Assembly (NCBI RefSeq): GCF_900113045.1 | Contig: NZ_FONY01000006.1 | Location: forward strand, 124,001-188,000 | DNA: 64,000 bases | DNA from: Thermoflexibacter ruber | GTDB lineage: Bacteria; Bacteroidota; Bacteroidia; Cytophagales; Thermoflexibacteraceae | Direction: 5' to 3' | In this document: one piece after another, positions 1 to 64,000 of the stretch | Numbering within the stretch: position 1 is the stretch's first letter | Layout: each line of letters begins with the position of its first letter | Notes under the pieces: generated by a model | Database searches by the model: none | Told to the model about the DNA's origin: nothing | Seen by the model: the letters and a program-made list of their open reading frames with translations, nothing else | Position numbers and translations under genes: made by a program

Positions 1-248
1 TAGCCAGAATAAAAATGAAACTGACGGTCGCTTTTTCGCCAAACCTCACGCAGAATGGGAGCAATCATGTTTTCTGATTTTGCTTTTTCACTAAGTATAG
101 GAAGCAGTGCAGCTTCTTCCAAATCTCGAACTAAACTTTCACTTGGTGGTAAAGGCGTAATTGCTTGCAAAGAAAAGAGGTGTGCTTTTTTTTCTTTTAG
201 ACCAAATTTCTTAGAAAGTTCAGTCATAGTAAAATCGCTATATGCCAT
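1..248 (-). CDS. Hypothetical protein, N-terminal part only
   Basis: A reading frame on the minus strand starts with ATG at 248 and runs off the left edge without a stop, giving the first 82 residues of a longer protein. It begins MAYSDFTMTEL and contains a lysine-rich stretch followed by Pro-Pro-Ser-Glu. There is no signal peptide or membrane segment, so it is probably cytoplasmic. The opening resembles uncharacterised proteins I recall from cyanobacteria and Bacteroidota, some of which carry nuclease-like folds, but that is a weak memory match and no function is assigned. An AAGGTAATT stretch lies just upstream of the ATG. The overlapping plus-strand frame at 55-306 looks like its antisense shadow. 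Confidence 0.6.
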   Translation of the reverse strand, partial: MAYSDFTMTELSKKFGLKEKKAHLFSLQAITPLPPSESLVRDLEEAALLPILSEKAKSENMIAPILREVWRKSDRQFHFYSG

Positions 249-351
249 AATAATTACCTTTTTAAAGCATAAATTTACAAAATATTTGCACAAAATCCTA
301 TCTTGACAACTAAACCTTCCCAATGATTTTTAGACAAACCATGAACTAACT

Positions 352-2091
352 TCATTCTAACCTAATATCCCCTACCCCTGCACCCGCAGGTACCATAGGG
401 AATACATTGGTTTCTTTTTCTACGCAGATTTCCAAGAAATAAGCCTCTGGACTCTCGAGCATGGCATCTAAGGCACTGCTCAATTCTTCTCGTGTTTCTA
501 CTTTTTGGGCTTTGATAGAAAATGCTTCTGCTAACTTGATAAAATCAGGGTTTTCCATATCCACTGACGAGTAACGATTGTCAAAAAAGAGCTGCTGCCA
601 CTGGCGAACCATGCCTAAGAAATTGTTATTCAATATGATGATTTTTACAGGAATTTTGTATTGCATAATTACGCCTAACTCTTGCATAGTCATTTGGAAA
701 CCTCCATCACCGATAATAGCTATTACTTGGCGGTCAGGTCTGCCCACTTTTGCACCGATGGCAGCGGGCAAGCAAAAGCCCATGGTCCCTGCCCCCCCTG
801 AGGTGATATTGCTGTCTGTTTCGGTGAATTGGTAATAGCGAGTTGTGGTCATTTGGTGCTGCCCTACGTCAGTAGCTATGATTGCCTTGCCTTCAGTTTT
901 ATCAGAAAGCATTTTAATGACTTCCGCCATCTTGATTTTTTCTGTATTAGGGGCAAAATCTTTACTCACTACTTTCTCATACTCAATTCTATCTGCATCT
1001 GCAAACTCCTGTAGCCAGTCTGGGTAGGATTTTGGAGTTACTTTTTCAGTCAAAGCTATTAAGGCTTCTTTAGCATCGGCAATAATAGCTACTGTGGTTT
1101 TTACGTTTTTATCTATTTCCGCCGGGTCTATTTCTATGTGAATCACTTTGGCTTGCTTGGCGTAAGTCTTCAAATCGCCTGTAACTCGGTCATCAAAACG
1201 CATTCCCACTGCCAAAAGCACATCACATTCATTGGTTTTGATATTGGGTCCGTAGTTTCCGTGCATTCCCAAATAGCCTACGTAAAGCGGGTGTTTGGTA
1301 GAGAAAGCAGACAAACCAAGCAAGGTACTTGCCACAGGAATCCCCGATTTCTCAGCAAATTCTTTGAGTTCCTTTTCTGCTTTGGAAAGTATCACGCCTT
1401 GCCCTACCAACATCAAAGGTTTTTTAGCACTATTGAGCAAGTCAGCCGCTGCCTCTACTGCGTTCATGTCCACTTTACGGCGAGGGAAGTAGCTACGAAT
1501 TTTAGTACATTTATGGTATTCAAAATCAAAACGTTCATTTTGCGCATTTTTAGTAATGTCAATCAGCACAGGACCGGGACGACCACTCTGGGCAATATAA
1601 AAGGCTTTGGCGATAGCAGTAGGGATTTCCTCTGCTCTGGTAACTTGAAAATTCCACTTGGTTATCGGCAAAGAAACACTAATCACATCTACTTCCTGAA
1701 AAGCGTCAGAACCAAGCAAGTGTCGGAAAACCTGACCTGTAATGCAGACCACAGGTGTAGAGTCTATCATCGCATCGGCGATGCCTGTAATGAGGTTGGT
1801 CGCTCCAGGTCCGGAGGTAGCAATAGCTACTCCTGCTTTGCCTTTTACTCTGGCATAGCCCTGTGCAGCGTGGATAGCCCCCTGCTCATGGCGGACTAAG
1901 TAGTGCTTTAGTTTGTCTTGGTAGTGATAGAAGGCATCATAGACAGGCATAATAGCTCCCCCAGGGTAGCCAAAAACGCATTCTACGCCTTCTGCTAAAA
2001 GGGAAAGTACAACAGCCTCCGCTCCCGTGATATTTAATTTCTGACTGCTTGGTTTTTTTTCCGTAGTTACTTCTTGCAACAGTGTTTCCAT
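352..2091 (-). CDS. ilvB: Acetolactate synthase large (catalytic) subunit
   Basis: This thiamine-diphosphate enzyme condenses two pyruvates, or pyruvate and 2-oxobutyrate, in the first common step of valine, leucine and isoleucine synthesis. At 579 residues it has normal family length. The N-terminal Pyr domain carries GYPGGA near residue 41 and the RHEQGA motif with catalytic Glu69. The central domain has VGMRFDDRVTG near 296-305. The C-terminal PP domain shows the cofactor/Mg motif GDGGFQM from 461 to NN at 488-489. ATG at 2091 is well placed, with about 20 residues before the conserved TGAEAVV segment. No regulatory subunit (ilvN), ilvC or ilvD lies in the window, so the gene stands apart from its usual operon. 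A hairpin and tandem repeat lie upstream at 2149-2204. Confidence 0.96.
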   Translation of the reverse strand: METLLQEVTTEKKPSSQKLNITGAEAVVLSLLAEGVECVFGYPGGAIMPVYDAFYHYQDKLKHYLVRHEQGAIHAAQGYARVKGKAGVAIATSGPGATNLITGIADAMIDSTPVVCITGQVFRHLLGSDAFQEVDVISVSLPITKWNFQVTRAEEIPTAIAKAFYIAQSGRPGPVLIDITKNAQNERFDFEYHKCTKIRSYFPRRKVDMNAVEAAADLLNSAKKPLMLVGQGVILSKAEKELKEFAEKSGIPVASTLLGLSAFSTKHPLYVGYLGMHGNYGPNIKTNECDVLLAVGMRFDDRVTGDLKTYAKQAKVIHIEIDPAEIDKNVKTTVAIIADAKEALIALTEKVTPKSYPDWLQEFADADRIEYEKVVSKDFAPNTEKIKMAEVIKMLSDKTEGKAIIATDVGQHQMTTTRYYQFTETDSNITSGGAGTMGFCLPAAIGAKVGRPDRQVIAIIGDGGFQMTMQELGVIMQYKIPVKIIILNNNFLGMVRQWQQLFFDNRYSSVDMENPDFIKLAEAFSIKAQKVETREELSSALDAMLESPEAYFLEICVEKETNVFPMVPAGAGVGDIRLE

Positions 2092-2148
2092 ATATTCTTA
2101 AAAAGTTGGATAGTTTAATAGTTAATTGTTAGTTGTTGGTTGTTATTA

Positions 2149-2204
2149 GACATTGTTTGAGGTAGTTTGACATTGTTTGAAGTGGTTATTCAACCATTTC
2201 AAAC
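2149..2204. repeat. 20-bp tandem repeat plus hairpin upstream of ilvB
   Basis: Two adjacent near-identical 20-bp units (2149-2168 and 2169-2188) both start GACATTGTTTGA. The second overlaps a 13-bp stem (2175-2187 with 2192-2204, four-base loop ATTC, one G-T type mismatch). It lies about 60-115 bases ahead of the ilvB start. Sequence resembling the right arm (AACCATTTCAAACTT...) reappears around 3671-3715, so it may be a dispersed repeat rather than an ilvB attenuator. Confidence 0.6.
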
Positions 2205-2345
2205 TTTTGTATTCAAACTTGTATTTTTTACAAATTTAATGAATCAAATTGGCAAAAATTCTATAATTCGGTTCATTTTTTTTATAGTTCGTCAAAAAAT
2301 GACTGATAGTCAGTTTTTGTAAGTTAATTTCAAATCCATATCATT

Positions 2346-2490
2346 ATGTCCCAAAGGAACGAGATATTGGTAGAAAAATTTACCTATCAAAAAAATTATG
2401 TTCCATAGGAACTATATATGGTGGTGTACCTAACAGCACACTCACAGATGTCTTATGATTTTTCTACCAATATTTAATTCCTAACGGAAT
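2346..2490. repeat. Inverted intergenic repeat with GGTAGAAAAAT core
   Basis: ATATTGGTAGAAAAAT at 2364-2379 is matched by its exact reverse complement at 2458-2473. Each arm is bordered on its outer side by a short palindrome-like element, CCCAAAGGAAC on the left and ATTCCTAACGGAAT (2477-2490) on the right. A second direct copy of the left border, ATGTTCCATAGGAAC, lies at 2398-2412 against ATGTCCCAAAGGAAC at 2346-2360. The unit looks like a dispersed non-coding element, and similar TTCC...GGAAC plus GGTAGAAAA repeats are, from memory, common in Bacteroidota. No gene is seen from 2092 to 2590. Confidence 0.75.
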
Positions 2491-2522
2491 ATTTATTTTT
2501 GTACTGTTTCTATTAAGAATTT

Positions 2523-2575
2523 GATTTTCAAAATATTGCTGCATTTAAAATTCCGTTAGGAATGACCGCTTTGTA
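2523..2575. repeat. 53-bp direct repeat, copy A
   Basis: This 53-bp block matches 3201-3253 at 48 of 53 positions by direct comparison. It includes ATTCCGTTAGGAAT (2550-2563), the reverse complement of the element at 2477-2490, followed by GACCGCTTT. It lies just past the 3' end of the DUF5615 gene, so copies A and B bracket the two-gene toxin-antitoxin-like cassette. Confidence 0.85.
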
Positions 2576-2590
2576 AAAAAAAATTGATTT

Positions 2591-2944
2591 TTAAAGCAAA
2601 GGAGTTACTTTATCTTTATACAAATTTACTACTTCATAATTTTGTAAAGCAGCTACAATTTCATCTAAATAACTTTCAAAAACAGCTTTCAAATCCTTTG
2701 TACTCATATTGCCTGTTTGGATAAAAAGAATTTTATAAGGCTGTTTCTTTAAAAGGAAAGTATCAAAAAAATCACTGTCTTTTGTTACAACAATCCTCTC
2801 CTCTTGCATAGAAATTTTAATAATTTCCCTATCATCTGTTTCATTTTGCAAAGGCAAATCTCTTGTATGCGAAGTATCAAAGCCTTTTTCAATCAAAAAA
2901 GTCTGCAAGCTTGGCGGAATATGAGCATCTAATATAAACTTCAT
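2591..2944 (-). CDS. DUF5615 family PIN-like protein (putative toxin)
   Basis: This 117-residue protein has the DUF5615 / Mut7-C PIN-like pattern: an N-terminal strand ending in an acidic residue (FILDAHIPP, Asp7), TRDLPL near 28, and TKDSDFFD near 55-62 with clustered acidic residues that would hold metal in a PIN-type ribonuclease. It is paired with the upstream DUF433 gene, whose stop lies one base before this start, implying translational coupling. The DUF433-antitoxin with DUF5615-toxin arrangement is a recognised type II toxin-antitoxin-like pairing, though activity is mostly predicted. The alternative is a non-toxic nuclease-fold protein. The pair lies between two copies of a 53-bp repeat. 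Confidence 0.85.
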   Translation of the reverse strand: MKFILDAHIPPSLQTFLIEKGFDTSHTRDLPLQNETDDREIIKISMQEERIVVTKDSDFFDTFLLKKQPYKILFIQTGNMSTKDLKAVFESYLDEIVAALQNYEVVNLYKDKVTPLL

Positions 2945-2945
2945 A

Positions 2946-3179
2946 CTATGCCATAGTTGTCGGTAAATTTTTGGCTCTTACAGATAACAAAGCATACTGA
3001 AGACAAGCCAAAATATCCTCTCTTTCCAAATCTTCAAACTCTGCTAATAAGTCTTCTACTGTATCGCCTCCTGCTAAGTATTCTAAGATTGCTTCCACAG
3101 GATACCGCTTATTGCGAATGGTTGGTTTCCCATGCGAAATAAGTGGGTTAATAGTAATTCTATGCAGATGTGTTTCCAT
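2946..3179 (-). CDS. DUF433 domain protein (putative antitoxin)
   Basis: This 77-residue protein carries the typical DUF433 signature: an N-terminal RITINPLISHGKPTIR segment, then a helical region EAILEYLAGGDTVEDLLAEF followed by LEREDILACLQYA. DUF433 proteins contain a winged-helix/HTH-like fold and usually sit directly upstream of a PIN-like partner. Here the partner, DUF5615, starts one base after the stop. The gene would encode the DNA-binding, toxin-neutralising half of the pair and probably autoregulates the operon. That role is known for the family by association and inferred here. Confidence 0.87.
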   Translation of the reverse strand: METHLHRITINPLISHGKPTIRNKRYPVEAILEYLAGGDTVEDLLAEFEDLEREDILACLQYALLSVRAKNLPTTMA

Positions 3180-3200
3180 ATCAGTTCAATTTAAAATTAT

Positions 3201-3253
3201 GATTTTCAAAACATTACTGTATTTAAAATTTCGTTAGGAATGACCGCTTTATA
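3201..3253. repeat. 53-bp direct repeat, copy B
   Basis: This is the second copy of the block at 2523-2575, with 48 of 53 positions identical and in the same orientation. It starts 21 bases upstream of the DUF433 start codon, so it may overlap that operon's promoter or operator. A shorter shared stretch, AAGAATTTGATTTTCA, occurs at 2514-2529 and again at 3312-3327, suggesting further decayed repeat material on both sides. Confidence 0.85.
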
Positions 3254-3335
3254 GCAAAATAATCCATATATTTTTTAGTTCCGTTAACAATGCAACTTAT
3301 TTTAATTTGCTAAGAATTTGATTTTCACCATAATT

Positions 3336-3602
3336 TTACTTAAATAAATTCATTACCTTTTTATAAATACTTTTCAATAAGTCTGGTAGAAAGAAAAGAC
3401 CAAGAAAACAAGCTATACCGATAAAAATAGTATATTCTATTGCAGTTTTTGGTCGATTCCAATAATGATGATGCAAATAAGCAAAACTTAAAAAGGCTGT
3501 TATTATGCTTCCTGCTATACTAAAATACAAGTACCCATAAAAAAATTTATTTGAGAGAGAGAATTCTTTCTTTTTTACTTCTTTTATCTCGTTGTTTTCC
3601 AT
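3336..3602 (-). CDS. Small two-span membrane protein, unknown function
   Basis: I place the start at the ATG at 3602 (MENNEIKEVKKK...), giving 88 residues. The frame is open further upstream to 3671, but the extra residues look like translated intergenic repeat. A charged N-terminus is followed by two hydrophobic stretches (roughly YGYLYFSIAGSIITAFLSFAY and YTIFIGIACFLGLFFL) separated by a short His/Asn/Arg loop, then a basic C-terminus, so it is probably an inner-membrane protein. I recognise no family. It follows the tiny-peptide gene at 3863-3925 on the same strand, with a strong terminator between them. Confidence 0.55.
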   Translation of the reverse strand: MENNEIKEVKKKEFSLSNKFFYGYLYFSIAGSIITAFLSFAYLHHHYWNRPKTAIEYTIFIGIACFLGLFFLPDLLKSIYKKVMNLFK

Positions 3603-3790
3603 ATTGTTATAAAATTTAGATTTTACAAATTTTATAAATAAATACGCTGTTTTAGGCGATAGAGTTATCAAACCACCTCAAACTTGTATTCTCAAACCAC
3701 TATCATTTCAAATATTTTAGTTATCTAACAATCTTCTATGGCAGTTAATTTACCCAAAATTTATTTAGGAGTTTGACTTTTCTATGCTTC

Positions 3791-3838
3791 AAAACAAAAA
3801 AGCCCCTCTACATTGGAGTAGAAAGGCTTTTTTGTTTT
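3791..3838 (-). terminator. Long intrinsic terminator after the tiny-peptide gene
   Basis: The 14-base arms AAAACAAAAAAGCC and GGCTTTTTTGTTTT are perfectly complementary and enclose a weaker inner stem (CTCTAC with GTAGA) and an ATTG loop. A/T tracts on both sides make it bidirectional in form. It lies 25 bases past the stop of the 20-residue ORF on the minus strand, which makes it the natural terminator for that short transcript. Confidence 0.88.
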
Positions 3839-3862
3839 ATTTAGTATGCAACTATTCCTTTC

Positions 3863-3925
3863 TTACCCCGAAACCGAAGTAATAATGAGAATGACCACCA
3901 CGAGAATAATTGCACTAAATTTCAT
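3863..3925 (-). CDS. Candidate 20-residue hydrophobic peptide
   Basis: An ATG at 3925 opens a 20-codon frame ending in TAA at 3863. The product is MKFSAIILVVVILIITSVSG, a single uninterrupted membrane-spanning stretch with one N-terminal lysine. An AAGAA stretch precedes the ATG and a strong terminator follows at 3791-3838, so the whole looks like a compact transcription unit. It lies in the 351-base gap (3672-4022) that otherwise holds no gene. Possibilities are a type I toxin-like membrane peptide, a small membrane regulator, or chance translation within a small RNA gene. No family is recognised. Confidence 0.45.
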   Translation of the reverse strand: MKFSAIILVVVILIITSVSG

Positions 3926-4022
3926 TTCTTATTAGTTTGTGTCAAATGTCTTGAATAAAAAATAAAAAAGCAAATAATTTTTAGAAAATTTATATTTTTA
4001 ACAGGAAAATAACCACAGGTTT

Positions 4023-5144
4023 CTAATATACTTTGACTTGGAAGATATAGTCTTGTAATTTTTTGATTTGCTGTGGTCTTTTAACCCCTGCTAATTTGTT
4101 ACTTTTTGGCAAAACTATGGGTATTTTTAAGGAGTCTGGGTGGACTTCTTCTAAGATTTTAAATAACTCTTTGGTTTTAAGTGCAAAAGCTACTCCTTCT
4201 GAGTCTTTGTCTTTTTTGGTAATTACCCCAATGATATTGCCTTTACTGTTAAAAACAGGACTTCCACTGTTCCCACGATTGACTGGGATAGATACTTGAT
4301 ATTCAGTGGTATCACTATCAAAACCTGTTTTAGAACTTACCGTTCCCTCGCTATATACAATATCATCTTTGGGGTAAGCCAAAGTAAACACCTCCTCGCC
4401 CAAATCTGCAATATTTTTCTCGAGAGTATAAGGTAATTTGCCAAATCCTGTGAAGTTACTATCTGAAATTTTTAAGATGGCAATGTCTTTATCTTTATTA
4501 CCATAAATCATTTCTATTCTGTATCTATGTTGAGCATTGGTCATAGACTCAATAACTAAAGAATCTGCCATTCCTTCTAAGTGCTGATTTGTCTTTTTGA
4601 CGACGTGGTAGTTAGTAATCAAGTAGCCGTCAGACGAGATGACAAAGCAAGTGCCTCCACTTTTTTGTACTCGGGAATGTTGATTTTCTTGTGCTTTGAT
4701 AGTATTCTTTAAATCATTGATAGAGAGTTTTGTTTGGTTTAGCTCTCTGGCAAGTTGCTGTACACGAGAATATTGCTTCCCTTCTAAGGTTTTGATGTAG
4801 TCTAAGGTAAATACTGTACTTAATACAGCTATCAAGGCTACCGAAGCCGCTACGGCAATGGTAGGCAAGTATTTCTTTTGGAATAACTTGATAGAAAAAT
4901 TGAGTGATGAAGGCTTAACCTTGCTTTGCGCAGCCATTTCCTCATGAAATTCATTAAGCATTGATTTCAACTGCTTGCTTTTGGCGTACTTATCAAAGCC
5001 CTTTCTTAGTTTTTGGTGTGCTTCTACTTCTTGGGCTAAGAATTTATCATTACTTAATTCCTCCTCAAATTGGCGTAATTCTTTTGCTGAGAGTTGTCCT
5101 TCTAAGTATCTTTCTATTTGCTCTATTTGCTTATTGGTCATCAT
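4023..5144 (-). CDS. Membrane anti-sigma-like protein fused to trypsin-like protease
   Basis: This 373-residue protein has three parts. Residues 1-75 form a charged helical cytoplasmic region of the kind seen at the N-terminus of Bacteroidota anti-sigma factors (EQIERYLEGQLSAKELRQFE), without a zinc-binding HxxxCxxC motif. Residues about 93-114 are one membrane span. After a coiled-coil linker (about 125-157), a chymotrypsin/DegP-type serine protease domain follows with His180 (TNYHVV), Asp220 (DKDIAILK) and Ser293 (RGNSGSPV). No PDZ domain is present. The gene follows the ECF sigma gene by 48 bases on the same strand. I infer that it holds the sigma factor at the membrane and couples release to an envelope event sensed or executed by the protease domain. 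Confidence 0.85.
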   Translation of the reverse strand: MMTNKQIEQIERYLEGQLSAKELRQFEEELSNDKFLAQEVEAHQKLRKGFDKYAKSKQLKSMLNEFHEEMAAQSKVKPSSLNFSIKLFQKKYLPTIAVAASVALIAVLSTVFTLDYIKTLEGKQYSRVQQLARELNQTKLSINDLKNTIKAQENQHSRVQKSGGTCFVISSDGYLITNYHVVKKTNQHLEGMADSLVIESMTNAQHRYRIEMIYGNKDKDIAILKISDSNFTGFGKLPYTLEKNIADLGEEVFTLAYPKDDIVYSEGTVSSKTGFDSDTTEYQVSIPVNRGNSGSPVFNSKGNIIGVITKKDKDSEGVAFALKTKELFKILEEVHPDSLKIPIVLPKSNKLAGVKRPQQIKKLQDYIFQVKVY

Positions 5145-5192
5145 GGATATTAGTAATTTCTAACGGTTAAAAAGCAAAATATTTAAAATAGC

Positions 5193-5741
5193 TTAAATAC
5201 CAATTATTTTTTTCAAGCGATTTAAGCATTTATATTTCTGAGTTTTAGCATTATCAGCATTGGTATAGCCCATTTTTTCGGCTATTTGATTCATGCTTAG
5301 TTTTTGGATATAGTAATCTTCTAAAATAGTACGACAGGGTTCACCTAACTTGTTGAGTGCTTCTTCCATTTGACCAAAGTGAATTTCGGTATCTACCTGT
5401 TCATCTTCTTCAATTAGAATGAAATCCTCAAAATCCTCTATTTTTCCTAAGAATTTGTTTTTCTTATATAGATTTTTTAACCAAAGTCGCCTACAAACAG
5501 AATAAATATATGTTTTTATTTTACAATTCAGTTGGAAGTCAGGATTTTGGAGATTTTCATAAAGGATAATAAAAGCTTCTTGATAAATGTCCTTTGCTTC
5601 GTCTTCTGTTCCGTTATTGGTATTGACAAAGTGCAATACCATAGGAAAATGGATTTTATACAAGCGATTCATTATCTGGCGGTTATCTTGCCTAATACCT
5701 TCAACAAATTCCTCTTCCGTCAGAATTTTTAATTGGTTCAT
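5193..5741 (-). CDS. ECF-type RNA polymerase sigma factor
   Basis: This 182-residue protein has the sigma-70 group 4 layout. Region 2 (about 20-90) contains EDEAKDIYQEAFIILYENL and region 4 (about 125-180) contains the helix-turn-helix LSMNQIAEKMGYTNADNAKTQ followed by a basic recognition helix. It would direct RNA polymerase to a small regulon. The gene is the promoter-proximal partner of the anti-sigma/protease gene 48 bases downstream, the usual order for such pairs. Its target promoters are unknown; autoregulation from the 361-base upstream region is likely. Confidence 0.93.
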   Translation of the reverse strand: MNQLKILTEEEFVEGIRQDNRQIMNRLYKIHFPMVLHFVNTNNGTEDEAKDIYQEAFIILYENLQNPDFQLNCKIKTYIYSVCRRLWLKNLYKKNKFLGKIEDFEDFILIEEDEQVDTEIHFGQMEEALNKLGEPCRTILEDYYIQKLSMNQIAEKMGYTNADNAKTQKYKCLNRLKKIIGI

Positions 5742-6102
5742 GCAAATGCTATGCTGTTAATACGATTAATAAGGTAAAAGTAACCCTCAAATTTGCAAAA
5801 ATAAGTTTTTTAATATTTTTTTAATTAAATGAGTAGCAAGAATCTATGCTCAAAATTTTTGAATCTTCTGACTTTTTAGTGCAAAAGTTATTTTCTATCA
5901 ATATACTACGCCCAAAGATATTTATTTTGTAGCCTGATGGTTATGTGTTATCAAGTAAGAAGTTACGTTTTGTGCTAAAATCATTGATGAGCCAAAGTTT
6001 TTGATATTTTCTTGATTTTAATGATGGCGATGGTAAAAAACAAAACAAAAATCTCAACTTTGTACTCAATAAGCCCATAATTCAAAGTAATAACATCTAA
6101 AT
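5742..6102. other. Divergent intergenic region, no gene seen
   Basis: This AT-rich spacer separates the leftward sigma-factor operon from rightward tsaB and must hold promoters for both. I find no ORF longer than about 16 codons with any family look, no clear terminator and no convincing full promoter pair. A CAACTTTG near 6056-6063, about 40 bases before tsaB, is one base off the TAnnTTTG -7 form. Confidence 0.5.
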
Positions 6103-6783
6103 ATGATTTTGAGTATAGAAACTTCCACTGAGGTTTGTTCGGTTGCCTTGCACGAGAATAGCAAGGTGCTTTCCTACTATGAACTTTTTACAGAAAAATC
6201 ACATTCCTCTGCCTTGACTTTGCTCATCAAAAATGTGATAGAAAATACTCAAAAAAAACTTTCTGATTTGCAAGGCATACTACTTTCTCAAGGACCGGGG
6301 TCTTACACTGGGCTGCGTGTAGGTACTTCGGTAGCCAAAGGACTTTGCTATGCTTTGGACATTCCCTTGTTTGCGGTAGATACGCTATTAGCAATGATAC
6401 ATACTGCTAAGCAAATGATGTATTTAAGAGATGAAGTACTATTCTGCCCGATGATTGATGCAAGGCGCGATGAGGTATTCACCATGCTCGCTGATAGCCA
6501 ACTTCATATTTTAAAGCCCACAGAAGCCCTGATTCTTACTCAAGATTCATTGGCAAAGGAGTTAGCAGAGAAGACTATCGTAATATTTGGAGATGGGGCA
6601 GATAAAGCAAAAAGAATCATTAGCCACTCTAACTTGATATTTTTAAAAAACATTTACCCCTCTGCTAAAGCTATTGGAGATTTATTTTTCCTGCAAAAAG
6701 CACAACAAGTTGATGTGGCGTATTTTGAGCCTTTTTACCTCAAAGAAGTTTATACCAAAGTAAAAATACCTTCTAATTCATAA
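6103..6783 (+). CDS. tsaB: tRNA threonylcarbamoyladenosine biosynthesis protein TsaB
   Basis: At 226 residues this is the normal size for TsaB, the ASKHA-fold partner of TsaD in making the t6A37 modification of ANN-decoding tRNAs. It begins ILSIETSTEVCSVAL, has the conserved SHSSALTLLI segment near 44, and SQGPGSYTGLRVG near 71-83, which is diagnostic of the family. The DARRDEVF segment in the middle also fits. The protein is cytoplasmic and essential in many bacteria. The gene stands alone, facing the large TPR gene with a 27-base gap and no obvious terminator. Confidence 0.94.
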   Translation: MILSIETSTEVCSVALHENSKVLSYYELFTEKSHSSALTLLIKNVIENTQKKLSDLQGILLSQGPGSYTGLRVGTSVAKGLCYALDIPLFAVDTLLAMIHTAKQMMYLRDEVLFCPMIDARRDEVFTMLADSQLHILKPTEALILTQDSLAKELAEKTIVIFGDGADKAKRIISHSNLIFLKNIYPSAKAIGDLFFLQKAQQVDVAYFEPFYLKEVYTKVKIPSNS

Positions 6784-6810
6784 ATTAGATTTTTGTAGCT
6801 TACTTAGGTA

Positions 6811-9800
6811 CTATTCCCAATTTTCCATTCTTTGCTGTACTTTTGCTATTTCTACATCAAATATTTTTTTGAAAAAAGCATATTCTTCTTTGGGAGCGAT
6901 TTCTTCCAACTTAGCTATGGCATCTTCTGCAAAAGCCACATAGTTCATCTCTAAGCATTGTAAGATGTACAACTCATACAAAGAAACAGGAAATTCTTGA
7001 TAATCAGAATATAGACTTAATGCTTCTACCAAAATATCGTATGCCTTTTGTGTTTGACCTCTTTTATTGTAATGCACAGCCAACTCCATAGAAATATCTG
7101 TTTGCAAAGGTAGTTGGTGATGTGCTTTCCTGAACAAAAACTCTGCATTTATACTGTCTTTTTGACTATCTAAATAAAGAGCCTTGAAAAAGTTTTTATA
7201 ACCCTCTTGGTTTTTCTTTGGTTTAAAACTATCTATCAAATTCCCTATTTCTTTGATTTTCTTTAACTTGTAAAGTAATTTTAAGTCAGCCAAAATGAGT
7301 TCTTGCTGTATTTCTGGGCTTATGCCACTCACTCCTGTTAGTGCATTGCGGATAATCTCTGCTGAGGTTGGTCGGTTAAGATTAAGATAATAAGAAATTC
7401 TATCAATAGTAGCAAGTATTTGATAATTAGGCTCTTGGATGTTTTTTAGAATTTCGTTAAAACTTTGGTCTGATAGTGAAAATTGGTTGTAATGAATAAG
7501 CCTATATTTTGAAATATCATCTAAGCTAACGATATTCAATTTCTTAATACTATCTGGGTGGATAAACCTTAACATGTCCTTCGCCATAAATCTATGAATG
7601 GAATCTGCTTTGGTATCATTAGAGATAGTAGTCCAAACCTCTATGGCTTTATCGCGCTCTTGAGGAATTTCCGAAAGTGCAATCGCATAGTTGAGCCTAC
7701 CTTGTTTACTGTCCAACTTGGAGGCGGAAGCCAGATATTTGATAGCTCTTGGGTAGTTATCTTGCTCTATCATCATGATTCCTGCCAAATTTCCATAAAA
7801 AGGACTTACATCATTCAAGGAGCTATGCAACTTATCCATGTTTCTGTAAGCCTCTAAGTTTTCTCCTATAGCTCTGTTTCTCAGAATATCAATCAAATCT
7901 AAGTAGAGCATTACCTCGCCGTTACTGCTTACTTTTCTGTATTGGCTTAACTTTGACCATATCAAACTGTCATTGTTTTCTATTTGATTGAGTGCATAGT
8001 TGTAAAAATAGCATAGAGTTCCTCCCAAAAGTACAGAATCAGGGAGATAGGCTAAATTAAGTTTTTTAGTACTTTTTTGCTTTTGAGCATTATAGAGAAC
8101 TAACTCATTGTTGTCGGTGTGCAAGTCATCTTTTAAGCCTAACATAGTTTTCACAGAGTCAGGGGACATCAAAAGATTATTTTTTAATAAAGTAGCGTAA
8201 ATATTAGCAGAGGCTACGCCCTCTTCGGCGAGTAGTGGACGTGCTTTTTCAAAGTGGTAGAAAGCAGAGTCCCACAAGTTATTGGTGTTAGCAAAAAGCA
8301 GCCCTAATTTCAAATGCAATTCACCGCTTTTGGGAAAGCGATTTATCCCCTCTTGTAGTTTGAAAATAGCCTCTATCAATCTGTCATTTTGCATGTACAA
8401 ATCAGCTAACTGGGCATAAGAGAATGGTAATGTATTTTTTACCACTGCCCTGTTAAAGTAAATGTAGGCATTCTCGACATTGCTGAACTGTAGGGCTATT
8501 GTTCCTAAGGAATAGTTGGATTTATGATTAAAGGGGTCATAACCTGTGGCGGTTTTATAGTACTGTTCGCTTAGGAAAATGTCATTGGTGGCTCGATAGG
8601 TATCTGCTATTCCATTGTAATAGCCTGCAATAGACTGATTATAAATAAAATAGCTTGAACGAGAAAACATAAAAAAGAGTAGTACTCCTCCAATTACATA
8701 AATCCAAATGAAATCCAGTCGCTTAGGCTGATAAATTACCTTATAAACTTTTTGGTTAGCTTGGATATACGGATAGAAATTGGTGAGGGAGTATAAGAAA
8801 AATGATGCTCCAAAGGCTAAATGTGTATATAAAATGCTATCATGGAAAACGTCTATCAGTGGGTCATTGGCAGTAGCAAGGGCATAGCTGATAGTAGCTA
8901 AGCTAATGATTGCCAATGCCAAGTAGAAGAATGCTCCCGTGGGAGAGAACAGCATAATGCCTTTATAATGAATTTCTCTTCGTTTGAACCCCCATAGTCC
9001 AATAATCACAGTAATAGCAAAAAGTACAAAAGTATCTATATACAAAATTCTCCAATTTACCGCTCCAATACTTACCATGTAGGCATAAAGGACATTGAAA
9101 AGATAAATACTTGAAAGGACTATGTAATGTCTTGCTGTATGCTTGCTTGCTACGCTTGCCGAGTCTGTTACCAGATACAAAATGCCGTTAATGATTTCAT
9201 GAGCATTAAAAGCGACAAAGGTTACGCAAATAATCATAGGTACGATGATACCGAAGTTAGCAATGAACATTTCAGGATAAGAAACTTCTGCGAATTGGTA
9301 AACAAAGATGCCTAAGCTAAGTGTAATCAAAGTAAAAACTAAGAAACGAAAAAAAGCAGATGACTGCCAACCTGTTTTACTGTTGGCGAAGGCATTGAAA
9401 TAATAGCTAAGTGGCATGTAGGCGAGCAGAGCGATAAGAAGGAAGATTTTCTCTTCAGAGCCAAAAAATCCTAAAAGTTCGCTATTGAGCGTAGCTAAAT
9501 AAAGCACAAAAATAGAAGCAATCACAAAATACCAAGTACGACTCAGAAAGGTAGCCGTAGTAAGTAAAACTACCAGACCAAACAAAAGAAAAATCAAATA
9601 CAGGTAGGTAGCTGTAAAATTTAGTTCTATGTTACCCGCTTTGTAGCCTTCTACTATGAGGTAACTATCCGCAGTAATTTGAAACTCAAAGAGATTTTTA
9701 TCAAAGGTATCTACTACTACTTGTTGTGGTTTAGTTTCGCTGACTTTTTCCCAGCGAATTACAAATCCATTGCCTACCCAATAGCTGATAAAGAACAAAA

Positions 9801-9903
9801 CGACAGCAACTCCAAATACTGCTAAAGTTGTCAAGAATAGGTATTTTTCGCCTTTGCTCACTTCTGAGTTTTTCCAGCGATTCCAGAAAAGTAAGTCTTT
9901 CAA
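6811..9903 (-). CDS. Large polytopic membrane protein with C-terminal TPR repeats
   Basis: This 1030-residue protein of unknown function starts with about eleven or twelve hydrophobic segments over residues 20-410. The rest, about 440-1025, is helical and reads as many TPR-like units, for example AEQYYKTATGYDPFNHKSN-type pairs and QTQKAYDILVEALSLY near the end. Orientation is inferred as an inner-membrane core with a large soluble repeat arm. The start appears to be TTG at 9903: an in-frame TAA lies four codons upstream and no early in-frame ATG exists. It is likely a family restricted to Bacteroidota. I assign no pathway, and neighbouring genes do not suggest one. Confidence 0.7.
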   Translation of the reverse strand: MKDLLFWNRWKNSEVSKGEKYLFLTTLAVFGVAVVLFFISYWVGNGFVIRWEKVSETKPQQVVVDTFDKNLFEFQITADSYLIVEGYKAGNIELNFTATYLYLIFLLFGLVVLLTTATFLSRTWYFVIASIFVLYLATLNSELLGFFGSEEKIFLLIALLAYMPLSYYFNAFANSKTGWQSSAFFRFLVFTLITLSLGIFVYQFAEVSYPEMFIANFGIIVPMIICVTFVAFNAHEIINGILYLVTDSASVASKHTARHYIVLSSIYLFNVLYAYMVSIGAVNWRILYIDTFVLFAITVIIGLWGFKRREIHYKGIMLFSPTGAFFYLALAIISLATISYALATANDPLIDVFHDSILYTHLAFGASFFLYSLTNFYPYIQANQKVYKVIYQPKRLDFIWIYVIGGVLLFFMFSRSSYFIYNQSIAGYYNGIADTYRATNDIFLSEQYYKTATGYDPFNHKSNYSLGTIALQFSNVENAYIYFNRAVVKNTLPFSYAQLADLYMQNDRLIEAIFKLQEGINRFPKSGELHLKLGLLFANTNNLWDSAFYHFEKARPLLAEEGVASANIYATLLKNNLLMSPDSVKTMLGLKDDLHTDNNELVLYNAQKQKSTKKLNLAYLPDSVLLGGTLCYFYNYALNQIENNDSLIWSKLSQYRKVSSNGEVMLYLDLIDILRNRAIGENLEAYRNMDKLHSSLNDVSPFYGNLAGIMMIEQDNYPRAIKYLASASKLDSKQGRLNYAIALSEIPQERDKAIEVWTTISNDTKADSIHRFMAKDMLRFIHPDSIKKLNIVSLDDISKYRLIHYNQFSLSDQSFNEILKNIQEPNYQILATIDRISYYLNLNRPTSAEIIRNALTGVSGISPEIQQELILADLKLLYKLKKIKEIGNLIDSFKPKKNQEGYKNFFKALYLDSQKDSINAEFLFRKAHHQLPLQTDISMELAVHYNKRGQTQKAYDILVEALSLYSDYQEFPVSLYELYILQCLEMNYVAFAEDAIAKLEEIAPKEEYAFFKKIFDVEIAKVQQRMENWE

Positions 9904-9992
9904 GGGTGTTGTTTATTTTAATAATTACAAATTTTACTGATGTAAATAATTGTAACCTCTCTATTGTTTATTTTGCAAAATTAAATGCAAAT

Positions 9993-10763
9993 CTACATAA
10001 TTTCCTTAATAAAATCAGCAGTAGGCAAATCTTCTTCATCTTTGAGTGCTACTCCTGACAGTTGTTTGTTTTTTATCATTTCTAACAAGTAAACGATCTT
10101 TGCTTGGGCGAGGGGATAAGTTAAACCCTCAGGACGAATATTAGAAATACAATTTCTCCTTTCATCAGTAGTCCCGATAGAGGGTTGGAAAGTAAGGTAA
10201 ATGCCCATGCTATCCGCTGCAGTTAGCCCAGGACGCTCTCCGATTAATATAACGGCGATTTTTGCTTTTAGTAAAACTGCTATTTCATCAGCACAAGCGA
10301 CTCTACCCTGCTCAACTAAACAAATCGGGGCTACTTCCCATTTTTTTGCTTGTAAGTAAGGAATGACTTGGTTCAGAATGGGGGCAGCATGAGCATTGAC
10401 CGCAGTAGCAGAAAGCCCGTCTGCAATTACAAAAACTACCTCATGGCTTAGCAAATGATTCGTATTTTTTTGTAATAATTCTTGTGAAGTTGGGCTTAGC
10501 CTTCTGCCTTGATTAGGGTTTTTAAGATAGGTTAAGCGGTCTTGGGCTTGTGTCTGCAAATCAAAAATAGTAAATGATGGAAGTAAATCTCTTTTGATTT
10601 TATTTTTGTCTAAAATCGAGTAAACAGCGTCTCTTGCTTTAGCATGTTCTAAGCGAAAATGCAGTAGAAAATGTGTGGGCAAAGAAGTCCCTGTACGCCC
10701 AATAGCAATGCGTGCCTGTGTGAACTGGTTTAAAAAATCCCATGTATTCTTTTCATATTCCAT
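9993..10763 (-). CDS. eutC: Ethanolamine ammonia-lyase small subunit
   Basis: This 256-residue protein matches EutC, the light chain of the adenosylcobalamin-dependent lyase that turns ethanolamine into acetaldehyde and ammonia. Matching segments are ARIAIGRTG, a DAV...LQTQAQDR region, VIADGLSATAVNAHA, LIGERPGLTAADSMGIYLTF and DERRNCISNIRPEGL. These contribute to the cobalamin-binding side of the enzyme. EutC normally follows eutB, encoding the catalytic large subunit, but eutB is not adjacent or elsewhere in the window, and there is no microcompartment gene. The upstream neighbour is a metal-efflux adaptor separated by a strong hairpin. Codon content looks like that of surrounding genes. Confidence 0.92.
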   Translation of the reverse strand: MEYEKNTWDFLNQFTQARIAIGRTGTSLPTHFLLHFRLEHAKARDAVYSILDKNKIKRDLLPSFTIFDLQTQAQDRLTYLKNPNQGRRLSPTSQELLQKNTNHLLSHEVVFVIADGLSATAVNAHAAPILNQVIPYLQAKKWEVAPICLVEQGRVACADEIAVLLKAKIAVILIGERPGLTAADSMGIYLTFQPSIGTTDERRNCISNIRPEGLTYPLAQAKIVYLLEMIKNKQLSGVALKDEEDLPTADFIKEIM

Positions 10764-10797
10764 GGATTATAGATGTTTTGTATTTGCTTATTTTTTT

Positions 10798-10835
10798 ACT
10801 TGCTCTTGTTTGTTTTTTGCTAAACAAGAGCAAGT
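10798..10835 (-). terminator. Strong 14-bp hairpin between efflux adaptor gene and eutC
   Basis: ACTTGCTCTTGTTT (10798-10811) pairs perfectly with AAACAAGAGCAAGT (10822-10835) around a ten-base loop. It starts seven bases after the stop of the adaptor gene on the minus strand. No U-tract follows the stem on either strand, so it is not a textbook intrinsic terminator; it may stabilise the 3' end or act with Rho. Confidence 0.6.
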
Positions 10836-10841
10836 TATTCA

Positions 10842-12014
10842 TTACAAGTTCCCCAGCAACTGTTTTCTCTGCATCTCCAAAGCCGCTACATTGTTTTGGG
10901 CAATGCTTAGATTGGGAGGTGTGCCATTAGGGAAGATGATTTCTGTAAAGTTTTCATCTTTGTCGCCAAGGCTAACCTTGTATTTCCTAATTTGTAACTT
11001 GCCACTGCCTGTGGGGGATTCTGTACCAAAGACGTAGTAGTTATCTTCCTCTTGTAATACTGAAGACAGAGGGACTGCTTGGGCTTCCACATCATCATCT
11101 TTGCTCAAAACGATGGCTCTGACGCTCATTCCCGGTAAAACCAATGCCCCTTGTGGGGGATTGAAAGTTACATGGACTTCTATGGCTTTGGTTTCGGGGT
11201 CTATGGAGCGAGAAATGCTTTGTACCTTACCTGTAACTGATTTAAAAGAAGAATTGACAAAATCTATTTCTACGCTTTGCCCTTCTTTAACCAAGTTAAT
11301 TTCCTTGTCATAGACATAAATCTCGGCATGGAGTTCATTGACATTGACCAACTCTGCCAATACGGTCTGCTCCGATGCCAATGCCCCCACAGAAATAGGT
11401 AGTTTGATTACGTAGCCGTCTATAGGTGAGGTAATAGTTACCGAATTGGATATTTTAGCGTTTTGGGGGTCTTGCAAGTTATTCAGATTAATGCCTAAAA
11501 GTTCTAATTTCGCGCTGATGCTTTTTTCTCTGCTGATAGCTGCTTTATACTTTGCCTCAGCAGTTTGTAGTTCCACCAAAGCTCCTACTCTGTTTTTGAT
11601 AAGTTCTTTTTGTCTTTCTAACTCGATAGTAGCGAAATCAGCCTCACTTTTGGCAGCTAAATATTCGTTTTGCAATTCTATAAGACGCATACTCGTCAAA
11701 GTCATCAAGGCAGCTCCCTTTCTGACTATACTTCCTTCTACTACGAAGATTTTGTCGACCTTGCCCTCTATATTCGAGCTTACTGTAGCACTCAGGTTGG
11801 GCAGGGATTTGACTTTGCCATTGAGATAGACATTCTGAACAATCTGCTTGCGTTCAGGCTTGATGAATTTGATATTGAGGGTAGCTAACTGACTTTCAGA
11901 AAGTTCTAAAAAGTCAGGTGCTTTGGCAAGGTTTTCTCCTGCTTTTTCATCTTTGCTACAACCTGATAAAAAAAGTACAATAGTGAGTATATAAAGAATG
12001 AATGTATTTTTCAT
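10842..12014 (-). CDS. RND efflux periplasmic adaptor lipoprotein (CusB/CzcB type)
   Basis: At 390 residues this is a membrane-fusion protein linking an inner-membrane RND pump to its outer-membrane channel. A lipoprotein signal ends in LFLSGC (Cys19). The body shows the usual order: a beta-barrel start (SESQLATLNIKFIKPERK), a half-lipoyl motif (GKVDKIFVVEGSIVRKGAAL), an alpha-hairpin (about 107-175, KSEADFATIELERQKEL), the second lipoyl half (ITSPIDGYVIKLPISVGA), then barrel and membrane-proximal domains. It is 65 bases downstream of the pump-TolC fusion and likely co-transcribed with it. The HME-type partner suggests export of Cu/Ag or Zn/Co/Cd; the metal cannot be decided. Confidence 0.92.
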   Translation of the reverse strand: MKNTFILYILTIVLFLSGCSKDEKAGENLAKAPDFLELSESQLATLNIKFIKPERKQIVQNVYLNGKVKSLPNLSATVSSNIEGKVDKIFVVEGSIVRKGAALMTLTSMRLIELQNEYLAAKSEADFATIELERQKELIKNRVGALVELQTAEAKYKAAISREKSISAKLELLGINLNNLQDPQNAKISNSVTITSPIDGYVIKLPISVGALASEQTVLAELVNVNELHAEIYVYDKEINLVKEGQSVEIDFVNSSFKSVTGKVQSISRSIDPETKAIEVHVTFNPPQGALVLPGMSVRAIVLSKDDDVEAQAVPLSSVLQEEDNYYVFGTESPTGSGKLQIRKYKVSLGDKDENFTEIIFPNGTPPNLSIAQNNVAALEMQRKQLLGNL

Positions 12015-12079
12015 AGGAATAATTTTTTTGTTAATTAATATTTAGTATTTACACGAGTTAAAAATTCGTGTCCCTATTT

Positions 12080-15000
12080 TTACTGTTCTCCTTTGAGGTA
12101 TTGCAAATAAATAATGGACTGATTAAAGTTTTTAAGCGTTTCTAAGTAGTTACCTTCTATTTGAAAAGCCAATTCCAGGTTTTGCAAGTAAGCGTAATAG
12201 GTAATGCTCCCTAATCGATAGCTTTCCCTTGCATCGCGCAAAATTTCATTTGCTTCTCTTAATCCAACATTTTCAAAGTAATTTAAGTTTTCATCTGCTT
12301 GCCTATATAGGGCAAGGGCATTAGTATATTCTGTATTGAGTTGTAAGGTGTTGATGCGAGTTTGGGTTTGGGCTATTTCAAATTCTTTCATGCTTGCCCT
12401 GATGCTTGCTCGCTGTCCCCATGCCCAGATAGGGATAGAAATTCCATAACGCAAACGATTTTGGAAAGGAGCATAGCTGAGATCGTTTATATCTGTCGAG
12501 CCTTGATTAAGGTAGCCGAAAAACAAATTGGGCAAAAGTTTCCTTTTCTCTACCTTTACCAAACTATTGTTGAGGCTTTCAATTTGGCGATTAAATGTCA
12601 AGATTGGGTTGGCTGCAAAAGCAGTTGTGTCCAATAATCTATACGAAGCGGGTAGGGGAGGCATTTTGCTTAGCTTGGCATTAGGGAGCTTGGTGGTATC
12701 TGCCGCATTTCCTAAGAGTAAGCCAAATTGGAGTTTGGTATTGCGGAGTTCTACCTCTGCCTGTCGTAAGTTATACAAGATTTTTTTGTACTGAGATTCC
12801 CCATTAATACGCTCTAAATTAGTGATTTGCCCCACGCGATAGCGTACATCGTTTACTCGGATAATATCCCGATAAATAGAGTCTTGTCTTCTCAAAAGAT
12901 TTACCTTTTCTATGATAAACTGCAAATTGACGTAGGCGGCTTTTACTCGGTAAGCTAAATTATTAGCTGAGATTTGCTTTTCTGCTTCTGAAACTCCTAT
13001 TCTGTTTTGTTGTGCTTCTGCCTGAGCGGCATAAACCGAAGGAAATTGTATCCTTTGCATTACCCCTGGACGCATTGCCGTTCCCGTTGGGGCTTCAAAA
13101 ATCAACTCTGGACTTTCTATGTAGTAAGCGGCAGGTTTGAGCAGGATTTGCTGTTGAATTTTTTGGTCAGCCAATTTGATTTGTGGATTTTTTTCTATTG
13201 CCAAATTAACCGCCTCTTGCATAGAGAGGCTTTGTTGCCCAAAAGCAAAGGTGCTGATAATCAATAAGCTCAAAGTCATCATTACCTTGCTGAAAGGTAC
13301 ATGCGCCTTTTCTCTTTTAGAAAGGTCTTCCTCGTCTTCTTTCTTTCTTTTTCTTTTAAAAATACAATACAAGGTAGGTAAAACAATAAGTGTCAAAATA
13401 GTAGTAGTTACTAAACCTCCTATAACTACCGAAGCCAAAGGTTTTTGCACTTCTGCCCCAACACTTGTGGAAAGAGCCATAGGCAAAAAGCCCAATGCCG
13501 CCACTGCTGAGGTCATTAAGATAGGTCTGAAACGCTCTCTCAAGCCTCTCATTACTCTGTGTTCTGGTTTGATTACGCCCATTTCTCCTAATTGATTAAA
13601 ATGCTCTACTAATAAAATACCGTTTAATACAGCTACTCCGAACAAAGCAATAAAGCCTACCCCCGCAGAAATACTGAAATTCATGCCTCTGATGAGCAAA
13701 GCAAAAACGCCTCCTACAGCAGATAAAGGAACAACAGTGTAAATCAATAAACTATCCCCCACCTTGCCAAAAGAAGCAAAAAGTAAGCAAAAAATGATGA
13801 ACAAGGCTATAGGCACTACAATACCCAGTCTTGCTTTGGCTCTACTAAAATTCTCAAATTCACCGCCGTACTCTATTTCATATCCTTTGGGAAGACTCAC
13901 TTCTGCATTAACTTTCGCCATTAAGTCTTTGACAATAGATTCCAAATCTCTCCCTCGAACATTAAAACCAATGTTAGATTTTCTTTTTAGATTTTCATGA
14001 CCGATTTCTGAGGGTCCGATTTCTTCGGTAATATCTGCTAATTCTCTGATAGGTATGCTTACGCCTGTCGAGGATTGCACAAACAAGTTTTTGATGTTTT
14101 CTACTTTTTCTCTTTCAGAGCTGCTCAATCGCAAAGTTAAGTCAAATCGTTTGTCATTTTCGTAAACCGTTCCTGCGATTGCTCCTGCAAAAGCCAACTG
14201 AATTGCACGATTCATCTGCTCTACAGTAACGCCGTACACGGCCATTTGCTTGCGGTCGTATTTGATATTGATTTGTGGTAAGCCAAAAATCTTGTTTTCT
14301 TGCACATCTACCGCTCCTTCAATAGTCTTAATGAGGCTAATAATCTGATTGCTTTTAGCCACAATAGTGTCCAAATTGAATCCATATACTTTGACCACTA
14401 CATCGGTTCGCGCCCCGCTCATGAGTTCGTTTACCCTGTTTTCTATGGGCTGTTGTACCGAAATCACAATTCCGGGAAACTGCTTCATCACATCGGAAAC
14501 CATGTCTGCCAAGTCTTCCTGTGCGTGTGCTTTTTTCCACAACTTTTTATCCTTTAATACGACAACTATTTCTTGAGCTTCCAAGGGCATAGGGTCCACG
14601 GGTACTTCTGAAGTCCCTATTTTGGAAACGATACGCTCTATCTCATCAGGGAATTCTTTTAAAAGTACTCTTTGAATTTTATCTCCCAAATTGATGGCTT
14701 CAGTCATGGCAGTTCCCACAGGAAGATTGACCTCAATCACTAAATCTCCCTCTTGAAGTTTAGGAATAAACTCACCTCCAATTTTGCTAAAACCATATCC
14801 CCCAGCAAACAAGATAAGCAAAGCCGCTCCAACAGCAATGTAATTTCTTCTCAAACAAACTTTTACGACAGGTTCTATGAGTCTGTAGTAAATAAACTGC
14901 ACAAAAACCTCTGAAATACCGTGAGAATGAGCAGACTTCGGTGGACGCAGTATTAAGGCACTCATCATTGGGACATAGGTAACTGACAAAATCAATGCAC

Positions 15001-16489
15001 CCAAAATAGCAAAACCCACCGTTTTCGCCATAGGGGCAAACATTTTGCCCTCTACGCCCTCTAAGGTCAAAATAGGAAAATATACGATTAGAATAATTAA
15101 TCCTCCAAAAACTACTGATTTTTTGACCTCCTGAGCTGCATCTATGATGATAGCTTGTCGTCTTTTGTAAGACATAGGTTTACTTGGAGCGGATGAGTGA
15201 TTATTATGGCTGTATTTACTCATTTCATTTGCCAAGAACAAGACTACGGTTTCTACTACAATAATAGCAGGGTCGACCAACAAGCCGAAGTCAATAGCAC
15301 CCAAACTCATGATATTCCCTACTACATCAAAATACCGCATCCAGCCAAAGGCAAAAAGCATCGCTAAAGGAATCACTGAGGCAGCAAGTAAACTCGCCCT
15401 CCAATTTCCTAAGAAAACAATGATAACTAAAACAACTATCAACGCTCCCTCAATCAAGTTTGTCATTACTGTTTTAATCGCATTATTTACTAACTTAGAA
15501 CGGTCTATGAAAGGCTCTATGACCAAACCTTCAGGGAGCTTAGCTTGGATTTCCTCCATCTTGGCTTTAATACGAGTGATTACTTCATTGCCATTTGCAC
15601 CTTTAGTCATCATAATAATTCCACCTACAGTTTCACCAAGCCCGTTGTAGGTAATTGCACCGTAACGAATGCTATTTCCATAGTCCACATCTGCCACATC
15701 TTTGACTAAAACGGGGATATTATTATTCATTTTTACTACGGTATAGCCAATTTCTTCTAAACTGGTTGCTAAGCCTATACCTCTGATAGTAAAGGCTTTA
15801 TTTTGTTTTTCTATGTATGCCCCCCCTGTATTGCTATTCCCTTTACTAAGGGCTTCAAAAAGTTCATCTACTGTTACGTTCAATGCCTTCATTCGCTCAG
15901 GGTTGATTTTGGCTTGGTATTCTTTTTTATATCCACCAAAACCACTGACTTCTGCAATACCCGGAATACCTAAGAGTTGTTTGCGGATAACCCAGTCCTG
16001 CATAGTTCGTATCTCCATAAGAGAGAAGGACTTATCATTAGGGTCTTTAGGGCGAATGATGTATTGGAATACCTCGCCCAAGCCTGTAGAAGCAGGTCCC
16101 ATATAAGGCTTGCCTACTCCTGCGGGAATTTCATTTGCGACCTGCTCTAATCTCTCAAAAACTTGTTGGCGAGCCCAGTAGATATTTGTATCATCTGTAA
16201 AAACTACTTTTACTACAGAAAGTCCAAATTTGGAAATAGAGCGAATCTCTACCAAACCTGGTATGTTTGACATTGCCATCTCGATAGGCGCAGTAACAAA
16301 CATTTCCATTTCCAAAGGAGCGAGGCTTGGTGTATTGGTGATAATATCTACCTGATTGCTTGTTACATCAGGAACTGCGTCGATAGGCAAGTTGCTAAGG
16401 GAAACACTCCCCCAAATAATCAAGATTGTTACTAAGATGCTAATAGTAAGAGGTCGCTTGACGCTGAACTCAATGATTTTATCTATCAT
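12080..16489 (-). CDS. Heavy-metal RND pump fused to a TolC-like channel
   Basis: Residues 1-about 1040 are a CusA/CzcA-type RND transporter: an N-terminal span (KRPLTISILVTILIIWGS), DAVPDVT near 36, the proton-relay segment in LGAIDFGLLVDPAIIVVE with its Asp and Glu residues, a second transmembrane set, and a final IVLPTLYCIFKRKRKKE. After a short linker a second signal-like hydrophobic stretch (MMTLSLLIISTFAFGQ) leads into an outer-membrane-efflux domain of about 400 residues with paired long helices (SLSMQEAVNLAIEKNP... to the C-terminus). So one 1469-residue ORF encodes pump and channel, an arrangement recurrent in Bacteroidota. The signal-like stretch would be needed to carry the channel across the membrane, perhaps with cleavage. 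The frame is continuous. Confidence 0.93.
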   Translation of the reverse strand: MIDKIIEFSVKRPLTISILVTILIIWGSVSLSNLPIDAVPDVTSNQVDIITNTPSLAPLEMEMFVTAPIEMAMSNIPGLVEIRSISKFGLSVVKVVFTDDTNIYWARQQVFERLEQVANEIPAGVGKPYMGPASTGLGEVFQYIIRPKDPNDKSFSLMEIRTMQDWVIRKQLLGIPGIAEVSGFGGYKKEYQAKINPERMKALNVTVDELFEALSKGNSNTGGAYIEKQNKAFTIRGIGLATSLEEIGYTVVKMNNNIPVLVKDVADVDYGNSIRYGAITYNGLGETVGGIIMMTKGANGNEVITRIKAKMEEIQAKLPEGLVIEPFIDRSKLVNNAIKTVMTNLIEGALIVVLVIIVFLGNWRASLLAASVIPLAMLFAFGWMRYFDVVGNIMSLGAIDFGLLVDPAIIVVETVVLFLANEMSKYSHNNHSSAPSKPMSYKRRQAIIIDAAQEVKKSVVFGGLIILIVYFPILTLEGVEGKMFAPMAKTVGFAILGALILSVTYVPMMSALILRPPKSAHSHGISEVFVQFIYYRLIEPVVKVCLRRNYIAVGAALLILFAGGYGFSKIGGEFIPKLQEGDLVIEVNLPVGTAMTEAINLGDKIQRVLLKEFPDEIERIVSKIGTSEVPVDPMPLEAQEIVVVLKDKKLWKKAHAQEDLADMVSDVMKQFPGIVISVQQPIENRVNELMSGARTDVVVKVYGFNLDTIVAKSNQIISLIKTIEGAVDVQENKIFGLPQINIKYDRKQMAVYGVTVEQMNRAIQLAFAGAIAGTVYENDKRFDLTLRLSSSEREKVENIKNLFVQSSTGVSIPIRELADITEEIGPSEIGHENLKRKSNIGFNVRGRDLESIVKDLMAKVNAEVSLPKGYEIEYGGEFENFSRAKARLGIVVPIALFIIFCLLFASFGKVGDSLLIYTVVPLSAVGGVFALLIRGMNFSISAGVGFIALFGVAVLNGILLVEHFNQLGEMGVIKPEHRVMRGLRERFRPILMTSAVAALGFLPMALSTSVGAEVQKPLASVVIGGLVTTTILTLIVLPTLYCIFKRKRKKEDEEDLSKREKAHVPFSKVMMTLSLLIISTFAFGQQSLSMQEAVNLAIEKNPQIKLADQKIQQQILLKPAAYYIESPELIFEAPTGTAMRPGVMQRIQFPSVYAAQAEAQQNRIGVSEAEKQISANNLAYRVKAAYVNLQFIIEKVNLLRRQDSIYRDIIRVNDVRYRVGQITNLERINGESQYKKILYNLRQAEVELRNTKLQFGLLLGNAADTTKLPNAKLSKMPPLPASYRLLDTTAFAANPILTFNRQIESLNNSLVKVEKRKLLPNLFFGYLNQGSTDINDLSYAPFQNRLRYGISIPIWAWGQRASIRASMKEFEIAQTQTRINTLQLNTEYTNALALYRQADENLNYFENVGLREANEILRDARESYRLGSITYYAYLQNLELAFQIEGNYLETLKNFNQSIIYLQYLKGEQ

Positions 16490-16788
16490 GATGAATATGT
16501 TGCTGTTAATAAAGAAATAAACAAAGGCTTAATGAAGTAAAAATTACGTTGTTTAAAAAGGTAATAAGCTAAAAATAATCAAATAGTGGAGGTTTCATTT
16601 GAGTTTTTTAAACCTACCAATTTGTTATTATAAAGTTAAGTAATTCAACTTTTTCAAGCGTTCTTTTTAAAATTATAAAGTATTAGTTATCAATTAGTTA
16701 CAAATTTGAAAGAACGATTAGAATTTTTGACTTACTTAAAATCACTTGAAATGTTTTAAGTAAAAGGCTATAGCTCGGAAAGTAATTT
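16490..16788. other. AT-rich leader of the efflux operon with two inverted repeats
   Basis: This gap of 299 bases holds no gene. TTACTTAAAA (16732-16741) pairs with TTTTAAGTAA (16754-16763) around a 12-base loop, directly after the stop of the 126-residue ORF on the minus strand. Further in, CGTTCTTT near 16660 is the reverse complement of AAAGAACG near 16710. Either could be an operator for a metal-responsive repressor or a weak terminator; neither role is shown. Confidence 0.4.
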
Positions 16789-17169
16789 TTAGCAACGCAG
16801 AGAACAGTACTTCAAGTGAAGTTTGGTGAAGAAAAATGAAGAATATGACTGATAAACGGGGATATTTTTGAATAAAGCAAGTCTAATTTTGTAAAGGATA
16901 CAAAAAGGAAAAACAGGTACGACAAAAAAAATAGAGTAGTTCTTATTTATAGGTTGAGATAAATGAGCAGGAGGGCAAACTAATTTTGTAAATCGTGTAC
17001 TTCCTTCGTCAAAGACTTCTTCTACACATTGGAAGTTAAGCGAGGCAGAGAAATCTGCTAACCATTTTATATGTTTGAAAAACCTATCTCCTTGCATAAT
17101 AGCAACTATCGTAAACAAGTAAAAGGCAACAAACAAGGTGAATTTTTTACTATAAAATCGATTAGTCAT
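16789..17169 (-). CDS. Hypothetical protein upstream of the efflux operon
   Basis: This 126-residue ORF starts with ATG at 17169. A basic N-terminus (MTNRFYSKKF) and hydrophobic stretch (TLFVAFYLFTIVAIM) look like a signal anchor. The rest has five cysteines and a second hydrophobic patch (YSIFFVVPVFPFCILY). Bacteroidota metal-efflux operons often begin with a small poorly conserved protein in this position, so a role in metal resistance is possible but only by position. I recognise no domain. The unusual richness in Phe/Tyr could also mean a chance frame. Confidence 0.42.
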   Translation of the reverse strand: MTNRFYSKKFTLFVAFYLFTIVAIMQGDRFFKHIKWLADFSASLNFQCVEEVFDEGSTRFTKLVCPPAHLSQPINKNYSIFFVVPVFPFCILYKIRLALFKNIPVYQSYSSFFFTKLHLKYCSLRC

Positions 17170-17239
17170 TGAAAGATAAAATTAGCCTGGCAAATTTAAG
17201 ACTAATTTATGAATATTTGTATAAAAAATGTAAAAAGGT

Positions 17240-19222
17240 CTAAATTTCTATACCTATAACAATAATATCGTCGGTTTGTTTATTATTGCCTTTCCAGTTA
17301 TTCAAGGTATCGAGCAGTATTGCCGATTGCTTTTCGATGGGTTCTCTACTAATATTTTGTATTAGATTTCTGAAATTTTTTACTAAAAACTTCTTATTGT
17401 GTTCGCCTCCAAATTGGTCTTGGAATCCGTCGGAAGCCAAGTAAAACCTATCACCTTTCTCGATAGGAATAGTATGCTCGGTGTAGGTACGTTGCATAGC
17501 ATAGTGAATATCTCCAATAGGTAGATGGTCGGCTTTGACAATTTTTAATTCCTGATTATGAATAAGATACAGAGGAATTTTCGCTCCTGCATAAATCATC
17601 TGCTTTTTGTCATCAGAAATCTTGCAGATTGCCAATTCTAAGCCATCATTGCTTTGTCCTTCCTCTTGGTGCAGTTGTTTGACAATTTTTTGGTGCATTA
17701 GGGTCAGAATAGCCGCAGGAGAATCTATATTTTCAGTAATTTCTTGTAAAAATGAATTACATAAAACTGTAATCAAAGCGGCAGGAACGCCATGCCCTGT
17801 GCAATCTCCTAAGGCTACTAAAGTATGCCCTTCCATTTGTTTAAACCAACAAAAATCTCCACTGACTATATCACGGGGCTGATTAAAAATAAAATACCCT
17901 GAAAAAGACTGCATAATTTCAATGCTCTCTGGTGCAAGTGCGTCTTGAATATTGCGGGCATAATTGATGCTACTAAACAAGTTTTGATTTATTTGCTCTA
18001 TGGTTTCCTTCTGCACCTGAATCTCCTCCGATTTCTGTATAATTTCCTTATTTACCTCTATTAGCTGGAGATTCACTGCTTGTTTAAGCCTATATTGTCT
18101 ATAATAAGAAAAAGTAACAATTAGTGCTAAGAGGGTAACAATACTTAGTCCTATTTTTATCAACCAATCTACTTCTTTTTCTTTTTCAAGAAGTTCTTTC
18201 TCCATCTTGATAGTTTGCATCTCTTGTTCTTTCTTTTTTGCTTCGTATTTCAGTTCCATTTCGTTGATGCTTTGGCGCACATTCTTGTTAATGAGGCTGT
18301 CATCTGCGGACTTATAAAGTTTATGATAAAATAAGGATTTGTCGAACTCTCCCGATTTTTCATAGACTTCTGAAAGCACGTTGTAAATATTACGAATAGT
18401 GGGAAGTGCTTGAATCTCAATACTATTTTCCAAAGCTTTTTGCAGACTTTCTTTAGCTGTGGCATAGTCCTTTTTTAGCATATACGCCTTGCCTAAGTTG
18501 AGTAAACTTGTGGCGATTCCAAACTTGTTGTTGGCTTCTTCGCTTACCTTCAAACCTTGACTTATGTAGTCAATAGCTTTGGAAGCATTGCCCATACGGT
18601 AATACAAATCACCAATATTGGTCAATGGCTTGTAAATCAAATCTTTATCATTGGTTTGGCGTGCAATCTGTAAGGATTCTTCCAACTTTTTGAGGGCAAG
18701 GTCGTAGTTTTTCAGATTTACATAAATAAGTCCATGAAAATTAACGGCAGAGGCAAGCCCCACTTTATCGTCGAGCTGCCTCCAGATTACTTCCTCTTTC
18801 TCGGCAAATTTGAGTGCATTGTAAAAGTCTTTTTGGAAAAGATAAGTAACCCCAATTTTGTGCAGGGCATCAGCTTGTATAGGCAAATTCCCAATTTTCT
18901 CAGCCGAAACTAAGGCTTTTAAAAACTGCTCTAAGGCTACTTTAGAGTCGCCCTTGCTTCGGTAGGCTACTCCCTTATTGATTTCGGCAATTGCTATTTT
19001 ATCTAAGGCTCCAAAACGCTCTCCCAAAGCGATTGCTTCCTCAGCATAACGTACTGCAAAGTCTAAATCTCTGTCTCTGAAATATTCTGATAATTCATTG
19101 AGAATATCTATTTTATCTTCTGTCTTAGCTTTTTCGAGTGCAACCTTTAAGCTATCTGCTTCGTTTTGGGCAAATAGCTGAAATGAAAAAAACAAACAAA
19201 GACTGACCAAAATATATTTCAT
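17240..19222 (-). CDS. TPR-containing SpoIIE-type serine phosphatase
   Basis: I start at ATG 19222; the frame stays open to a TTG at 19243, but the ATG gives a clean signal peptide (KYILVSLCLFFSFQLFAQ). The 660-residue product has TPR repeats at about 30-300, a Lys/Glu-rich coiled coil at about 320-352, one membrane span at about 353-374, a second coiled coil, and a PP2C/SpoIIE phosphatase domain at about 433-660. Metal-binding aspartates are visible in SGDFCW (Asp456), LGDCTGHG (Asp473) and LASDGFQDQ. The topology is a periplasmic TPR sensor and a cytoplasmic phosphatase, typical of partner-switching signalling acting on STAS-domain antagonists. No STAS or kinase gene is nearby. Confidence 0.9.
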   Translation of the reverse strand: MKYILVSLCLFFSFQLFAQNEADSLKVALEKAKTEDKIDILNELSEYFRDRDLDFAVRYAEEAIALGERFGALDKIAIAEINKGVAYRSKGDSKVALEQFLKALVSAEKIGNLPIQADALHKIGVTYLFQKDFYNALKFAEKEEVIWRQLDDKVGLASAVNFHGLIYVNLKNYDLALKKLEESLQIARQTNDKDLIYKPLTNIGDLYYRMGNASKAIDYISQGLKVSEEANNKFGIATSLLNLGKAYMLKKDYATAKESLQKALENSIEIQALPTIRNIYNVLSEVYEKSGEFDKSLFYHKLYKSADDSLINKNVRQSINEMELKYEAKKKEQEMQTIKMEKELLEKEKEVDWLIKIGLSIVTLLALIVTFSYYRQYRLKQAVNLQLIEVNKEIIQKSEEIQVQKETIEQINQNLFSSINYARNIQDALAPESIEIMQSFSGYFIFNQPRDIVSGDFCWFKQMEGHTLVALGDCTGHGVPAALITVLCNSFLQEITENIDSPAAILTLMHQKIVKQLHQEEGQSNDGLELAICKISDDKKQMIYAGAKIPLYLIHNQELKIVKADHLPIGDIHYAMQRTYTEHTIPIEKGDRFYLASDGFQDQFGGEHNKKFLVKNFRNLIQNISREPIEKQSAILLDTLNNWKGNNKQTDDIIVIGIEI

Positions 19223-19255
19223 AAAAAATGCAGTACCATGCAAGGAAAATTTCTG

Positions 19256-19290
19256 TTTGCAAAGATAAACAGAAATAATTTTTAAATTTG
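19256..19290. promoter_or_regulatory. Overlapping divergent -7 elements
   Basis: CAAAGATA at 19260-19267 reads TATCTTTG on the minus strand, about 38 bases ahead of the phosphatase ATG. TAAATTTG at 19283-19290 fits the plus-strand gene at 19338, with TTTG at 19256-19259 upstream but a long 23-base spacer. Both match the Bacteroidota TAnnTTTG -7 form; the -33 parts are weak. Confidence 0.45.
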
Positions 19291-19337
19291 TACGCAGTAT
19301 GATTTAAAAAACTCTTTTTTAAGAATTTATAAAACAA

Positions 19338-19925
19338 ATGACGATGAGAACCTTAAAACTTTTAGTTTCACTGATATTCTTTTTCATCCTTCTTCGAAGT
19401 GAAGTGCTTGGGCAGGCAAGACAGGATTCTACACGCAATGAAAGACAGAGCAGTCCAAGCGAACCTTCATGGAAAGACCGAGTGCGATTTGGAGGTAATT
19501 TTGGCTTGCAGTTTGGCAATATTACTTTCATAGATGTTTCTCCTTTAGTGCTTTACGGAATTACTGACAGGCTTCAGTTAGGCGTAGGCGTTACCTATCA
19601 GTACATTCGCTTTAACTTTCCTACCTTGCGTACTTCGGGCAATTCTATTTATGGAGGGCGTGTTTTTACGCGGTATTTCCTATTTCCAGGTGTTTTTGCC
19701 CAAGCCGAATACGAAACGCTGAGTACGAGATATTATGATGCTTTTACCAACGAAATCAAGCGTGCCTTAGTCCCTGCGGGCTTTATTGGTGGGGGCTACA
19801 GCCAACAGGCAGGCGGCAGGGCAGCAATTAACGTAACTATTTTATACAACCTACTTTATGAACAGTACAAGTTCCAAAGTGTGTATGCAAGCCCTTGGGT
19901 CATCAGAGTAGGCTTTAACTTATAA
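19338..19925 (+). CDS. Secreted protein, probable small outer-membrane barrel
   Basis: This 195-residue protein has a signal peptide (about 1-26, LKLLVSLIFFFILLRSEVLGQ). The mature part alternates polar and hydrophobic/aromatic residues with many glycines (FGGNFGLQFGNITF, LQLGVGVTYQYIRF, GGRVFTRYFLFPG), as in an eight-strand barrel, and ends in a strand (PWVIRVGFNL) with a hydrophobic last residue. The whole length fits one barrel. No enzyme motif is seen. It lies five bases upstream of rsmA and is probably co-transcribed with it, although no functional link is obvious. ATG at 19344 is an alternative start two codons in. Confidence 0.75.
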   Translation: MTMRTLKLLVSLIFFFILLRSEVLGQARQDSTRNERQSSPSEPSWKDRVRFGGNFGLQFGNITFIDVSPLVLYGITDRLQLGVGVTYQYIRFNFPTLRTSGNSIYGGRVFTRYFLFPGVFAQAEYETLSTRYYDAFTNEIKRALVPAGFIGGGYSQQAGGRAAINVTILYNLLYEQYKFQSVYASPWVIRVGFNL

Positions 19926-19930
19926 ATTTC

Positions 19931-20731
19931 ATGACATCTCTTGAAAAATCAAAAAAAGTTGTCCCCAAAAAACATTTAGGGCAGCATTTTTTGAAAGAAA
20001 ATTCCATTGCAGAACGTATCGTAAACCTTCTTTCTTTGCACAAAGGATATGATAAGGTCTTAGAAATAGGAGCAGGTATGGGTGTGCTTACTCAGTTTTT
20101 GCTTCAATCTGATAAATACGAAACCTTTGTAGTAGAAATTGACAAAGAATCAGTGAGTTATTTGCAAAAAAATTTGAACTTAGATGAGAAGCACCTAATT
20201 TCTGCTGATTTTTTAAGCTATGATATTCGCCAACTTTTTGATAGTCAGTTTGCTATTATTGGTAACTTGCCTTATAATATTTCTTCTCCTATTTTTTTTA
20301 AAATCTTAGAAAATAGAAATCAGGTGGCAGAAGTGGTTTGCATGATACAGAAAGAAGTAGCAGACCGCATAGCCTCCAAGCATGGAAATAAAACGTATGG
20401 AATCCTAAGTGTGCTTTTGCAGGCATTTTATGACATCAGATATGCTTTTACTGTACATGAAGGCTCGTTTACTCCTCCTCCCAAAGTTAAGTCGGCAGTC
20501 ATTACCCTTAAAAGAAATCAAAGAGAAAACTTAGGTTGTGATGAAAGATTGTTTTTCCAAGTAGTGAAAGCAGGCTTTAACCAAAGAAGAAAAACTCTCC
20601 GCAATTCATTGAAAGTCTTAGACTTGCCTATTGAATTTAATACCAATGAGTTCCTAGATAAGCGTGCAGAGCAGTTATCAGTCGAGGATTTTATTAGCCT
20701 TACTCGACAGATAGAGCAAGTAAGGAAATAA
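19931..20731 (+). CDS. rsmA: 16S rRNA dimethyladenosine transferase RsmA (KsgA)
   Basis: This 266-residue protein dimethylates two adjacent adenosines (A1518/A1519 in E. coli numbering) in the 3' hairpin of 16S rRNA during small-subunit maturation, using S-adenosylmethionine. Diagnostic segments are KKHLGQHFLKENSIAERIV near 14, the SAM-binding LEIGAGMGVLT near 46, ISADFLSYD, and the catalytic IGNLPYNISSPI near 113. The C-terminal helical domain (from about 180) includes FTPPPKVKSAVI and NQRRKTLRNSL. It follows the outer-membrane-type protein gene by five bases. A terminator shared with the opposing rpmA gene follows. Confidence 0.96.
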   Translation: MTSLEKSKKVVPKKHLGQHFLKENSIAERIVNLLSLHKGYDKVLEIGAGMGVLTQFLLQSDKYETFVVEIDKESVSYLQKNLNLDEKHLISADFLSYDIRQLFDSQFAIIGNLPYNISSPIFFKILENRNQVAEVVCMIQKEVADRIASKHGNKTYGILSVLLQAFYDIRYAFTVHEGSFTPPPKVKSAVITLKRNQRENLGCDERLFFQVVKAGFNQRRKTLRNSLKVLDLPIEFNTNEFLDKRAEQLSVEDFISLTRQIEQVRK

Positions 20732-20735
20732 AAAA

Positions 20736-20760
20736 GTCTTTATCAAAAAATGATAAAGAC
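20736..20760 (-). terminator. Intrinsic terminator of the rplU-rpmA operon
   Basis: GTCTTTATCA (20736-20745) pairs with TGATAAAGAC (20751-20760) around AAAAA. Reading leftward the stem is followed by a run of five T, the classical form for the minus-strand rpmA transcript ending at 20785. It lies between convergent rsmA and rpmA and may also slow readthrough from rsmA. Confidence 0.85.
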
Positions 20761-20784
20761 CTTATGATTAGTTATCTTGACGCT

Positions 20785-21048
20785 TTACTCAGCAGAGGTG
20801 GGTTCTATAGAAACAAAAGACCTATTTTCTTTACTTTTTCTGAAAACTACTTTTCCATCTACTAAAGCAAATAGTGTATGGTCTTTGCCCATACCTACAT
20901 TCTTACCTGGGTGGTGCTTAGTGCCTCTTTGACGAACAATGATATTACCGGCGATAGCATTCTGACCACCAAATATTTTTACGCCGAGACGTTTACTTTC
21001 GGATTCTCTGCCATTTTTTACTTTACCTTCACCTTTTTTATGTGCCAT
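20785..21048 (-). CDS. rpmA: 50S ribosomal protein L27
   Basis: This 87-residue protein has the standard L27 sequence: [24 protein letters not shown] at the start, then [22 protein letters not shown] and [17 protein letters not shown]. The N-terminal tail reaches towards the peptidyl transferase centre. The start matches the mature type without a cleavable leader, as opposed to the Firmicutes extension. It is 40 bases downstream of rplU in the common L21-L27 operon. Confidence 0.98.
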
Positions 21049-21088
21049 GGTATTTAAACAGTTATATTTTTAAAAATGAGGATTGTTA

Positions 21089-21400
21089 TTATAAAGTAAT
21101 ATCTTCTATTAGGACTTTGGTAAAGTGTTGTCTATGCCCATTTTTCTTTGCATATCCTTTTCTTCTTTTCTTTTTGAAAACAATTACCTTGTCCCCCTTG
21201 GCATGACCAAGTACCTTTGCAGTTACTTTTGCACCACTGACTGTCGGTTTCCCAACGCTTACGGTGCCGTTATCATCTGTGAGTAATACTTTGTCAAAAG
21301 TAAGTACATCACCTTCATTTGCCTCTAAACGATGCGTATAGATGTAACGGTCTTTTTCTACCTTGAACTGTTGTCCTGCGATTTCTACGATTGCGTACAT
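21089..21400 (-). CDS. rplU: 50S ribosomal protein L21
   Basis: At 103 residues, this begins MYAIVEIAGQQFKVEKD and has LLTDDNGTVSVGKP, VLGHAKGDKVIVFKKKRRKGYAKKNGHRQ and a final KVLIEDI, all typical of L21. It binds 23S rRNA in the large subunit. It heads the rplU-rpmA operon, with a well-formed promoter at 21488-21518 and a leader of about 80 bases containing a small hairpin. Confidence 0.98.
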   Translation of the reverse strand: MYAIVEIAGQQFKVEKDRYIYTHRLEANEGDVLTFDKVLLTDDNGTVSVGKPTVSGAKVTAKVLGHAKGDKVIVFKKKRRKGYAKKNGHRQHFTKVLIEDITL

Positions 21401-21428
21401 AATTTTTTCTTAGATTGGTTAATAGGTT

Positions 21429-21445
21429 ATTGGCTGATTGCCAAT
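21429..21445 (-). promoter_or_regulatory. Leader hairpin ahead of rplU
   Basis: ATTGGC (21429-21434) pairs with GCCAAT (21440-21445) within the untranslated leader of rplU, about 30 bases before the start codon. Some ribosomal protein leaders bind their product for feedback control. The hairpin here is short, so that role is only a suggestion. Confidence 0.4.
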
Positions 21446-21487
21446 GATTTGATACCTGTTTAACATTAAAAATATTTAAAAGTGGTA

Positions 21488-21518
21488 CAAAGCTATGATA
21501 AATACTTTAATTTTCAAA
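21488..21518 (-). promoter_or_regulatory. Bacteroidota-type promoter of rplU-rpmA
   Basis: On the minus strand TTTG (complement of 21515-21518) is followed after exactly 19 bases by TAGCTTTG (complement of 21488-21495). This is a full match to the TTTG / TAnnTTTG consensus known for the Bacteroidota primary sigma factor. Transcription would start near 21481, about 80 bases before rplU. Confidence 0.8.
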
Positions 21519-21583
21519 TGTTTTGAAAAAGAATTTGTTTGTTTTCATCACATTTGATAAATCACTTCTATAATCATTAGGCT

Positions 21584-22537
21584 CTACAAATTCTTTTTGA
21601 CTTGGTTTTTTATTTTAGGTACCGTTTTCAGGTAAGCAAAGATTGCTTTGGCTTCTGTTTCAGTCATAACAGGATATGGCAGCATGGGATATTTGAGTAG
21701 GGTGCCGTCTTTACGTTTGCCATAACGCAAAGTATTAACAAATTCTTCTTCTGTCCACGTCCCGATGCCTGTTTCCTCATCCATAGTAATATTGGCAGTG
21801 TACATTTCTTTGCCTTCTAAGTTATAAAGCATATTGCCACCACCCAAGTAACCCAAAGATTTCTCAGGCTCAACTTCATTAATTTTAGTGAAATCCGCTG
21901 AATGACAAGGGTAGCAATCATATCTGCCTGCAACCAAGTACCTACCTAATCTTACAATATCTGTAGTATCTGGCTGTATAATTGGTTGTTGTGGCATAGG
22001 ATTGGGTTTCATTACAAAGTTGCATAATAGCTTTACTAAAAAGGAAGGAGTGCTTTGTGTTTGTTTAAGGTCATAAGCCTGCACTGCGGGCAAGTCAGAA
22101 CGTAAATAAGCAATAATGGAGGCTAAGTCCTCATCAGACATATTGACAAACTTAGGCATGTAGTTAGGAATGTACTGACCGTCTGGTCTTACTCCAGTGC
22201 GTAATAGCCGAGCAATTTCCCCATCTGTCCACTTTCCTATGCCTGTTTGAGGGTGTTGAGTGATATTGGCGGCATAAATAGTCCCAAATTCTTTTGGAAT
22301 ATCCACCAGAAGTTTACCTGCTAAAATATTTTTATCATTTCCATGACAGACCCCGCAAAGCACCGAGGAAAGCTTTGCTCCATGAGCTACTCGTTCTGGA
22401 GTAATCTCGACTTTTAAGTTTACAGGCTCTGGCGTATAAGAAGGAATCCCACGCAAAGCTACATAAGCAAGTAAACCTACAAATGCTAATAGGAGTGACC
22501 CTACAAAATAGGCAACGAACTTGATAATCTTTTTCAT
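21584..22537 (-). CDS. Membrane-anchored diheme cytochrome c
   Basis: This 317-residue protein has an N-terminal membrane anchor or signal (residues about 8-28) and two class I cytochrome c domains, with haem motifs CGVCH at 61-65 and CYPCH at 208-212. Candidate axial methionines lie in NYMPKFVNM and YPMLPYPVM. Repeated TGIGKWTDGEIARLLRTG and TGIGTWTEEEFVNTLRYG segments show the two halves arose by duplication; this pattern is typical of diheme proteins that accept electrons from periplasmic dehydrogenases. It lies 63 bases after the GltS-like gene on the same strand, downstream of a PVC-type haem protein, suggesting periplasmic electron transfer, though partners are unproven. Confidence 0.9.
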   Translation of the reverse strand: MKKIIKFVAYFVGSLLLAFVGLLAYVALRGIPSYTPEPVNLKVEITPERVAHGAKLSSVLCGVCHGNDKNILAGKLLVDIPKEFGTIYAANITQHPQTGIGKWTDGEIARLLRTGVRPDGQYIPNYMPKFVNMSDEDLASIIAYLRSDLPAVQAYDLKQTQSTPSFLVKLLCNFVMKPNPMPQQPIIQPDTTDIVRLGRYLVAGRYDCYPCHSADFTKINEVEPEKSLGYLGGGNMLYNLEGKEMYTANITMDEETGIGTWTEEEFVNTLRYGKRKDGTLLKYPMLPYPVMTETEAKAIFAYLKTVPKIKNQVKKNL

Positions 22538-22600
22538 AAAAAAATAAGATGTTTAAAAAATTAAAAAAAGATTTTAAGAGATTTAAAAATTTTGCTCAAA

Positions 22601-24259
22601 TTACGCCAATTGCTTTGCCTTCATCTTAATTACTTCTTCTTTGCTAAATCCATTTTGGCGAAGATAGCCTGCCCCTAAGTATTGGCAATTTTGTAAGGCT
22701 TTCATGCTCTCAAACGCCACAGGCACTTTTTCGTAGTGATAGACCTCTTCTAAAGACATGGTTTGGTTGTTATCTCCCACACTCACATCTACATCGTGGG
22801 TAGTCATTTGGCAAGGGTGTTCATAACCGCAAGCATGGGTAATTTCTAAAACTTCTTTGCGGAAAGTTTTGATATAATTGTAAAAGCGAACGGATTTGAA
22901 CGCAGGGTCTAAACCTGAAGTAAGCCAGCGATTATTAGTAGCTACACCCGCAGGGCAGCGATTGGTATGGCAGACTTGCGCTTGGATACAACCAATGGAC
23001 AGCATTGCTTCTCTGGCTACATGAATAAGGTCTGCCCCCATAGCAAATGCCATGAGTGCATTGGCAGGGAATCCAAGTTTACCTGAGCCGATGAAAACGA
23101 TTCTATCTGTCAATCCTGCTTCGGCAAATATTTTATATACATTGGTAAAAGCGTGAACAAAAGGAAGGGCAACATGGTCTGCAAAAGCTGGTGGCGCCGC
23201 CCCCGTTCCGCCCTCGCCCCCATCAATGGTAATAAAATCAGGACCTTTGCCTGTTTTTGCCATGATTTCCGCTAACTCATACCAAGAATCCATTTTACCC
23301 ACAGCTGATTTTATTCCTACTGGAAGACCTGTTCGGTCTGCTATTCTTTCTACAAAATCGACCATTTCTCTCACATTGGAGAAGGCAGAATGATACGCAG
23401 GCGACAAAACGTCTTTGCCCAGAGGCACGTGGCGAATCTTGGCAATTTCAGGGGTAATCTTTTTGCCGGGTAAGACCCCGCCTTTGCCCGGTTTTGCTCC
23501 TTGTGAAAGTTTAACTTCTATGGCTCTGACAAAAGGATTTTTTTCTACTAATTCTCCTATTTTATCAAAACTAAATTTGCCATCTAATTCTCTGCAACCG
23601 AAATACCCCGTACCAAAATGAAAAATTACATCTGCACCAAAACTATGGTAAGGAGAAAGACCTCCTTCACCTGTATTATGATAACAACCTACCATTTTTG
23701 CTCCTTTGTTCAGGGCTTCTATGGCATTGGCAGAAAGCGAACCATAGCTCATAGCAGAGATATTGATGATAGAGTATGGTCTGAAAGGTCGCTTGCGATT
23801 GGAAGCCAAGCCCATGACTTTGGCGCAGGGTAAAAAATAGGGGTCTTTGTAGTTTACATGACCTTCTTTGACAGGAAAGGGGAACATGGAAGGATTGATG
23901 AAGATATGCCCTGCTTGGAAAAGGTCTTTGTCTGTACCAAAACCTTGATAGTTATTTTCTTGCTTAGAGGAGGCATATACCCAACTGCGCTGACTGCGAT
24001 TGAAAGGTAATTCTTCGCGATTATTGGCAACGATGTACTGTCTAAGTTCAGGTCCAATAGTTTCTAACAGGTAGCGTAAACGCCCTACTACAGGATAGTT
24101 GTTTTTTATAGTTTGTTTCTTATTACGAATATCTTGGACAAAGATGACGACCAAGAAGATAAAGAAAGCAATGGCAAAATACACGCCCCAAGGCAGACTT
24201 GCTACATACTCAGCAAAACGCTCAAAGGCAGTCAATTCTTTGACGAGTTCTTCTTTCAT
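22601..24259 (-). CDS. FMN-binding glutamate synthase family protein
   Basis: This 552-residue protein corresponds to the central FMN-domain of glutamate synthase, without the amidotransferase half. An N-terminal span (about 24-43) anchors it to the inner membrane. Conserved pieces are SAMSYGSLSANAIEALNKGA, GEGGLSPYH, a GAKPGKGGVLPG loop, FITIDGGEGGTGAAPPAF (flavin and substrate site) and the iron-sulphur cysteines in CIQAQVCHTNRCPAG. Stand-alone membrane versions are common, and their substrate is not settled. Canonical glutamate synthase activity should not be assumed. It lies between the PVC haem protein and a diheme cytochrome c, with a terminator separating it from the former. Confidence 0.88.
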   Translation of the reverse strand: MKEELVKELTAFERFAEYVASLPWGVYFAIAFFIFLVVIFVQDIRNKKQTIKNNYPVVGRLRYLLETIGPELRQYIVANNREELPFNRSQRSWVYASSKQENNYQGFGTDKDLFQAGHIFINPSMFPFPVKEGHVNYKDPYFLPCAKVMGLASNRKRPFRPYSIINISAMSYGSLSANAIEALNKGAKMVGCYHNTGEGGLSPYHSFGADVIFHFGTGYFGCRELDGKFSFDKIGELVEKNPFVRAIEVKLSQGAKPGKGGVLPGKKITPEIAKIRHVPLGKDVLSPAYHSAFSNVREMVDFVERIADRTGLPVGIKSAVGKMDSWYELAEIMAKTGKGPDFITIDGGEGGTGAAPPAFADHVALPFVHAFTNVYKIFAEAGLTDRIVFIGSGKLGFPANALMAFAMGADLIHVAREAMLSIGCIQAQVCHTNRCPAGVATNNRWLTSGLDPAFKSVRFYNYIKTFRKEVLEITHACGYEHPCQMTTHDVDVSVGDNNQTMSLEEVYHYEKVPVAFESMKALQNCQYLGAGYLRQNGFSKEEVIKMKAKQLA

Positions 24260-24401
24260 ATATGATTCTCTGTTGATTGATATTTGATGAGATGAATTGT
24301 TACAGTTTGGAGGTATTTGAAATACAATTTTTTACTAAGCTTTAAATGTTTACAAGTTATGAGTTTTTATAGAAAAAGCAAAATCATAGCAAAAAAACAG
24401 C

Positions 24402-24456
24402 AAAACAAAAAACTCACCCCATGAGATGATACTTGTTAGGGGTGAGTTTTTGTTTT
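24402..24456 (-). terminator. Terminator after the PVC-type haem protein gene
   Basis: AAAACAAAAAACTCACCCC and GGGGTGAGTTTTTGTTTT pair along almost their whole length, differing by one T. A/T tracts on both sides make it bidirectional in form. It begins 17 bases after the stop of the haem protein gene and insulates it from the GltS-like gene. Confidence 0.9.
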
Positions 24457-24472
24457 ATTAGTTCGCTTAAAC

Positions 24473-27400
24473 TTAGCTTGCTTTTTTGAGTTCACTTAAA
24501 TACTCTACTAAATCAATTAGTTCTTTATCAGGTAGTTGGAAAGCAGGCATCAAAGAACCATCATATTCTTTCTTACTTTCTATCTCACTTATTTGTACTT
24601 TGGTAATAGTCCCTCCTACTTGTTTGATAGTAACCTCTGTTTCTGTTTGGCTGGCAATAATTCCTACTAAGGTAGTACCATTTTTGAGTTTAAATACAAA
24701 ACCTTCGTAGCCAAAACTAATGCCCTCATTGGGTTTTAAAATAGATTTATAGAGGGCTTCTTTAGGCAATTTTGAGCCAATTTCTGAAAGTTTGGGACCG
24801 AAATCTATACCTTCACCTTTAACTTGGTGGCACTGGGCGCAGTATTGAGTAAAAATATTTTTTCCACTGATAACATCTCCTTTTTGAGCTACTAACTTTG
24901 CAATAGGGGAGGTTTCCTGAGTAGATTCGTTTCCATAAAACTTAACAGCTTGCCCTTTGATGTCAGCTCGCCATGCAGTAGTAAGTACTTGCTTTGCCGT
25001 AGGTGCTAAATCTTTCTTTAACTTACTATCTTTTACCAATTTCCAAAGTTGCTCTTGTCCTCCCCAGCCTGCACCATACTTCTCCAAAGCCAAAGTGCGT
25101 ATAGCCATTTCATATTCCTCATTGTTCATTACGCTGGAGATTAGTTCTCTGGCATCTTCGCTATCTAATTTTCCCAAGACATTAAGCGTATTTCTGACTT
25201 TTTGGTTATCTTGGTCTTTGAGGGCTTTGGCAAGAAGGTCTTTCCCGCCTTTTTTCATTAATATTTTAGCCCCTTCAACCGCTTCAATGCTATCCGATTT
25301 AGCAAAGATTATTTCCATAAGAGCAGGATACTGCTCCTTGATTTCAAATTGACTGACTAAATCTACAAAATCCAAAGTACCTTTGGTCGCCGTTAAAGCG
25401 GCAGACAAGGCTCTTTTTAATTGTGGAGTTTGAGGTACATTTTTATCTAAATGCCTCAAAACCAAGTTATCTATTTCGCCTTGTTCAGGGTGTTTTGCCT
25501 CAAATAAAGCTAAAAGTACGCCTTGCTTAGAGGCATCTTTTTGAAAGTCAAAAGCCCTAAAATAACGCAATTTTTCTTCTCCTTTACTTTCTTGAATCAA
25601 TTTAGCAAGGAGTTGTGGGGTTTTTCTGGCTCTGCTTCTCCAAATAATGTCTTTGTTCCAATCTTCACCTACTCTTTTTAAATATGCTTCTAAAAAGCTA
25701 TCCCACTGCTCATCAGCCCCAATTCCTAAGGCTTCCAAATACCAACGGTCGCCGTTATGCTGAGTGGCTAACTCAGCCCAGATTTCTGCGGCTTCGGGGG
25801 CTGGGTTATTTCTCAACGCTAAAGCAATCTCTCGTCTTACCTGAGCAGAAGGGTCTTTCACCAAAGTTTGGTAGGCAGGTAATAAGTTCATTTTTATTTC
25901 TCTGCCTGAGCGGATAGCAGTAATTCTCAAATCTGCATTTTCACTTTTCAAAGCTTCGTTGATATAGTTTTCTCCTTTGCCTTTGATTTTTGAAAGCAAC
26001 CATAAAGCACGTGCTTTCATGCGTGGATTGGGGTCATTTTTCCACATATTTGCTAAAACAGGTTCTGCCTGCTCCTGCCATTCGTTAAGTTTTGTCCATG
26101 CCAAATAACGAGTAGCCATATTGGGGCTTTTTAAGGCTTCTATGGCTTTTTCAGGAGTAGAAAGGTCAAAAGTGGGGACTTCGTATTTTTTCTTTTCAGG
26201 CACAGTAATTCTGTAAAGCCTTCCCCTGTCCAAATCGCCGACTTGATGTCCACCTACTCCCGGGTCGTACCAGTCAGCTACTATCAACGAGCCATCAGGA
26301 GCTACGCATACGTCAGCAGGTCTAAACCATTGGTCTTTTGTGCCTTGCAAAAGATTGACCATAGTTGCTTTGTAACCTGCCCCGTCGTTAGTAACAGGAT
26401 AAGCACGAACTACATTAGGACCTGCATCGCAATGAATTACTTGATTATGAAACTCTTGTGGAAGTAAGTTTCCTTCATACACCAACAAGCCAGTGGGAGA
26501 ACCTGCTCCTGTTTGTAAAAGGTTTGGTACTACGCCAGGGTCGTTCAAATGCCAATGTCTAAGCGGGATTTCCTTTTCTATGTTGGTTCTGCGGGCTTGC
26601 CAACTCGCTCCTGTCATTTGGTCTTTGAATCCAAAGTTGCCATATTCCATGACATAGTTGATTCTCACGCCTTTATTCCCGTCATCATCATTGTCAGACT
26701 GCCAAAGTGTACCGTAGGAGTCCATAGCTACCTCATAGTTGTTGCGGAAATTGTACCCTAAAACTTCTACATTTTTACCGTCTAAGTCGCAACGGAATAC
26801 CATACCTTCCTGGTAAAGTTTGCCATCAGCAATGATAGGTCTGCCAAATTGGTCGCTGATAACTACGCTGTCTTTGTCTAAGAGTGCTTTCCCATCATTG
26901 CCAAAGTTGAAATATAATTTCCCGTCATGTCCAAATGTAACAGCATGAACGGCATGGTCGTGTTGGAAACCGCCTCTGGTTTTAAATAAAATTTCTTTGC
27001 TATCTGCTTTGTCATCGCCGTCAGTATCTGTCAGCACAAAAATGTTAGGACTGCAAGAAACAATGACTTTATGGCCTAAAACACAAATTCCTAACGCAGA
27101 ATTTACATCTGTTCCTTGATAAAAAACCTTAGTTTCATCAGCAACACCATCGCCGTTCTTATCTTCTAAAATAATAATTCTATCTCCTTCATCATTTTGG
27201 GGATTATTTGGATTGAGGTGCATGCGATAGTTATAACCTTCGCAAACCCAGACCCTCCCCTTAGCATCTACATCTATGTTAGTCGGATTCACCAGTTTGG
27301 GTTCTGCTGCAAAAAGCTGAGTAAGTAAACCTTCTTTGGTTTCTAAACCTGCCAAAGCATAGTCTGCGTGTCGCTTGTCTGCGTCGGAGAGTTGGGCATA

Positions 27401-27475
27401 GTCCACTGTCGTTTGTTTTTCTCCACAAGCATAAAGGAGCGAAAAACAAGTAATAAAAGGAAGTAATTTTTTCAT
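24473..27475 (-). CDS. PVC-type haem-binding lipoprotein with propeller and HEAT repeats
   Basis: I start at ATG 27475, two codons inside an open TTG, giving 1000 residues. A lipoprotein signal ends in LLYAC (Cys17). Residues about 45-420 form a sugar-dehydrogenase-like six-bladed propeller (NPTNIDVDAKGRVWVCEGYNY, GDRIIILEDKNGDG, RPADVCVAPDGSLIVADWYD). Residues about 430-840 are HEAT-like repeats. A C-terminal cytochrome c domain carries CAQCH in ISGKNIFTQYCAQCHQVKG and ends in LVEYLSELKK. This architecture is known in Planctomycetes and Bacteroidota as a PVC-type haem-binding CxxCH protein, thought to be a periplasmic dehydrogenase of unknown substrate. It would be tethered to a membrane, with electrons passing to cytochromes such as the diheme protein at 21584-22537. 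Confidence 0.9.
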   Translation of the reverse strand: MKKLLPFITCFSLLYACGEKQTTVDYAQLSDADKRHADYALAGLETKEGLLTQLFAAEPKLVNPTNIDVDAKGRVWVCEGYNYRMHLNPNNPQNDEGDRIIILEDKNGDGVADETKVFYQGTDVNSALGICVLGHKVIVSCSPNIFVLTDTDGDDKADSKEILFKTRGGFQHDHAVHAVTFGHDGKLYFNFGNDGKALLDKDSVVISDQFGRPIIADGKLYQEGMVFRCDLDGKNVEVLGYNFRNNYEVAMDSYGTLWQSDNDDDGNKGVRINYVMEYGNFGFKDQMTGASWQARRTNIEKEIPLRHWHLNDPGVVPNLLQTGAGSPTGLLVYEGNLLPQEFHNQVIHCDAGPNVVRAYPVTNDGAGYKATMVNLLQGTKDQWFRPADVCVAPDGSLIVADWYDPGVGGHQVGDLDRGRLYRITVPEKKKYEVPTFDLSTPEKAIEALKSPNMATRYLAWTKLNEWQEQAEPVLANMWKNDPNPRMKARALWLLSKIKGKGENYINEALKSENADLRITAIRSGREIKMNLLPAYQTLVKDPSAQVRREIALALRNNPAPEAAEIWAELATQHNGDRWYLEALGIGADEQWDSFLEAYLKRVGEDWNKDIIWRSRARKTPQLLAKLIQESKGEEKLRYFRAFDFQKDASKQGVLLALFEAKHPEQGEIDNLVLRHLDKNVPQTPQLKRALSAALTATKGTLDFVDLVSQFEIKEQYPALMEIIFAKSDSIEAVEGAKILMKKGGKDLLAKALKDQDNQKVRNTLNVLGKLDSEDARELISSVMNNEEYEMAIRTLALEKYGAGWGGQEQLWKLVKDSKLKKDLAPTAKQVLTTAWRADIKGQAVKFYGNESTQETSPIAKLVAQKGDVISGKNIFTQYCAQCHQVKGEGIDFGPKLSEIGSKLPKEALYKSILKPNEGISFGYEGFVFKLKNGTTLVGIIASQTETEVTIKQVGGTITKVQISEIESKKEYDGSLMPAFQLPDKELIDLVEYLSELKKAS

Positions 27476-27709
27476 TTTCAATATATTTTAGAATAACTAA
27501 ACACTTGCTAATAATTGGAGGTATAGAATAGAGTTAATCAAAGCGTTTTTCTAATCACAAATCTTCTTATAATTCAAAATTAATTGTTTTAAAGTAAAGT
27601 TTAGAAAACGATTGCAAAAATTTGTTCTGTTGTTCAAAAATACTACAAATAACTATCCTTACTAATAAAACTTTTAGTCTTATCTTTCTATTTCTCGTAA
27701 AAAATTAAG

Positions 27710-27717
27710 TATATTTG
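27710..27717 (+). promoter_or_regulatory. -7 element ahead of the Uma2 gene
   Basis: TATATTTG matches the Bacteroidota TAnnTTTG box. A TTTC at 27685-27688, 21 bases upstream, is an imperfect -33 element. Transcription would begin only about ten bases before the ATG at 27736, giving a very short leader. Confidence 0.4.
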
Positions 27718-27735
27718 CTAAAAAATTAGGGACTT

Positions 27736-28521
27736 ATGATAATAAAGACAGACCCAATTACAGACGAAATTATTTATCCTTCTTCTGACGGTAAACGTAT
27801 GGCAGAAAATACATTACAATACCGCTATATTACTACCATTCACGGTGGCATAGATGCTATGTTTGCACAAGACCCTAATGTTTTTGTGGCGGCAGACTTG
27901 CTTTGGTATCCTGTGCAGGGACAGCCGCAGATTAGTACTGCTCCAGATACAATGGTAGTCATAGGCAGACCAAAGGGGGAACGCCTTTCCTACCTTCAAT
28001 GGAAGGAGGATAATATGCCTCCTCAAGTAGTTTTTGAGGTGCTTTCTCCAAGTAATACCCCTTCGGAGATGAATCGAAAACTTGCTTTTTACGACCGATA
28101 TGGAGTAAAAGAATACTATATCTATGACCCTGATAATGGAGAATTTTATGGGTACATACGTAGTGGAGAACGCCTTACACAAATTTTAGAAAATATGCAA
28201 GGTTATCAAAGCCCCATTCTAAAAATTACTTTTGAAATAGGAGAGCAGGGAGAGCTAAAAATTTACGACCCTAATGGTATGCCTTTTTTGAGTTACAGAG
28301 AGCAAACAGAACGTTTTTTTCAAGAACATAAAATGAGAATAGCTGAGGAGAAAGCTAAAGAGGAAGCTCTAAAAATGTTAGAAGAGGAACGTAAGGCAAA
28401 AGAAGAGGAACGTAAGGCAAAAGAAGAAGAACGTAGAGCAAAAGAAGAAGAACGTAGAGCAAAAGAAGAAGCCTTAGCAGAGTTGGAAAGGCTCAGACGC
28501 TTGCTTGGAGATAAAAAGTAA
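27736..28521 (+). CDS. Uma2 family nuclease-fold protein with repeat tail
   Basis: This 261-residue protein has an N-terminal Uma2 (DUF820) domain of PD-(D/E)xK nuclease fold: APDTMVVIG with Asp71, VVFEVLSPSN with Glu101, and Lys115 in MNRKLAFYDRYGVKEYYIYDPD. All the expected acidic/lysine positions are present, so it could bind metal. Residues from about 190 form a highly charged helix of repeated KEEERKA-type heptads encoded by four 21-bp direct repeats, predicting a coiled coil for self-association. The family is abundant in cyanobacteria and Bacteroidota and its biological role is unsettled; mobile-element and defence links have been suggested. It stands alone here. Confidence 0.88.
   Translation: MIIKTDPITDEIIYPSSDGKRMAENTLQYRYITTIHGGIDAMFAQDPNVFVAADLLWYPVQGQPQISTAPDTMVVIGRPKGERLSYLQWKEDNMPPQVVFEVLSPSNTPSEMNRKLAFYDRYGVKEYYIYDPDNGEFYGYIRSGERLTQILENMQGYQSPILKITFEIGEQGELKIYDPNGMPFLSYREQTERFFQEHKMRIAEEKAKEEALKMLEEERKAKEEERKAKEEERRAKEEERRAKEEALAELERLRRLLGDKK
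28381..28464 (+). repeat. Four 21-bp tandem repeats inside the Uma2 gene
   Basis: Units at 28381, 28402, 28423 and 28444 each encode a seven-residue EE-R-(K/R)-A-K-E block. The first two units are identical to each other, and the last two share GAAGAAGAACGTAGAGCAAAA. In-frame 21-bp copies allow the coiled coil to lengthen or shorten in steps of one heptad by slippage or recombination. Confidence 0.92.
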
Positions 28522-28590
28522 TGAGATTTGTCTGGTAAAAAATTGCTTAATTTTTATAAAAATCTACATGTAACTTAATACATAGATTAA

Positions 28591-29208
28591 ATGCACAAAA
28601 TCAAACCTATTTGTTATATTATACTCATTTTAGCATTATTCTTAAACTGTCAGAAAAGCACAGAGCAGGAACTTTCAAAGGCAAAGCAATTATTCAGCGA
28701 AGGAAATTTTAGCATGGCAGTGCCTATTTTGGAGGAGATTACTAAGCAAGATGAAAATAATGCAGATGCTTGGAATATGCTGGGGATAGCATATTATGAA
28801 ATGAAAAATTTTGAGCAATCCATATCTTACTTTAATAAAGCGATTAAGATTAACAATCAGAATTACAAGTATTTTTACAATCGTGCCAATGCCCAAAGAG
28901 AACTTAAATTGCTTTTGGAAGCTATAGAGGATTATGGGCAAGCATTAACTTTAGAGAAAAATGTAGTAGACATTTACTTTAATCGGGCTGTGGCACTGAT
29001 GAGTTTGAACCGCAAAAAAGAGGCTATTGCTGACTTTGAGGTGTGTTTACAGCTCGATAGCAAGTTTGCCAGAGCATATTTTGGTTTGGCTTCTGCCCAA
29101 ATTTCTTTGAATCAATCCGTAAGTACAGAAAATTGCCAACATCTGCAAAAAGCCTTAGATTTGGGCTACATGGAAGCAAAAGAAGCCATAGATTTGTACT
29201 GTAAGTAA
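28591..29208 (+). CDS. TPR-repeat lipoprotein
   Basis: This 205-residue protein has a lipoprotein-type signal ending at LFLNC (Cys20). The mature part consists of about five TPR units: LSKAKQLFSEGNFSMAVPIL, ADAWNMLGIAYYEMKNFEQ, KYFYNRANAQRELKLLLEA, VDIYFNRAVALMSLNRKKEA and FARAYFGLASAQISL. It would be a scaffold facing the periplasm or the cell surface. It follows the Uma2 gene by 69 bases and may share its transcript, ending at the strong terminator at 29212-29257. No partner can be named. Confidence 0.85.
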   Translation: MHKIKPICYIILILALFLNCQKSTEQELSKAKQLFSEGNFSMAVPILEEITKQDENNADAWNMLGIAYYEMKNFEQSISYFNKAIKINNQNYKYFYNRANAQRELKLLLEAIEDYGQALTLEKNVVDIYFNRAVALMSLNRKKEAIADFEVCLQLDSKFARAYFGLASAQISLNQSVSTENCQHLQKALDLGYMEAKEAIDLYCK

Positions 29209-29211
29209 GAT

Positions 29212-29257
29212 AAAACAGCTACTGCTCCCCCAAAAAAGAAGTAATAGCTGTTTTTTT
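29212..29257 (+). terminator. Bidirectional terminator between TPR lipoprotein and hexosaminidase genes
   Basis: AAAACAGCTA (29212-29221) pairs with TAGCTGTTTT (29245-29254) around a 23-base loop, followed by a T run. It begins four bases after the TPR lipoprotein stop and lies just before the end of the opposing hexosaminidase gene at 29264. Confidence 0.82.
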
Positions 29258-29263
29258 GTCTAT

Positions 29264-31153
29264 TTATCTTCCTATCCTTCTTTCTAAATCTGTTCTTTTC
29301 AAGGCAATTAGATGCCCTATAGGTTTTCCATTGCGATAAGTAACTACCCTAAGCGTAATATTCCCTTCAGGAAGTTCAAGCGGTTTGCCATCATGTTTTG
29401 TGGAAAACTGGTCAGGCATGGTGTCATCTATGGTATAATAAATGTCTAAACCTGCAATTTCACTTTCCATTTCTATAATTAATTTTCCATTTTTTCTCGA
29501 GGTACGTATTATGGCATCATATACAGCTTTAGAGTAATTGATTTCGGATATGTCATTTCTTTGAAAATGTGCTTCCATGCGTTTGGCAAAATTATCCCAA
29601 TTTTTTACTTCTTTGGGTGACCAATATACCTCTGCTAATGCCCATGCTCTTGGGAAGGTCATATAGTAGGCATGGCGAAGAGTAGGAATCTGCTCCGTCC
29701 AAAGATTGCCTTGTCCTCCTAAAATATATTTGGCATCTACCCCATCTGGCACAGGCTCAAAACTATACGATTTTTTAGTACGTAAGTAAGCATAAATAGG
29801 TGGTTCTATAGTAGGCTCGCCTTGCATATAGTCCAAATAAGCAAACGTAGTGGGGGTCATCACCACATCATGCCCTAAATGAGCCGCTTCTATGCCTCCT
29901 TTGACTCCTCTCCAACTCATGACGGTCGCTTTTGGGGAGATGCCTCCTTCTAAGATTTCGTCCCAACCTATTAATTTTTTCCCTTTTGCTTCCAAGATTT
30001 TTTCTACCCTACCCATAAAATAGCCTTGCAAATCCTCTACATGTCTGATATTTAGCTTTTTCATCAATGCTTGACAGCCCGCATCTTGCGCCCAATAACC
30101 TTTGTAGCACTCATCGCCTCCCACGTGGATATAGGGATTAGGGAAAAGTTGGGCTACTTCGGTAAAAACTTTGTCCAAAAATTCATATACTTTTTCATCA
30201 GAGGGGTTTAAGGTATTTTCTACTAACATTTTAAAAGTTCCATTCCCGTACCATTCAGAAAAAGCTGTTCCCGGGTTTACATGAACTTTTTGTTTGGTAC
30301 AACTTAGCTCAGGATAAGCCGCCAAAGCCGCCATGCTATGTCCTGGCACATCTATTTCAGGTAAAATACTAACATTTCGCTCTTGAGCATACTGTACTAC
30401 TTCTTTGATGTCCTCATGCGTATAAAAACCTCCATAAGGAGTAGGTTCGCCTTCTTTGGGTTCTTCTCTGTCGCCAAAATGCCCTGTGCGTGCTACTCTC
30501 CATGCTCCTATTTGGGTTAATTTAGGTAAAGACTTGATTTCTATACGCCAGCCATTGTCATCGGTCAAGTGCCAGTGCAAGGTATTGTATTTGTACTTGG
30601 CGATTTGGTCTATGTAGTCTTTTACTTCGTTTTTTGTAAAAAAATGACGGCTTACATCAAGCATGATACCTCGCCATACAAAGCGCGGATAGTCTGTAAT
30701 CTTGATTGCGGGGACGCTCCAGTTGGCTTTTGTTGCTTTTTTGCTTTCTATTTCTTTGGGAAAAAGTTGTAAGAGTGTTTGCATACCATAAAACAAACCT
30801 GCGAAAGCGTTGGCAGAAATTGTAATTTTTTGTGGGGAAACATTTAGTATGTAACCTTCCTTTCCTATTTTTACATCATCATTCTCATTGATAATGAGTT
30901 GTATCGCTCCAGCATTGCCTTGTTGGGCTTTTAGGCTAAAACCTGTAGGCACATTGAGTCTTTGAGCAAGCATTTCTGCCACTGAGCGTGCTTCTGCTTT
31001 GTTGAAACTGATGCTTTGCCCGTTTTTAAGTTGGAAACTGCCACTTAGTTGCCGTATCTCTACAGGCTGGGGAATGATATTGACAGCACTATTTTGTGCC
31101 TTACCTATGTTAAAAATTAGCAAGGATAAAAAAAGTAATAAAAGTTTCTTCAT
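29264..31153 (-). CDS. Secreted beta-N-acetylhexosaminidase, GH20
   Basis: The 629-residue protein has a signal peptide (1-20), a GH20 N-terminal domain (about 25-150) and a TIM-barrel catalytic domain (about 155-510) with GIMLDVSRHF near 162, LTDDNGWRIEI near 197, the PEIDVPGHS loop and the catalytic Asp347-Glu348 pair in HVGGDECYKGYW. The neighbouring acid assists the substrate acetamido group. A small C-terminal beta-domain (chitobiase/FN3-like, about 545-629) follows. It removes terminal GlcNAc or GalNAc from chitin oligomers, peptidoglycan fragments or glycoproteins, in the periplasm or outside. No polysaccharide-utilisation genes (SusC/D) are next to it. Confidence 0.94.
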   Translation of the reverse strand: MKKLLLLFLSLLIFNIGKAQNSAVNIIPQPVEIRQLSGSFQLKNGQSISFNKAEARSVAEMLAQRLNVPTGFSLKAQQGNAGAIQLIINENDDVKIGKEGYILNVSPQKITISANAFAGLFYGMQTLLQLFPKEIESKKATKANWSVPAIKITDYPRFVWRGIMLDVSRHFFTKNEVKDYIDQIAKYKYNTLHWHLTDDNGWRIEIKSLPKLTQIGAWRVARTGHFGDREEPKEGEPTPYGGFYTHEDIKEVVQYAQERNVSILPEIDVPGHSMAALAAYPELSCTKQKVHVNPGTAFSEWYGNGTFKMLVENTLNPSDEKVYEFLDKVFTEVAQLFPNPYIHVGGDECYKGYWAQDAGCQALMKKLNIRHVEDLQGYFMGRVEKILEAKGKKLIGWDEILEGGISPKATVMSWRGVKGGIEAAHLGHDVVMTPTTFAYLDYMQGEPTIEPPIYAYLRTKKSYSFEPVPDGVDAKYILGGQGNLWTEQIPTLRHAYYMTFPRAWALAEVYWSPKEVKNWDNFAKRMEAHFQRNDISEINYSKAVYDAIIRTSRKNGKLIIEMESEIAGLDIYYTIDDTMPDQFSTKHDGKPLELPEGNITLRVVTYRNGKPIGHLIALKRTDLERRIGR

Positions 31154-31250
31154 ATTACCAGATAGTTTTAAAATATTGAAATCTCATTTTTGTTCAAATG
31201 TAATTCAAAATTTATAAAATTTATAATTTTTAAGATAAACTACAAATAGC

Positions 31251-32054
31251 GTGATAGAAAACCAGAAAAGTCATTTAATAAAATATTGGGAACATAGATT
31301 TGAGGGGCTGATTTTTAAAGTTTTACCTGATAGAGTCCTACCTTTGCTTGCGGTGGAAATCCGCCATGCTGAAACTAAAGAAGCAAGTTTTGCGGTCATC
31401 GATTACAAAAAAAATCAATTACTTTTCAATGGATTGGGTTTAGAAGAAAATTGGTGGGTAGGTTTAACGGCTTTTTATGCTGGAAAACTATTTTTCCATC
31501 TTTTTGAAGGGAGGGAATATCCTGAGCCTACGGGTTTGGTTGTCGCAGATGCCCTCGAGCAGAGTTTACTTTGGGAGAAAAAAGATGTTTATTTAGAAAA
31601 AGTAGAAGCGCAAGGAGTGCTGGTTTCTCCTTTGAAAAAACAAGGGAAAGAGTTACTACTATTAGATATAAAATCAGGGAACGAACTGAATAAAAAGGAG
31701 TTAGAAAATTTGGGAGGCAATTACGAACAAGTAGCCAATTCACTCACTTTTCCTTCTCAATACACAGAAGGCACAGAGTATTTTAAAACCATTGCGCAGT
31801 TTTTGAAATATAAATTAGGTATAGAAGTCGCTCATAAAATAGATTATTTGGAGTGGAATGAATATATCCTACTCTCTTATTGGGAAGGAAAAAGCAATTT
31901 TCTTCTTTCAATGAATAAAAAAGGAGAAACCTTATTCCATGAGTTGCTCCAAGAAAATGCAGGGAATCAATTAGAAGAAACCTTTTTTTTGGTGAATAAT
32001 TACTTGGTCAGCATAAAAAACAAGCAGACTATTTTGATAAACAAATTGGTCTAA
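31251..32054 (+). CDS. DUF4905 family protein
   Basis: This 267-residue protein uses GTG at 31251; no in-frame ATG occurs near the N-terminus. It contains conserved-looking aromatic blocks, KYWEHRFEGLIFKVLPD, DYKKNQLLFNGLGLEENWWVGL and LFFHLFEGREYPEPTG, with alternating strands resembling a propeller or beta-sandwich. I recognise it as the DUF4905 type found in Cytophagales, whose function is unknown. There is no signal peptide. It ends only eight bases before the opposing dnaG stop. Confidence 0.7.
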   Translation: MIENQKSHLIKYWEHRFEGLIFKVLPDRVLPLLAVEIRHAETKEASFAVIDYKKNQLLFNGLGLEENWWVGLTAFYAGKLFFHLFEGREYPEPTGLVVADALEQSLLWEKKDVYLEKVEAQGVLVSPLKKQGKELLLLDIKSGNELNKKELENLGGNYEQVANSLTFPSQYTEGTEYFKTIAQFLKYKLGIEVAHKIDYLEWNEYILLSYWEGKSNFLLSMNKKGETLFHELLQENAGNQLEETFFLVNNYLVSIKNKQTILINKLV

Positions 32055-32062
32055 ATCGGCTT

Positions 32063-34102
32063 TTACTCAGGCAAAATCACCGTCCCTAAGTCTGCCAGCA
32101 TTGTTTTTTTTACTTCGTTGAGGTGAAAATATCTATCCAAGAGCATTTGCATTGCCTCCTCCTCAGCGGTGTGGAGTTCTTCTTCTATTTCTTTTAATAG
32201 CTTGATAATGAACTTATATTTGTGCCTGATTACGTACTCATACACTGTATTGGGCAGTCGCTCGGCATCGCTTTCGTGAGGAATAAAAATCTCGTGCATG
32301 AGTTCCCAATTTTCGCTGGCTTGGTATTTTTCTGTGGTAACATTTACGACAGTTTCTACTACCTCAGGCGTGCCAAAACGTATCATGTAACTATCATCTG
32401 CCTCAATGCCTTGACCGATCGCTTCTTTGTACATGGTTAGTATTTTGAAGTAAACAGGAGTATGAAATTGCAACTCCTCAATCTCGCTGAGTAAGTATTG
32501 CCAGAGTTTTGTTTCAGAATCTACTTGATAGTTGCCATATTTGAGCAGTAAGCGCACACACTCTCTTTCATGTACCGCAATGGTACGCAAAACTTTGTTG
32601 TCTTTTCGCTGGAATAAAGCAATATCTTCCTCATAATAAATTTCTTGCGAAGGTGTATAGTACTCTTCCGTAGGCAGAGGAATATCGTCTAAAAAGGGAG
32701 GTAAATCTGCGCTTTGTTGCTTTTGCTTTGCTTCATTTCTTTTCTGCTCTTCTTGCTTGCGTTTTTCTTCTTGCAAGCCCTTTTGAATCAGGATTTTATC
32801 AATTTCCACTAAAAGCGTATGTGCCTCTATATCAAAAAGTTCAGCGCATTGCTTGGCATACACTTCCCTTTTGATGCTATCAGGGATTTTGCTAATGCTG
32901 TTAGTAATTTCTCTGATAGCTCCCGCTTTGCGTATAGGGTCTGTTTTTACTTCCCCCAAGAGCATCTCAGCCTTAAAAGTGATAAAATCTTTGGCATTTT
33001 CTTTTAAAAAATCTTTGAAAGCCATGCTACCTACTTTCTGCACGTAGCTATCAGGGTCTTCTCCATCGGGAAAAACCACTGCTCGCACATTCAAGCCCTG
33101 CTCTAAAATCAAATCAATGCCGCGCAAAGAGGCTTTAATTCCTGCATTGTCCCCATCGTAAAGCACAGTAATATTGTCAGTAAAACGCTTGATAAGTCTG
33201 ATTTGCCCTTCGGTGAGCGAAGTCCCCGAAGAAGCCACCACATTGGTAATGCCAGCTTGGTGTAGGGAAATCACATCGGTATAGCCTTCGCAGAGGTAGC
33301 AGTTGTCCTGGTTTCGGATTTCATTTTTGGCTTGGAAAATACCATACAAAACTTCACTTTTTTTATATACCTCATTTTCAGGAGAGTTGAGGTACTTAGG
33401 CTGTTTATCATCTTTTTTTAGAATCCGCGCTCCAAAAGCAATGACTTTTCCTGCTAAATCATACACAGGAAACATTACTCGCCCACGAAATCGGTCGTAC
33501 TGATTGACTTTGCCGTTTTCTTCTTTTTTGATGAGTAAGCCAGCTTTTTCTAAAATTTCTTGTGTAAATCCTTCCTTTGTCGCACTTTGCTCTAAATCAT
33601 GCCAATCGTCTTTGCTGTATCCTAAGCCAAACTTTTCAATAGTTTGTGGGGTAAAGCCTCTTTCTCTGAAATAACTCATGCCCAATGACAAACCTTCTTG
33701 GTCATGTTGAAGTAGTTTCTGGTAATGCCTTTGAGCAAACTGCATGACTATCAAAATACTTTCTCTAAGACTTTGCCATGCTTTGTAATCATCTGTATTG
33801 GTACTTTTATCTTCTTCTATTTCAATATTGTACTTACTTGCCAAATACTTTAAGGCTTCGGGATAGCTCAGTCCCTCTATGTCCATGACAAACTTGACCG
33901 AGTCCCCTGCCGCCCCACAACCAAAGCACTTGTAAATGCCTTTGGCGGGAGCAACAGAGAAAGAAGGCGATTTTTCATTGTGAAAAGGACAGCAAGCCCA
34001 ATAGTTTTGCCCTTTCTTTTTTAAGGAAAGGAAGTCTTGCACCACCTCCACAATGTCAGCACTATCTTTGATTTTTTGAACGGTCTGTGAACTAATCCGC
34101 AT
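32063..34102 (-). CDS. dnaG: DNA primase
   Basis: This 679-residue primase makes RNA primers at the replication fork. The CHC2 zinc-binding domain has Cys38, His41, Cys59 and Cys62. The catalytic core follows with the RNA-polymerase segment (GFGLGYSKDDWHDL, YDRFRGRVMFPVYDLAGKVIAFG) and a TOPRIM domain (CYLCEGYTDVISL with the metal-binding Glu, VLYDGDNAGIKA). The C-terminal helicase-interaction region after about 430 is low-complexity (Lys/Gln/Glu-rich) before a helical end. It is not in the rpsU-dnaG-rpoD macromolecular synthesis operon seen in other phyla. An 8-base gap to the convergent DUF4905 gene leaves no room for a terminator. Confidence 0.97.
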   Translation of the reverse strand: MRISSQTVQKIKDSADIVEVVQDFLSLKKKGQNYWACCPFHNEKSPSFSVAPAKGIYKCFGCGAAGDSVKFVMDIEGLSYPEALKYLASKYNIEIEEDKSTNTDDYKAWQSLRESILIVMQFAQRHYQKLLQHDQEGLSLGMSYFRERGFTPQTIEKFGLGYSKDDWHDLEQSATKEGFTQEILEKAGLLIKKEENGKVNQYDRFRGRVMFPVYDLAGKVIAFGARILKKDDKQPKYLNSPENEVYKKSEVLYGIFQAKNEIRNQDNCYLCEGYTDVISLHQAGITNVVASSGTSLTEGQIRLIKRFTDNITVLYDGDNAGIKASLRGIDLILEQGLNVRAVVFPDGEDPDSYVQKVGSMAFKDFLKENAKDFITFKAEMLLGEVKTDPIRKAGAIREITNSISKIPDSIKREVYAKQCAELFDIEAHTLLVEIDKILIQKGLQEEKRKQEEQKRNEAKQKQQSADLPPFLDDIPLPTEEYYTPSQEIYYEEDIALFQRKDNKVLRTIAVHERECVRLLLKYGNYQVDSETKLWQYLLSEIEELQFHTPVYFKILTMYKEAIGQGIEADDSYMIRFGTPEVVETVVNVTTEKYQASENWELMHEIFIPHESDAERLPNTVYEYVIRHKYKFIIKLLKEIEEELHTAEEEAMQMLLDRYFHLNEVKKTMLADLGTVILPE

Positions 34103-34183
34103 GAGTAATAAAGAAGATGGAAAAATTTACCAAATACAAATTTAAGCGAAAAGTTCGATAAATTATTCGCATTTGATAGTCTT

Positions 34184-37100
34184 CTAATCCTTTATCCCTG
34201 TTACATTTTCAGGTTTGTTGATTTGCCACTCAAATTTGTCTGCTTTTTTCTTTCTTGGGAAAACCTCGTTCAGATTACCTGCATCGTACAAGCGTCCATT
34301 CTTCATCACATATTTTAGTGTATTGGAATTTCTAATATTTTCTAAAGGATTTTTGTCCAAAATCACTAAATCAGCCAATTTCCCCACCTCGATAGAGCCC
34401 AAATCTCTGTCTAAGCCAATAGCCGTAGCCCCTAAGATAGTCGCTACTCTGAGGGCATCGTGGTTGCTCATGCCTCCTGATTGGACTGACCAAAGTTCCC
34501 AATGATAGCCTAAACCTTGCAGCTGCCCATGACTTCCTATGCCTGCAAGTCCTCCACTTTCTACTAAATTTTTCATAGATTGAGCGTGTTTGACAAATAC
34601 GTGTTCTTCGGGCATAAACCAAGAGCCACGTCTTCGAGATTTTGCAGCTAACTCCTCATAAGGTGTAAAATATTGGAGCTTGGCATCTTTGTAAGGACTT
34701 TCAGTAGCATAATAATAGTTTTCAGCCCAAGGACCTCCATAAGCCACTAATAAAGTAGGAGTTACGCACATTTTTGAATCAGCAATGGATTGATATACGT
34801 CTTTGTAAATAGGGTAAATCGGCAGAGCGTGTTCGTGCCCAGGATAGCCGTCAAGGAGTTGGGTCATGTTGAGCTTGAAATCTAAGCCTCCTTCGGTAGT
34901 GGGCATTAGATTCTGTTCCTTAGCCGCCATGATAATCCATTGGCGTTGTTGGCGATTGCCCGTGAGGTACATTTTGATGGTTTTGGTATTGTAATATTTA
35001 CTATACTGTTTCAGAATTTTTCTGGTTTGGTCTAAATCTTTCAGGTTATACGCCCAAAAACCTACCCCAGGTCCTGTAGAATAGATGCGAGGACCAGGGA
35101 TAGCACCTGCTTCTACCATGTCGGCATAAGTCAATACATCAGTAGTCGCCGTTTGCGGGTCGCGGGTAGTAGTTACCCCATACGCCAAATTTGCGGCGTA
35201 CATCCAAACATGGTTTTTATGCAAGCCCCAATAAGGCCACATGTGGGCATGAGTATCTACAAATCCAGGGATAATGGTTTTTCCTGTTACCTCTATGACT
35301 TGAGCATTAGCAGGTATGCTCAGAGTGCCACTTGCTCCCACTGCCTTGATGCGGTTGTTTTCTATCAGAATATCTCCATTTTCTATGATTTCTTTGCCTT
35401 TCATGGTAATAATTCTTGCTCCTTTTAGCAGCGCAATGCCTTGGGGAATGTCTTTGGCAAAGTTTACTTTGATTTCGTATTCTTTAGCCTCGTATTTGGT
35501 GCTTTTCTTTTCGTCTTTTTTAGTTTTATCTTCTGTGGTTTTGTTGTCCTTTTGTGTAGTGTCTTTGGCAGCTAATCTTTTTCTCTCGGCTTCTTCTTTT
35601 TGTGCCAATTTGACACTGTCTTCAAAGGTTTTTGCCTTGTCCAAATCATAGACAAAATGAGATGCTCCTAACGACCAATGCACTTTTTTGCCATCTCCAG
35701 ACCATGCAGGAAACTCGCCTCCTAACTCTGTGAGTTTGCGAGCAGGGAAAGAGGCATTGGTCGGGTCTGCTACAGAAATACTTGGTGTTTTTCCTGCTTT
35801 AGGAATAGTAACAGTGTAAATCTCATTGTTGATTTGAGCGAGGGCTTTGTCGCCTTCTGGGGCAATCTCTATTTGGGAAGCTACACTTGGGCGATTCATC
35901 TCCATTTCTTGGAAATTTTCAGGCAACATACACAAATAGGCTTTGTCAAAATGCACAGTTCCAAAGGTAGTAATGCCTGTAATTTTAACGTGAGATTTTT
36001 CATCTGTGCCGTCCCAGCGCATAGAAATCAAACCTTCCTCAAAAGAATTAAGATAAACTCTGTCGTCATTTTTAGTAAAATGGGGATTGGAACGACCATA
36101 AGCCTTAGTAATGACATTTACCGCTCCTCCATTATCCGCAATCCAGCAAATATCCTCTGCTGTATTAGGTTGGAAAGGGTCGACAGCATCTTTGTAAACC
36201 TGATTGCTTCCACGCATAAAAGCAATGCGATTGCTTTTGTAAGACCAAGCCAACTCTGTATAAACCGCAGGGGTATTGGTGAGTTTTTGAGGAGCAGTTT
36301 TACCATTGGCACTTACCTTATAAATATGTCCTCCGTCTTCTGCCCAAGTAGTAAAAGCAATGAAGTTTCCATCGGGCGACCAAGTAGGTTGAGCTTCTGT
36401 AAAGTTAAAATTGGTCAATCTTTGTGGTTTTCCATTGGGGAAGTCCATGACATAGAGGCGATTGAGTGCGGTAAAAGCTAATTTTTTACCGTCAGGAGAA
36501 GGCACAGCATCGCGTATTTGTGTAGCTAAAAGTTCTTTTTCATCTTTGATAGGATATTTGAACTCTAAGCGAGGTCCCATTTCCAACTCTATATCTACGT
36601 CCAAAGGAATTTCTACTGAGGAAGAGCCATCAATGCTGATTTTATATATTTTCCCACCATAAGAGGTAATCAAAAATTTGCTGTCAGGAGTAAAAGCCAT
36701 ACCAGGCAGTACGCCCATCAAAGCAATAGATTCTTGCTCATCACGCTGAACGGGGTAAGCCAGCCATTTTTCATCTCCATTTTGTAAGTTTCTAATAATC
36801 AGTCCCGTTTTGTCTTCGTAGCGCGTTCCATACACTAACCATTTGCCATCTTTGGAAAGCACAGGGGTAAAAGCAGAGCCATAGCGAGAGGTAATGACTT
36901 GGTTTTTCCCTGTTTCGCGGTCATACACTCCTATTTGGTACTGAGGAAGTTGGGCATTGTAGTTCCAAGCTCCAAAGCGGCGAGAATAATATACATAGCG
37001 TCCATCAGCACTTACGGCAGGGTCATAAGCACGCATATTTTCTGGTTTGTCCACCAAGTGGATGCCTCCACCGCCATCTTTGTGGAACATCCACAGTTGC

Positions 37101-37612
37101 ACTGTTCTTCTTCCTCTTGCCGCAATAATGTACTCTCCGTCAGGTGTCCAAGCAGCAGAGGTATGGTTTTGGTCGCGGTCTTTGGTGATTTGTAGGGTAT
37201 CTTTTTTCTCTAAATCAATCCACCAGATATTTTCCGCCCCACTTTTATCAGAAGTAAACAAAATTTTCTTCCCGTCGGGGCTGTAGCGCGGGTGAGTATC
37301 ATAAGCCAAACCTTTGGTGATAGGGGTAGCTTTCCCTCCACTGATAGGCATGGTATAAATATCTCCCATCATATCAAAAACGATATTTTTTCCGTCAGGA
37401 CTGACATCTAAGGAAATCCAAGTACCTTCTTTGGTATTGAAAGAGATTTTGCGTTCAGGTTCGAGAGGAAGTTCTTTTGTTGCTTTTTTTTCTTTCTTAG
37501 TAGAGTCGGCTTTGCTATTTTGGGCATCTTGCGCTAAAAGAGAAGTGGTACCAAAACACCACATTGCACAAGCAACACAAAGCCAGTACGGCAATGTAAT
37601 TTGATTTTTCAT
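34184..37612 (-). CDS. Secreted TolB-propeller amidohydrolase
   Basis: At 1142 residues, this protein has a signal peptide (about 1-28), a low-complexity Lys-rich linker, and two stretches of TolB/WD40-like propeller repeats (about 50-650) recognisable by recurrent SPDGKKI-type turns. A Lys/Thr/Glu-rich linker (about 680-720) leads to an amidohydrolase TIM barrel (about 730-1110) with the metal pair in VDTHAHMWPYWG, then HEHALPIY and GIGSHGQLQGLGYHWELW. It probably acts in the periplasm or outside on a cyclic amide or peptide-like substrate. It starts 21 bases after the tubulin-like gene stop on the same strand, so the two are probably co-transcribed, for which I have no explanation. Confidence 0.9.
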   Translation of the reverse strand: MKNQITLPYWLCVACAMWCFGTTSLLAQDAQNSKADSTKKEKKATKELPLEPERKISFNTKEGTWISLDVSPDGKNIVFDMMGDIYTMPISGGKATPITKGLAYDTHPRYSPDGKKILFTSDKSGAENIWWIDLEKKDTLQITKDRDQNHTSAAWTPDGEYIIAARGRRTVQLWMFHKDGGGGIHLVDKPENMRAYDPAVSADGRYVYYSRRFGAWNYNAQLPQYQIGVYDRETGKNQVITSRYGSAFTPVLSKDGKWLVYGTRYEDKTGLIIRNLQNGDEKWLAYPVQRDEQESIALMGVLPGMAFTPDSKFLITSYGGKIYKISIDGSSSVEIPLDVDIELEMGPRLEFKYPIKDEKELLATQIRDAVPSPDGKKLAFTALNRLYVMDFPNGKPQRLTNFNFTEAQPTWSPDGNFIAFTTWAEDGGHIYKVSANGKTAPQKLTNTPAVYTELAWSYKSNRIAFMRGSNQVYKDAVDPFQPNTAEDICWIADNGGAVNVITKAYGRSNPHFTKNDDRVYLNSFEEGLISMRWDGTDEKSHVKITGITTFGTVHFDKAYLCMLPENFQEMEMNRPSVASQIEIAPEGDKALAQINNEIYTVTIPKAGKTPSISVADPTNASFPARKLTELGGEFPAWSGDGKKVHWSLGASHFVYDLDKAKTFEDSVKLAQKEEAERKRLAAKDTTQKDNKTTEDKTKKDEKKSTKYEAKEYEIKVNFAKDIPQGIALLKGARIITMKGKEIIENGDILIENNRIKAVGASGTLSIPANAQVIEVTGKTIIPGFVDTHAHMWPYWGLHKNHVWMYAANLAYGVTTTRDPQTATTDVLTYADMVEAGAIPGPRIYSTGPGVGFWAYNLKDLDQTRKILKQYSKYYNTKTIKMYLTGNRQQRQWIIMAAKEQNLMPTTEGGLDFKLNMTQLLDGYPGHEHALPIYPIYKDVYQSIADSKMCVTPTLLVAYGGPWAENYYYATESPYKDAKLQYFTPYEELAAKSRRRGSWFMPEEHVFVKHAQSMKNLVESGGLAGIGSHGQLQGLGYHWELWSVQSGGMSNHDALRVATILGATAIGLDRDLGSIEVGKLADLVILDKNPLENIRNSNTLKYVMKNGRLYDAGNLNEVFPRKKKADKFEWQINKPENVTGIKD

Positions 37613-37633
37613 AGTTTAAAATTTTTTACTTTC

Positions 37634-39256
37634 CTATTTTCTAATTTTATGTAATGCTTTGAAAGTCTGATAAATATGATAAAGTAGTCGTTCCCCTATT
37701 TTAGCAGATTCGAAATCAGAGGCAGGTTTTAGGTTTGGGTCTTCTCTAAATTTTTTCAAAAAAGTATCATAAGGCTTAGGACTACTGAGCCAGCCACCGT
37801 CCCCCTCAAATTGATATTCTTTGGCATCTAATAGCTGTCCCCAATTATACTTTTTTAAGCCATTAGCATCTGTTTGAAAGCTATTGACGCTAAACAAGAA
37901 ATGCTCGTCAGTAGAACTTTTTTGTACCTGCCTAAGCCAACCGTCTTGGATATGACCATTGGCATAAGAGAAAGCAAACATTTTCAAGAAGTTATTGATA
38001 AATTTGGCTTCTTCTTCAGTAAGGTCTTTGTAGTCAGCGATGTTGTATTTGCTTGACAAAGCACTGACGAAGTTTTTAATATCGCCGTCTTGGTGATTTT
38101 GTACCATAAAACTCAAAGCATAAAAAGCAGTCCACTTGTCCATGAGCTTGTACTGCTCTTCCTGCCCTACAAAGTCAGCAAAGGTGAAGTCAAATCGCTC
38201 ATTGTCATTGACTATAGTTTTGTATAGGATTTTATGTTCTCCTTTTTTTATACTGCTGTCTTTAAAAAAATCATAAGCAGCACTGGCACACATTAGCTCT
38301 ACTACATGAGCCACATTTTTCTGCTCTGCTCCACCCGTAGTGGTACTTTTTCCAGTTTTTCCCTCATCGTAGTTGAGCAGTCTCGAAGACCAGCCCACAT
38401 GATACATTCTTTGATAAATATTGCGAATAGTGCTGTCTGCCTCATAAAACATCAGAGCGGCTTGGGAATTGAGGGAAAACTTATCAGCATCTGCAATGAC
38501 TTTTTCTTGAGCAAGTTGCTGGTTAGTAGGCTTATTGAAGGTAAAATAGTTGGTGAGCAGGGTCGTACCAAAAAGCAACTCCTCTGCTATATTGGCTGTG
38601 CTGTCCCAAATTTTTAAGGCATCTTTCAAGGCTCTGGGAATCACAGGAATAGATGAAGCCCCTGTACCTCCAAAAATAGAACCCATGATGAATACCCTGA
38701 CTTGTTGCCCACTCAGTCCAGCATCAGAAAGTCGCTTTAAAAAGGCAGTAATATCATCGGGTTTGGCACTTTTTTCCCCATTTTTTATTTTAGTAACTTC
38801 CTCTAAAATAGCATGATACATCAAGTAAGAACCTACATGTGTTTGCGCTCTGTATCCATGAGAAAGGTCAAACTCTTGTACCTCTTTGTCAAACAACAAA
38901 CTCATTAAGTCTTCATTATTTTTGTTTACATGTCTGTCTGTACTTTGCCCTAACTTACTGACTAAGCGAAAGGTACGGTTTGTTCCTGAGTACTCGGGCG
39001 AAAAGCGAAAAAGGTGAATATTAGCAGAGAAAAAAGAATCTCTTAAGGCTACTTGCTTGCCTGTACTATCTTTTTTGATACGGATATAGGTATCTATGAG
39101 TTGTTCAGATTGGCTTTTATTTCCGTTGTTTGTATCTGTATCTAAGGACAAAATATCTATTTCTTGCCCATCAAATAGTCCGCAAGCGGCAAGATGAGTA
39201 AAAGCCTCTAAACACCTCATTCCCGTTCCGCCTACCCCAATGAGAAAAAGTTTCAT
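37634..39256 (-). CDS. Tubulin/FtsZ-superfamily-like protein
   Basis: This 540-residue protein has an N-terminal nucleotide-binding loop GVGGTG at 7-12 after a hydrophobic strand, a SLDTDTNN strand end near 37-44, and FGGTGASSIP at 195-204 in a position comparable to the tubulin signature GGGTGTG. This matches the bacterial tubulin-like (Tubulin_2) proteins and their FtsZ-like relatives, which are thought to bind GTP and in some lineages act with membrane-remodelling partners. The protein lacks a signal peptide and spans, so is cytoplasmic. It is not the cell-division FtsZ: it is longer and the motif spacing differs. Neighbours are an OmpA/PD40 gene upstream and an amidohydrolase downstream. 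GTP binding and filament formation are inferred, not shown. Confidence 0.78.
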   Translation of the reverse strand: MKLFLIGVGGTGMRCLEAFTHLAACGLFDGQEIDILSLDTDTNNGNKSQSEQLIDTYIRIKKDSTGKQVALRDSFFSANIHLFRFSPEYSGTNRTFRLVSKLGQSTDRHVNKNNEDLMSLLFDKEVQEFDLSHGYRAQTHVGSYLMYHAILEEVTKIKNGEKSAKPDDITAFLKRLSDAGLSGQQVRVFIMGSIFGGTGASSIPVIPRALKDALKIWDSTANIAEELLFGTTLLTNYFTFNKPTNQQLAQEKVIADADKFSLNSQAALMFYEADSTIRNIYQRMYHVGWSSRLLNYDEGKTGKSTTTGGAEQKNVAHVVELMCASAAYDFFKDSSIKKGEHKILYKTIVNDNERFDFTFADFVGQEEQYKLMDKWTAFYALSFMVQNHQDGDIKNFVSALSSKYNIADYKDLTEEEAKFINNFLKMFAFSYANGHIQDGWLRQVQKSSTDEHFLFSVNSFQTDANGLKKYNWGQLLDAKEYQFEGDGGWLSSPKPYDTFLKKFREDPNLKPASDFESAKIGERLLYHIYQTFKALHKIRK

Positions 39257-39340
39257 AAAAAATTTGACTTAAAAATGTAATTCTGAGTAAAGAAAATAAA
39301 TTTTATGCAGACTTTCTAATGAAGGCAATTTTTATTTTAT

Positions 39341-39427
39341 TAGGACTTTTGTCTTTTACATGATAATACATGAAAGAGAGCAGAAAGCTGTTTTTCACAT
39401 AAAAACACATGAAAAACATAAGTCCTA
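39341..39427. repeat. Inverted repeat between OmpA/PD40 and tubulin-like genes
   Basis: TAGGACTT (39341-39348) and AAGTCCTA (39420-39427) are exact reverse complements about 70 bases apart. Between them lie repeated ACATGA / ACATAA motifs (CATGATAATACATG). The arms are short and no U-tract follows, so this is a possible structured spacer or regulator site rather than a clear terminator. Confidence 0.45.
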
Positions 39428-39466
39428 TTTATATTTAGAAGGAGATAGACAAAGCTAACATTGCAT

Positions 39467-41884
39467 TTATCTTTCCACAATCGCAAAATCAATCCTTCTG
39501 TTCTCAGCGTGTTGAGCTTCTGTGCATTGGATTTTATAGCAATCATTTTTCATTTTGGTTGCTCCCAAAGAATAAATAGCAATGAAACGTTTTCTATCTA
39601 TACCTTTTTTTAACAAATAACTTACAGCAGCATTGGCACGCTGGCGAGAAAGTTCCTCATTGGCTTTGGGTTTGTCGGTATTGTCTGTATGAGAAAATAT
39701 GCTAACTTTCAAACCTTCATGCTCTTTTAAAATTTTAGCCACTGCGTCCAATTGGGTTTGTACTTCTTCATTAAAAGTAATTTTTCCCGCAGGATAATAA
39801 ATAGAAGGCAAGGTAAATGTCAAAGGCACAGGCTTGTAATTGACTGCTCGCATCGGCAGAATTGCCTCTACTACTCTCCCTGACTCTATGCCTATCATGC
39901 TTACATCTATGTAGTCATTGGCTTGGTATTTTTCTTTGACTGCCCAAAGCTGATAGTTATAGAGTGTATCTACTACAAAAATGGCTACTCCATTGTCATC
40001 AGTCTGTCCTTCGTAAGTTTGTCCTGTATTTTTATTTCTCAAACCTACGGTAGCCCCTATCAAAGCTCTGCCATCTTCTGTATCGGTAACTATCGCTCTG
40101 ATAACTGCTCGGCGTTTATTTTGTATTGTCTTGGTCAAAGGTATTTGCAAGTCGAGGGTTTGAGCAGAATTCTTGCGGACTGTATAAATACGATAAGGCA
40201 AGCTAATGTCAAAGCCTTCTTTGAAAACAGTCAGTTTATAACTTTTATCTTGTTGTAAATCAAAGGTATATTTTCCTTGCAAGTCAGCATAGACTTCTTT
40301 CACCTCCTTCGAACCTGTTTCTTCTAAAAGCAACCTTGCATCTGGGATAGGTTTTTTTATAATTTCTGAAATTGTATCTTTTTCTATTACTTCTATATTG
40401 AGCCTAAAACGGTAAGTGTTTGGGGACATGAGCATATCTATACTCACAGAGACAGGACGCAAGATACCAAAGGTAGAAAACTCATAATCTTTGGTAGTTT
40501 GGTAGTTTAGCTTAGTTACAGCTAACTGATAGCGTTTTTCATTCTGTACGATAAAGCGATACTTGCCACTATTATCAGTAAAGCCGATGCGAATGTCGTC
40601 ATTTTCTATGTCCCTAATTTTGACAATGGCTTTTTTGATAGGCTGTCCTGTAATACTATCAAATACATTGCCTGTAAGTTCAAAGTTGAACTGTCCAAAC
40701 ACGTCTGCACCGCCGTCAGTAATATTCCGAGAAATATTGAGTAGCAAGGTATTAGACCTGTAAATATCAAAATTCCCTCTACGGTTAGAGGCAAAGTATC
40801 CTATTCTTTTGGAATCATTGATAATGAAAGAGATATCATCATCTTCGGAGTTGATAGGTGCACCTACATTTTTTACTTTTTCAAAAAAATCGCCTATTTT
40901 CTTGGCTTCGTAAATATCAAATCCCCCCATGCCTCCTTGTCGGTTAGAAGCAAAATACAAATTGCCGTCTTCGTGATAGAAAGGGGTAATCTCATCGGCA
41001 GGGCTATTCACTTGACTACCCAAGTTCTGGGGTTCAGACCAAGTACCATTGGCTTGTTTAGTAGTTACATAAATATCTGTACCTCCATAGCCACCGGGCA
41101 TATTGGAAGTAAAAAATAAGTATTTTCCATCTGGTGAGATAGAAGGATGGGCAATAGAATAGTCCTCAGTTTCAGGAATCTGCACGGGAGAAGCACTGAA
41201 CCACACACTTCGGCTTACTCTGGCTTCGTAAAGCGAAGACTTACACAGCTTTATTTCTTCCTTATCAAAAATATTTAAAGGTAAAGGATTGGTCTTAGCA
41301 AAAAAAATGTGTTCCCCGTTTTCTAAAAATTGCGCCCCTACTATATTACTTTTTTGTGCTTGACGCACTGCCGTATAAATGCGTCTTTGTTCTCTCATGC
41401 TATCTGGGTGAGTCACAAAAAATACGCGGGTGCGTGAGGGTTTATTCCAAGCTGTAATGCCTAATTTGAGTGGATATTTATCCTTTAAGCGATGAAAAAA
41501 CAAACCTTGCCTGTAAAAAACAGGGAATAGCTCATCTGATTCTGTGTTGAAACGCAGTAATTTGATAGAAAAGCGGTAAGATTCTGCAAAAAACTCAGGG
41601 GCTTTCAAAGACCGTACATTTTGCATAGTCGAGTCTTGCTTGCTAAAATTGAAAAGACCGGGAAGCAAAGGAGTGGTTTTTTCTGTATTTTCCTCAAAAG
41701 TTGGTCTTTGAGCAAACAAATTATAGGAAAGGAAAAAGCAAATAAAAAAGAAAACAAGGAAACATACCAATGATTTTTGACAAAAGTAGGATAACTTTTT
41801 TAGATGATTGATAGCAAGTAGTTTAACATCTAAAAAGCCCAAGTAATACTTTATGTGTAATATCTGTACGTGTATATGATTCAT
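39467..41884 (-). CDS. OmpA-family protein with PD40 and carboxypeptidase-regulatory domains
   Basis: This 805-residue protein begins with a long N-terminus and hydrophobic segment ending FLSYNLFAQ near residue 57 (a signal peptide if the true start is later than ATG 41884, for instance TTG at residue 15). PD40/WD40-like blades lie at about 220-370 (HPSISPDGKYLFFTSNMPGG, NLYFASNRQGGMGGFDIYEA), three carboxypeptidase-regulatory-like beta domains at about 395-660 (GQPIKKAIVKIRD, GKYTFDLQQDKSYKL, RALIGATVGLRN), and an OmpA peptidoglycan-binding domain at about 690-805 (HTDNTDKPKANEELSRQRA). A similar domain order occurs in PorE-like type IX secretion proteins, though these usually also have TPRs. 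A cell-envelope anchor or assembly role is inferred. Confidence 0.87.
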   Translation of the reverse strand: MNHIHVQILHIKYYLGFLDVKLLAINHLKKLSYFCQKSLVCFLVFFFICFFLSYNLFAQRPTFEENTEKTTPLLPGLFNFSKQDSTMQNVRSLKAPEFFAESYRFSIKLLRFNTESDELFPVFYRQGLFFHRLKDKYPLKLGITAWNKPSRTRVFFVTHPDSMREQRRIYTAVRQAQKSNIVGAQFLENGEHIFFAKTNPLPLNIFDKEEIKLCKSSLYEARVSRSVWFSASPVQIPETEDYSIAHPSISPDGKYLFFTSNMPGGYGGTDIYVTTKQANGTWSEPQNLGSQVNSPADEITPFYHEDGNLYFASNRQGGMGGFDIYEAKKIGDFFEKVKNVGAPINSEDDDISFIINDSKRIGYFASNRRGNFDIYRSNTLLLNISRNITDGGADVFGQFNFELTGNVFDSITGQPIKKAIVKIRDIENDDIRIGFTDNSGKYRFIVQNEKRYQLAVTKLNYQTTKDYEFSTFGILRPVSVSIDMLMSPNTYRFRLNIEVIEKDTISEIIKKPIPDARLLLEETGSKEVKEVYADLQGKYTFDLQQDKSYKLTVFKEGFDISLPYRIYTVRKNSAQTLDLQIPLTKTIQNKRRAVIRAIVTDTEDGRALIGATVGLRNKNTGQTYEGQTDDNGVAIFVVDTLYNYQLWAVKEKYQANDYIDVSMIGIESGRVVEAILPMRAVNYKPVPLTFTLPSIYYPAGKITFNEEVQTQLDAVAKILKEHEGLKVSIFSHTDNTDKPKANEELSRQRANAAVSYLLKKGIDRKRFIAIYSLGATKMKNDCYKIQCTEAQHAENRRIDFAIVER

Positions 41885-42006
41885 TTCTTTTTATTCAAAG
41901 CAAGCCTGTTTCATTCTCATACTTGCAAATTCCTTGCCTACTGTTTTTCAAAACGTAATTACATCATTTTTTGTATAATTACGAAATAAAAAATAAAAAT
42001 GTAAAC

Positions 42007-43155
42007 CTATTCCACCGCTACCAATACTTTTTCTAAACAAGCCGTAAACTGCTCATTAAAAAAGTCCATTTCTTGTTGAGCAAGGTTTAGGGCAGGCAGC
42101 AAACGAATCGTATATTTGTCGGAGGAAGAACCCGTAAATATTTGATAATCTTTTACTAAGATATTTCTTACTTCCTTGCAAGGCATCTCTAAAGCAACGC
42201 CTATCATTAGCCCTTTTCCTCTTACTTCTTTTACACCTTCTATTTTCTTCAGCTTTTCTATCCATTCGTTTCCTGCTTTCTCAGCGCGTTGGATTAAGTT
42301 TTCTTCCTTGATTACGTCCAATACAGCTACTCCCGCCGCACAAGCCAAGTGATTTCCGCCAAAAGTAGTTCCCAACATTCCGTAAGTAGCTTTAAACTTA
42401 GGGCTTATCAGTACGCCTCCAATAGGAAATCCATTACCCATGCCTTTGGCTGTAGTAATCAAATCGGCTTGGATACCAGCGTGTTGGTGGGCAAAAAACT
42501 TTCCTGTCCTTCCGTAGCCAGACTGTACCTCATCGGCAATCAGGACGGTATCGTATTTATCGCAAAGTTGGCGTGCCGTCTGCCAAAACTCCACTGAAGG
42601 CATAAAAACCCCGCCTACGCCTTGTATGCCCTCAGCAATGACTGCACAAATTTCGCCTGTACTTAGGTGTTTTTCTAAAGCCTCTACATCATCAAAAGGA
42701 ATAAAAATCACATTAGGCGTTTCGTTGATAGGAGCAACGATTTTAGGGTTATCTGTAATCACGACTGCCCCTTCTGTTCTTCCATGAAACGAGCCTTTAA
42801 GGGCAATTACTTTTTTGCGTCTGTTGTAAAATGAAGCCAATTTTAAGGCATTTTCGTTGGACTCAGCCCCTGAGTTAGTAAGGAAAAGCTCGTAGTCAGG
42901 ATAGCCAGAGAGTTCACCCAATTTGTAGGCTAATTCTTCTTGGATAGTAATTTGGACAGAGTTGGAGTAAAAAGCAATTTTATTCAACTGTTCAGTAATT
43001 TTGGCGACATAGTGCGGGTGCGTATGCCCGATGGAAATTACAGCATGACCGCCGTACAAGTCTAAATAACGCTTTCCCTTGCTGTCCCAAACGTAAGAGC
43101 CTTGTGCTTTTACCAACTCTATATCAAAAAGTTCATAAACATTAAAAAGTTTCAT
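42007..43155 (-). CDS. argD: Acetylornithine/succinylornithine aminotransferase
   Basis: This fold-type I PLP enzyme transfers the amino group from glutamate to N-acyl-glutamate semialdehyde in arginine synthesis. I start at ATG 43155, giving 382 residues beginning MKLFNVYELFDIE, a form common in this family; the frame is open to a GTG at 43179. Conserved pieces are LTNSGAESNENALK, GSFHGRTEGAV, IADEVQSGYGRTG and the Schiff-base Lys237 in TTAKGMGNGFPIGG. In Bacteroidota the preferred acyl group is often succinyl. No other arg genes are adjacent. Distinguishing it from lysine-pathway (lysN-like) aminotransferases would need phylogeny. Confidence 0.9.
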   Translation of the reverse strand: MKLFNVYELFDIELVKAQGSYVWDSKGKRYLDLYGGHAVISIGHTHPHYVAKITEQLNKIAFYSNSVQITIQEELAYKLGELSGYPDYELFLTNSGAESNENALKLASFYNRRKKVIALKGSFHGRTEGAVVITDNPKIVAPINETPNVIFIPFDDVEALEKHLSTGEICAVIAEGIQGVGGVFMPSVEFWQTARQLCDKYDTVLIADEVQSGYGRTGKFFAHQHAGIQADLITTAKGMGNGFPIGGVLISPKFKATYGMLGTTFGGNHLACAAGVAVLDVIKEENLIQRAEKAGNEWIEKLKKIEGVKEVRGKGLMIGVALEMPCKEVRNILVKDYQIFTGSSSDKYTIRLLPALNLAQQEMDFFNEQFTACLEKVLVAVE

Positions 43156-43177
43156 TGGCTTATTTAGTTTTATACTC

Positions 43178-43208
43178 ACATCTAAGGTTTACGAAACCTG
43201 TCAGATGT
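43178..43208. repeat. Nested palindrome, AAACCTGTC-type element
   Basis: ACATCT pairs with AGATGT and inside this AGGTTT pairs with AAACCT around ACG, giving a two-part hairpin. AAACCTGTC-containing palindromes are, from memory, frequent dispersed elements in Bacteroidota genomes. It lies 23 bases upstream of the argD ATG and could sit in its leader. Confidence 0.55.
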
Positions 43209-43369
43209 AAAAGATTGTTTTGGGTATAGATAAAATTTACCCCCTTAAACAAAAGATAGATACGATAAGTTTCAGTTCTTTCGGACAATGGAGTAAGTTT
43301 TATAACTTAATTTTCAATTAATCACTTTGTATTTTTCTTAAACAACATCATATAATGGTATAGAATTGC

Positions 43370-43789
43370 TTACCCTAAGAAATGCAAAATAGCCAATCTA
43401 TATCCATCTAATCCAAATCCACAAATGAAACCTTTACAGTTTTTGCTGAGATAGCTTTTGTGACGGAACTCCTCTCGGGAATAAGTATTAGAGATATGTA
43501 CCTCAATGACAGGGGTTTTGATAGCTTTGATAGCATCTCCCATAGCAATAGAAGTATGCGAGTAGCCTCCTGCATTTAAGACGATGCCGTCATAGCCTCC
43601 AAAACCGCACTCATGTAACTTATTGATAAGTAAGCCTTCTACGTTGGATTGATAGTACTCTAAGGTAACTTTGGGAAATTTTTGTTGCAGAATCTCGAAA
43701 TAAGCCTCAAAAGTCTGCAAACCATAGATTTCTGGTTCTCTCCTTCCTAAGAGATTCAAATTGGGACCGTTGATAATAATAATTTTCAT
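43370..43789 (-). CDS. aroQ: Type II 3-dehydroquinate dehydratase
   Basis: This 139-residue protein is of normal type II size. It forms a dodecamer that dehydrates 3-dehydroquinate to 3-dehydroshikimate in the shikimate pathway. Diagnostic segments are IIINGPNLNLLGRREPEIYG, the VLNAGGYSHTSIAM loop and VHISNTYSREEFRHKS with its catalytic His and conserved Arg. The Tyr in EIYG fits the catalytic loop. It stands between argD and nadD on the same strand, with 126 bases separating it from nadD. No other aro gene is in the window. Confidence 0.96.
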   Translation of the reverse strand: MKIIIINGPNLNLLGRREPEIYGLQTFEAYFEILQQKFPKVTLEYYQSNVEGLLINKLHECGFGGYDGIVLNAGGYSHTSIAMGDAIKAIKTPVIEVHISNTYSREEFRHKSYLSKNCKGFICGFGLDGYRLAILHFLG

Positions 43790-43915
43790 TTTTCTAATGC
43801 GTATAATAAAATAGTAAAAAAAATGCGTTTAGTACGATTGAAAAACAAACCTATTGAAAATAAAGTAGATAATCAAGTGTAAAGAATATTTAGCTTAGCA
43901 AGTTACTCAAAATGA

Positions 43916-44488
43916 TTACAAATAAAAACCTTTTACCCGAATCAGAGTTTCTACGTCTTCATGCACTAAGTATTTGATAGACTGACGGTTGCGTATCAGA
44001 TTTCTAATATAAGTAGCTGAGAGGTCTATCAAAGGAGCAGAGATAAACTTCACTTTGGGGTGAGAGTGAAAGGGGGTCTGCTCAACGTAAGGACGGGGAT
44101 ATACTAAAACTTCGTAATACTCCAAGATTTTATCGTGATTTTTCCACTTCTCAAAACCCTTGAGATTGTCCTCACCGACTATAATTTTGAACTCATGCTG
44201 AGGATATTTTTCTTGCAAGTAAGTAAGTGTGTCAATGGTATAGCTGGGTTTGGGAAGGTGAAACTCTATGTCTGTAACATTAAGTTTTTCATTGTCAGCA
44301 ATCGCCAAACGCACCATATCGAAGCGGTCAAACTCATGCAAAAGTGAAGTGTTTTTTTTGAAAGGATTGTGAGGGGAAACTACTAACCATACTTGGTTTA
44401 CCTCAGGACTGTTAGCAATAGTATTGGCAATAATCAAATGTCCAATATGAATAGGGTTGAAAGAGCCAAAAAATAATCCAATTTTCAT
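43916..44488 (-). CDS. nadD: Nicotinate-nucleotide adenylyltransferase
   Basis: This 190-residue enzyme makes nicotinate adenine dinucleotide from nicotinate mononucleotide and ATP in NAD synthesis. I start at ATG 44488 (MKIGLFFGSFNP); the frame extends four codons to a TTG at 44500. It has the nucleotidyltransferase motif FGSFNPIHIGHL, WLVVSPHNPFKK near 38-50, FKIIVGEDNLKGFEKW and the C-terminal LSATYIRNLIRN. It is cytoplasmic and essential. It is followed by aroQ on the same strand with no functional link. Confidence 0.95.
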   Translation of the reverse strand: MKIGLFFGSFNPIHIGHLIIANTIANSPEVNQVWLVVSPHNPFKKNTSLLHEFDRFDMVRLAIADNEKLNVTDIEFHLPKPSYTIDTLTYLQEKYPQHEFKIIVGEDNLKGFEKWKNHDKILEYYEVLVYPRPYVEQTPFHSHPKVKFISAPLIDLSATYIRNLIRNRQSIKYLVHEDVETLIRVKGFYL

Positions 44489-44611
44489 ACTTTTGTGCAA
44501 TTTTTAATAAAGTTTGTGCTTTTAATGATTGTATTTTAGCGTTTTTGATTGTTGAGAAAAAAGAAAAATTAACCAAAAATAAGAAACTTATACCTGAACC
44601 ACCAAACTGAT

Positions 44612-45586
44612 ATGCCCAAAATCCTGATTATTCGCTTTTCCTCTATTGGAGATATTGTCTGGACTACCCCTATTATTCGTTGTGTGAAACAGCAAGTTCC
44701 TGATTGTGAACTACATTTTGCTACTAAAGCGAGTTATGCAGAAATGTTGGCTGCCAATTCGTACATAGATAAACTTTTTTTACTCAAAGATAATTTAGGG
44801 CAGCTTACTCAAGAGTTAGCCCAAGAAAAATACGATTATGTAATTGATTTACACAAAAATCTGCGGACTTTACGCATGAAACTGAGCCTTTCAGGAAAAA
44901 AATTTACTTACAAAAAATACGTAATAGAAAGATGGCTTTTTGTAAAGCTGAAGATTAACCGAATGCCCGATTCTCATATTGTGGATAGGTACTTTGAGGC
45001 AGTTGCTTCTTTGGGTGTAAAGAACGACGAGAGAGGTTTAGACTACTTTATTCTGCCTGAGCATGAGATAGATACAAAGCAATACCTTCCTTTAGCGTTT
45101 CATCAAGGCTATGTAGCTTACGTAATAGGAGGGAGTGAAGCTACTAAAAAATTACCTTTAAATAAAATGGTAGAGTTATGTGAAAAAATTAATCGTCCTA
45201 TGGTCTTAGTAGGTGGCAAAGAGGATATTGATAATGGAAATAAATTGGTTGAAATCATTAACTCTCAAAGTAAACAAGCAATTATCAATCTTTCAGGAAA
45301 GCTAAGTATTAGCCAATCTGCTTCCATAGTTAAGCAAGCGGAGCGAGTGATTGGGCATGATACGGGCTTGACTCAAATAGCGGCAGCTTTTCACGGAACG
45401 GTTTATTCTATTTGGGGAACGACAACGCCGCTTTTCGGCATTAAACCTTATACGAAAAATTCTATTTTATTAGAAAATAAAAATTTAGACTGTCGCCCAT
45501 GCTCCAAAGCCGGGGCACCTGTTTGTCCTTTGGGGCATTTCAAGTGTATGAATGACTTGGATTTGAGCCAATTAGAACTTATTTAA
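44612..45586 (+). CDS. Glycosyltransferase family 9 (heptosyltransferase-like)
   Basis: This 324-residue protein fits the GT9 family (ADP-heptose:LPS heptosyltransferases and relatives): ILIIRFSSIGDIVWTTPII at the start, a variable acceptor half, and a C-terminal GT-B donor half with YVIGGSEATKKLP, PMVLVGGKEDIDN, ERVIGHDTGLTQIAAAF and WGTTTPLFG. The end has a Cys-rich CRPCSKAGAPVCPLGHFKC segment typical of many GT9 members. It likely adds a sugar to the lipid A core region at the inner membrane, but the donor is unknown. It is 10 bases upstream of trpF, likely sharing a transcript. Confidence 0.9.
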   Translation: MPKILIIRFSSIGDIVWTTPIIRCVKQQVPDCELHFATKASYAEMLAANSYIDKLFLLKDNLGQLTQELAQEKYDYVIDLHKNLRTLRMKLSLSGKKFTYKKYVIERWLFVKLKINRMPDSHIVDRYFEAVASLGVKNDERGLDYFILPEHEIDTKQYLPLAFHQGYVAYVIGGSEATKKLPLNKMVELCEKINRPMVLVGGKEDIDNGNKLVEIINSQSKQAIINLSGKLSISQSASIVKQAERVIGHDTGLTQIAAAFHGTVYSIWGTTTPLFGIKPYTKNSILLENKNLDCRPCSKAGAPVCPLGHFKCMNDLDLSQLELI

Positions 45587-45596
45587 CCCAACAATT

Positions 45597-46238
45597 ATGA
45601 AAATCAAAGTTTGTGGAATGAAAGAATCAAGCAATATTATAGAAGTGGTCAATTTAGGAATTGATTACGTGGGCTTTATTTTCTATGAAAAATCTCCTCG
45701 CTTTGTACAAGACGATTTCTCCTTTCCCAAAGATTTCACTTTGCAAACTAAAAAAGTAGGTGTTTTTGTAAATCATTCCTTGCAAATAATTGTAGAAAAA
45801 ATTATTAAATATCGTTTAGATTTAGTACAGTTGCACGGCAATGAAACCGCAGATTTTTGCCATCATTTGAAAATGAAACTTGCCTCTTTGGATAGTTTTA
45901 TGCCGCAAGTAGAAATCATCAAAGTTTTTAGTATAGGAGAAAGTTTTGATTTTAAGCAGTTGGAGGCTTACAAACCATATATAAATTACTTTCTTTTTGA
46001 TACCAAAGGTACTAACTTAGGAGGGAATGGCGTTGCATTTGACTGGAACATACTCAAAAACTACAAACATGAAGTACCCTTTTTTCTAAGTGGGGGGATT
46101 GATGTGCAACACGTGCCAGAAATTAAGCATTTAAGTAGCCTACCCATTCACGCTGTGGACATCAACAGCCGTTTTGAAGTTAGTGCAGGTTTCAAAGATG
46201 TAGAGAAGATAAAAAAATTCAAACAATCATTGCTTTAA
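45597..46238 (+). CDS. trpF: Phosphoribosylanthranilate isomerase
   Basis: This 213-residue TIM-barrel enzyme catalyses the Amadori rearrangement of N-(5-phosphoribosyl)-anthranilate in tryptophan synthesis. The start KIKVCGMKESSNI holds the conserved catalytic Cys, GVFVNHSLQ is typical of the family, LVQLHGNETADFC is diagnostic, FDTKG-type residues carry the catalytic Asp, and FFLSGGIDVQHV and AVDINSRFE bind phosphate. No trpE, C, D, A or B accompanies it. It sits 10 bases after the GT9 gene, and its stop is only three bases from the convergent GT2 gene stop. Confidence 0.95.
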   Translation: MKIKVCGMKESSNIIEVVNLGIDYVGFIFYEKSPRFVQDDFSFPKDFTLQTKKVGVFVNHSLQIIVEKIIKYRLDLVQLHGNETADFCHHLKMKLASLDSFMPQVEIIKVFSIGESFDFKQLEAYKPYINYFLFDTKGTNLGGNGVAFDWNILKNYKHEVPFFLSGGIDVQHVPEIKHLSSLPIHAVDINSRFEVSAGFKDVEKIKKFKQSLL

Positions 46239-46241
46239 AAA

Positions 46242-47387
46242 TTATTTTTTTACCAAGACACACCTAATTTGCTTATGGTAAGTAGTTTCAAAAGCATAAT
46301 CAGCTATATAATTTTGATTTTCTGCAATAAAATAAAACAAAAAATCTCTAACATTGATAAAATTCACTGCTTCGGTTTCAAAGGTAAATAGTTCGGTGAT
46401 TCGGTAAGAAATTTTTGTTTTTTCCAATAACTGATTTATTGTTGAAAATAAATGTCCAAGACGCGATTTTTCTTGTACCTTTATAGGTGTAAACTCCTGA
46501 TTAACTGATATATGTTCTCCTTTTTGGAGGGAGAAAAATGCTTGAGAAAACTTAACAAAAGACTGCAAAGTAGGATACTCAAAAGCAAAAGCATATGAAA
46601 AATTCCCAGCCTTTAATAATTTTAAAGCTACTCTTTGTTCATTAAACTCTTGATTATCAATGAGTTTTTTCAGATAGGGTAGGGGAGAGACTATTTTTTC
46701 CTTAGCATATTTTTCCATAGCTTTGAGCCAAAGGGCAGGCATGAGGTCTTCGTTAGAAGCAGAAGCGTGCCATTGGTGAAAGGTCGGGGCTTCATTGATA
46801 CTCAATATCTTTCCTTGTACGCCTGCGGCTAAAAGCCTCTTTTTCAAATCCATGTCTTCTACTCCCCACACTTTAAAATACTCATCATACCCCCCTATTT
46901 CGTGCATTTTTTCCTTAGGCATAGCGATTAGTCCTGCGGCAAACTCTGTGCTACTGACCTTGTAAGGATAGGTTTTGGAGAAGTCCAAGTTTTGACAATT
47001 TTGCTGATTTTCAGGTAGATAGTAACATTGGTATTGCACAAAAGAATTTTCATCAATCTTATTTTTAAGTAAGTCAGTAAAGTTAGGCGGATAAATCAAA
47101 TCTATGTCGACAATAACTAAGAACTGTCCTTGTGCTTGCAATATGCCCAAATTAATTGCGTGGGAGCGTGACCAAAACTGGTATTGAGTATCAAAAAAGT
47201 AGTATTTTACTTTGGGAAATGTGCCGCATAGTTTTTCCGTTGCTTGCTGTATGGCTAAATCGCTCCCATAATCTATGAAAATGACTTCAAAATCAGCAAA
47301 GTTTTGATTTTGAATAGATTGTAGGCAGTTTTTTACGCGAATACTATCGCGATTCCTATACGGGACGATGAAGGAAAAAAATGTCAT
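46242..47387 (-). CDS. Glycosyltransferase family 2 with galactosyltransferase-type C-terminus
   Basis: At 381 residues, this begins with a GT-A fold (FSFIVPYRNRDSIRVKNCLQSI) and has the metal-binding DxD in IVDIDLIYPP. A later EFAAGLIAMPKEKMHEIGGYDEYFKVWGVEDMDLKKRL block is the glycosyltransferase 7C-type element with its EDMD motif. The C-terminal 150 residues are unusual and unassigned. Substrate is unknown, presumably cell-surface polysaccharide. Its ATG overlaps the TGA of the upstream DUF1801 gene (ATGA), implying translational coupling. Confidence 0.87.
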   Translation of the reverse strand: MTFFSFIVPYRNRDSIRVKNCLQSIQNQNFADFEVIFIDYGSDLAIQQATEKLCGTFPKVKYYFFDTQYQFWSRSHAINLGILQAQGQFLVIVDIDLIYPPNFTDLLKNKIDENSFVQYQCYYLPENQQNCQNLDFSKTYPYKVSSTEFAAGLIAMPKEKMHEIGGYDEYFKVWGVEDMDLKKRLLAAGVQGKILSINEAPTFHQWHASASNEDLMPALWLKAMEKYAKEKIVSPLPYLKKLIDNQEFNEQRVALKLLKAGNFSYAFAFEYPTLQSFVKFSQAFFSLQKGEHISVNQEFTPIKVQEKSRLGHLFSTINQLLEKTKISYRITELFTFETEAVNFINVRDFLFYFIAENQNYIADYAFETTYHKQIRCVLVKK

Positions 47388-47845
47388 TTACTTTTTTTAA
47401 TTTGTGCCTCGTATAAAGCAATCCACTGTTCGGGTGAGATTTTTGAAGCCAACTCCCCAATGAGTTCGTAAGGGATAGCCTCTATTTTTTTGAAGCGAAT
47501 ACAACTTTTTCCCATGTCTAATTTAGTTTTGCTGTATTTAGGATATTCATTAACAAACCAATTCAGGATAGTTGGGTCGGCATATATACCCATGTGATAA
47601 ACAGCAATAAAATTTTTCTGAGAGGCAATATTCAAAAAAGGTAAGGCTTGCTTGGGGTCGCAGTGATAGCCGCTTGGATACAAGGAATGAGGGATTACAT
47701 AACCTATAGACCCGTAAGTCATGGCTTCTACAAAACCCGAGGGAAGATTTTGGACAATGGTTTCTCTTAATTGGCTCATAGGTTTTTTCCTATCTTCTGG
47801 AAGAGAGGCGAGGTATTCTTCTACTGTAAAGGCTTGTGATTGCAT
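47384..47845 (-). CDS. DUF1801 domain protein
   Basis: This 153-residue protein has the DUF1801 (YdhG-like) pattern: FTVEEYLASLPEDRKKPMSQLRE at the start, FVEAMTYGSIGYVIP, and a FLNIASQKNFIAVYHMGIY strand and LDMGKSCIRFKK near the end. The family is widely distributed and its biochemical role is unknown. It is cytoplasmic by lack of signal. The stop codon overlaps the start of the GT2 gene by four bases, but that does not imply a shared pathway. Confidence 0.88.
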   Translation of the reverse strand: MQSQAFTVEEYLASLPEDRKKPMSQLRETIVQNLPSGFVEAMTYGSIGYVIPHSLYPSGYHCDPKQALPFLNIASQKNFIAVYHMGIYADPTILNWFVNEYPKYSKTKLDMGKSCIRFKKIEAIPYELIGELASKISPEQWIALYEAQIKKSK

Positions 47846-48042
47846 ATTACTAAAATTAATTTTTTACATAAGCAAAAGTAAATTTTTATTTTGAAATATT
47901 GCTTATTTTCACTATTTATTTATAAATAATTACACATAAGATTTATATTTTACAACAATAAAGAAAATAATCTTATACAACTTTTCAAAAATTATGTAAG
48001 AGCATTGTGGTATTTATTTACGAATTTTGCAAAAAAAAATCT

Positions 48043-50400
48043 ATGGAAAACAATAGATTAAAGATATTACTATCATTTTTTTTGCCTTTGTTAGTACTAC
48101 CATCGGTAAAAATATTCGCCCAAAGCACGATAAAAGGCACTGTGTACGAAGCACCTAAAACACCTTTGGTTGGGGCGAATGTCTATTGGCTGGGTACGCA
48201 ACAAGGTACAGTTACAAACCAAGAAGGCAAGTTTGAAATCAAGACTTCTAAGGAGTCTAAAAAATTGGTTGTCAGCTTTGTAGGGTTTAAAAATGATACG
48301 ATTGACATAGCCACGAATTTCACGAATTTACACGAACTGGAAATTGTCTTGCAATCCAATACCGAACTCGAGGCGGTGGAGGTAGTAGGGGAACGCAAAG
48401 CCTCTTATACGGATTACATAGAAACGAAGGCAGTCAAAGTGATGACAGAGAAGGAGTTATTTAAGGCGGCGTGTTGCAATCTGTCAGAGAGTTTTGAAAC
48501 TAACCCTTCCGTAGATGTCAATTTTGCTGATGCAGTGAGCGGCACAAAGCAAATAGAAATGTTGGGATTGGCAGGGACTTACACGCAAATTACGACGGAA
48601 GTTATGCCTTCGGTGCGTGGTTTGGGGGCTTATTTTGGACTTTCCTATATACCGGGTACTTGGATTCACAGTATCCAAGTTGCCAAAGGAGTTGGTTCTG
48701 TGGTTAATGGATACGAATCTATTGCAGGACAAATCAACGTAGAGCTTAAAAAGCCAGAATTTGATGAAAAACAGCAAGAAAGAATGTTTTTCAATGCCTA
48801 CATAGACGGCGGCGGGAGAATGGAAGCAAACCTCAATTTGAGCAAAACTTTCAATAGACGCTGGGGAACTGCTTTGCTCTTGCATGGAAGTACAAGACCC
48901 TTTCGTAGCGATATGAATATGGACCATTTCTTAGATTTTCCTTTGACTAATCAGATCAACTTCATTAATCGCTGGGCATATCGCAATGCCAACACGGGTA
49001 TAGAAGCCCAATTTGGTATCAAATATGTGAAAGACAGCAAATTAGGCGGAGAGTTTGACTATAAGCAAAATGGACAAACAAGTAGAATAGAACCCATAGA
49101 CCACTCTTTGCATACGCCAGAGGAACACGCAGAACGAATCAATGAAAACTTCCAGAAAATTCCGATTTGGGGCTTAGAAATCAATACACAACGCTCTGAA
49201 GGTTGGGGAAAAATTGGTTGGGTAAATAAGAAAAAACCTTATCAAAGTGTTGGTTTACAGCTTTCTATGACAGATTACAGACAAGATGCTTACTTTGGCT
49301 TTACTACTTACAAAGGCAATCAGCAGACAGGCTATGCCAATTTGATTTATCAAAGTATCATAGGCAATACCAATCACCTCGTCAAAATGGGGACAAGTCT
49401 GCTTTACGATAATTATGATGAGAGATTTAACGCTCTCCAATTCGCTCGGAAAGAAGTAGTTGCAGGAACATTTTTTGAATACACTTATACGCACTCTGAG
49501 AAGTTCAATATGGTGGCAGGGCTTCGGGCAGACTATCATAATTTATTTGGTATATTTGTAACTCCCAGATTTCATGCACGTTATGCTCCTACGGAAACTA
49601 CTGTTTTCCGATTTGCAGCAGGAAGAGGACAGCGTACTGCCAATATTTTTGCAGAAAATATGTCCATTTTTGCAAGTTCAAGGGTTATGCGTATCCAAAC
49701 CGACAACATCAATAGCAAGGCTTATGGACTGAACCCCGAAGTAGCTTGGAACTTTGGTATAAATCTTCATCAAGACTTTATCCTTGCCAGCAAGGAAGGA
49801 AGCATCAGCATAGATTTTTATAGAACTAATTTTGAAAATCAGGTCGTGGTAGATTTGGACAAGTCAGCGAGGGAGATTAATTTTTACAACTTAGATGGGA
49901 AGTCTTATTCCAATAGTTTTCAAACAGAAATAAATTACGAATTGGCAAAGCACTTTGATATAAGGTTAGCCTACCGTTGGTACGATGTAAAAACCACCTA
50001 CCACGGTGAACTTTTGCAAAGACCTCTGGTAGCCCAGCATCGCGCTTTCGTCAATCTTGCCTACATGACGCGTAGCAAGTGGACTTTTGACTATACCTTG
50101 CAATGGTGGGGTAGAAAACGCCTGCCCAATACGAGTATGAACCCTGAGAAATATCGCTTAGCCGATTACTCACCTACTTTTTTCTTAATGAATGCACAGA
50201 TTACCAAGAGTTTTGCTTGGTCGGCAAATCAAAAGAAGTTTGATGTATATGTAGGTCTGGAAAATATTTTGAACTTTCGCCAAGAAATGCCCATCATTGC
50301 CCACGAAGCTCCTTTTAGCCGATATTTTGATAGTGCTATTGTTTGGGGACCTATTTTTGGGAGAATGGTCTATGCAGGGCTAAGGTGGAGGATAAAATAG
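48043..50400 (+). CDS. TonB-dependent outer-membrane receptor, probably for a metal
   Basis: I start at ATG 48043 (MENNRLKILLSFFLP), giving 785 residues; a GTG at 48007 is less likely. A signal peptide ends near IFAQ. A carboxypeptidase-regulatory-like domain follows (STIKGTVYEAPKTPLVGANVYWLG), then a plug with the KAACCNLSESFETNPSVDV segment and QIEMLGLAGTYTQIT, and a C-terminal 22-strand barrel ending YAGLRWRIK. The paired cysteines and this plug sequence are characteristic of Bacteroidota receptors that often neighbour heavy-metal-associated domain genes; no such gene is here. Substrate is inferred as copper or another metal, uncertainly. No TonB/ExbBD in the window. Confidence 0.88.
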   Translation: MENNRLKILLSFFLPLLVLPSVKIFAQSTIKGTVYEAPKTPLVGANVYWLGTQQGTVTNQEGKFEIKTSKESKKLVVSFVGFKNDTIDIATNFTNLHELEIVLQSNTELEAVEVVGERKASYTDYIETKAVKVMTEKELFKAACCNLSESFETNPSVDVNFADAVSGTKQIEMLGLAGTYTQITTEVMPSVRGLGAYFGLSYIPGTWIHSIQVAKGVGSVVNGYESIAGQINVELKKPEFDEKQQERMFFNAYIDGGGRMEANLNLSKTFNRRWGTALLLHGSTRPFRSDMNMDHFLDFPLTNQINFINRWAYRNANTGIEAQFGIKYVKDSKLGGEFDYKQNGQTSRIEPIDHSLHTPEEHAERINENFQKIPIWGLEINTQRSEGWGKIGWVNKKKPYQSVGLQLSMTDYRQDAYFGFTTYKGNQQTGYANLIYQSIIGNTNHLVKMGTSLLYDNYDERFNALQFARKEVVAGTFFEYTYTHSEKFNMVAGLRADYHNLFGIFVTPRFHARYAPTETTVFRFAAGRGQRTANIFAENMSIFASSRVMRIQTDNINSKAYGLNPEVAWNFGINLHQDFILASKEGSISIDFYRTNFENQVVVDLDKSAREINFYNLDGKSYSNSFQTEINYELAKHFDIRLAYRWYDVKTTYHGELLQRPLVAQHRAFVNLAYMTRSKWTFDYTLQWWGRKRLPNTSMNPEKYRLADYSPTFFLMNAQITKSFAWSANQKKFDVYVGLENILNFRQEMPIIAHEAPFSRYFDSAIVWGPIFGRMVYAGLRWRIK

Positions 50401-50611
50401 CGATAAAAAACCTTCATATTAATTTTTTGTGTATTTAAACCTTAAAAATATTGCTTAATTTTAAAATTATCTTTGTTTTGCATTATCAAAAGTTCTAAGT
50501 AAATGTTTTTTTAGTATTTGACTACAATTTAACCCGTTCATTTACATAGAACTACCAAATTGATTTAGGATTAATCACTAAGTAATCTTACATTCATTTA
50601 ACCATATAATT

Positions 50612-52291
50612 ATGAGTGCAAATAAAGAATCTTGGGGTTCACGCATAGGTTTGATATTAGCTATGGCAGGAAATGCGGTAGGTTTGGGCAATTTCTTACG
50701 CTTCCCTATGCAAGCTATTCAAAACGGTGGAGGGGCATTTCTCATTCCGTACTTAGTCTGTTTTCTAATTATGGGCATACCGCTCCTATGGATTGAGTGG
50801 TCTATGGGACGTTTTGGTGGAAGGTTTGGGCATCACTCTACTCCTTTTATCGTACAGGAAATGGACAAAAAGCGAAAATACTGGAAGTACATAGGTACTT
50901 TTGGAATTTTTACCAATATTGCCGTTGCTGCTTATTATTGTTATATTGAGTCTTGGACGCTATCTTATGTATTCCATTCACTTTTTGGAACATTTGATGG
51001 CAAGAGCCAAAGCGAAGTTGCTCAATTTTTTACAGATTATATCAATGTTTCTACCACTACTTCTGGCATTCCGTATGAAGCAGTGGTTTTTTATTTGATA
51101 TGTGTTAGCCTAAATACTTACATACTCTCAAGGGGTTTGCAAGGCGGGGTAGAGGTAGCGGCAAAAATTGGTATGCCCTTATTGATTCTATTTGGAATTA
51201 TCTTAGCCATCAGAGGTATTACCTTAGGGACTTCAGGCGCTCCAGAAGGTTGCACTGATTGTGATTCTTTCTTGGGAATGAACTACTTGTGGGAGCCTAA
51301 GTTTGACTCTTTGGCAAATCCCAAAGTTTGGCTGGCGGCGGCAGGGCAAATATTTTTTACGCTTTCCGTAGGTATGGGGACGATTCACTGCTATGCCTCT
51401 TATGTTCGTTCTAAGGAAGACGTAGCCCTCAATGCGATGTCGGCGGGTTGGATGAATGGCTTTGTAGAAATCGTTTTAGGAGCATCTATTGTTATCCCAA
51501 TTGCTGCTGGCTACTTGGGTTTAGCTTGGGTCAAAGAAAAAGCAGGCTTTTCTATGGCTTTTCAAACTATGCCGTATTTATTCGAGCAATGGGGGACATT
51601 TTTCTCTGCCTTAGCGGGTATGATGTGGTTTGGTTTGTTGTTCTTTGCAGGCATAACTTCTTCATTAGCCATGGGAACGCCTTGGATGGGCTTTATGCAA
51701 GATGAATTTGGCTGGAAAAGAGAAAAAGCGGCTTGGTCTTTTGGACTTTTTACTACCGTTTTAGGTTTACCCACTGTTTTCTTCTATAATGAAGGCGTTT
51801 TTGGCGAATACGATTATTGGGCGGGGACAGTTTCTTTGGTAGTTTTTGCTATGGCTGAGGTGATTTTGTTTTCTTGGATTTTTGGTTTGGAAAAAGGTTG
51901 GCATGAAATCACTATGGGTGCGGACATACAAGTTCCTGAATTTTATCGCTTTATCATCAAATATATAACCCCGATGCTTTTGTTAGTTGTATTTATTGCC
52001 TCTTTCTGCTCGCCTGCGGGAGGGGATTGGGGTGCGGCTTTCGCAGGGCTATTCAATGGTCAAGGCTGGAATTTAGACAATGGCTCTATCATTGCCCAAA
52101 TTATGCACAAAGGACTGAATGAGCAGATAGCAAACACTACCGACCCAGCAACCATAGCACAATTAGAAGAAAACAAATTTTATATCAATATTGGACGCAT
52201 ACTGCTTTTGTCTGCCTTTGCTATCATTGCCTTTATCATTTTTATAGCACACGGGAAGAGAAAAGTAAGACAAGGCGAAGCAGTTTTATAA
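50612..52291 (+). CDS. Sodium-dependent (NSS/SNF family) transporter
   Basis: This 559-residue inner-membrane symporter has about 11-12 spans. The N-terminus WGSRIGLILAMAGNAVGLGNFLRFP is the hallmark of the neurotransmitter:sodium symporter family and contains residues of the sodium and substrate sites on the unwound first helix. FTLSVGMGTIHCYASYV and GLLFFAGITSSLAMGTP are further family segments. Substrate is probably an amino acid. A 35-residue partner gene follows at 52344, as in MetPS methionine transporters. A TATCTTTG -7-like box lies at 50468-50475 without a clear -33 element. Confidence 0.93.
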   Translation: MSANKESWGSRIGLILAMAGNAVGLGNFLRFPMQAIQNGGGAFLIPYLVCFLIMGIPLLWIEWSMGRFGGRFGHHSTPFIVQEMDKKRKYWKYIGTFGIFTNIAVAAYYCYIESWTLSYVFHSLFGTFDGKSQSEVAQFFTDYINVSTTTSGIPYEAVVFYLICVSLNTYILSRGLQGGVEVAAKIGMPLLILFGIILAIRGITLGTSGAPEGCTDCDSFLGMNYLWEPKFDSLANPKVWLAAAGQIFFTLSVGMGTIHCYASYVRSKEDVALNAMSAGWMNGFVEIVLGASIVIPIAAGYLGLAWVKEKAGFSMAFQTMPYLFEQWGTFFSALAGMMWFGLLFFAGITSSLAMGTPWMGFMQDEFGWKREKAAWSFGLFTTVLGLPTVFFYNEGVFGEYDYWAGTVSLVVFAMAEVILFSWIFGLEKGWHEITMGADIQVPEFYRFIIKYITPMLLLVVFIASFCSPAGGDWGAAFAGLFNGQGWNLDNGSIIAQIMHKGLNEQIANTTDPATIAQLEENKFYINIGRILLLSAFAIIAFIIFIAHGKRKVRQGEAVL

Positions 52292-52343
52292 TGATTAGTG
52301 TTATTTTCTTCGAAATTTCAGATTCTTAATTCTATATTCAAAT

Positions 52344-52451
52344 ATGACTACTACGGCACTTTTAATGATGATAATAGTTCAGGTAACTGTAACCTTAGTA
52401 ACAGGTTACTTTTTGATGAAGGTATTAAAAACACCACCTAAAACGGATTAA
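52344..52451 (+). CDS. MetS-type small subunit of NSS transporter
   Basis: A 35-residue ORF begins MTTTALLMMIIVQVTVTLVT and ends in a short basic tail (KVLKTPPKTD). It forms one membrane span. Size, position 52 bases after the NSS transporter, and composition match the MetS family of NSS transporter small subunits, first known from the MetP-MetS methionine importer of Corynebacterium. It is too short for common gene callers. The stop is eight bases before accC, so the three genes may form one transcript. Confidence 0.75.
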   Translation: MTTTALLMMIIVQVTVTLVTGYFLMKVLKTPPKTD

Positions 52452-52459
52452 GCGAAAAT

Positions 52460-53962
52460 ATGAAAATCAAAAAGTTATTGGTTGCTAATCGCGGAGAAAT
52501 TGCTTTGCGGGTGATGCGTTCTGCACGAGAGATGGGGATTCAAACGGTTGCTATTTATAGCGAAGCTGACCGTTTTTCGCCTCATGTCAAGTATGCTGAT
52601 GAAGCAGTTTGCGTAGGGGCACCTCCTTCTGCTCAGTCATATTTGCAAATGGATAAAATCATAGAAATAGCTAAGAATTTAGGAGCAGATGCGATTCACC
52701 CTGGCTATGGCTTTCTCTCTGAGCGTGCTGTTTTTTCACAAAAAGTAGCCGAAGCAGGTTTGATTTTCGTAGGACCTTCGCCCTATTCTATAGAGATAAT
52801 GGGAAGCAAAATCGAGGCAAAAAAAGCAGCGGATAGGTTTGGTATTCCTTTGGTACCGGGTCTAAAGGAAGCGATTATAGACATTAACGAGGCTAAGAAA
52901 AAAGCACAAGAAATTGGCTATCCTATTCTTATCAAAGCAAGTGCAGGCGGGGGAGGCAAGGGCATGAGGATAGTTAATAACGAAAATGAGTTTGAAGAAC
53001 AGATGCAAAGGGCTATCAGCGAGGCAAGTGCGGCTTTTGGCGATGGCTCGGTTTTCATAGAAAAATACATCACTTCCCCTAAGCACATAGAAATACAAGT
53101 GCTTGGCGACCAACATGGCAATGTAGTATATCTCTTTGAAAGAGAATGTTCTATTCAAAGAAGGCATCAAAAATTAGTAGAAGAAGCTCCCTCCTCCTGC
53201 CTTACTCCCGAAATTCGCAAAGCGATGGGAGAATGTGCAGTCTTGGTAGCTAAATCCTGCAATTATTATGGAGCGGGGACAGTGGAGTTTGTGGTAGATG
53301 AGGCACTGAATTTTTATTTTTTGGAAATGAATACCCGCTTGCAAGTAGAACACCCTGTTACAGAGATGATTACAGGGGTGGACTTGGTAAAACAGCAAAT
53401 ACTCATTGCCGAAGGACAGCCCTTGACTATCAAGCAAGAGGACTTGCAAATCAAAGGACATTCTATAGAAGTAAGGGTATGTGCCGAAGACCCTGCCAAT
53501 AATTTTTTGCCTGAAGTAGGTAAACTCCAAACTTACCGACCACCAAGAGGGGTAGGCATTAGGGTAGATGACGGCTTTGAGGAGGGCATGGAAATCCCCA
53601 TTTACTACGACAACATGATTGCCAAGTTGATTACCTACGCAGATACTCGTACTGAAGCTATCCAAAGAATGATGCGTGCTATAGATGAGTTCCAAATTAC
53701 AGGCATACAAACTACTTTAAGTTTTTGCAAGTATGTACTTGGACATGAGGCTTTTGCATCAGGAAAGTTTGATACTAAGTTTGTAGAAAAATACTTTAAA
53801 CCAGAACACATAGCTACCCAAGCCCAAGCAGATGAAGAAAAAATTGCTGCCGTTTTAGTAAGCAAATTAGTTGAAAAAATTAGCAAGTCTGCTACTTTCA
53901 CTAATGGCACAGCCCCAGCCAGACAAGTAAAAAGTAATTGGAAAAATAGAAGGTACAACTAA
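52460..53962 (+). CDS. accC: Acetyl-CoA carboxylase biotin carboxylase subunit
   Basis: This 500-residue enzyme carboxylates biotin on the carrier protein using ATP and bicarbonate, the first half of acetyl-CoA carboxylase. It has KKLLVANRGEIALRVMRSARE at the start, an ATP-grasp domain with KASAGGGGKGMRIV, FIEKYITSPKHIEIQVLGD, ECSIQRRHQKLVEEAPS, EMNTRLQVEHPVTEMITG and a C-terminal LPEVGKLQTYRPP segment. It is about 50 residues longer than typical bacterial AccC because of a charged tail after FDTKFVEKYF. No accB is adjacent. Assignment to acetyl-CoA rather than propionyl-CoA carboxylase is the likeliest but not certain. Confidence 0.93.
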   Translation: MKIKKLLVANRGEIALRVMRSAREMGIQTVAIYSEADRFSPHVKYADEAVCVGAPPSAQSYLQMDKIIEIAKNLGADAIHPGYGFLSERAVFSQKVAEAGLIFVGPSPYSIEIMGSKIEAKKAADRFGIPLVPGLKEAIIDINEAKKKAQEIGYPILIKASAGGGGKGMRIVNNENEFEEQMQRAISEASAAFGDGSVFIEKYITSPKHIEIQVLGDQHGNVVYLFERECSIQRRHQKLVEEAPSSCLTPEIRKAMGECAVLVAKSCNYYGAGTVEFVVDEALNFYFLEMNTRLQVEHPVTEMITGVDLVKQQILIAEGQPLTIKQEDLQIKGHSIEVRVCAEDPANNFLPEVGKLQTYRPPRGVGIRVDDGFEEGMEIPIYYDNMIAKLITYADTRTEAIQRMMRAIDEFQITGIQTTLSFCKYVLGHEAFASGKFDTKFVEKYFKPEHIATQAQADEEKIAAVLVSKLVEKISKSATFTNGTAPARQVKSNWKNRRYN

Positions 53963-53963
53963 T

Positions 53964-53984
53964 AGTCTAATCTTTAGACTTTTC
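53964..53984 (+). terminator. Short hairpin between accC and methyltransferase genes
   Basis: AGTCTAA (53964-53970) pairs with TTAGACT (53974-53980) around TCT, followed by TTTC. It starts two bases after the accC stop and overlaps the end of the opposing gene. The stem is only seven bases, so termination may be weak. Confidence 0.55.
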
Positions 53985-54798
53985 TCATTATCAAAACGAA
54001 AGTTCCATTTCTGCGATAGAGTTTAGTTTCATTTTTAGGGGGGTAGATGCTATAAACTATTTCCATTGGCTCTACTACTATATCAGTATTAACCGTACTT
54101 GTCCATGCGTCATCTACTTTAACCCCTTGAAAAGAAACTTCATTTTTAAAAGTTTTTTTCAAAAATGACCTCCAGCCTCTCAGTGTTTTTAGCTGTGGTT
54201 TTTTGACAGTTGCAAAAGGGGTAGCAAAAGTAAAATATAGATAATAGCCTACTGTTCCTAATAATAATCCTTTCAAGTTGTGGGTTTTGTGCAGTTTTAA
54301 GGGAATTTGTAAGTCTATGCAATGCACCATGATACCTCCCTTTTTAAGCATTTTACCCATGTGAGTAAATACATCATACATCGCAGTAGGGGGAATATGC
54401 TCTAAGGTAGAAACAGAAAAGATGACATCATAATAATCCAAAGGGATATTGGGGTTATGGATATTGCCAACTCTCTCAAATATATACTTTACATTAGGAT
54501 TTTTTTGCATTAGTTCTTCACGACTGCCCCATCTGTTCCAAAGCGGTTCGCCGCTTTCTACCCCAAAGTCATCAATTACATGGACTTCACAATCGTAATT
54601 TTGGGCAATGTACTGCGGAAGGTCGCTATACGCACCGCCGACTTCTACTACTTTCATTCCTTGTTGAAAATGACAGTTTTTCAAAATAAAAGGACGATTA
54701 TGCCCTTTGATTCCCCAGTCTGAAAAAGGAATTTTCTCATCGTGAAATCGCATGAGTTCCTCCACTGTTGCCCAGCGTAATTGTTCTACTTTAAACAT
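53974..54798 (-). CDS. Class I SAM-dependent methyltransferase
   Basis: This 274-residue protein has a Rossmann-type methyltransferase core. The SAM-binding strand and loop are MKVVEVGGAYSDLPQYIA near 50, HVIDDFGVE gives the second acidic strand end, and DVIFSVSTLEHIPPTAMYDV near 128-147 is motif IV with HIP, typical of Methyltransf_11-type enzymes. The C-terminal part is beta-rich and unassigned. There is no signal peptide. Substrate is unknown. It is convergent with accC and divergent from the E2 gene. Confidence 0.8.
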   Translation of the reverse strand: MFKVEQLRWATVEELMRFHDEKIPFSDWGIKGHNRPFILKNCHFQQGMKVVEVGGAYSDLPQYIAQNYDCEVHVIDDFGVESGEPLWNRWGSREELMQKNPNVKYIFERVGNIHNPNIPLDYYDVIFSVSTLEHIPPTAMYDVFTHMGKMLKKGGIMVHCIDLQIPLKLHKTHNLKGLLLGTVGYYLYFTFATPFATVKKPQLKTLRGWRSFLKKTFKNEVSFQGVKVDDAWTSTVNTDIVVEPMEIVYSIYPPKNETKLYRRNGTFVLIMRKV

Positions 54799-54923
54799 TT
54801 AGAATAAGTTATTGCCTCGCTCAATAAAAACCTTACAAAAATAACAAAAACATATAGTTTTTAGCTGGTAGTTTTAATTTTAGTTCAAAATGAAAAAAAC
54901 TCACTTCCTACATCTAAAATATT

Positions 54924-54953
54924 TTTGATTTCTAACTTTATCAATTATTTTTG
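54924..54953 (+). promoter_or_regulatory. Promoter ahead of the E2 gene
   Basis: TTTG at 54924-54927 is followed after 18 bases by TATTTTTG at 54946-54953, a near-complete match to the Bacteroidota TTTG / TAnnTTTG pattern. Transcription would begin near 54960, about 38 bases before the start codon. Confidence 0.65.
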
Positions 54954-54997
54954 AATAATTAAAGACAAGAAAACTCAAAAAATTTAGGATATACACT

Positions 54998-56635
54998 ATG
55001 GCAGAAGTAATCAGAATGCCCAAGATGAGCGATACCATGACCGAAGGAGTAATCGCTAATTGGTTAGTCAAAGTGGGCGACAAGGTAAAATCTGGAGATA
55101 TTTTAGCAGAAGTTGAAACTGACAAAGCAACAATGGAGTTGGAAAGCTATGCAGACGGCACTATACTTTTCATAGGCATAGAAAAAGGCAAAGCTGTGCC
55201 TGTAGATGGTATCATTGCTGTAGTGGGCAAGGAAGGGGAAGATTACCAAAGTTTGCTTCATGGAGGAGCGGTATCCTCGCCTACTCCAAAAGCAGAAGTA
55301 AAAGTAGAAACTCCTATTACTACTCCTCCGGTGGCACAAGCCTCGACTGATGATTTAGCTAAAATCAAAGCAACCATAGTGCGTATGCCCAAGATGAGTG
55401 ATACGATGACCGAAGGGGTGATTGCTAACTGGTTAGTCAAAGTAGGGGACAAGGTAAAATCTGGGGACATTTTGGCTGAGGTAGAAACTGACAAGGCAAC
55501 TATGGAGTTAGAAAGCTATGAATCAGGCACTTTGCTTTATATTGGGGCGGAAAGTGGAAAGTCTGTGCCTGTGGACGGCATCATTGCGATTATTGGGGAA
55601 GCTGGAGCAGATTACCAAAAACTACTCAATGCCGCCTCTACTGTAAGTATGAGTAAGTCAGAAGCAGTTGCATCTACTACTGACACCAATTTGGTCAGTG
55701 CTACTACTGCCTCCCAATCTCTTGCTTCTGAGCCTGTTACAAGCTCAGGAGGTCGTGTTTTTGCTTCTCCTTTGGCAAGAAAAATGGCACAAGAAAAAGG
55801 ATATGATATAGCTAAAATTAAAGGTACAGGAGAGAACGGTAGAGTTACCAAAAAAGATGTAGAATCCTATCGCCCAGAAGCACAACCCACTCCCTCGACA
55901 AGCACATCTAAAACTGTAAGTCCTGTCATAAGCACGCCACAAGTAATTGGTCAAGAGAGTTTTACTGAGATTCCTACTTCACAAATGCGTAAAACTGTGG
56001 CTCGCAGACTGTCAGAAAGTAAGTTTTCTGCACCACATTTCTACGTTACTATGGAGATTGTCATGGACAAAGCCATAGCAGCACGCAATAGCATGAACGA
56101 AATCTCCCCAGTCAAAATCTCTTTTAATGACTTAGTCATTAAGGCAGCAGCGATGGCACTAAAAAAACACCCTGCTATCAACTCCTCATGGTTGGGAGAT
56201 AAGATTCGTCAAAACCATCATATTCATATTGGTATGGCAGTAGCTGTTCCAGAAGGTTTGCTCGTCCCTGTGATTCGCTTTGCAGATAGCAAATCTCTTT
56301 CTCAGATTGCGGCGGAAAGCAAAGACTTAGCAGGAAAAGCCAAAGATAAAAAATTGCAACCTGCTGATTGGGAAGGAAATACATTTACTATTTCTAACTT
56401 AGGAATGTTTGGAGTAGATGAGTTTACGGCGATTATCAACCCACCAGATGCTTGTATTTTGGCAGTAGGAGGCATCAAAGAAACCGTTATCGTAAAAGAT
56501 GGACAAATGCAAGTGGGCAATATTATGAAAGTAACCTTGTCCAGCGACCACCGCGTAGTGGACGGAGCAACTGCGGCGGATTTCTTGCGGACTTTAAAGG
56601 GCTTACTCGAAGACCCATTGAGAATGTTGGTATAA
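54998..56635 (+). CDS. pdhC: Pyruvate dehydrogenase E2, dihydrolipoamide acetyltransferase
   Basis: This 545-residue protein forms the core of the pyruvate dehydrogenase complex and transfers acetyl groups to CoA. It has two lipoyl domains (about 3-78 and 126-202) with lipoylated lysines expected at Lys43 and Lys166 in ETDKATME, a Pro/Thr/Ser-rich linker, a peripheral subunit-binding domain (about 252-290, ASPLARKMAQEKGYDI), and the catalytic domain (about 320-545) ending with His518 and Asp522 in DHRVVDGATAADF. The two lipoyl domains are 46/47 identical over their first parts. E1 and E3 genes are not adjacent. A branched-chain E2 cannot be fully excluded. A terminator follows. Confidence 0.93.
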   Translation: MAEVIRMPKMSDTMTEGVIANWLVKVGDKVKSGDILAEVETDKATMELESYADGTILFIGIEKGKAVPVDGIIAVVGKEGEDYQSLLHGGAVSSPTPKAEVKVETPITTPPVAQASTDDLAKIKATIVRMPKMSDTMTEGVIANWLVKVGDKVKSGDILAEVETDKATMELESYESGTLLYIGAESGKSVPVDGIIAIIGEAGADYQKLLNAASTVSMSKSEAVASTTDTNLVSATTASQSLASEPVTSSGGRVFASPLARKMAQEKGYDIAKIKGTGENGRVTKKDVESYRPEAQPTPSTSTSKTVSPVISTPQVIGQESFTEIPTSQMRKTVARRLSESKFSAPHFYVTMEIVMDKAIAARNSMNEISPVKISFNDLVIKAAAMALKKHPAINSSWLGDKIRQNHHIHIGMAVAVPEGLLVPVIRFADSKSLSQIAAESKDLAGKAKDKKLQPADWEGNTFTISNLGMFGVDEFTAIINPPDACILAVGGIKETVIVKDGQMQVGNIMKVTLSSDHRVVDGATAADFLRTLKGLLEDPLRMLV

Positions 56636-56657
56636 AGAAAAATATTTGTTTAAATTA

Positions 56658-56692
56658 ACTTTGACAAAGCTCAAGGGCTTTGTCAAAGTTTT
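56658..56692 (+). terminator. Intrinsic terminator after the E2 gene
   Basis: ACTTTGACAAAGC (56658-56670) pairs perfectly with GCTTTGTCAAAGT (56677-56689) around a six-base loop, followed by TTTTATTATT. It lies 22 bases past the E2 stop and is a textbook Rho-independent terminator on the plus strand. Confidence 0.93.
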
Positions 56693-56703
56693 ATTATTGA
56701 TAC

Positions 56704-57690
56704 ATGGTGGCGGAAAGATATTTTATTACAGGAGCAACAGGCTTAGTCGGGAGCTACATCACTCGCAAATTGGTTTCAGAAGGCAAGGAAGTTCATGCCT
56801 TGAAAAGGAAAGACAGTAGTTTGGAATTGGTAGAAGACATTGCCAAGCAAATCACTTGGATAGAAGGAGATATTTTAGATGTAAGCCTCTTGTTTGAGAT
56901 ATTGCCACAAATGACTTATGTAATTCACTCTGCCGCTGCTGTTTCCATGCTCCCCAAAGACAAGGAAAAAGTTTTCAAAATCAATATAGAAGGAACGGCG
57001 AACATGGTAAATGCTTCCCTAAAATCTCCCATTAAAAAATTTTGCCATGTCAGTTCGGTAGCCGCCATAGGAGTTCCTGAGAATGCACATTTAGTCAATG
57101 AAAAAGCAAGTTGGAACGAAGATAATACGAACTTTATCTATGCTAAATCCAAGCATTTTGCAGAAATGGAAGTTTGGAGAGGCATAGCAGAGGGGCTGAA
57201 TGCAGTCATAGTAAACCCTTCCACTGTTTTGGGAGTCAGTTCATTAAACAAATCATCAGGGCAGATTTTTAACCGTTTGCGAAAAGGTATTCGCTTTTAT
57301 CCAAAAGGCAAAATTAATTTGGTAGATGCCTCAGACGTAGCGGAAATAGTCTATCACTTGCTACACCACGAAGTAAGCAATGAGCGATTTATTCTCAATG
57401 CAGGAAGTATTGCTTACAAAGATTTTTTTGCCAAAGTAGCACAAGTTTTGGGAACACCTGTACCCAAATATGCACTTAACCAGTCCGTGCTTAGTATTGC
57501 TTACTTTTTATCCCAGTTAGCAAGTTTATTAGGCATTACTAAAACCGTTTTGCCCAAAGAAATTATCAGTGCTATGCAAAGCACACACACCTACGACAAC
57601 AAAAAAATTACTGATTTACTCCATTTTAAGTTCAAAGACTTGAACCAAAGCATTAAAGAAGTGAGTGAAAAATATAAAAAAACAAAGTAA
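56704..57690 (+). CDS. NAD-dependent epimerase/dehydratase (extended SDR)
   Basis: This 328-residue protein has the extended short-chain dehydrogenase fold: the nucleotide-binding FITGATGLVGSYITRKL, VIHSAAAVSM, and a catalytic Tyr-x-x-x-Lys in FIYAKSKHFAE. NPSTVLGV is typical of dihydroflavonol-reductase-like members. The C-terminal half, variable in the family, decides the substrate, which I cannot tell. There is no signal peptide. It is 42 bases upstream of pcm. ATG at 56704 directly precedes GTG and the Rossmann strand, so the start is well defined. Confidence 0.87.
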   Translation: MVAERYFITGATGLVGSYITRKLVSEGKEVHALKRKDSSLELVEDIAKQITWIEGDILDVSLLFEILPQMTYVIHSAAAVSMLPKDKEKVFKINIEGTANMVNASLKSPIKKFCHVSSVAAIGVPENAHLVNEKASWNEDNTNFIYAKSKHFAEMEVWRGIAEGLNAVIVNPSTVLGVSSLNKSSGQIFNRLRKGIRFYPKGKINLVDASDVAEIVYHLLHHEVSNERFILNAGSIAYKDFFAKVAQVLGTPVPKYALNQSVLSIAYFLSQLASLLGITKTVLPKEIISAMQSTHTYDNKKITDLLHFKFKDLNQSIKEVSEKYKKTK

Positions 57691-57732
57691 AAAAATTAAA
57701 TTTGTATATTTAGACTCCAATTTAACAGCTCT

Positions 57733-58386
57733 ATGGCAGCAGATACCTACAAGACCAAAGGAATGAGGCAAGTGCTCATCAATAGCCTACGCAAAAAGGG
57801 TATCACTCATGAACGTGTGTTGGAAGCTATGAATAAAGTACCAAGACATTTATTTTTGGACTCTGCTTTTTTATCTTATGCTTACCAAGACAAGGCTTTT
57901 AATATTGGAGAAGGACAAACGATTTCTCAACCTTACACAGTAGCTTATCAATCTAGCCTTTTAGATGTGCAAATAGGAGAGAAAGTATTAGAGATAGGCA
58001 CAGGCTCTGGCTATCAAGCAAGCGTATTGATAGAAATGGGTGCAAACTTATACACCATAGAATACAATCGTAAACTCTATGAAAAAGCTAAACATCTCTT
58101 GCAAAAACTTAAATACAAGGGAAATTTTATTTATGGAGACGGTTCACAGGGCTTTACTCCTTCTGCCCCTTATCATAAAATTTTGGTAACTGCGGGCGCA
58201 CCCACTGTACCGCATACCTTAGTGGAGCAGTTAGCTGAGGGAGGTCGCTTAGTGATTCCAGTGGGTAATTTACAAAGTCAGCAAATGTATTGCATAGATA
58301 AATTACCCAATGGAAAAATCAAAGAAACTGCTTTGGATTTTTTTGTCTTTGTACCCTTACTTGGTAAGTATGGGTGGGATAAATAG
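57733..58386 (+). CDS. pcm: Protein-L-isoaspartate O-methyltransferase
   Basis: This 217-residue enzyme methylates L-isoaspartyl residues in damaged proteins, starting their repair. Characteristic segments are VPRHLFLDSAFLSYAYQDKAFNIGEGQTISQP (split across the substrate and SAM sites), VLEIGTGSGYQASVL near 85-100 and ILVTAGAPTVPHTLVEQLAEGGRLVIPVG near the end. The family commonly ends with the same FVPLLGKYGW pattern. It follows the SDR gene by 42 bases, with a TAAATTTG -7-like box between them at 57697-57704, and ends two bases before the opposing glmS stop. Confidence 0.94.
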   Translation: MAADTYKTKGMRQVLINSLRKKGITHERVLEAMNKVPRHLFLDSAFLSYAYQDKAFNIGEGQTISQPYTVAYQSSLLDVQIGEKVLEIGTGSGYQASVLIEMGANLYTIEYNRKLYEKAKHLLQKLKYKGNFIYGDGSQGFTPSAPYHKILVTAGAPTVPHTLVEQLAEGGRLVIPVGNLQSQQMYCIDKLPNGKIKETALDFFVFVPLLGKYGWDK

Positions 58387-58388
58387 AT

Positions 58389-60233
58389 TTACTCCACCGT
58401 TACCGACTTTGCCAAATTACGAGGCTGGTCGACATTGCAGCCTCGAAGCACCGCAATATGATAAGCCAATAATTGCAAAGGAATCACTGTAAGTAAGGGA
58501 GTTAGCACATCGTAAGTTGCTGGAATCTCTATCACATGGTCTGCCATACTACTTATCAAATTATCTCCTTCATTGACTATGGCAATGACCCGTCCTTTCC
58601 TTGCTTTTACTTCTTGGATATTGGACACTACTTTTTCATAAGAATTGTCTTTGATAGCGATGAATACTACAGGCATTTCTTCATCTATCAAGGCAATAGG
58701 TCCATGTTTCATTTCTGCCGCAGGATAGCCCTCTGCATGAATATAGGAAATTTCTTTGAGTTTTAAAGCTCCTTCTAAAGCTACAGGGAAGTTATAACCC
58801 CTACCCAAATAAATCATATTGCTGGAGTGCTGGTAAATATGAGCTATTTTTTCTATTTCCTCATTGATTTTTAGTGTTTTAGCTATTTTTTCAGGGATAC
58901 TTTCTAGCTCATAAAGCAATTCAGAAAACTGCGCTTCGGCAACATTTTGTCGCTTTTTAGCTATCATCAAAGCCATCATCAGCAATACTGTAACCTGAGC
59001 GGTAAAGGCTTTGGTACTTGCTACCCCAATTTCGGGTCCTGCGTGGGTATATGCCCCTTCATGCGTGGCTCTGGCGATAGAAGACCCTACTACATTGCAA
59101 ACGCCAAAAATAGTTGCGCCCTTACTTTTTGCTAATTCTATGGCTGCTAAGGTATCTGCCGTTTCGCCCGATTGGGAAATGGCAATGACAGCATCGTCAG
59201 GATAGATAATAGGATTGCGATAGCGGAACTCTGAAGCATACTCTACCTCTACGGGGATACGTGCCAACTCCTCAAAAATATACTCTGCTACCAAACCTGC
59301 GTGCCAAGAAGTCCCACAACCTAAGATAATAATTCGCTTGGCATAGAGTAGCCTATCTATATACTTGTTGATGCCTCCTAATTGGAGATGTCCTTTTTCA
59401 GCGATTAGTCTTCCTCTTAGGCAGTTATGCACAGATTCTGGTTGCTCAAAAATCTCTTTGAGCATGAAAGAATCAAAACCACCTTTTTCTATGGCATCTA
59501 AGGTCAAGTCTAAATACTGAATATAGGGAGTAGTAGGCACATTGCTAATGTCTTTGATTTCCATGCTCCCTTTTTGTAAGATAGCAATTTGGTGGTCGTC
59601 CAAGTAAACTACTTCGTTGGTATATTCTATGATAGGCGTAGCATCAGAAGCAAGCCAAAATTCTTTTTGGTCTTTACCAATTCCTATCACCAAAGGACTA
59701 CTTTTTCTTGCCGCAAGCAACTGATTAGGGTCATCGGCAGACATCACTACGATAGCATAAGCCCCTACTACCTCGTTCAAGGCTATTCTCACCGCTTCAA
59801 AAAGAGAACATTGGTTTTCTTTTTGTATTTGTTCTATGAAGTGAACCAATACCTCAGAGTCTGTTTGCCCTAAAAACTGATGCCCTTTGTGCATAAGTTC
59901 TTGGCGGATAGTGGCATAGTTCTCGATAATGCCGTTGTGAATCAAAGCTAATCTACTGTCAGAGGAGAAATGAGGGTGAGCATTGATGTCATTGGGTTCT
60001 CCATGCGTAGCCCACCGGGTATGTCCCATGCCTATACTTCCTGTAATTGCCTTATCGGCAAGATGCTTTTCTAAATCAGTAACTTTTCCCTTTTTTTTGA
60101 AAACAGATAAGTTATTTTGATGAATAAGTGCTACTCCCGCACTGTCATAACCTCTATATTCTAAGCGTTTTAAACCTTTTAAAACAATGGGGCAGGCTTC
60201 CTGCTCACCCAAGTAAGCGACGATTCCACACAT
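58389..60233 (-). CDS. glmS: Glutamine-fructose-6-phosphate aminotransferase
   Basis: This 614-residue enzyme makes glucosamine 6-phosphate from fructose 6-phosphate and glutamine, the entry into peptidoglycan and LPS amino-sugar synthesis. Cys2 after the initiator Met is the glutaminase nucleophile (MCGIVAYLG). The N-terminal domain has HTRWATHGEPND and the Ntn fold; two SIS domains follow with CGTSWHAGLVAEYIFE, SQSGETADTLAAI and GRGYNFPVALEGALKLKE. The C-terminus DQPRNLAKSVTVE is standard. The upstream region contains a TAATTTTG -7-like box at 60300-60307. No glmS ribozyme pattern is visible. Confidence 0.97.
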   Translation of the reverse strand: MCGIVAYLGEQEACPIVLKGLKRLEYRGYDSAGVALIHQNNLSVFKKKGKVTDLEKHLADKAITGSIGMGHTRWATHGEPNDINAHPHFSSDSRLALIHNGIIENYATIRQELMHKGHQFLGQTDSEVLVHFIEQIQKENQCSLFEAVRIALNEVVGAYAIVVMSADDPNQLLAARKSSPLVIGIGKDQKEFWLASDATPIIEYTNEVVYLDDHQIAILQKGSMEIKDISNVPTTPYIQYLDLTLDAIEKGGFDSFMLKEIFEQPESVHNCLRGRLIAEKGHLQLGGINKYIDRLLYAKRIIILGCGTSWHAGLVAEYIFEELARIPVEVEYASEFRYRNPIIYPDDAVIAISQSGETADTLAAIELAKSKGATIFGVCNVVGSSIARATHEGAYTHAGPEIGVASTKAFTAQVTVLLMMALMIAKKRQNVAEAQFSELLYELESIPEKIAKTLKINEEIEKIAHIYQHSSNMIYLGRGYNFPVALEGALKLKEISYIHAEGYPAAEMKHGPIALIDEEMPVVFIAIKDNSYEKVVSNIQEVKARKGRVIAIVNEGDNLISSMADHVIEIPATYDVLTPLLTVIPLQLLAYHIAVLRGCNVDQPRNLAKSVTVE

Positions 60234-60753
60234 AAGTTTGACGTATTAAAGAAGTTTGTTTGCTTTATCTAAGACTAATATTTTCACAAAAATTATACGC
60301 AAAATTAGCATTTAATTTTTGAGTTTGAGATAAAATATATGAGTTATTACAGCTATAAGTACTATGCCCTAAAGAACAGCTAATAGAGGTCGTTTTGAAT
60401 GTTGGACTGCCTCCTGCATCACAAGCGTTAGCTACCCTTACGCACACTGAGCTATTGGTAGAGCCAGCTCAGCTATCAAGGTCAGAAAGAATACGTGTAG
60501 CGGACTTATCTATAGGAGCGAAAACATGATTCAGACGTACACATAATAGCGAATCGCTATGCTGAGCATAGAAAAAAGCATAATTGCTTTCCCCTTGTTT
60601 GACCATAAAATAGATATAATCTACTAATTTTTCCCAAATTTACAAGTATTAGCCTATTTTTGTTTGTGTACAGTTTTAAAGAGTATATTCAAAATAAAAA
60701 ACCCGTTCAAATTTTTAGATTCAAACGGGTTTGATTCGTTATCAAAATCAATT
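60234..60753. other. Palindrome-rich 520-base intergenic region, unassigned
   Basis: No established gene is seen. A GC-richer core from about 60360 to 60600 holds stacked perfect palindromes: ATAGCGAATCGCTAT (60546-60560), CTATGCTGAGCATAG (60557-60571, sharing bases with the first) and AAAGCATAATTGCTTT (60575-60590). CTGAGCT / AGCTCAG (60447-60453 with 60466-60472) forms a further stem. A minus-strand ATG at 60606 opens a 45-codon frame ending in TGA at 60469; the same frame is then open to a stop at 60265. The region is a candidate structured RNA or a decayed coding remnant. A -7-like TAATTTTG for glmS lies at 60300-60307. Confidence 0.5.
60699..60732 (-). terminator. Terminator after the PorP/SprF-OmpA gene
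   Basis: AAACCCGTT (60699-60707) pairs with AACGGGTTT (60724-60732), with partial pairing continuing into the loop. Reading leftward the stem runs into a T-rich tract (TTTTTTATTTT). It lies 22 bases past the stop at 60754. Confidence 0.85.
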
Positions 60754-62238
60754 TTACTCTATAATTTTCATTTCAATTCTTCGGTTTAGTTCGCGACCGT
60801 CTTTCTCGTCATCATTGCTGGCAATAGGTTGGGTATCTCCATAGCCTTTGAAAGTGATGCGGCTTGCATCTATGCCTATTCCTTTCAAATAATCCACTAC
60901 AGCTTTGGCTCTATTTTCTGAAAGCCTTTGGTTAGAGGCTTTATTACCTACATTATCCGTATGCCCTCCTATTTCTACTCTCAGGTTAGGATTTTTTCGT
61001 AAAAACTCTACAATATTATCTAAGGCAGGGAAGGAGGCTTTTTCTATTTGAGCTGAGCCTGTCGCAAAATATAAGCCACTGACCACGTACTTTTTGCCTA
61101 CTTCTGGTTTCTCAAAAACTTGTTTTTCTGATGGTGTACTTGTTTCTATAGTGGCAGAATCTATTACAGTCTTGGGTTCATCTACTTGGGTAACTGCGGA
61201 AGAGTCTATTTTTTCTACCTCTGTAACTTTATTTTCATCAATGCTATCTTTTCTTACTACAATCTGATTATCAATGTCTTTGTCTTCTGGCTCTACTTTT
61301 TTCTTTTCTTTCTTCCTGCCAAAATGATATGATACTAAAATTTCATGCGAACCATTAGAAACATTGCCTATTAGGCTTTTGTTATTGGCAAACTCATAAG
61401 CGTAGCCAAAAGAAAACTGTCCTAAGTGCAGACCTGCATTAATAGCATTGCCGTAATCTGTTCTATGCAAAAAAGATAGCCAAAATGTTTCTTTCCAATC
61501 TATTACCACATTTACGTCAAACTGTCCTGCTTTTTGGATAGCAAAAGTCCCAAATCTGTGCAAAACCATAGGTGTAATAGATAATTGGCTATTGGGCAAT
61601 TCCACACGATAAGAAACTGCGGCGACTGATTGGTTGATGTATCTGAAAGGACTTGTTGAGTTGAGGTTTTCTTCTCTTAAAGACCTATTGAAAAGCTGGG
61701 GGAAGGCAAAACTTACTTCCAAACCTTTAAAATTGTAATATGCGCCAAAAGCCCCATCTACTACAAAGGAGTTATTTAAGCGATACAGTGCTTGGTCTTG
61801 CAAGTCAGAACCACTCAATAGCTCCCAACGAACGCTATTTACCAAAGTTCCCAAAGATAAGCCAAAATGTAACTGATTATCTTCATCAAACTTGACACCA
61901 TACGCATAGCTTGCCTGCGCTCCTGTACGACTTACTACGCCCGTGTTATCGCGAAAAATCCTCATTCCTGCACCCATTGCTTTGCTAAACGGCGTTTGAA
62001 AGGAAAAAAGCATGGTTTCTGGTGCCCCTTCCAAGCCAGACCATTGCTTGCGATACACAAGGTGTGCTACGGAATAGCCATGATAACCTGCATAAGCAGG
62101 ATTGTAAAAATACTTATTCTGATGATATTGAGTAAATAAGGAAGTTTCCTGAGCCTTTACCTCTTTCAATGCCCCCTCTGCTACTACAATCATACACAAC
62201 ACAAAAAAAACGAATAATTTATATTTTATCAGTTCCAT
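60754..62238 (-). CDS. PorP/SprF family type IX secretion protein fused to OmpA domain
   Basis: This 494-residue protein has a signal peptide (about 1-29), a PorP/SprF-like outer-membrane barrel (about 30-305) with SLFTQYHQNKYFYNPAYAGY near the start, GAPETMLFSFQTPF and SFGYAYEFANN near the end, then an acidic Lys/Glu/Asp linker (about 310-375) and an OmpA peptidoglycan-binding domain (about 380-494) with GLYFATGSAQIEK and HTDNVGNKASNQRLSENRA. PorP/SprF proteins work with the type IX secretion system, often with a cargo carrying a type B sorting domain encoded beside them, as here at 62389-64000. The OmpA part would tether the barrel to peptidoglycan. Confidence 0.92.
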   Translation of the reverse strand: MELIKYKLFVFFVLCMIVVAEGALKEVKAQETSLFTQYHQNKYFYNPAYAGYHGYSVAHLVYRKQWSGLEGAPETMLFSFQTPFSKAMGAGMRIFRDNTGVVSRTGAQASYAYGVKFDEDNQLHFGLSLGTLVNSVRWELLSGSDLQDQALYRLNNSFVVDGAFGAYYNFKGLEVSFAFPQLFNRSLREENLNSTSPFRYINQSVAAVSYRVELPNSQLSITPMVLHRFGTFAIQKAGQFDVNVVIDWKETFWLSFLHRTDYGNAINAGLHLGQFSFGYAYEFANNKSLIGNVSNGSHEILVSYHFGRKKEKKKVEPEDKDIDNQIVVRKDSIDENKVTEVEKIDSSAVTQVDEPKTVIDSATIETSTPSEKQVFEKPEVGKKYVVSGLYFATGSAQIEKASFPALDNIVEFLRKNPNLRVEIGGHTDNVGNKASNQRLSENRAKAVVDYLKGIGIDASRITFKGYGDTQPIASNDDEKDGRELNRRIEMKIIE

Positions 62239-62388
62239 ACTTTCAAAGTTTTTATTGTCTGATTTTCATCAAGCGGCTTGTAAAAAATGATTGATTTTCT
62301 TGAAATTTCTATTATATAAACTCACTTAATAGGAAAATATTGTGAAAAAATTGTAATTTTTTTATACTTTATTTAATTAAACACCATA

Positions 62389-64000
62389 TTAGCGTACTAA
62401 GGAGAAAAAGCCAGAGATGAATTTATTATCATCAATTTTGATAACATAATAATAGGTGGCTTCTGGCAACGCTCCATTAACCCCTGTTCCATTCCAGTTG
62501 TTTTGATAGCTTTTGGTCGCAAATACTTCCTGTCCCCAGCGATTATATACGACAATCTCTGCATTAGGAAAATCCTCTATTCGTTCAATCGTCCAAAAAT
62601 CATTTACTCCGTCATTATTAGGAGAAAGCACCTTGCTGACATTTAAGGTTTCCAACACAAATACAGTAACCTCATCGGTACTTTCACAGCCTTGTGCATT
62701 ACGTCCTGTAACTTTGTAAATTGTAGTAACGTCTGGTCTTGCTGTAGGCGTAGCCGTATTCGGATTATCTAAAGTATTGCTTGGTGTCCAAGTATAAGTA
62801 CTCGCTCCTGTGGCTTGCAACTGTATAGATGAACCTCGTAAGATGCTTACATCTCTACCTGCATCAACAGGAACGAAGTTCTGTTCGGTTACGGTAACTT
62901 TGTTAGTAGTTTGGCAACCTGTATTATTTTGAGAAATTATCGTGTAATCTCCTTTGGAAAGATTATTGAATTCTGCATTAGTTCCTGTTTGTGTGCCAAG
63001 TACTGTGCCATTGTTATTGACCAATAGGAAAGTTAAAGTACTTTGATGCGTAGAAGTGGCTCTAATAACCCCATCTGCACCTCCAATACAAGAAATCGGT
63101 CTGGTTTCTGTATTAAACAAACTACTTCCTATAATTACTTGCGTTTCCCCCACGAGTTCACTTCCATTGACTTTGGCAATAACTTTGTAAATCCCTGATT
63201 GTAAGTTAGTAGAAAAAGGAATCACGGGGGTTCGGCCGGTAGCTGTAAAATTGTTAGGACCTGTCCATGTATAAGTAGCCCCCTCTATTTGATTAGCTTC
63301 TAATCGCAATTCGCTGCTACAAATAGGGGTATTGGAAGAGACTCTTAGTGGGAGATTTTTCTCAAAGATTGTCCAACGCGATGTTTGATTAGCTACTAAG
63401 CTAAAATCTGAGGTTTCTATAAAATTGCCATCTTCTGATAAGCTACCTTGTTTCTCTTGCCAATTTACTCCTGCATCTTTAGATTCAGAGAGTTGTAAAT
63501 TAGATTCTATTTGGTTGGGTGCTATTTCTGTGTTGAAGTATCTAAAAGTAAGTTTAGTTTCATCTTTGGCAACTGGATTGGTAGTGGTAATATCAAAATA
63601 ACGTCTAATGCTTTGCCCTGCTTGGTTGGTAAAGGCATCATGTCCACGTTTTACATTGATATTCCCTAAGTTAGCAGAGGAAACTAATGATATACCTAAG
63701 CCAGCAATATTTTCAACATCTGTTCTATTACTTGCTTGGAGAAAGCCACCGCTACCTTCTTCACGAATACGATTTTGTTCATTTTCCCCTACTAATTTTC
63801 CTGTTTGCCCAAAGTTGATATTTTTCCCATTCAGATTTATATAGCCAATGCCTAACAAGTTTAGTTGATTAGCAATGATGATATTCTGATTCAGTGTTAC
63901 TTTTTGATTAAGAAAACTTAAGTTATTCCCAACAAGTAAATTCCAAAACCTCAAAGATGATGTTCCATTCATCTCTTGTGATGTACCTGTCAAGATAAAA
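62389..64000 (-). CDS. T9SS cargo protein with type B C-terminal sorting domain (partial)
   Basis: The frame is open to the right edge, so the protein starts outside the window; at least 536 residues are visible. No Met start is needed within the window. The visible part has beta-rich Ig/PKD-like segments (for example TYTWTGPNNFTATGRTPVIP, TYTWTPSNTLDNPNTATP), one SprB-like repeat (GGADGVIRATSTHQSTLTF), and a gliding-motility-associated C-terminal domain (last about 85 residues) with VLSPNNDGVNDFWTI, YNRWGQEVF and LPEATYYYVI. This domain directs export by the type IX system and attachment to the surface. The partner gene, PorP/SprF-OmpA, follows after 150 bases. Confidence 0.93.
   Translation of the reverse strand, partial: FILTGTSQEMNGTSSLRFWNLLVGNNLSFLNQKVTLNQNIIIANQLNLLGIGYINLNGKNINFGQTGKLVGENEQNRIREEGSGGFLQASNRTDVENIAGLGISLVSSANLGNINVKRGHDAFTNQAGQSIRRYFDITTTNPVAKDETKLTFRYFNTEIAPNQIESNLQLSESKDAGVNWQEKQGSLSEDGNFIETSDFSLVANQTSRWTIFEKNLPLRVSSNTPICSSELRLEANQIEGATYTWTGPNNFTATGRTPVIPFSTNLQSGIYKVIAKVNGSELVGETQVIIGSSLFNTETRPISCIGGADGVIRATSTHQSTLTFLLVNNNGTVLGTQTGTNAEFNNLSKGDYTIISQNNTGCQTTNKVTVTEQNFVPVDAGRDVSILRGSSIQLQATGASTYTWTPSNTLDNPNTATPTARPDVTTIYKVTGRNAQGCESTDEVTVFVLETLNVSKVLSPNNDGVNDFWTIERIEDFPNAEIVVYNRWGQEVFATKSYQNNWNGTGVNGALPEATYYYVIKIDDNKFISGFFSLVR

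Follow-up and report, generated by a model that had tools for sequence, protein, structure and literature searches.

What does a tubulin-like protein that is not FtsZ do in Thermoflexibacter ruber, and with which partners does it work? The window, meaning the whole stretch of 64,000 nucleotides that was analysed, contains the gene that raises this question, here called TUB, and the argument below refers to the following features:

37634..39256, minus strand: TUB, an ORF of 540 aa encoding a tubulin-like GTPase-family protein; uninterrupted frame, Pfam Tubulin_2, without a linked partner in this lineage
39221..39238, minus strand: GVGGTG, TUB residues 7-12, equivalent of the T1 nucleotide loop; glycines 9, 10 and 12 unchanged across 18 homologues
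38651..38674, minus strand: FGGTGASS, TUB residues 195-202, equivalent of the T4 (tubulin signature) loop; F195-G199 invariant in 18 homologues
38297..38323, minus strand: QxNxxHxxE, TUB residues 312-320, putative T7/H8 counterpart where a modelled helix (315-332) begins; Q312, N314, H317 and E320 invariant in 18 homologues

The first-pass annotation of this DNA had described a 540-residue protein with GVGGTG at its N-terminus and FGGTGASS near residue 195, and the uninterrupted ORF carries both at the positions given. Similarity across relatives beyond chance confirms the ORF as real: the protein is 90% identical in genome G002, 67% in G005, 51% in G013 and 51% in G137, and the frame is intact in all five genomes of this window clade, the window's own genome (G000) included. 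Pfam Tubulin_2 (PF13809) matches residues 5-234 with 31.2 bits (gathering score 27; E 1.8e-7), spanning profile positions 2-210 of 356, while PF00091 Tubulin scores 20.4 bits, under its cut-off of 33. An NCBIfam scan returned no family for TUB, the curated ftsZ model TIGR00065 included. Since the genome has a separate ftsZ, above the TIGR00065 cut-off, on contig C33, TUB is not the division FtsZ. Its earlier assignment as a tubulin-superfamily protein other than FtsZ is thus supported. By sequence, the links to tubulin-superfamily proteins of solved structure are weak: the single sequence searched with phmmer against the PDB gave only unrelated matches and no tubulin, and an 18-row TUB profile reaches CetZ/FtsZ-type chains at E 0.006-0.01. 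At the locus itself, PHROGs gave a chance-level match only, and Rfam and tRNA scans gave none.

Does the protein also fold like a tubulin? An AlphaFold2 model of full-length TUB (540 aa, five alignment rows) was poor, with a mean pLDDT of 49.5, a pTM of 0.57 and low confidence for the C-terminal 195 residues. Foldseek found nothing for it at E 0.001, and the best 50 VIA rows were all FtsZ, tubulin, CetZ or PhuZ (Z 10.2-12.7). Residues 1-345 modelled alone reached moderate confidence only (pLDDT 62.9, pTM 0.71). With this model, Foldseek gave 17 matches at E <=0.001, all to FtsZ, CetZ, TubZ or microtubule entries. The TM-scores were low, at 0.3-0.4, and two unrelated entries stood among the best 50 listed; the best 50 VIA rows were FtsZ, tubulin or CetZ without exception (Z 12.4-13.9, 3.3-4.7 A over 182-218 residues). 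The structural comparison proposed in the first-pass annotation bears out its assignment, and the GTPase domain is predicted to have the tubulin fold through helix H7/H8, residue 345 of the model aligning near residue 225 of EcFtsZ. The catalytic loop on helix H8, which had been named as a feature to look for, presents a divided picture: the FtsZ T7 motif NxDxxD, searched for as N-x-[DE]-x-x-[DE], occurs nowhere in the 540 residues, whereas a different invariant polar motif, QxNxxHxxE, is present. From its invariance and its place in the model, we propose this motif as a non-canonical counterpart of the T7 loop and helix H8. An hhalign comparison of the TUB profile with nine FtsZ sequences aligned 56 columns around T4 with a probability of 1.9%, too weak to place T7.

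The first-pass annotation sought the function of TUB next door. From position only, it suggested a possible operon of TUB with the envelope genes for an OmpA/PD40/CarboxypepD-reg protein and a secreted propeller amidohydrolase, and the arrangement is indeed as it described: the three genes are co-directional, with 21 bases to the amidohydrolase (start 37612), a gap that would permit its co-transcription, and 210 bases to the OmpA-type gene (end 39467). We compared the window ORFs starting at 29000-48000 by BLAST with the fetched stretches around TUB in G002, G005, G013 and G137, in which TUB itself is conserved down to 51% identity. Only TUB and one unrelated weak match, to an ORF at 46242, 7 kb away, in G137, were found; neither neighbour was seen, and the surroundings of TUB differ among the four relatives, varying freely, which the first-pass annotation had itself named as grounds for refutation. 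In G002 the contig extends for only some 500 bases past TUB on its downstream side, and those bases hold a different gene. The neighbours are likewise absent beside TUB in more distant annotated loci, and the promoter and terminator scan does not decide transcription here, its counts not standing out from those of shuffled sequence (8 promoter-like sites where 5.7 were expected, and 1 terminator-like site where 2.0 were). On the stretches compared, we reject the operon of window neighbours, and a functional link of TUB with these two proteins is very unlikely. The case is a warning against inferring function from neighbours in a single genome.

Two other ORFs of the window deserve a remark of their own. 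A frame of 1,469 aa (12080-16489, minus strand) combines an AcrB/D/F-type RND pump (residues 5-1045) with an OEP domain (1292-1467), an efflux pump fused to its own outer-membrane channel domain. In a protein of 494 aa (60754-62238, minus strand), PorP/SprF (type IX secretion) is combined with an OmpA domain at the C-terminus; the protein weakly matched the MotB profile introduced below and lies outside the TUB module.

If not its neighbours, what accompanies TUB? Whole-genome profile searches of 241 genomes of the order point to one very large protein, here called GIANT (longest frames 1,112-1,330 aa). TUB occurs in 69 genomes and GIANT in 69, and 68 of the 70 genomes with either have both. 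In the apparent TUB-only genome (G238), a local profile search finds GIANT beside TUB (L086), and the GIANT-only genome (G114) is 72% complete. Some of these genomes supplied rows of the profiles and match by construction (15 of the 69 for TUB, 8 of the 69 for GIANT), the GIANT proteins of G000, G002, G005, G013 and G137 not being among the rows. Within the window's family (f1), both genes are present in 4 of 13 genomes and neither in the other 9. A Fisher test of the co-occurrence gives 4e-58, a value that ignores relatedness and is descriptive only, not a probability of function. A sample of 345 genomes of the phylum yielded 11 TUB matches; all 9 that exceed 100 bits come with GIANT, four of these genomes belonging to the order already counted. 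The two weak TUB matches lie in frames of 1,622 and 1,691 aa without GIANT (L084, G446:C35; L085, G500:C26) and possibly represent another Tubulin_2 branch. Five weak GIANT matches in the same sample (25-30 bits, frames of 299-514 aa) were taken for generic ASKHA proteins.

The two genes are also mostly neighbours. They lie no more than 2,500 bases apart on one contig in 57 of the 68 genomes, and on one contig at 2.6, 3.9, 6.8 and 234 kb in four more. In the remaining seven they are on different contigs: in G000, G002, G005, G013 and G137, which form the window clade, and in G052 and G101, where these contigs are short, so that linkage is undecided. In one locus (L036, G009:C157:6-4871) a single frame of 1,630 aa is a fusion of TUB followed by GIANT. 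This fusion sits in genus g4 together with G005, one of the genomes with dispersed genes, so that two very different forms exist in one genus. Both genes are split over several frames in L088 (G093:C1:3504067-3509327) and in G088:C133, each time in the same genome, possibly as broken genes or through sequencing errors.

Around this pair, further genes recur. Among 47 other fetched loci with a strong TUB, from outside the window clade, GIANT is present in 45, a lipoprotein of type LIP or LIP8 in 42, a membrane protein (TM) in 39 with the profiles used, DN in 35, MotA in 22 and MotB in 19. These loci were picked by TUB from unevenly sampled genomes, with only part of the 69 TUB genomes fetched; the count leaves aside L084 and L085, with their weak TUB and different large proteins, and L019, which is on the same contig as L023. 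In L049, the choice of an antisense ORF masked TUB in one annotation of the loci. The usual gene order is LIP-TM-TUB-GIANT, followed in part by DN-MotA-MotB, and in Bacteroidales it is LIP8-TM9-TUB-GIANT-A16. The LIP proteins begin with a signal-like segment that contains a cysteine, and they carry a VYLExSGSM-type motif, which reads as possibly vWA-like and finds no Pfam support; TM has three hydrophobic segments. The MotA proteins of the module just pass Pfam MotA_ExbB, and in L030 MotB matches PADLOC ZorB1 at E 4.8e-14 and MotA matches ZorA1 at E 2.6e-5. The connection to the envelope drawn in the first-pass annotation fails for the window neighbours and lives on in an altered form: homologues elsewhere share their loci with genes for a lipoprotein and for a three-helix membrane protein, the latter kept, unlinked, in G000.

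The sequence of GIANT suggests that it is an ASKHA ATPase. Family members carry the motifs of this superfamily in the expected order, phosphate-1 DFGxxN, phosphate-2 D[IV]GG[GS][ST] and GKG/GxG; in the GIANT of G000, the phosphate-1, phosphate-2 and adenosine motifs read FDFGSNN, DVGGSTTD and GKGG. The family profile finds MreB as its best PDB match (E 0.002), with Hsp70-type chains also matched. Weak Pfam matches among ten members are to Ppx/GppA (5, with E 1.1e-5 in the best member), EutA (5), FtsA (4), MreB (4), SrfB (2) and HSP70 (2); for the GIANT of G000, a Pfam scan at E 1 gave no match. From the present data, actin-like and Hsp70-like uses of this fold are indistinguishable. GIANT could be imagined as a chaperone of the Hsp70 kind or as an assembly factor, with TUB as the protein that it folds or takes apart and no filament system involved. 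Its profile matches to Hsp70-type chains besides MreB, together with the spread of weak Pfam similarities, would suit such a role, as would the lack in TUB of a canonical T7, the loop through which each FtsZ subunit of a filament activates the GTPase of the next. This explanation leaves the linked membrane protein and lipoprotein unaccounted for, and we consider it unlikely.

In the window's own lineage the module is dispersed. TUB of G000 is on contig C50, GIANT on C57 (C57:127396-130896, E 8.7e-130) and TM on a third contig (C31:66173-66559, E 4.2e-37), the latter two outside the window. TM is also apart from TUB in G002, G005 and G013; a profile search did not find it in G137, a genome that is 84% complete. 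In G005, a LIP8-type lipoprotein was found among the frames scanned on yet another contig (E 7e-47), placing four components on four contigs. The surroundings of GIANT in L044-L047 and L081 contain no other module gene. G034 is intermediate: TUB, a 167-aa frame and GIANT share a contig, and LIP8-TM9 is on a different one. In G000, searches with the LIP-type and MotA profiles turned up no convincing gene; an ORF of 202 aa on G000:C61 was considered as LIP and not counted, as it matches LIP profile positions 1-67 only and is unmatched by the LIP8 profile. The MotA profile likewise found nothing in G002, G034 and G137, and weak partial matches only in G005 and G013; the two genomes positive for MotA are profile rows and match by construction. 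In another genome (G015; L029, L048), the halves LIP-TM-TUB and GIANT-DN-MotA are 234 kb apart, apparently a second, independent break-up.

Separation has not ended the common history of the two genes. Trees were built from 46 TUB-GIANT pairs, after 6 of 52 TUB loci (L021, L033, L075, L086, L079 and L088) had been set aside because their partner was short or absent. For both proteins, the five genomes with dispersed genes group together as a single clade (support 0.96 for TUB and 1.0 for GIANT), and they branch in the same order within it. TUB and GIANT distances correlate at 0.96 over the 46 pairs, a value that none of 999 permutations reached and to which shared species history contributes. 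Against G002, dN/dS (NG86) is 0.030 for TUB, where a dS of 2.3 is near saturation and makes the value indicative only, and 0.053 for GIANT (dS 1.1), an indication that both are under purifying selection. The simplest history is a single break-up of the operon in the ancestor of the clade, followed by joint vertical retention. The dispersal in this clade speaks for a shared role that is independent of the operon.

Might the window's TUB nevertheless be a relic in decay, left behind when this lineage lost the operon? In favour of this, the gene is solitary, with no linked LIP, MotA or TM. A gene in decay would hardly keep an intact frame in five genomes together with its invariant loops and so low a dN/dS; that of GIANT is low as well, and GIANT and TM are retained elsewhere in G000; we find the idea scarcely credible. 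A better case can be made for an anti-phage or other conflict system, as the module is found in only 69 of 241 genomes of the order, patchily within families, and the MotA/MotB-type proteins that end many of its operons resemble ZorA/ZorB of Zorya. Against it, no PADLOC family matches TUB, nor GIANT, LIP, DN and TM where these were scanned, the NCBIfam Zorya models score far under their cut-offs, and MotA is the very component that the window clade and G034 appear to lack or to hold as partial matches. Moreover, dispersed genes that are vertically co-inherited are not expected of a mobile defence cassette. Such a function for the module is therefore quite unlikely in our estimate.

TUB and GIANT occur together across genomes, lie close to each other in most of them, are fused in one and are both kept after dispersal; it is very likely that they work together. 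Our reading of the module as a whole is that the window's TUB is the GTPase of a Bacteroidota module with TUB and GIANT as its core and TM and LIP as further parts, and we regard it as probable. In this scenario, TUB would bind GTP and assemble in the cytoplasm, presumably turning over GTP and polymerising. GIANT would bind ATP and act on TUB as FtsA acts on FtsZ, contacting the assembly and recruiting, tethering or remodelling it. TM may anchor the pair by attaching it at the inner membrane, and could pass the state of the pair to LIP on the far side, the whole serving to shape or guard the envelope. In the window clade, the ancestral operon would have been broken up, its genes lying at separate places and yet being inherited together. 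The FtsA-like mechanism at the envelope is the tentative part, somewhat less likely than not. Equally tentative is its generalisation, by which an additional apparatus of the FtsZ-FtsA kind may be present in many Bacteroidota. In it, a GTPase with the tubulin fold would depend on a giant ATPase with the actin fold, a small membrane protein would connect the two with a lipoprotein that faces the periplasm, and in some lineages a MotA/MotB-type ion-channel pair would possibly power it; in the window clade it would be a dispersed, vertically inherited housekeeping system. If true, bacteria would pair the two great cytoskeletal folds in a second way. Because the putative actin/Hsp70-type ATPase accompanies TUB so strictly, the idea is open to direct test, namely of binding and of coupled nucleotide cycles.

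How does the module compare with known systems? As a tubulin-fold GTPase and a putative ASKHA ATPase at the membrane, TUB and GIANT would work like FtsZ and FtsA. In contrast to them, TUB has no NxDxxD, GIANT is about three times the size of FtsA (in G000, a 419-aa ORF upstream of ftsZ is read as ftsA), a lipoprotein and a small membrane protein act as partners in this reading, and linkage between the genes is lost in this clade. With Zorya the module shares MotA/MotB-type proteins resembling ZorA/ZorB on the 3' side of many TUB operons; it differs in that no PADLOC model of a Zorya effector matched among the proteins scanned and in that MotA was not found in G000. SrfB (Pfam PF07520) is, like GIANT, very large, and is weakly similar to two of ten GIANT members (E 0.056), a match far below significance; in the open-licence literature we found no paper that pairs SrfB with a tubulin-like protein, nor one in which such a protein has a very large partner of the actin/Hsp70 type.

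The closest relatives are the Tubulin_2 proteins, set apart from FtsZ and tubulin for their divergence and sparse distribution in the part of the literature drawn on here (PMC9871819), known since 2010, although the literature found assigns them no function. They were defined as FtsZl1 by Makarova and Koonin (2010; PMC2875224), who, in the portion of the paper available to us, suggested that they remodel membranes as part of a system that also has vWA, GTPase and OmpA-type proteins; their alignment includes a Bacteroides sequence. An arrangement of FtsZ-like with OmpA/vWA proteins, of the kind that the first-pass annotation had considered new, was already put forward there. Like FtsZl1 (PF13809) as described in that portion, TUB passes the Tubulin_2 cut-off and keeps T1 and T4 with no canonical T6-T7, and its homologues stand in operons with a lipoprotein bearing the putatively vWA-like motif, membrane proteins and OmpA/MotB-type proteins. 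The window locus itself has no FtsZl1-type operon (vWA, GTPase, kinase or OmpA-type partner), its upstream OmpA-type gene not being conserved; TUB also differs from FtsZl1 in having only 540 aa and in the lack of an operon throughout the window clade. Most distinctive is the recurrent giant partner with actin/Hsp70-type motifs, of which that portion of the 2010 paper makes no mention. Thus, as far as these sources extend, TUB is a member of the described FtsZl1/Tubulin_2 family, and its giant, putatively ASKHA-type partner is the new element relative to the literature found.
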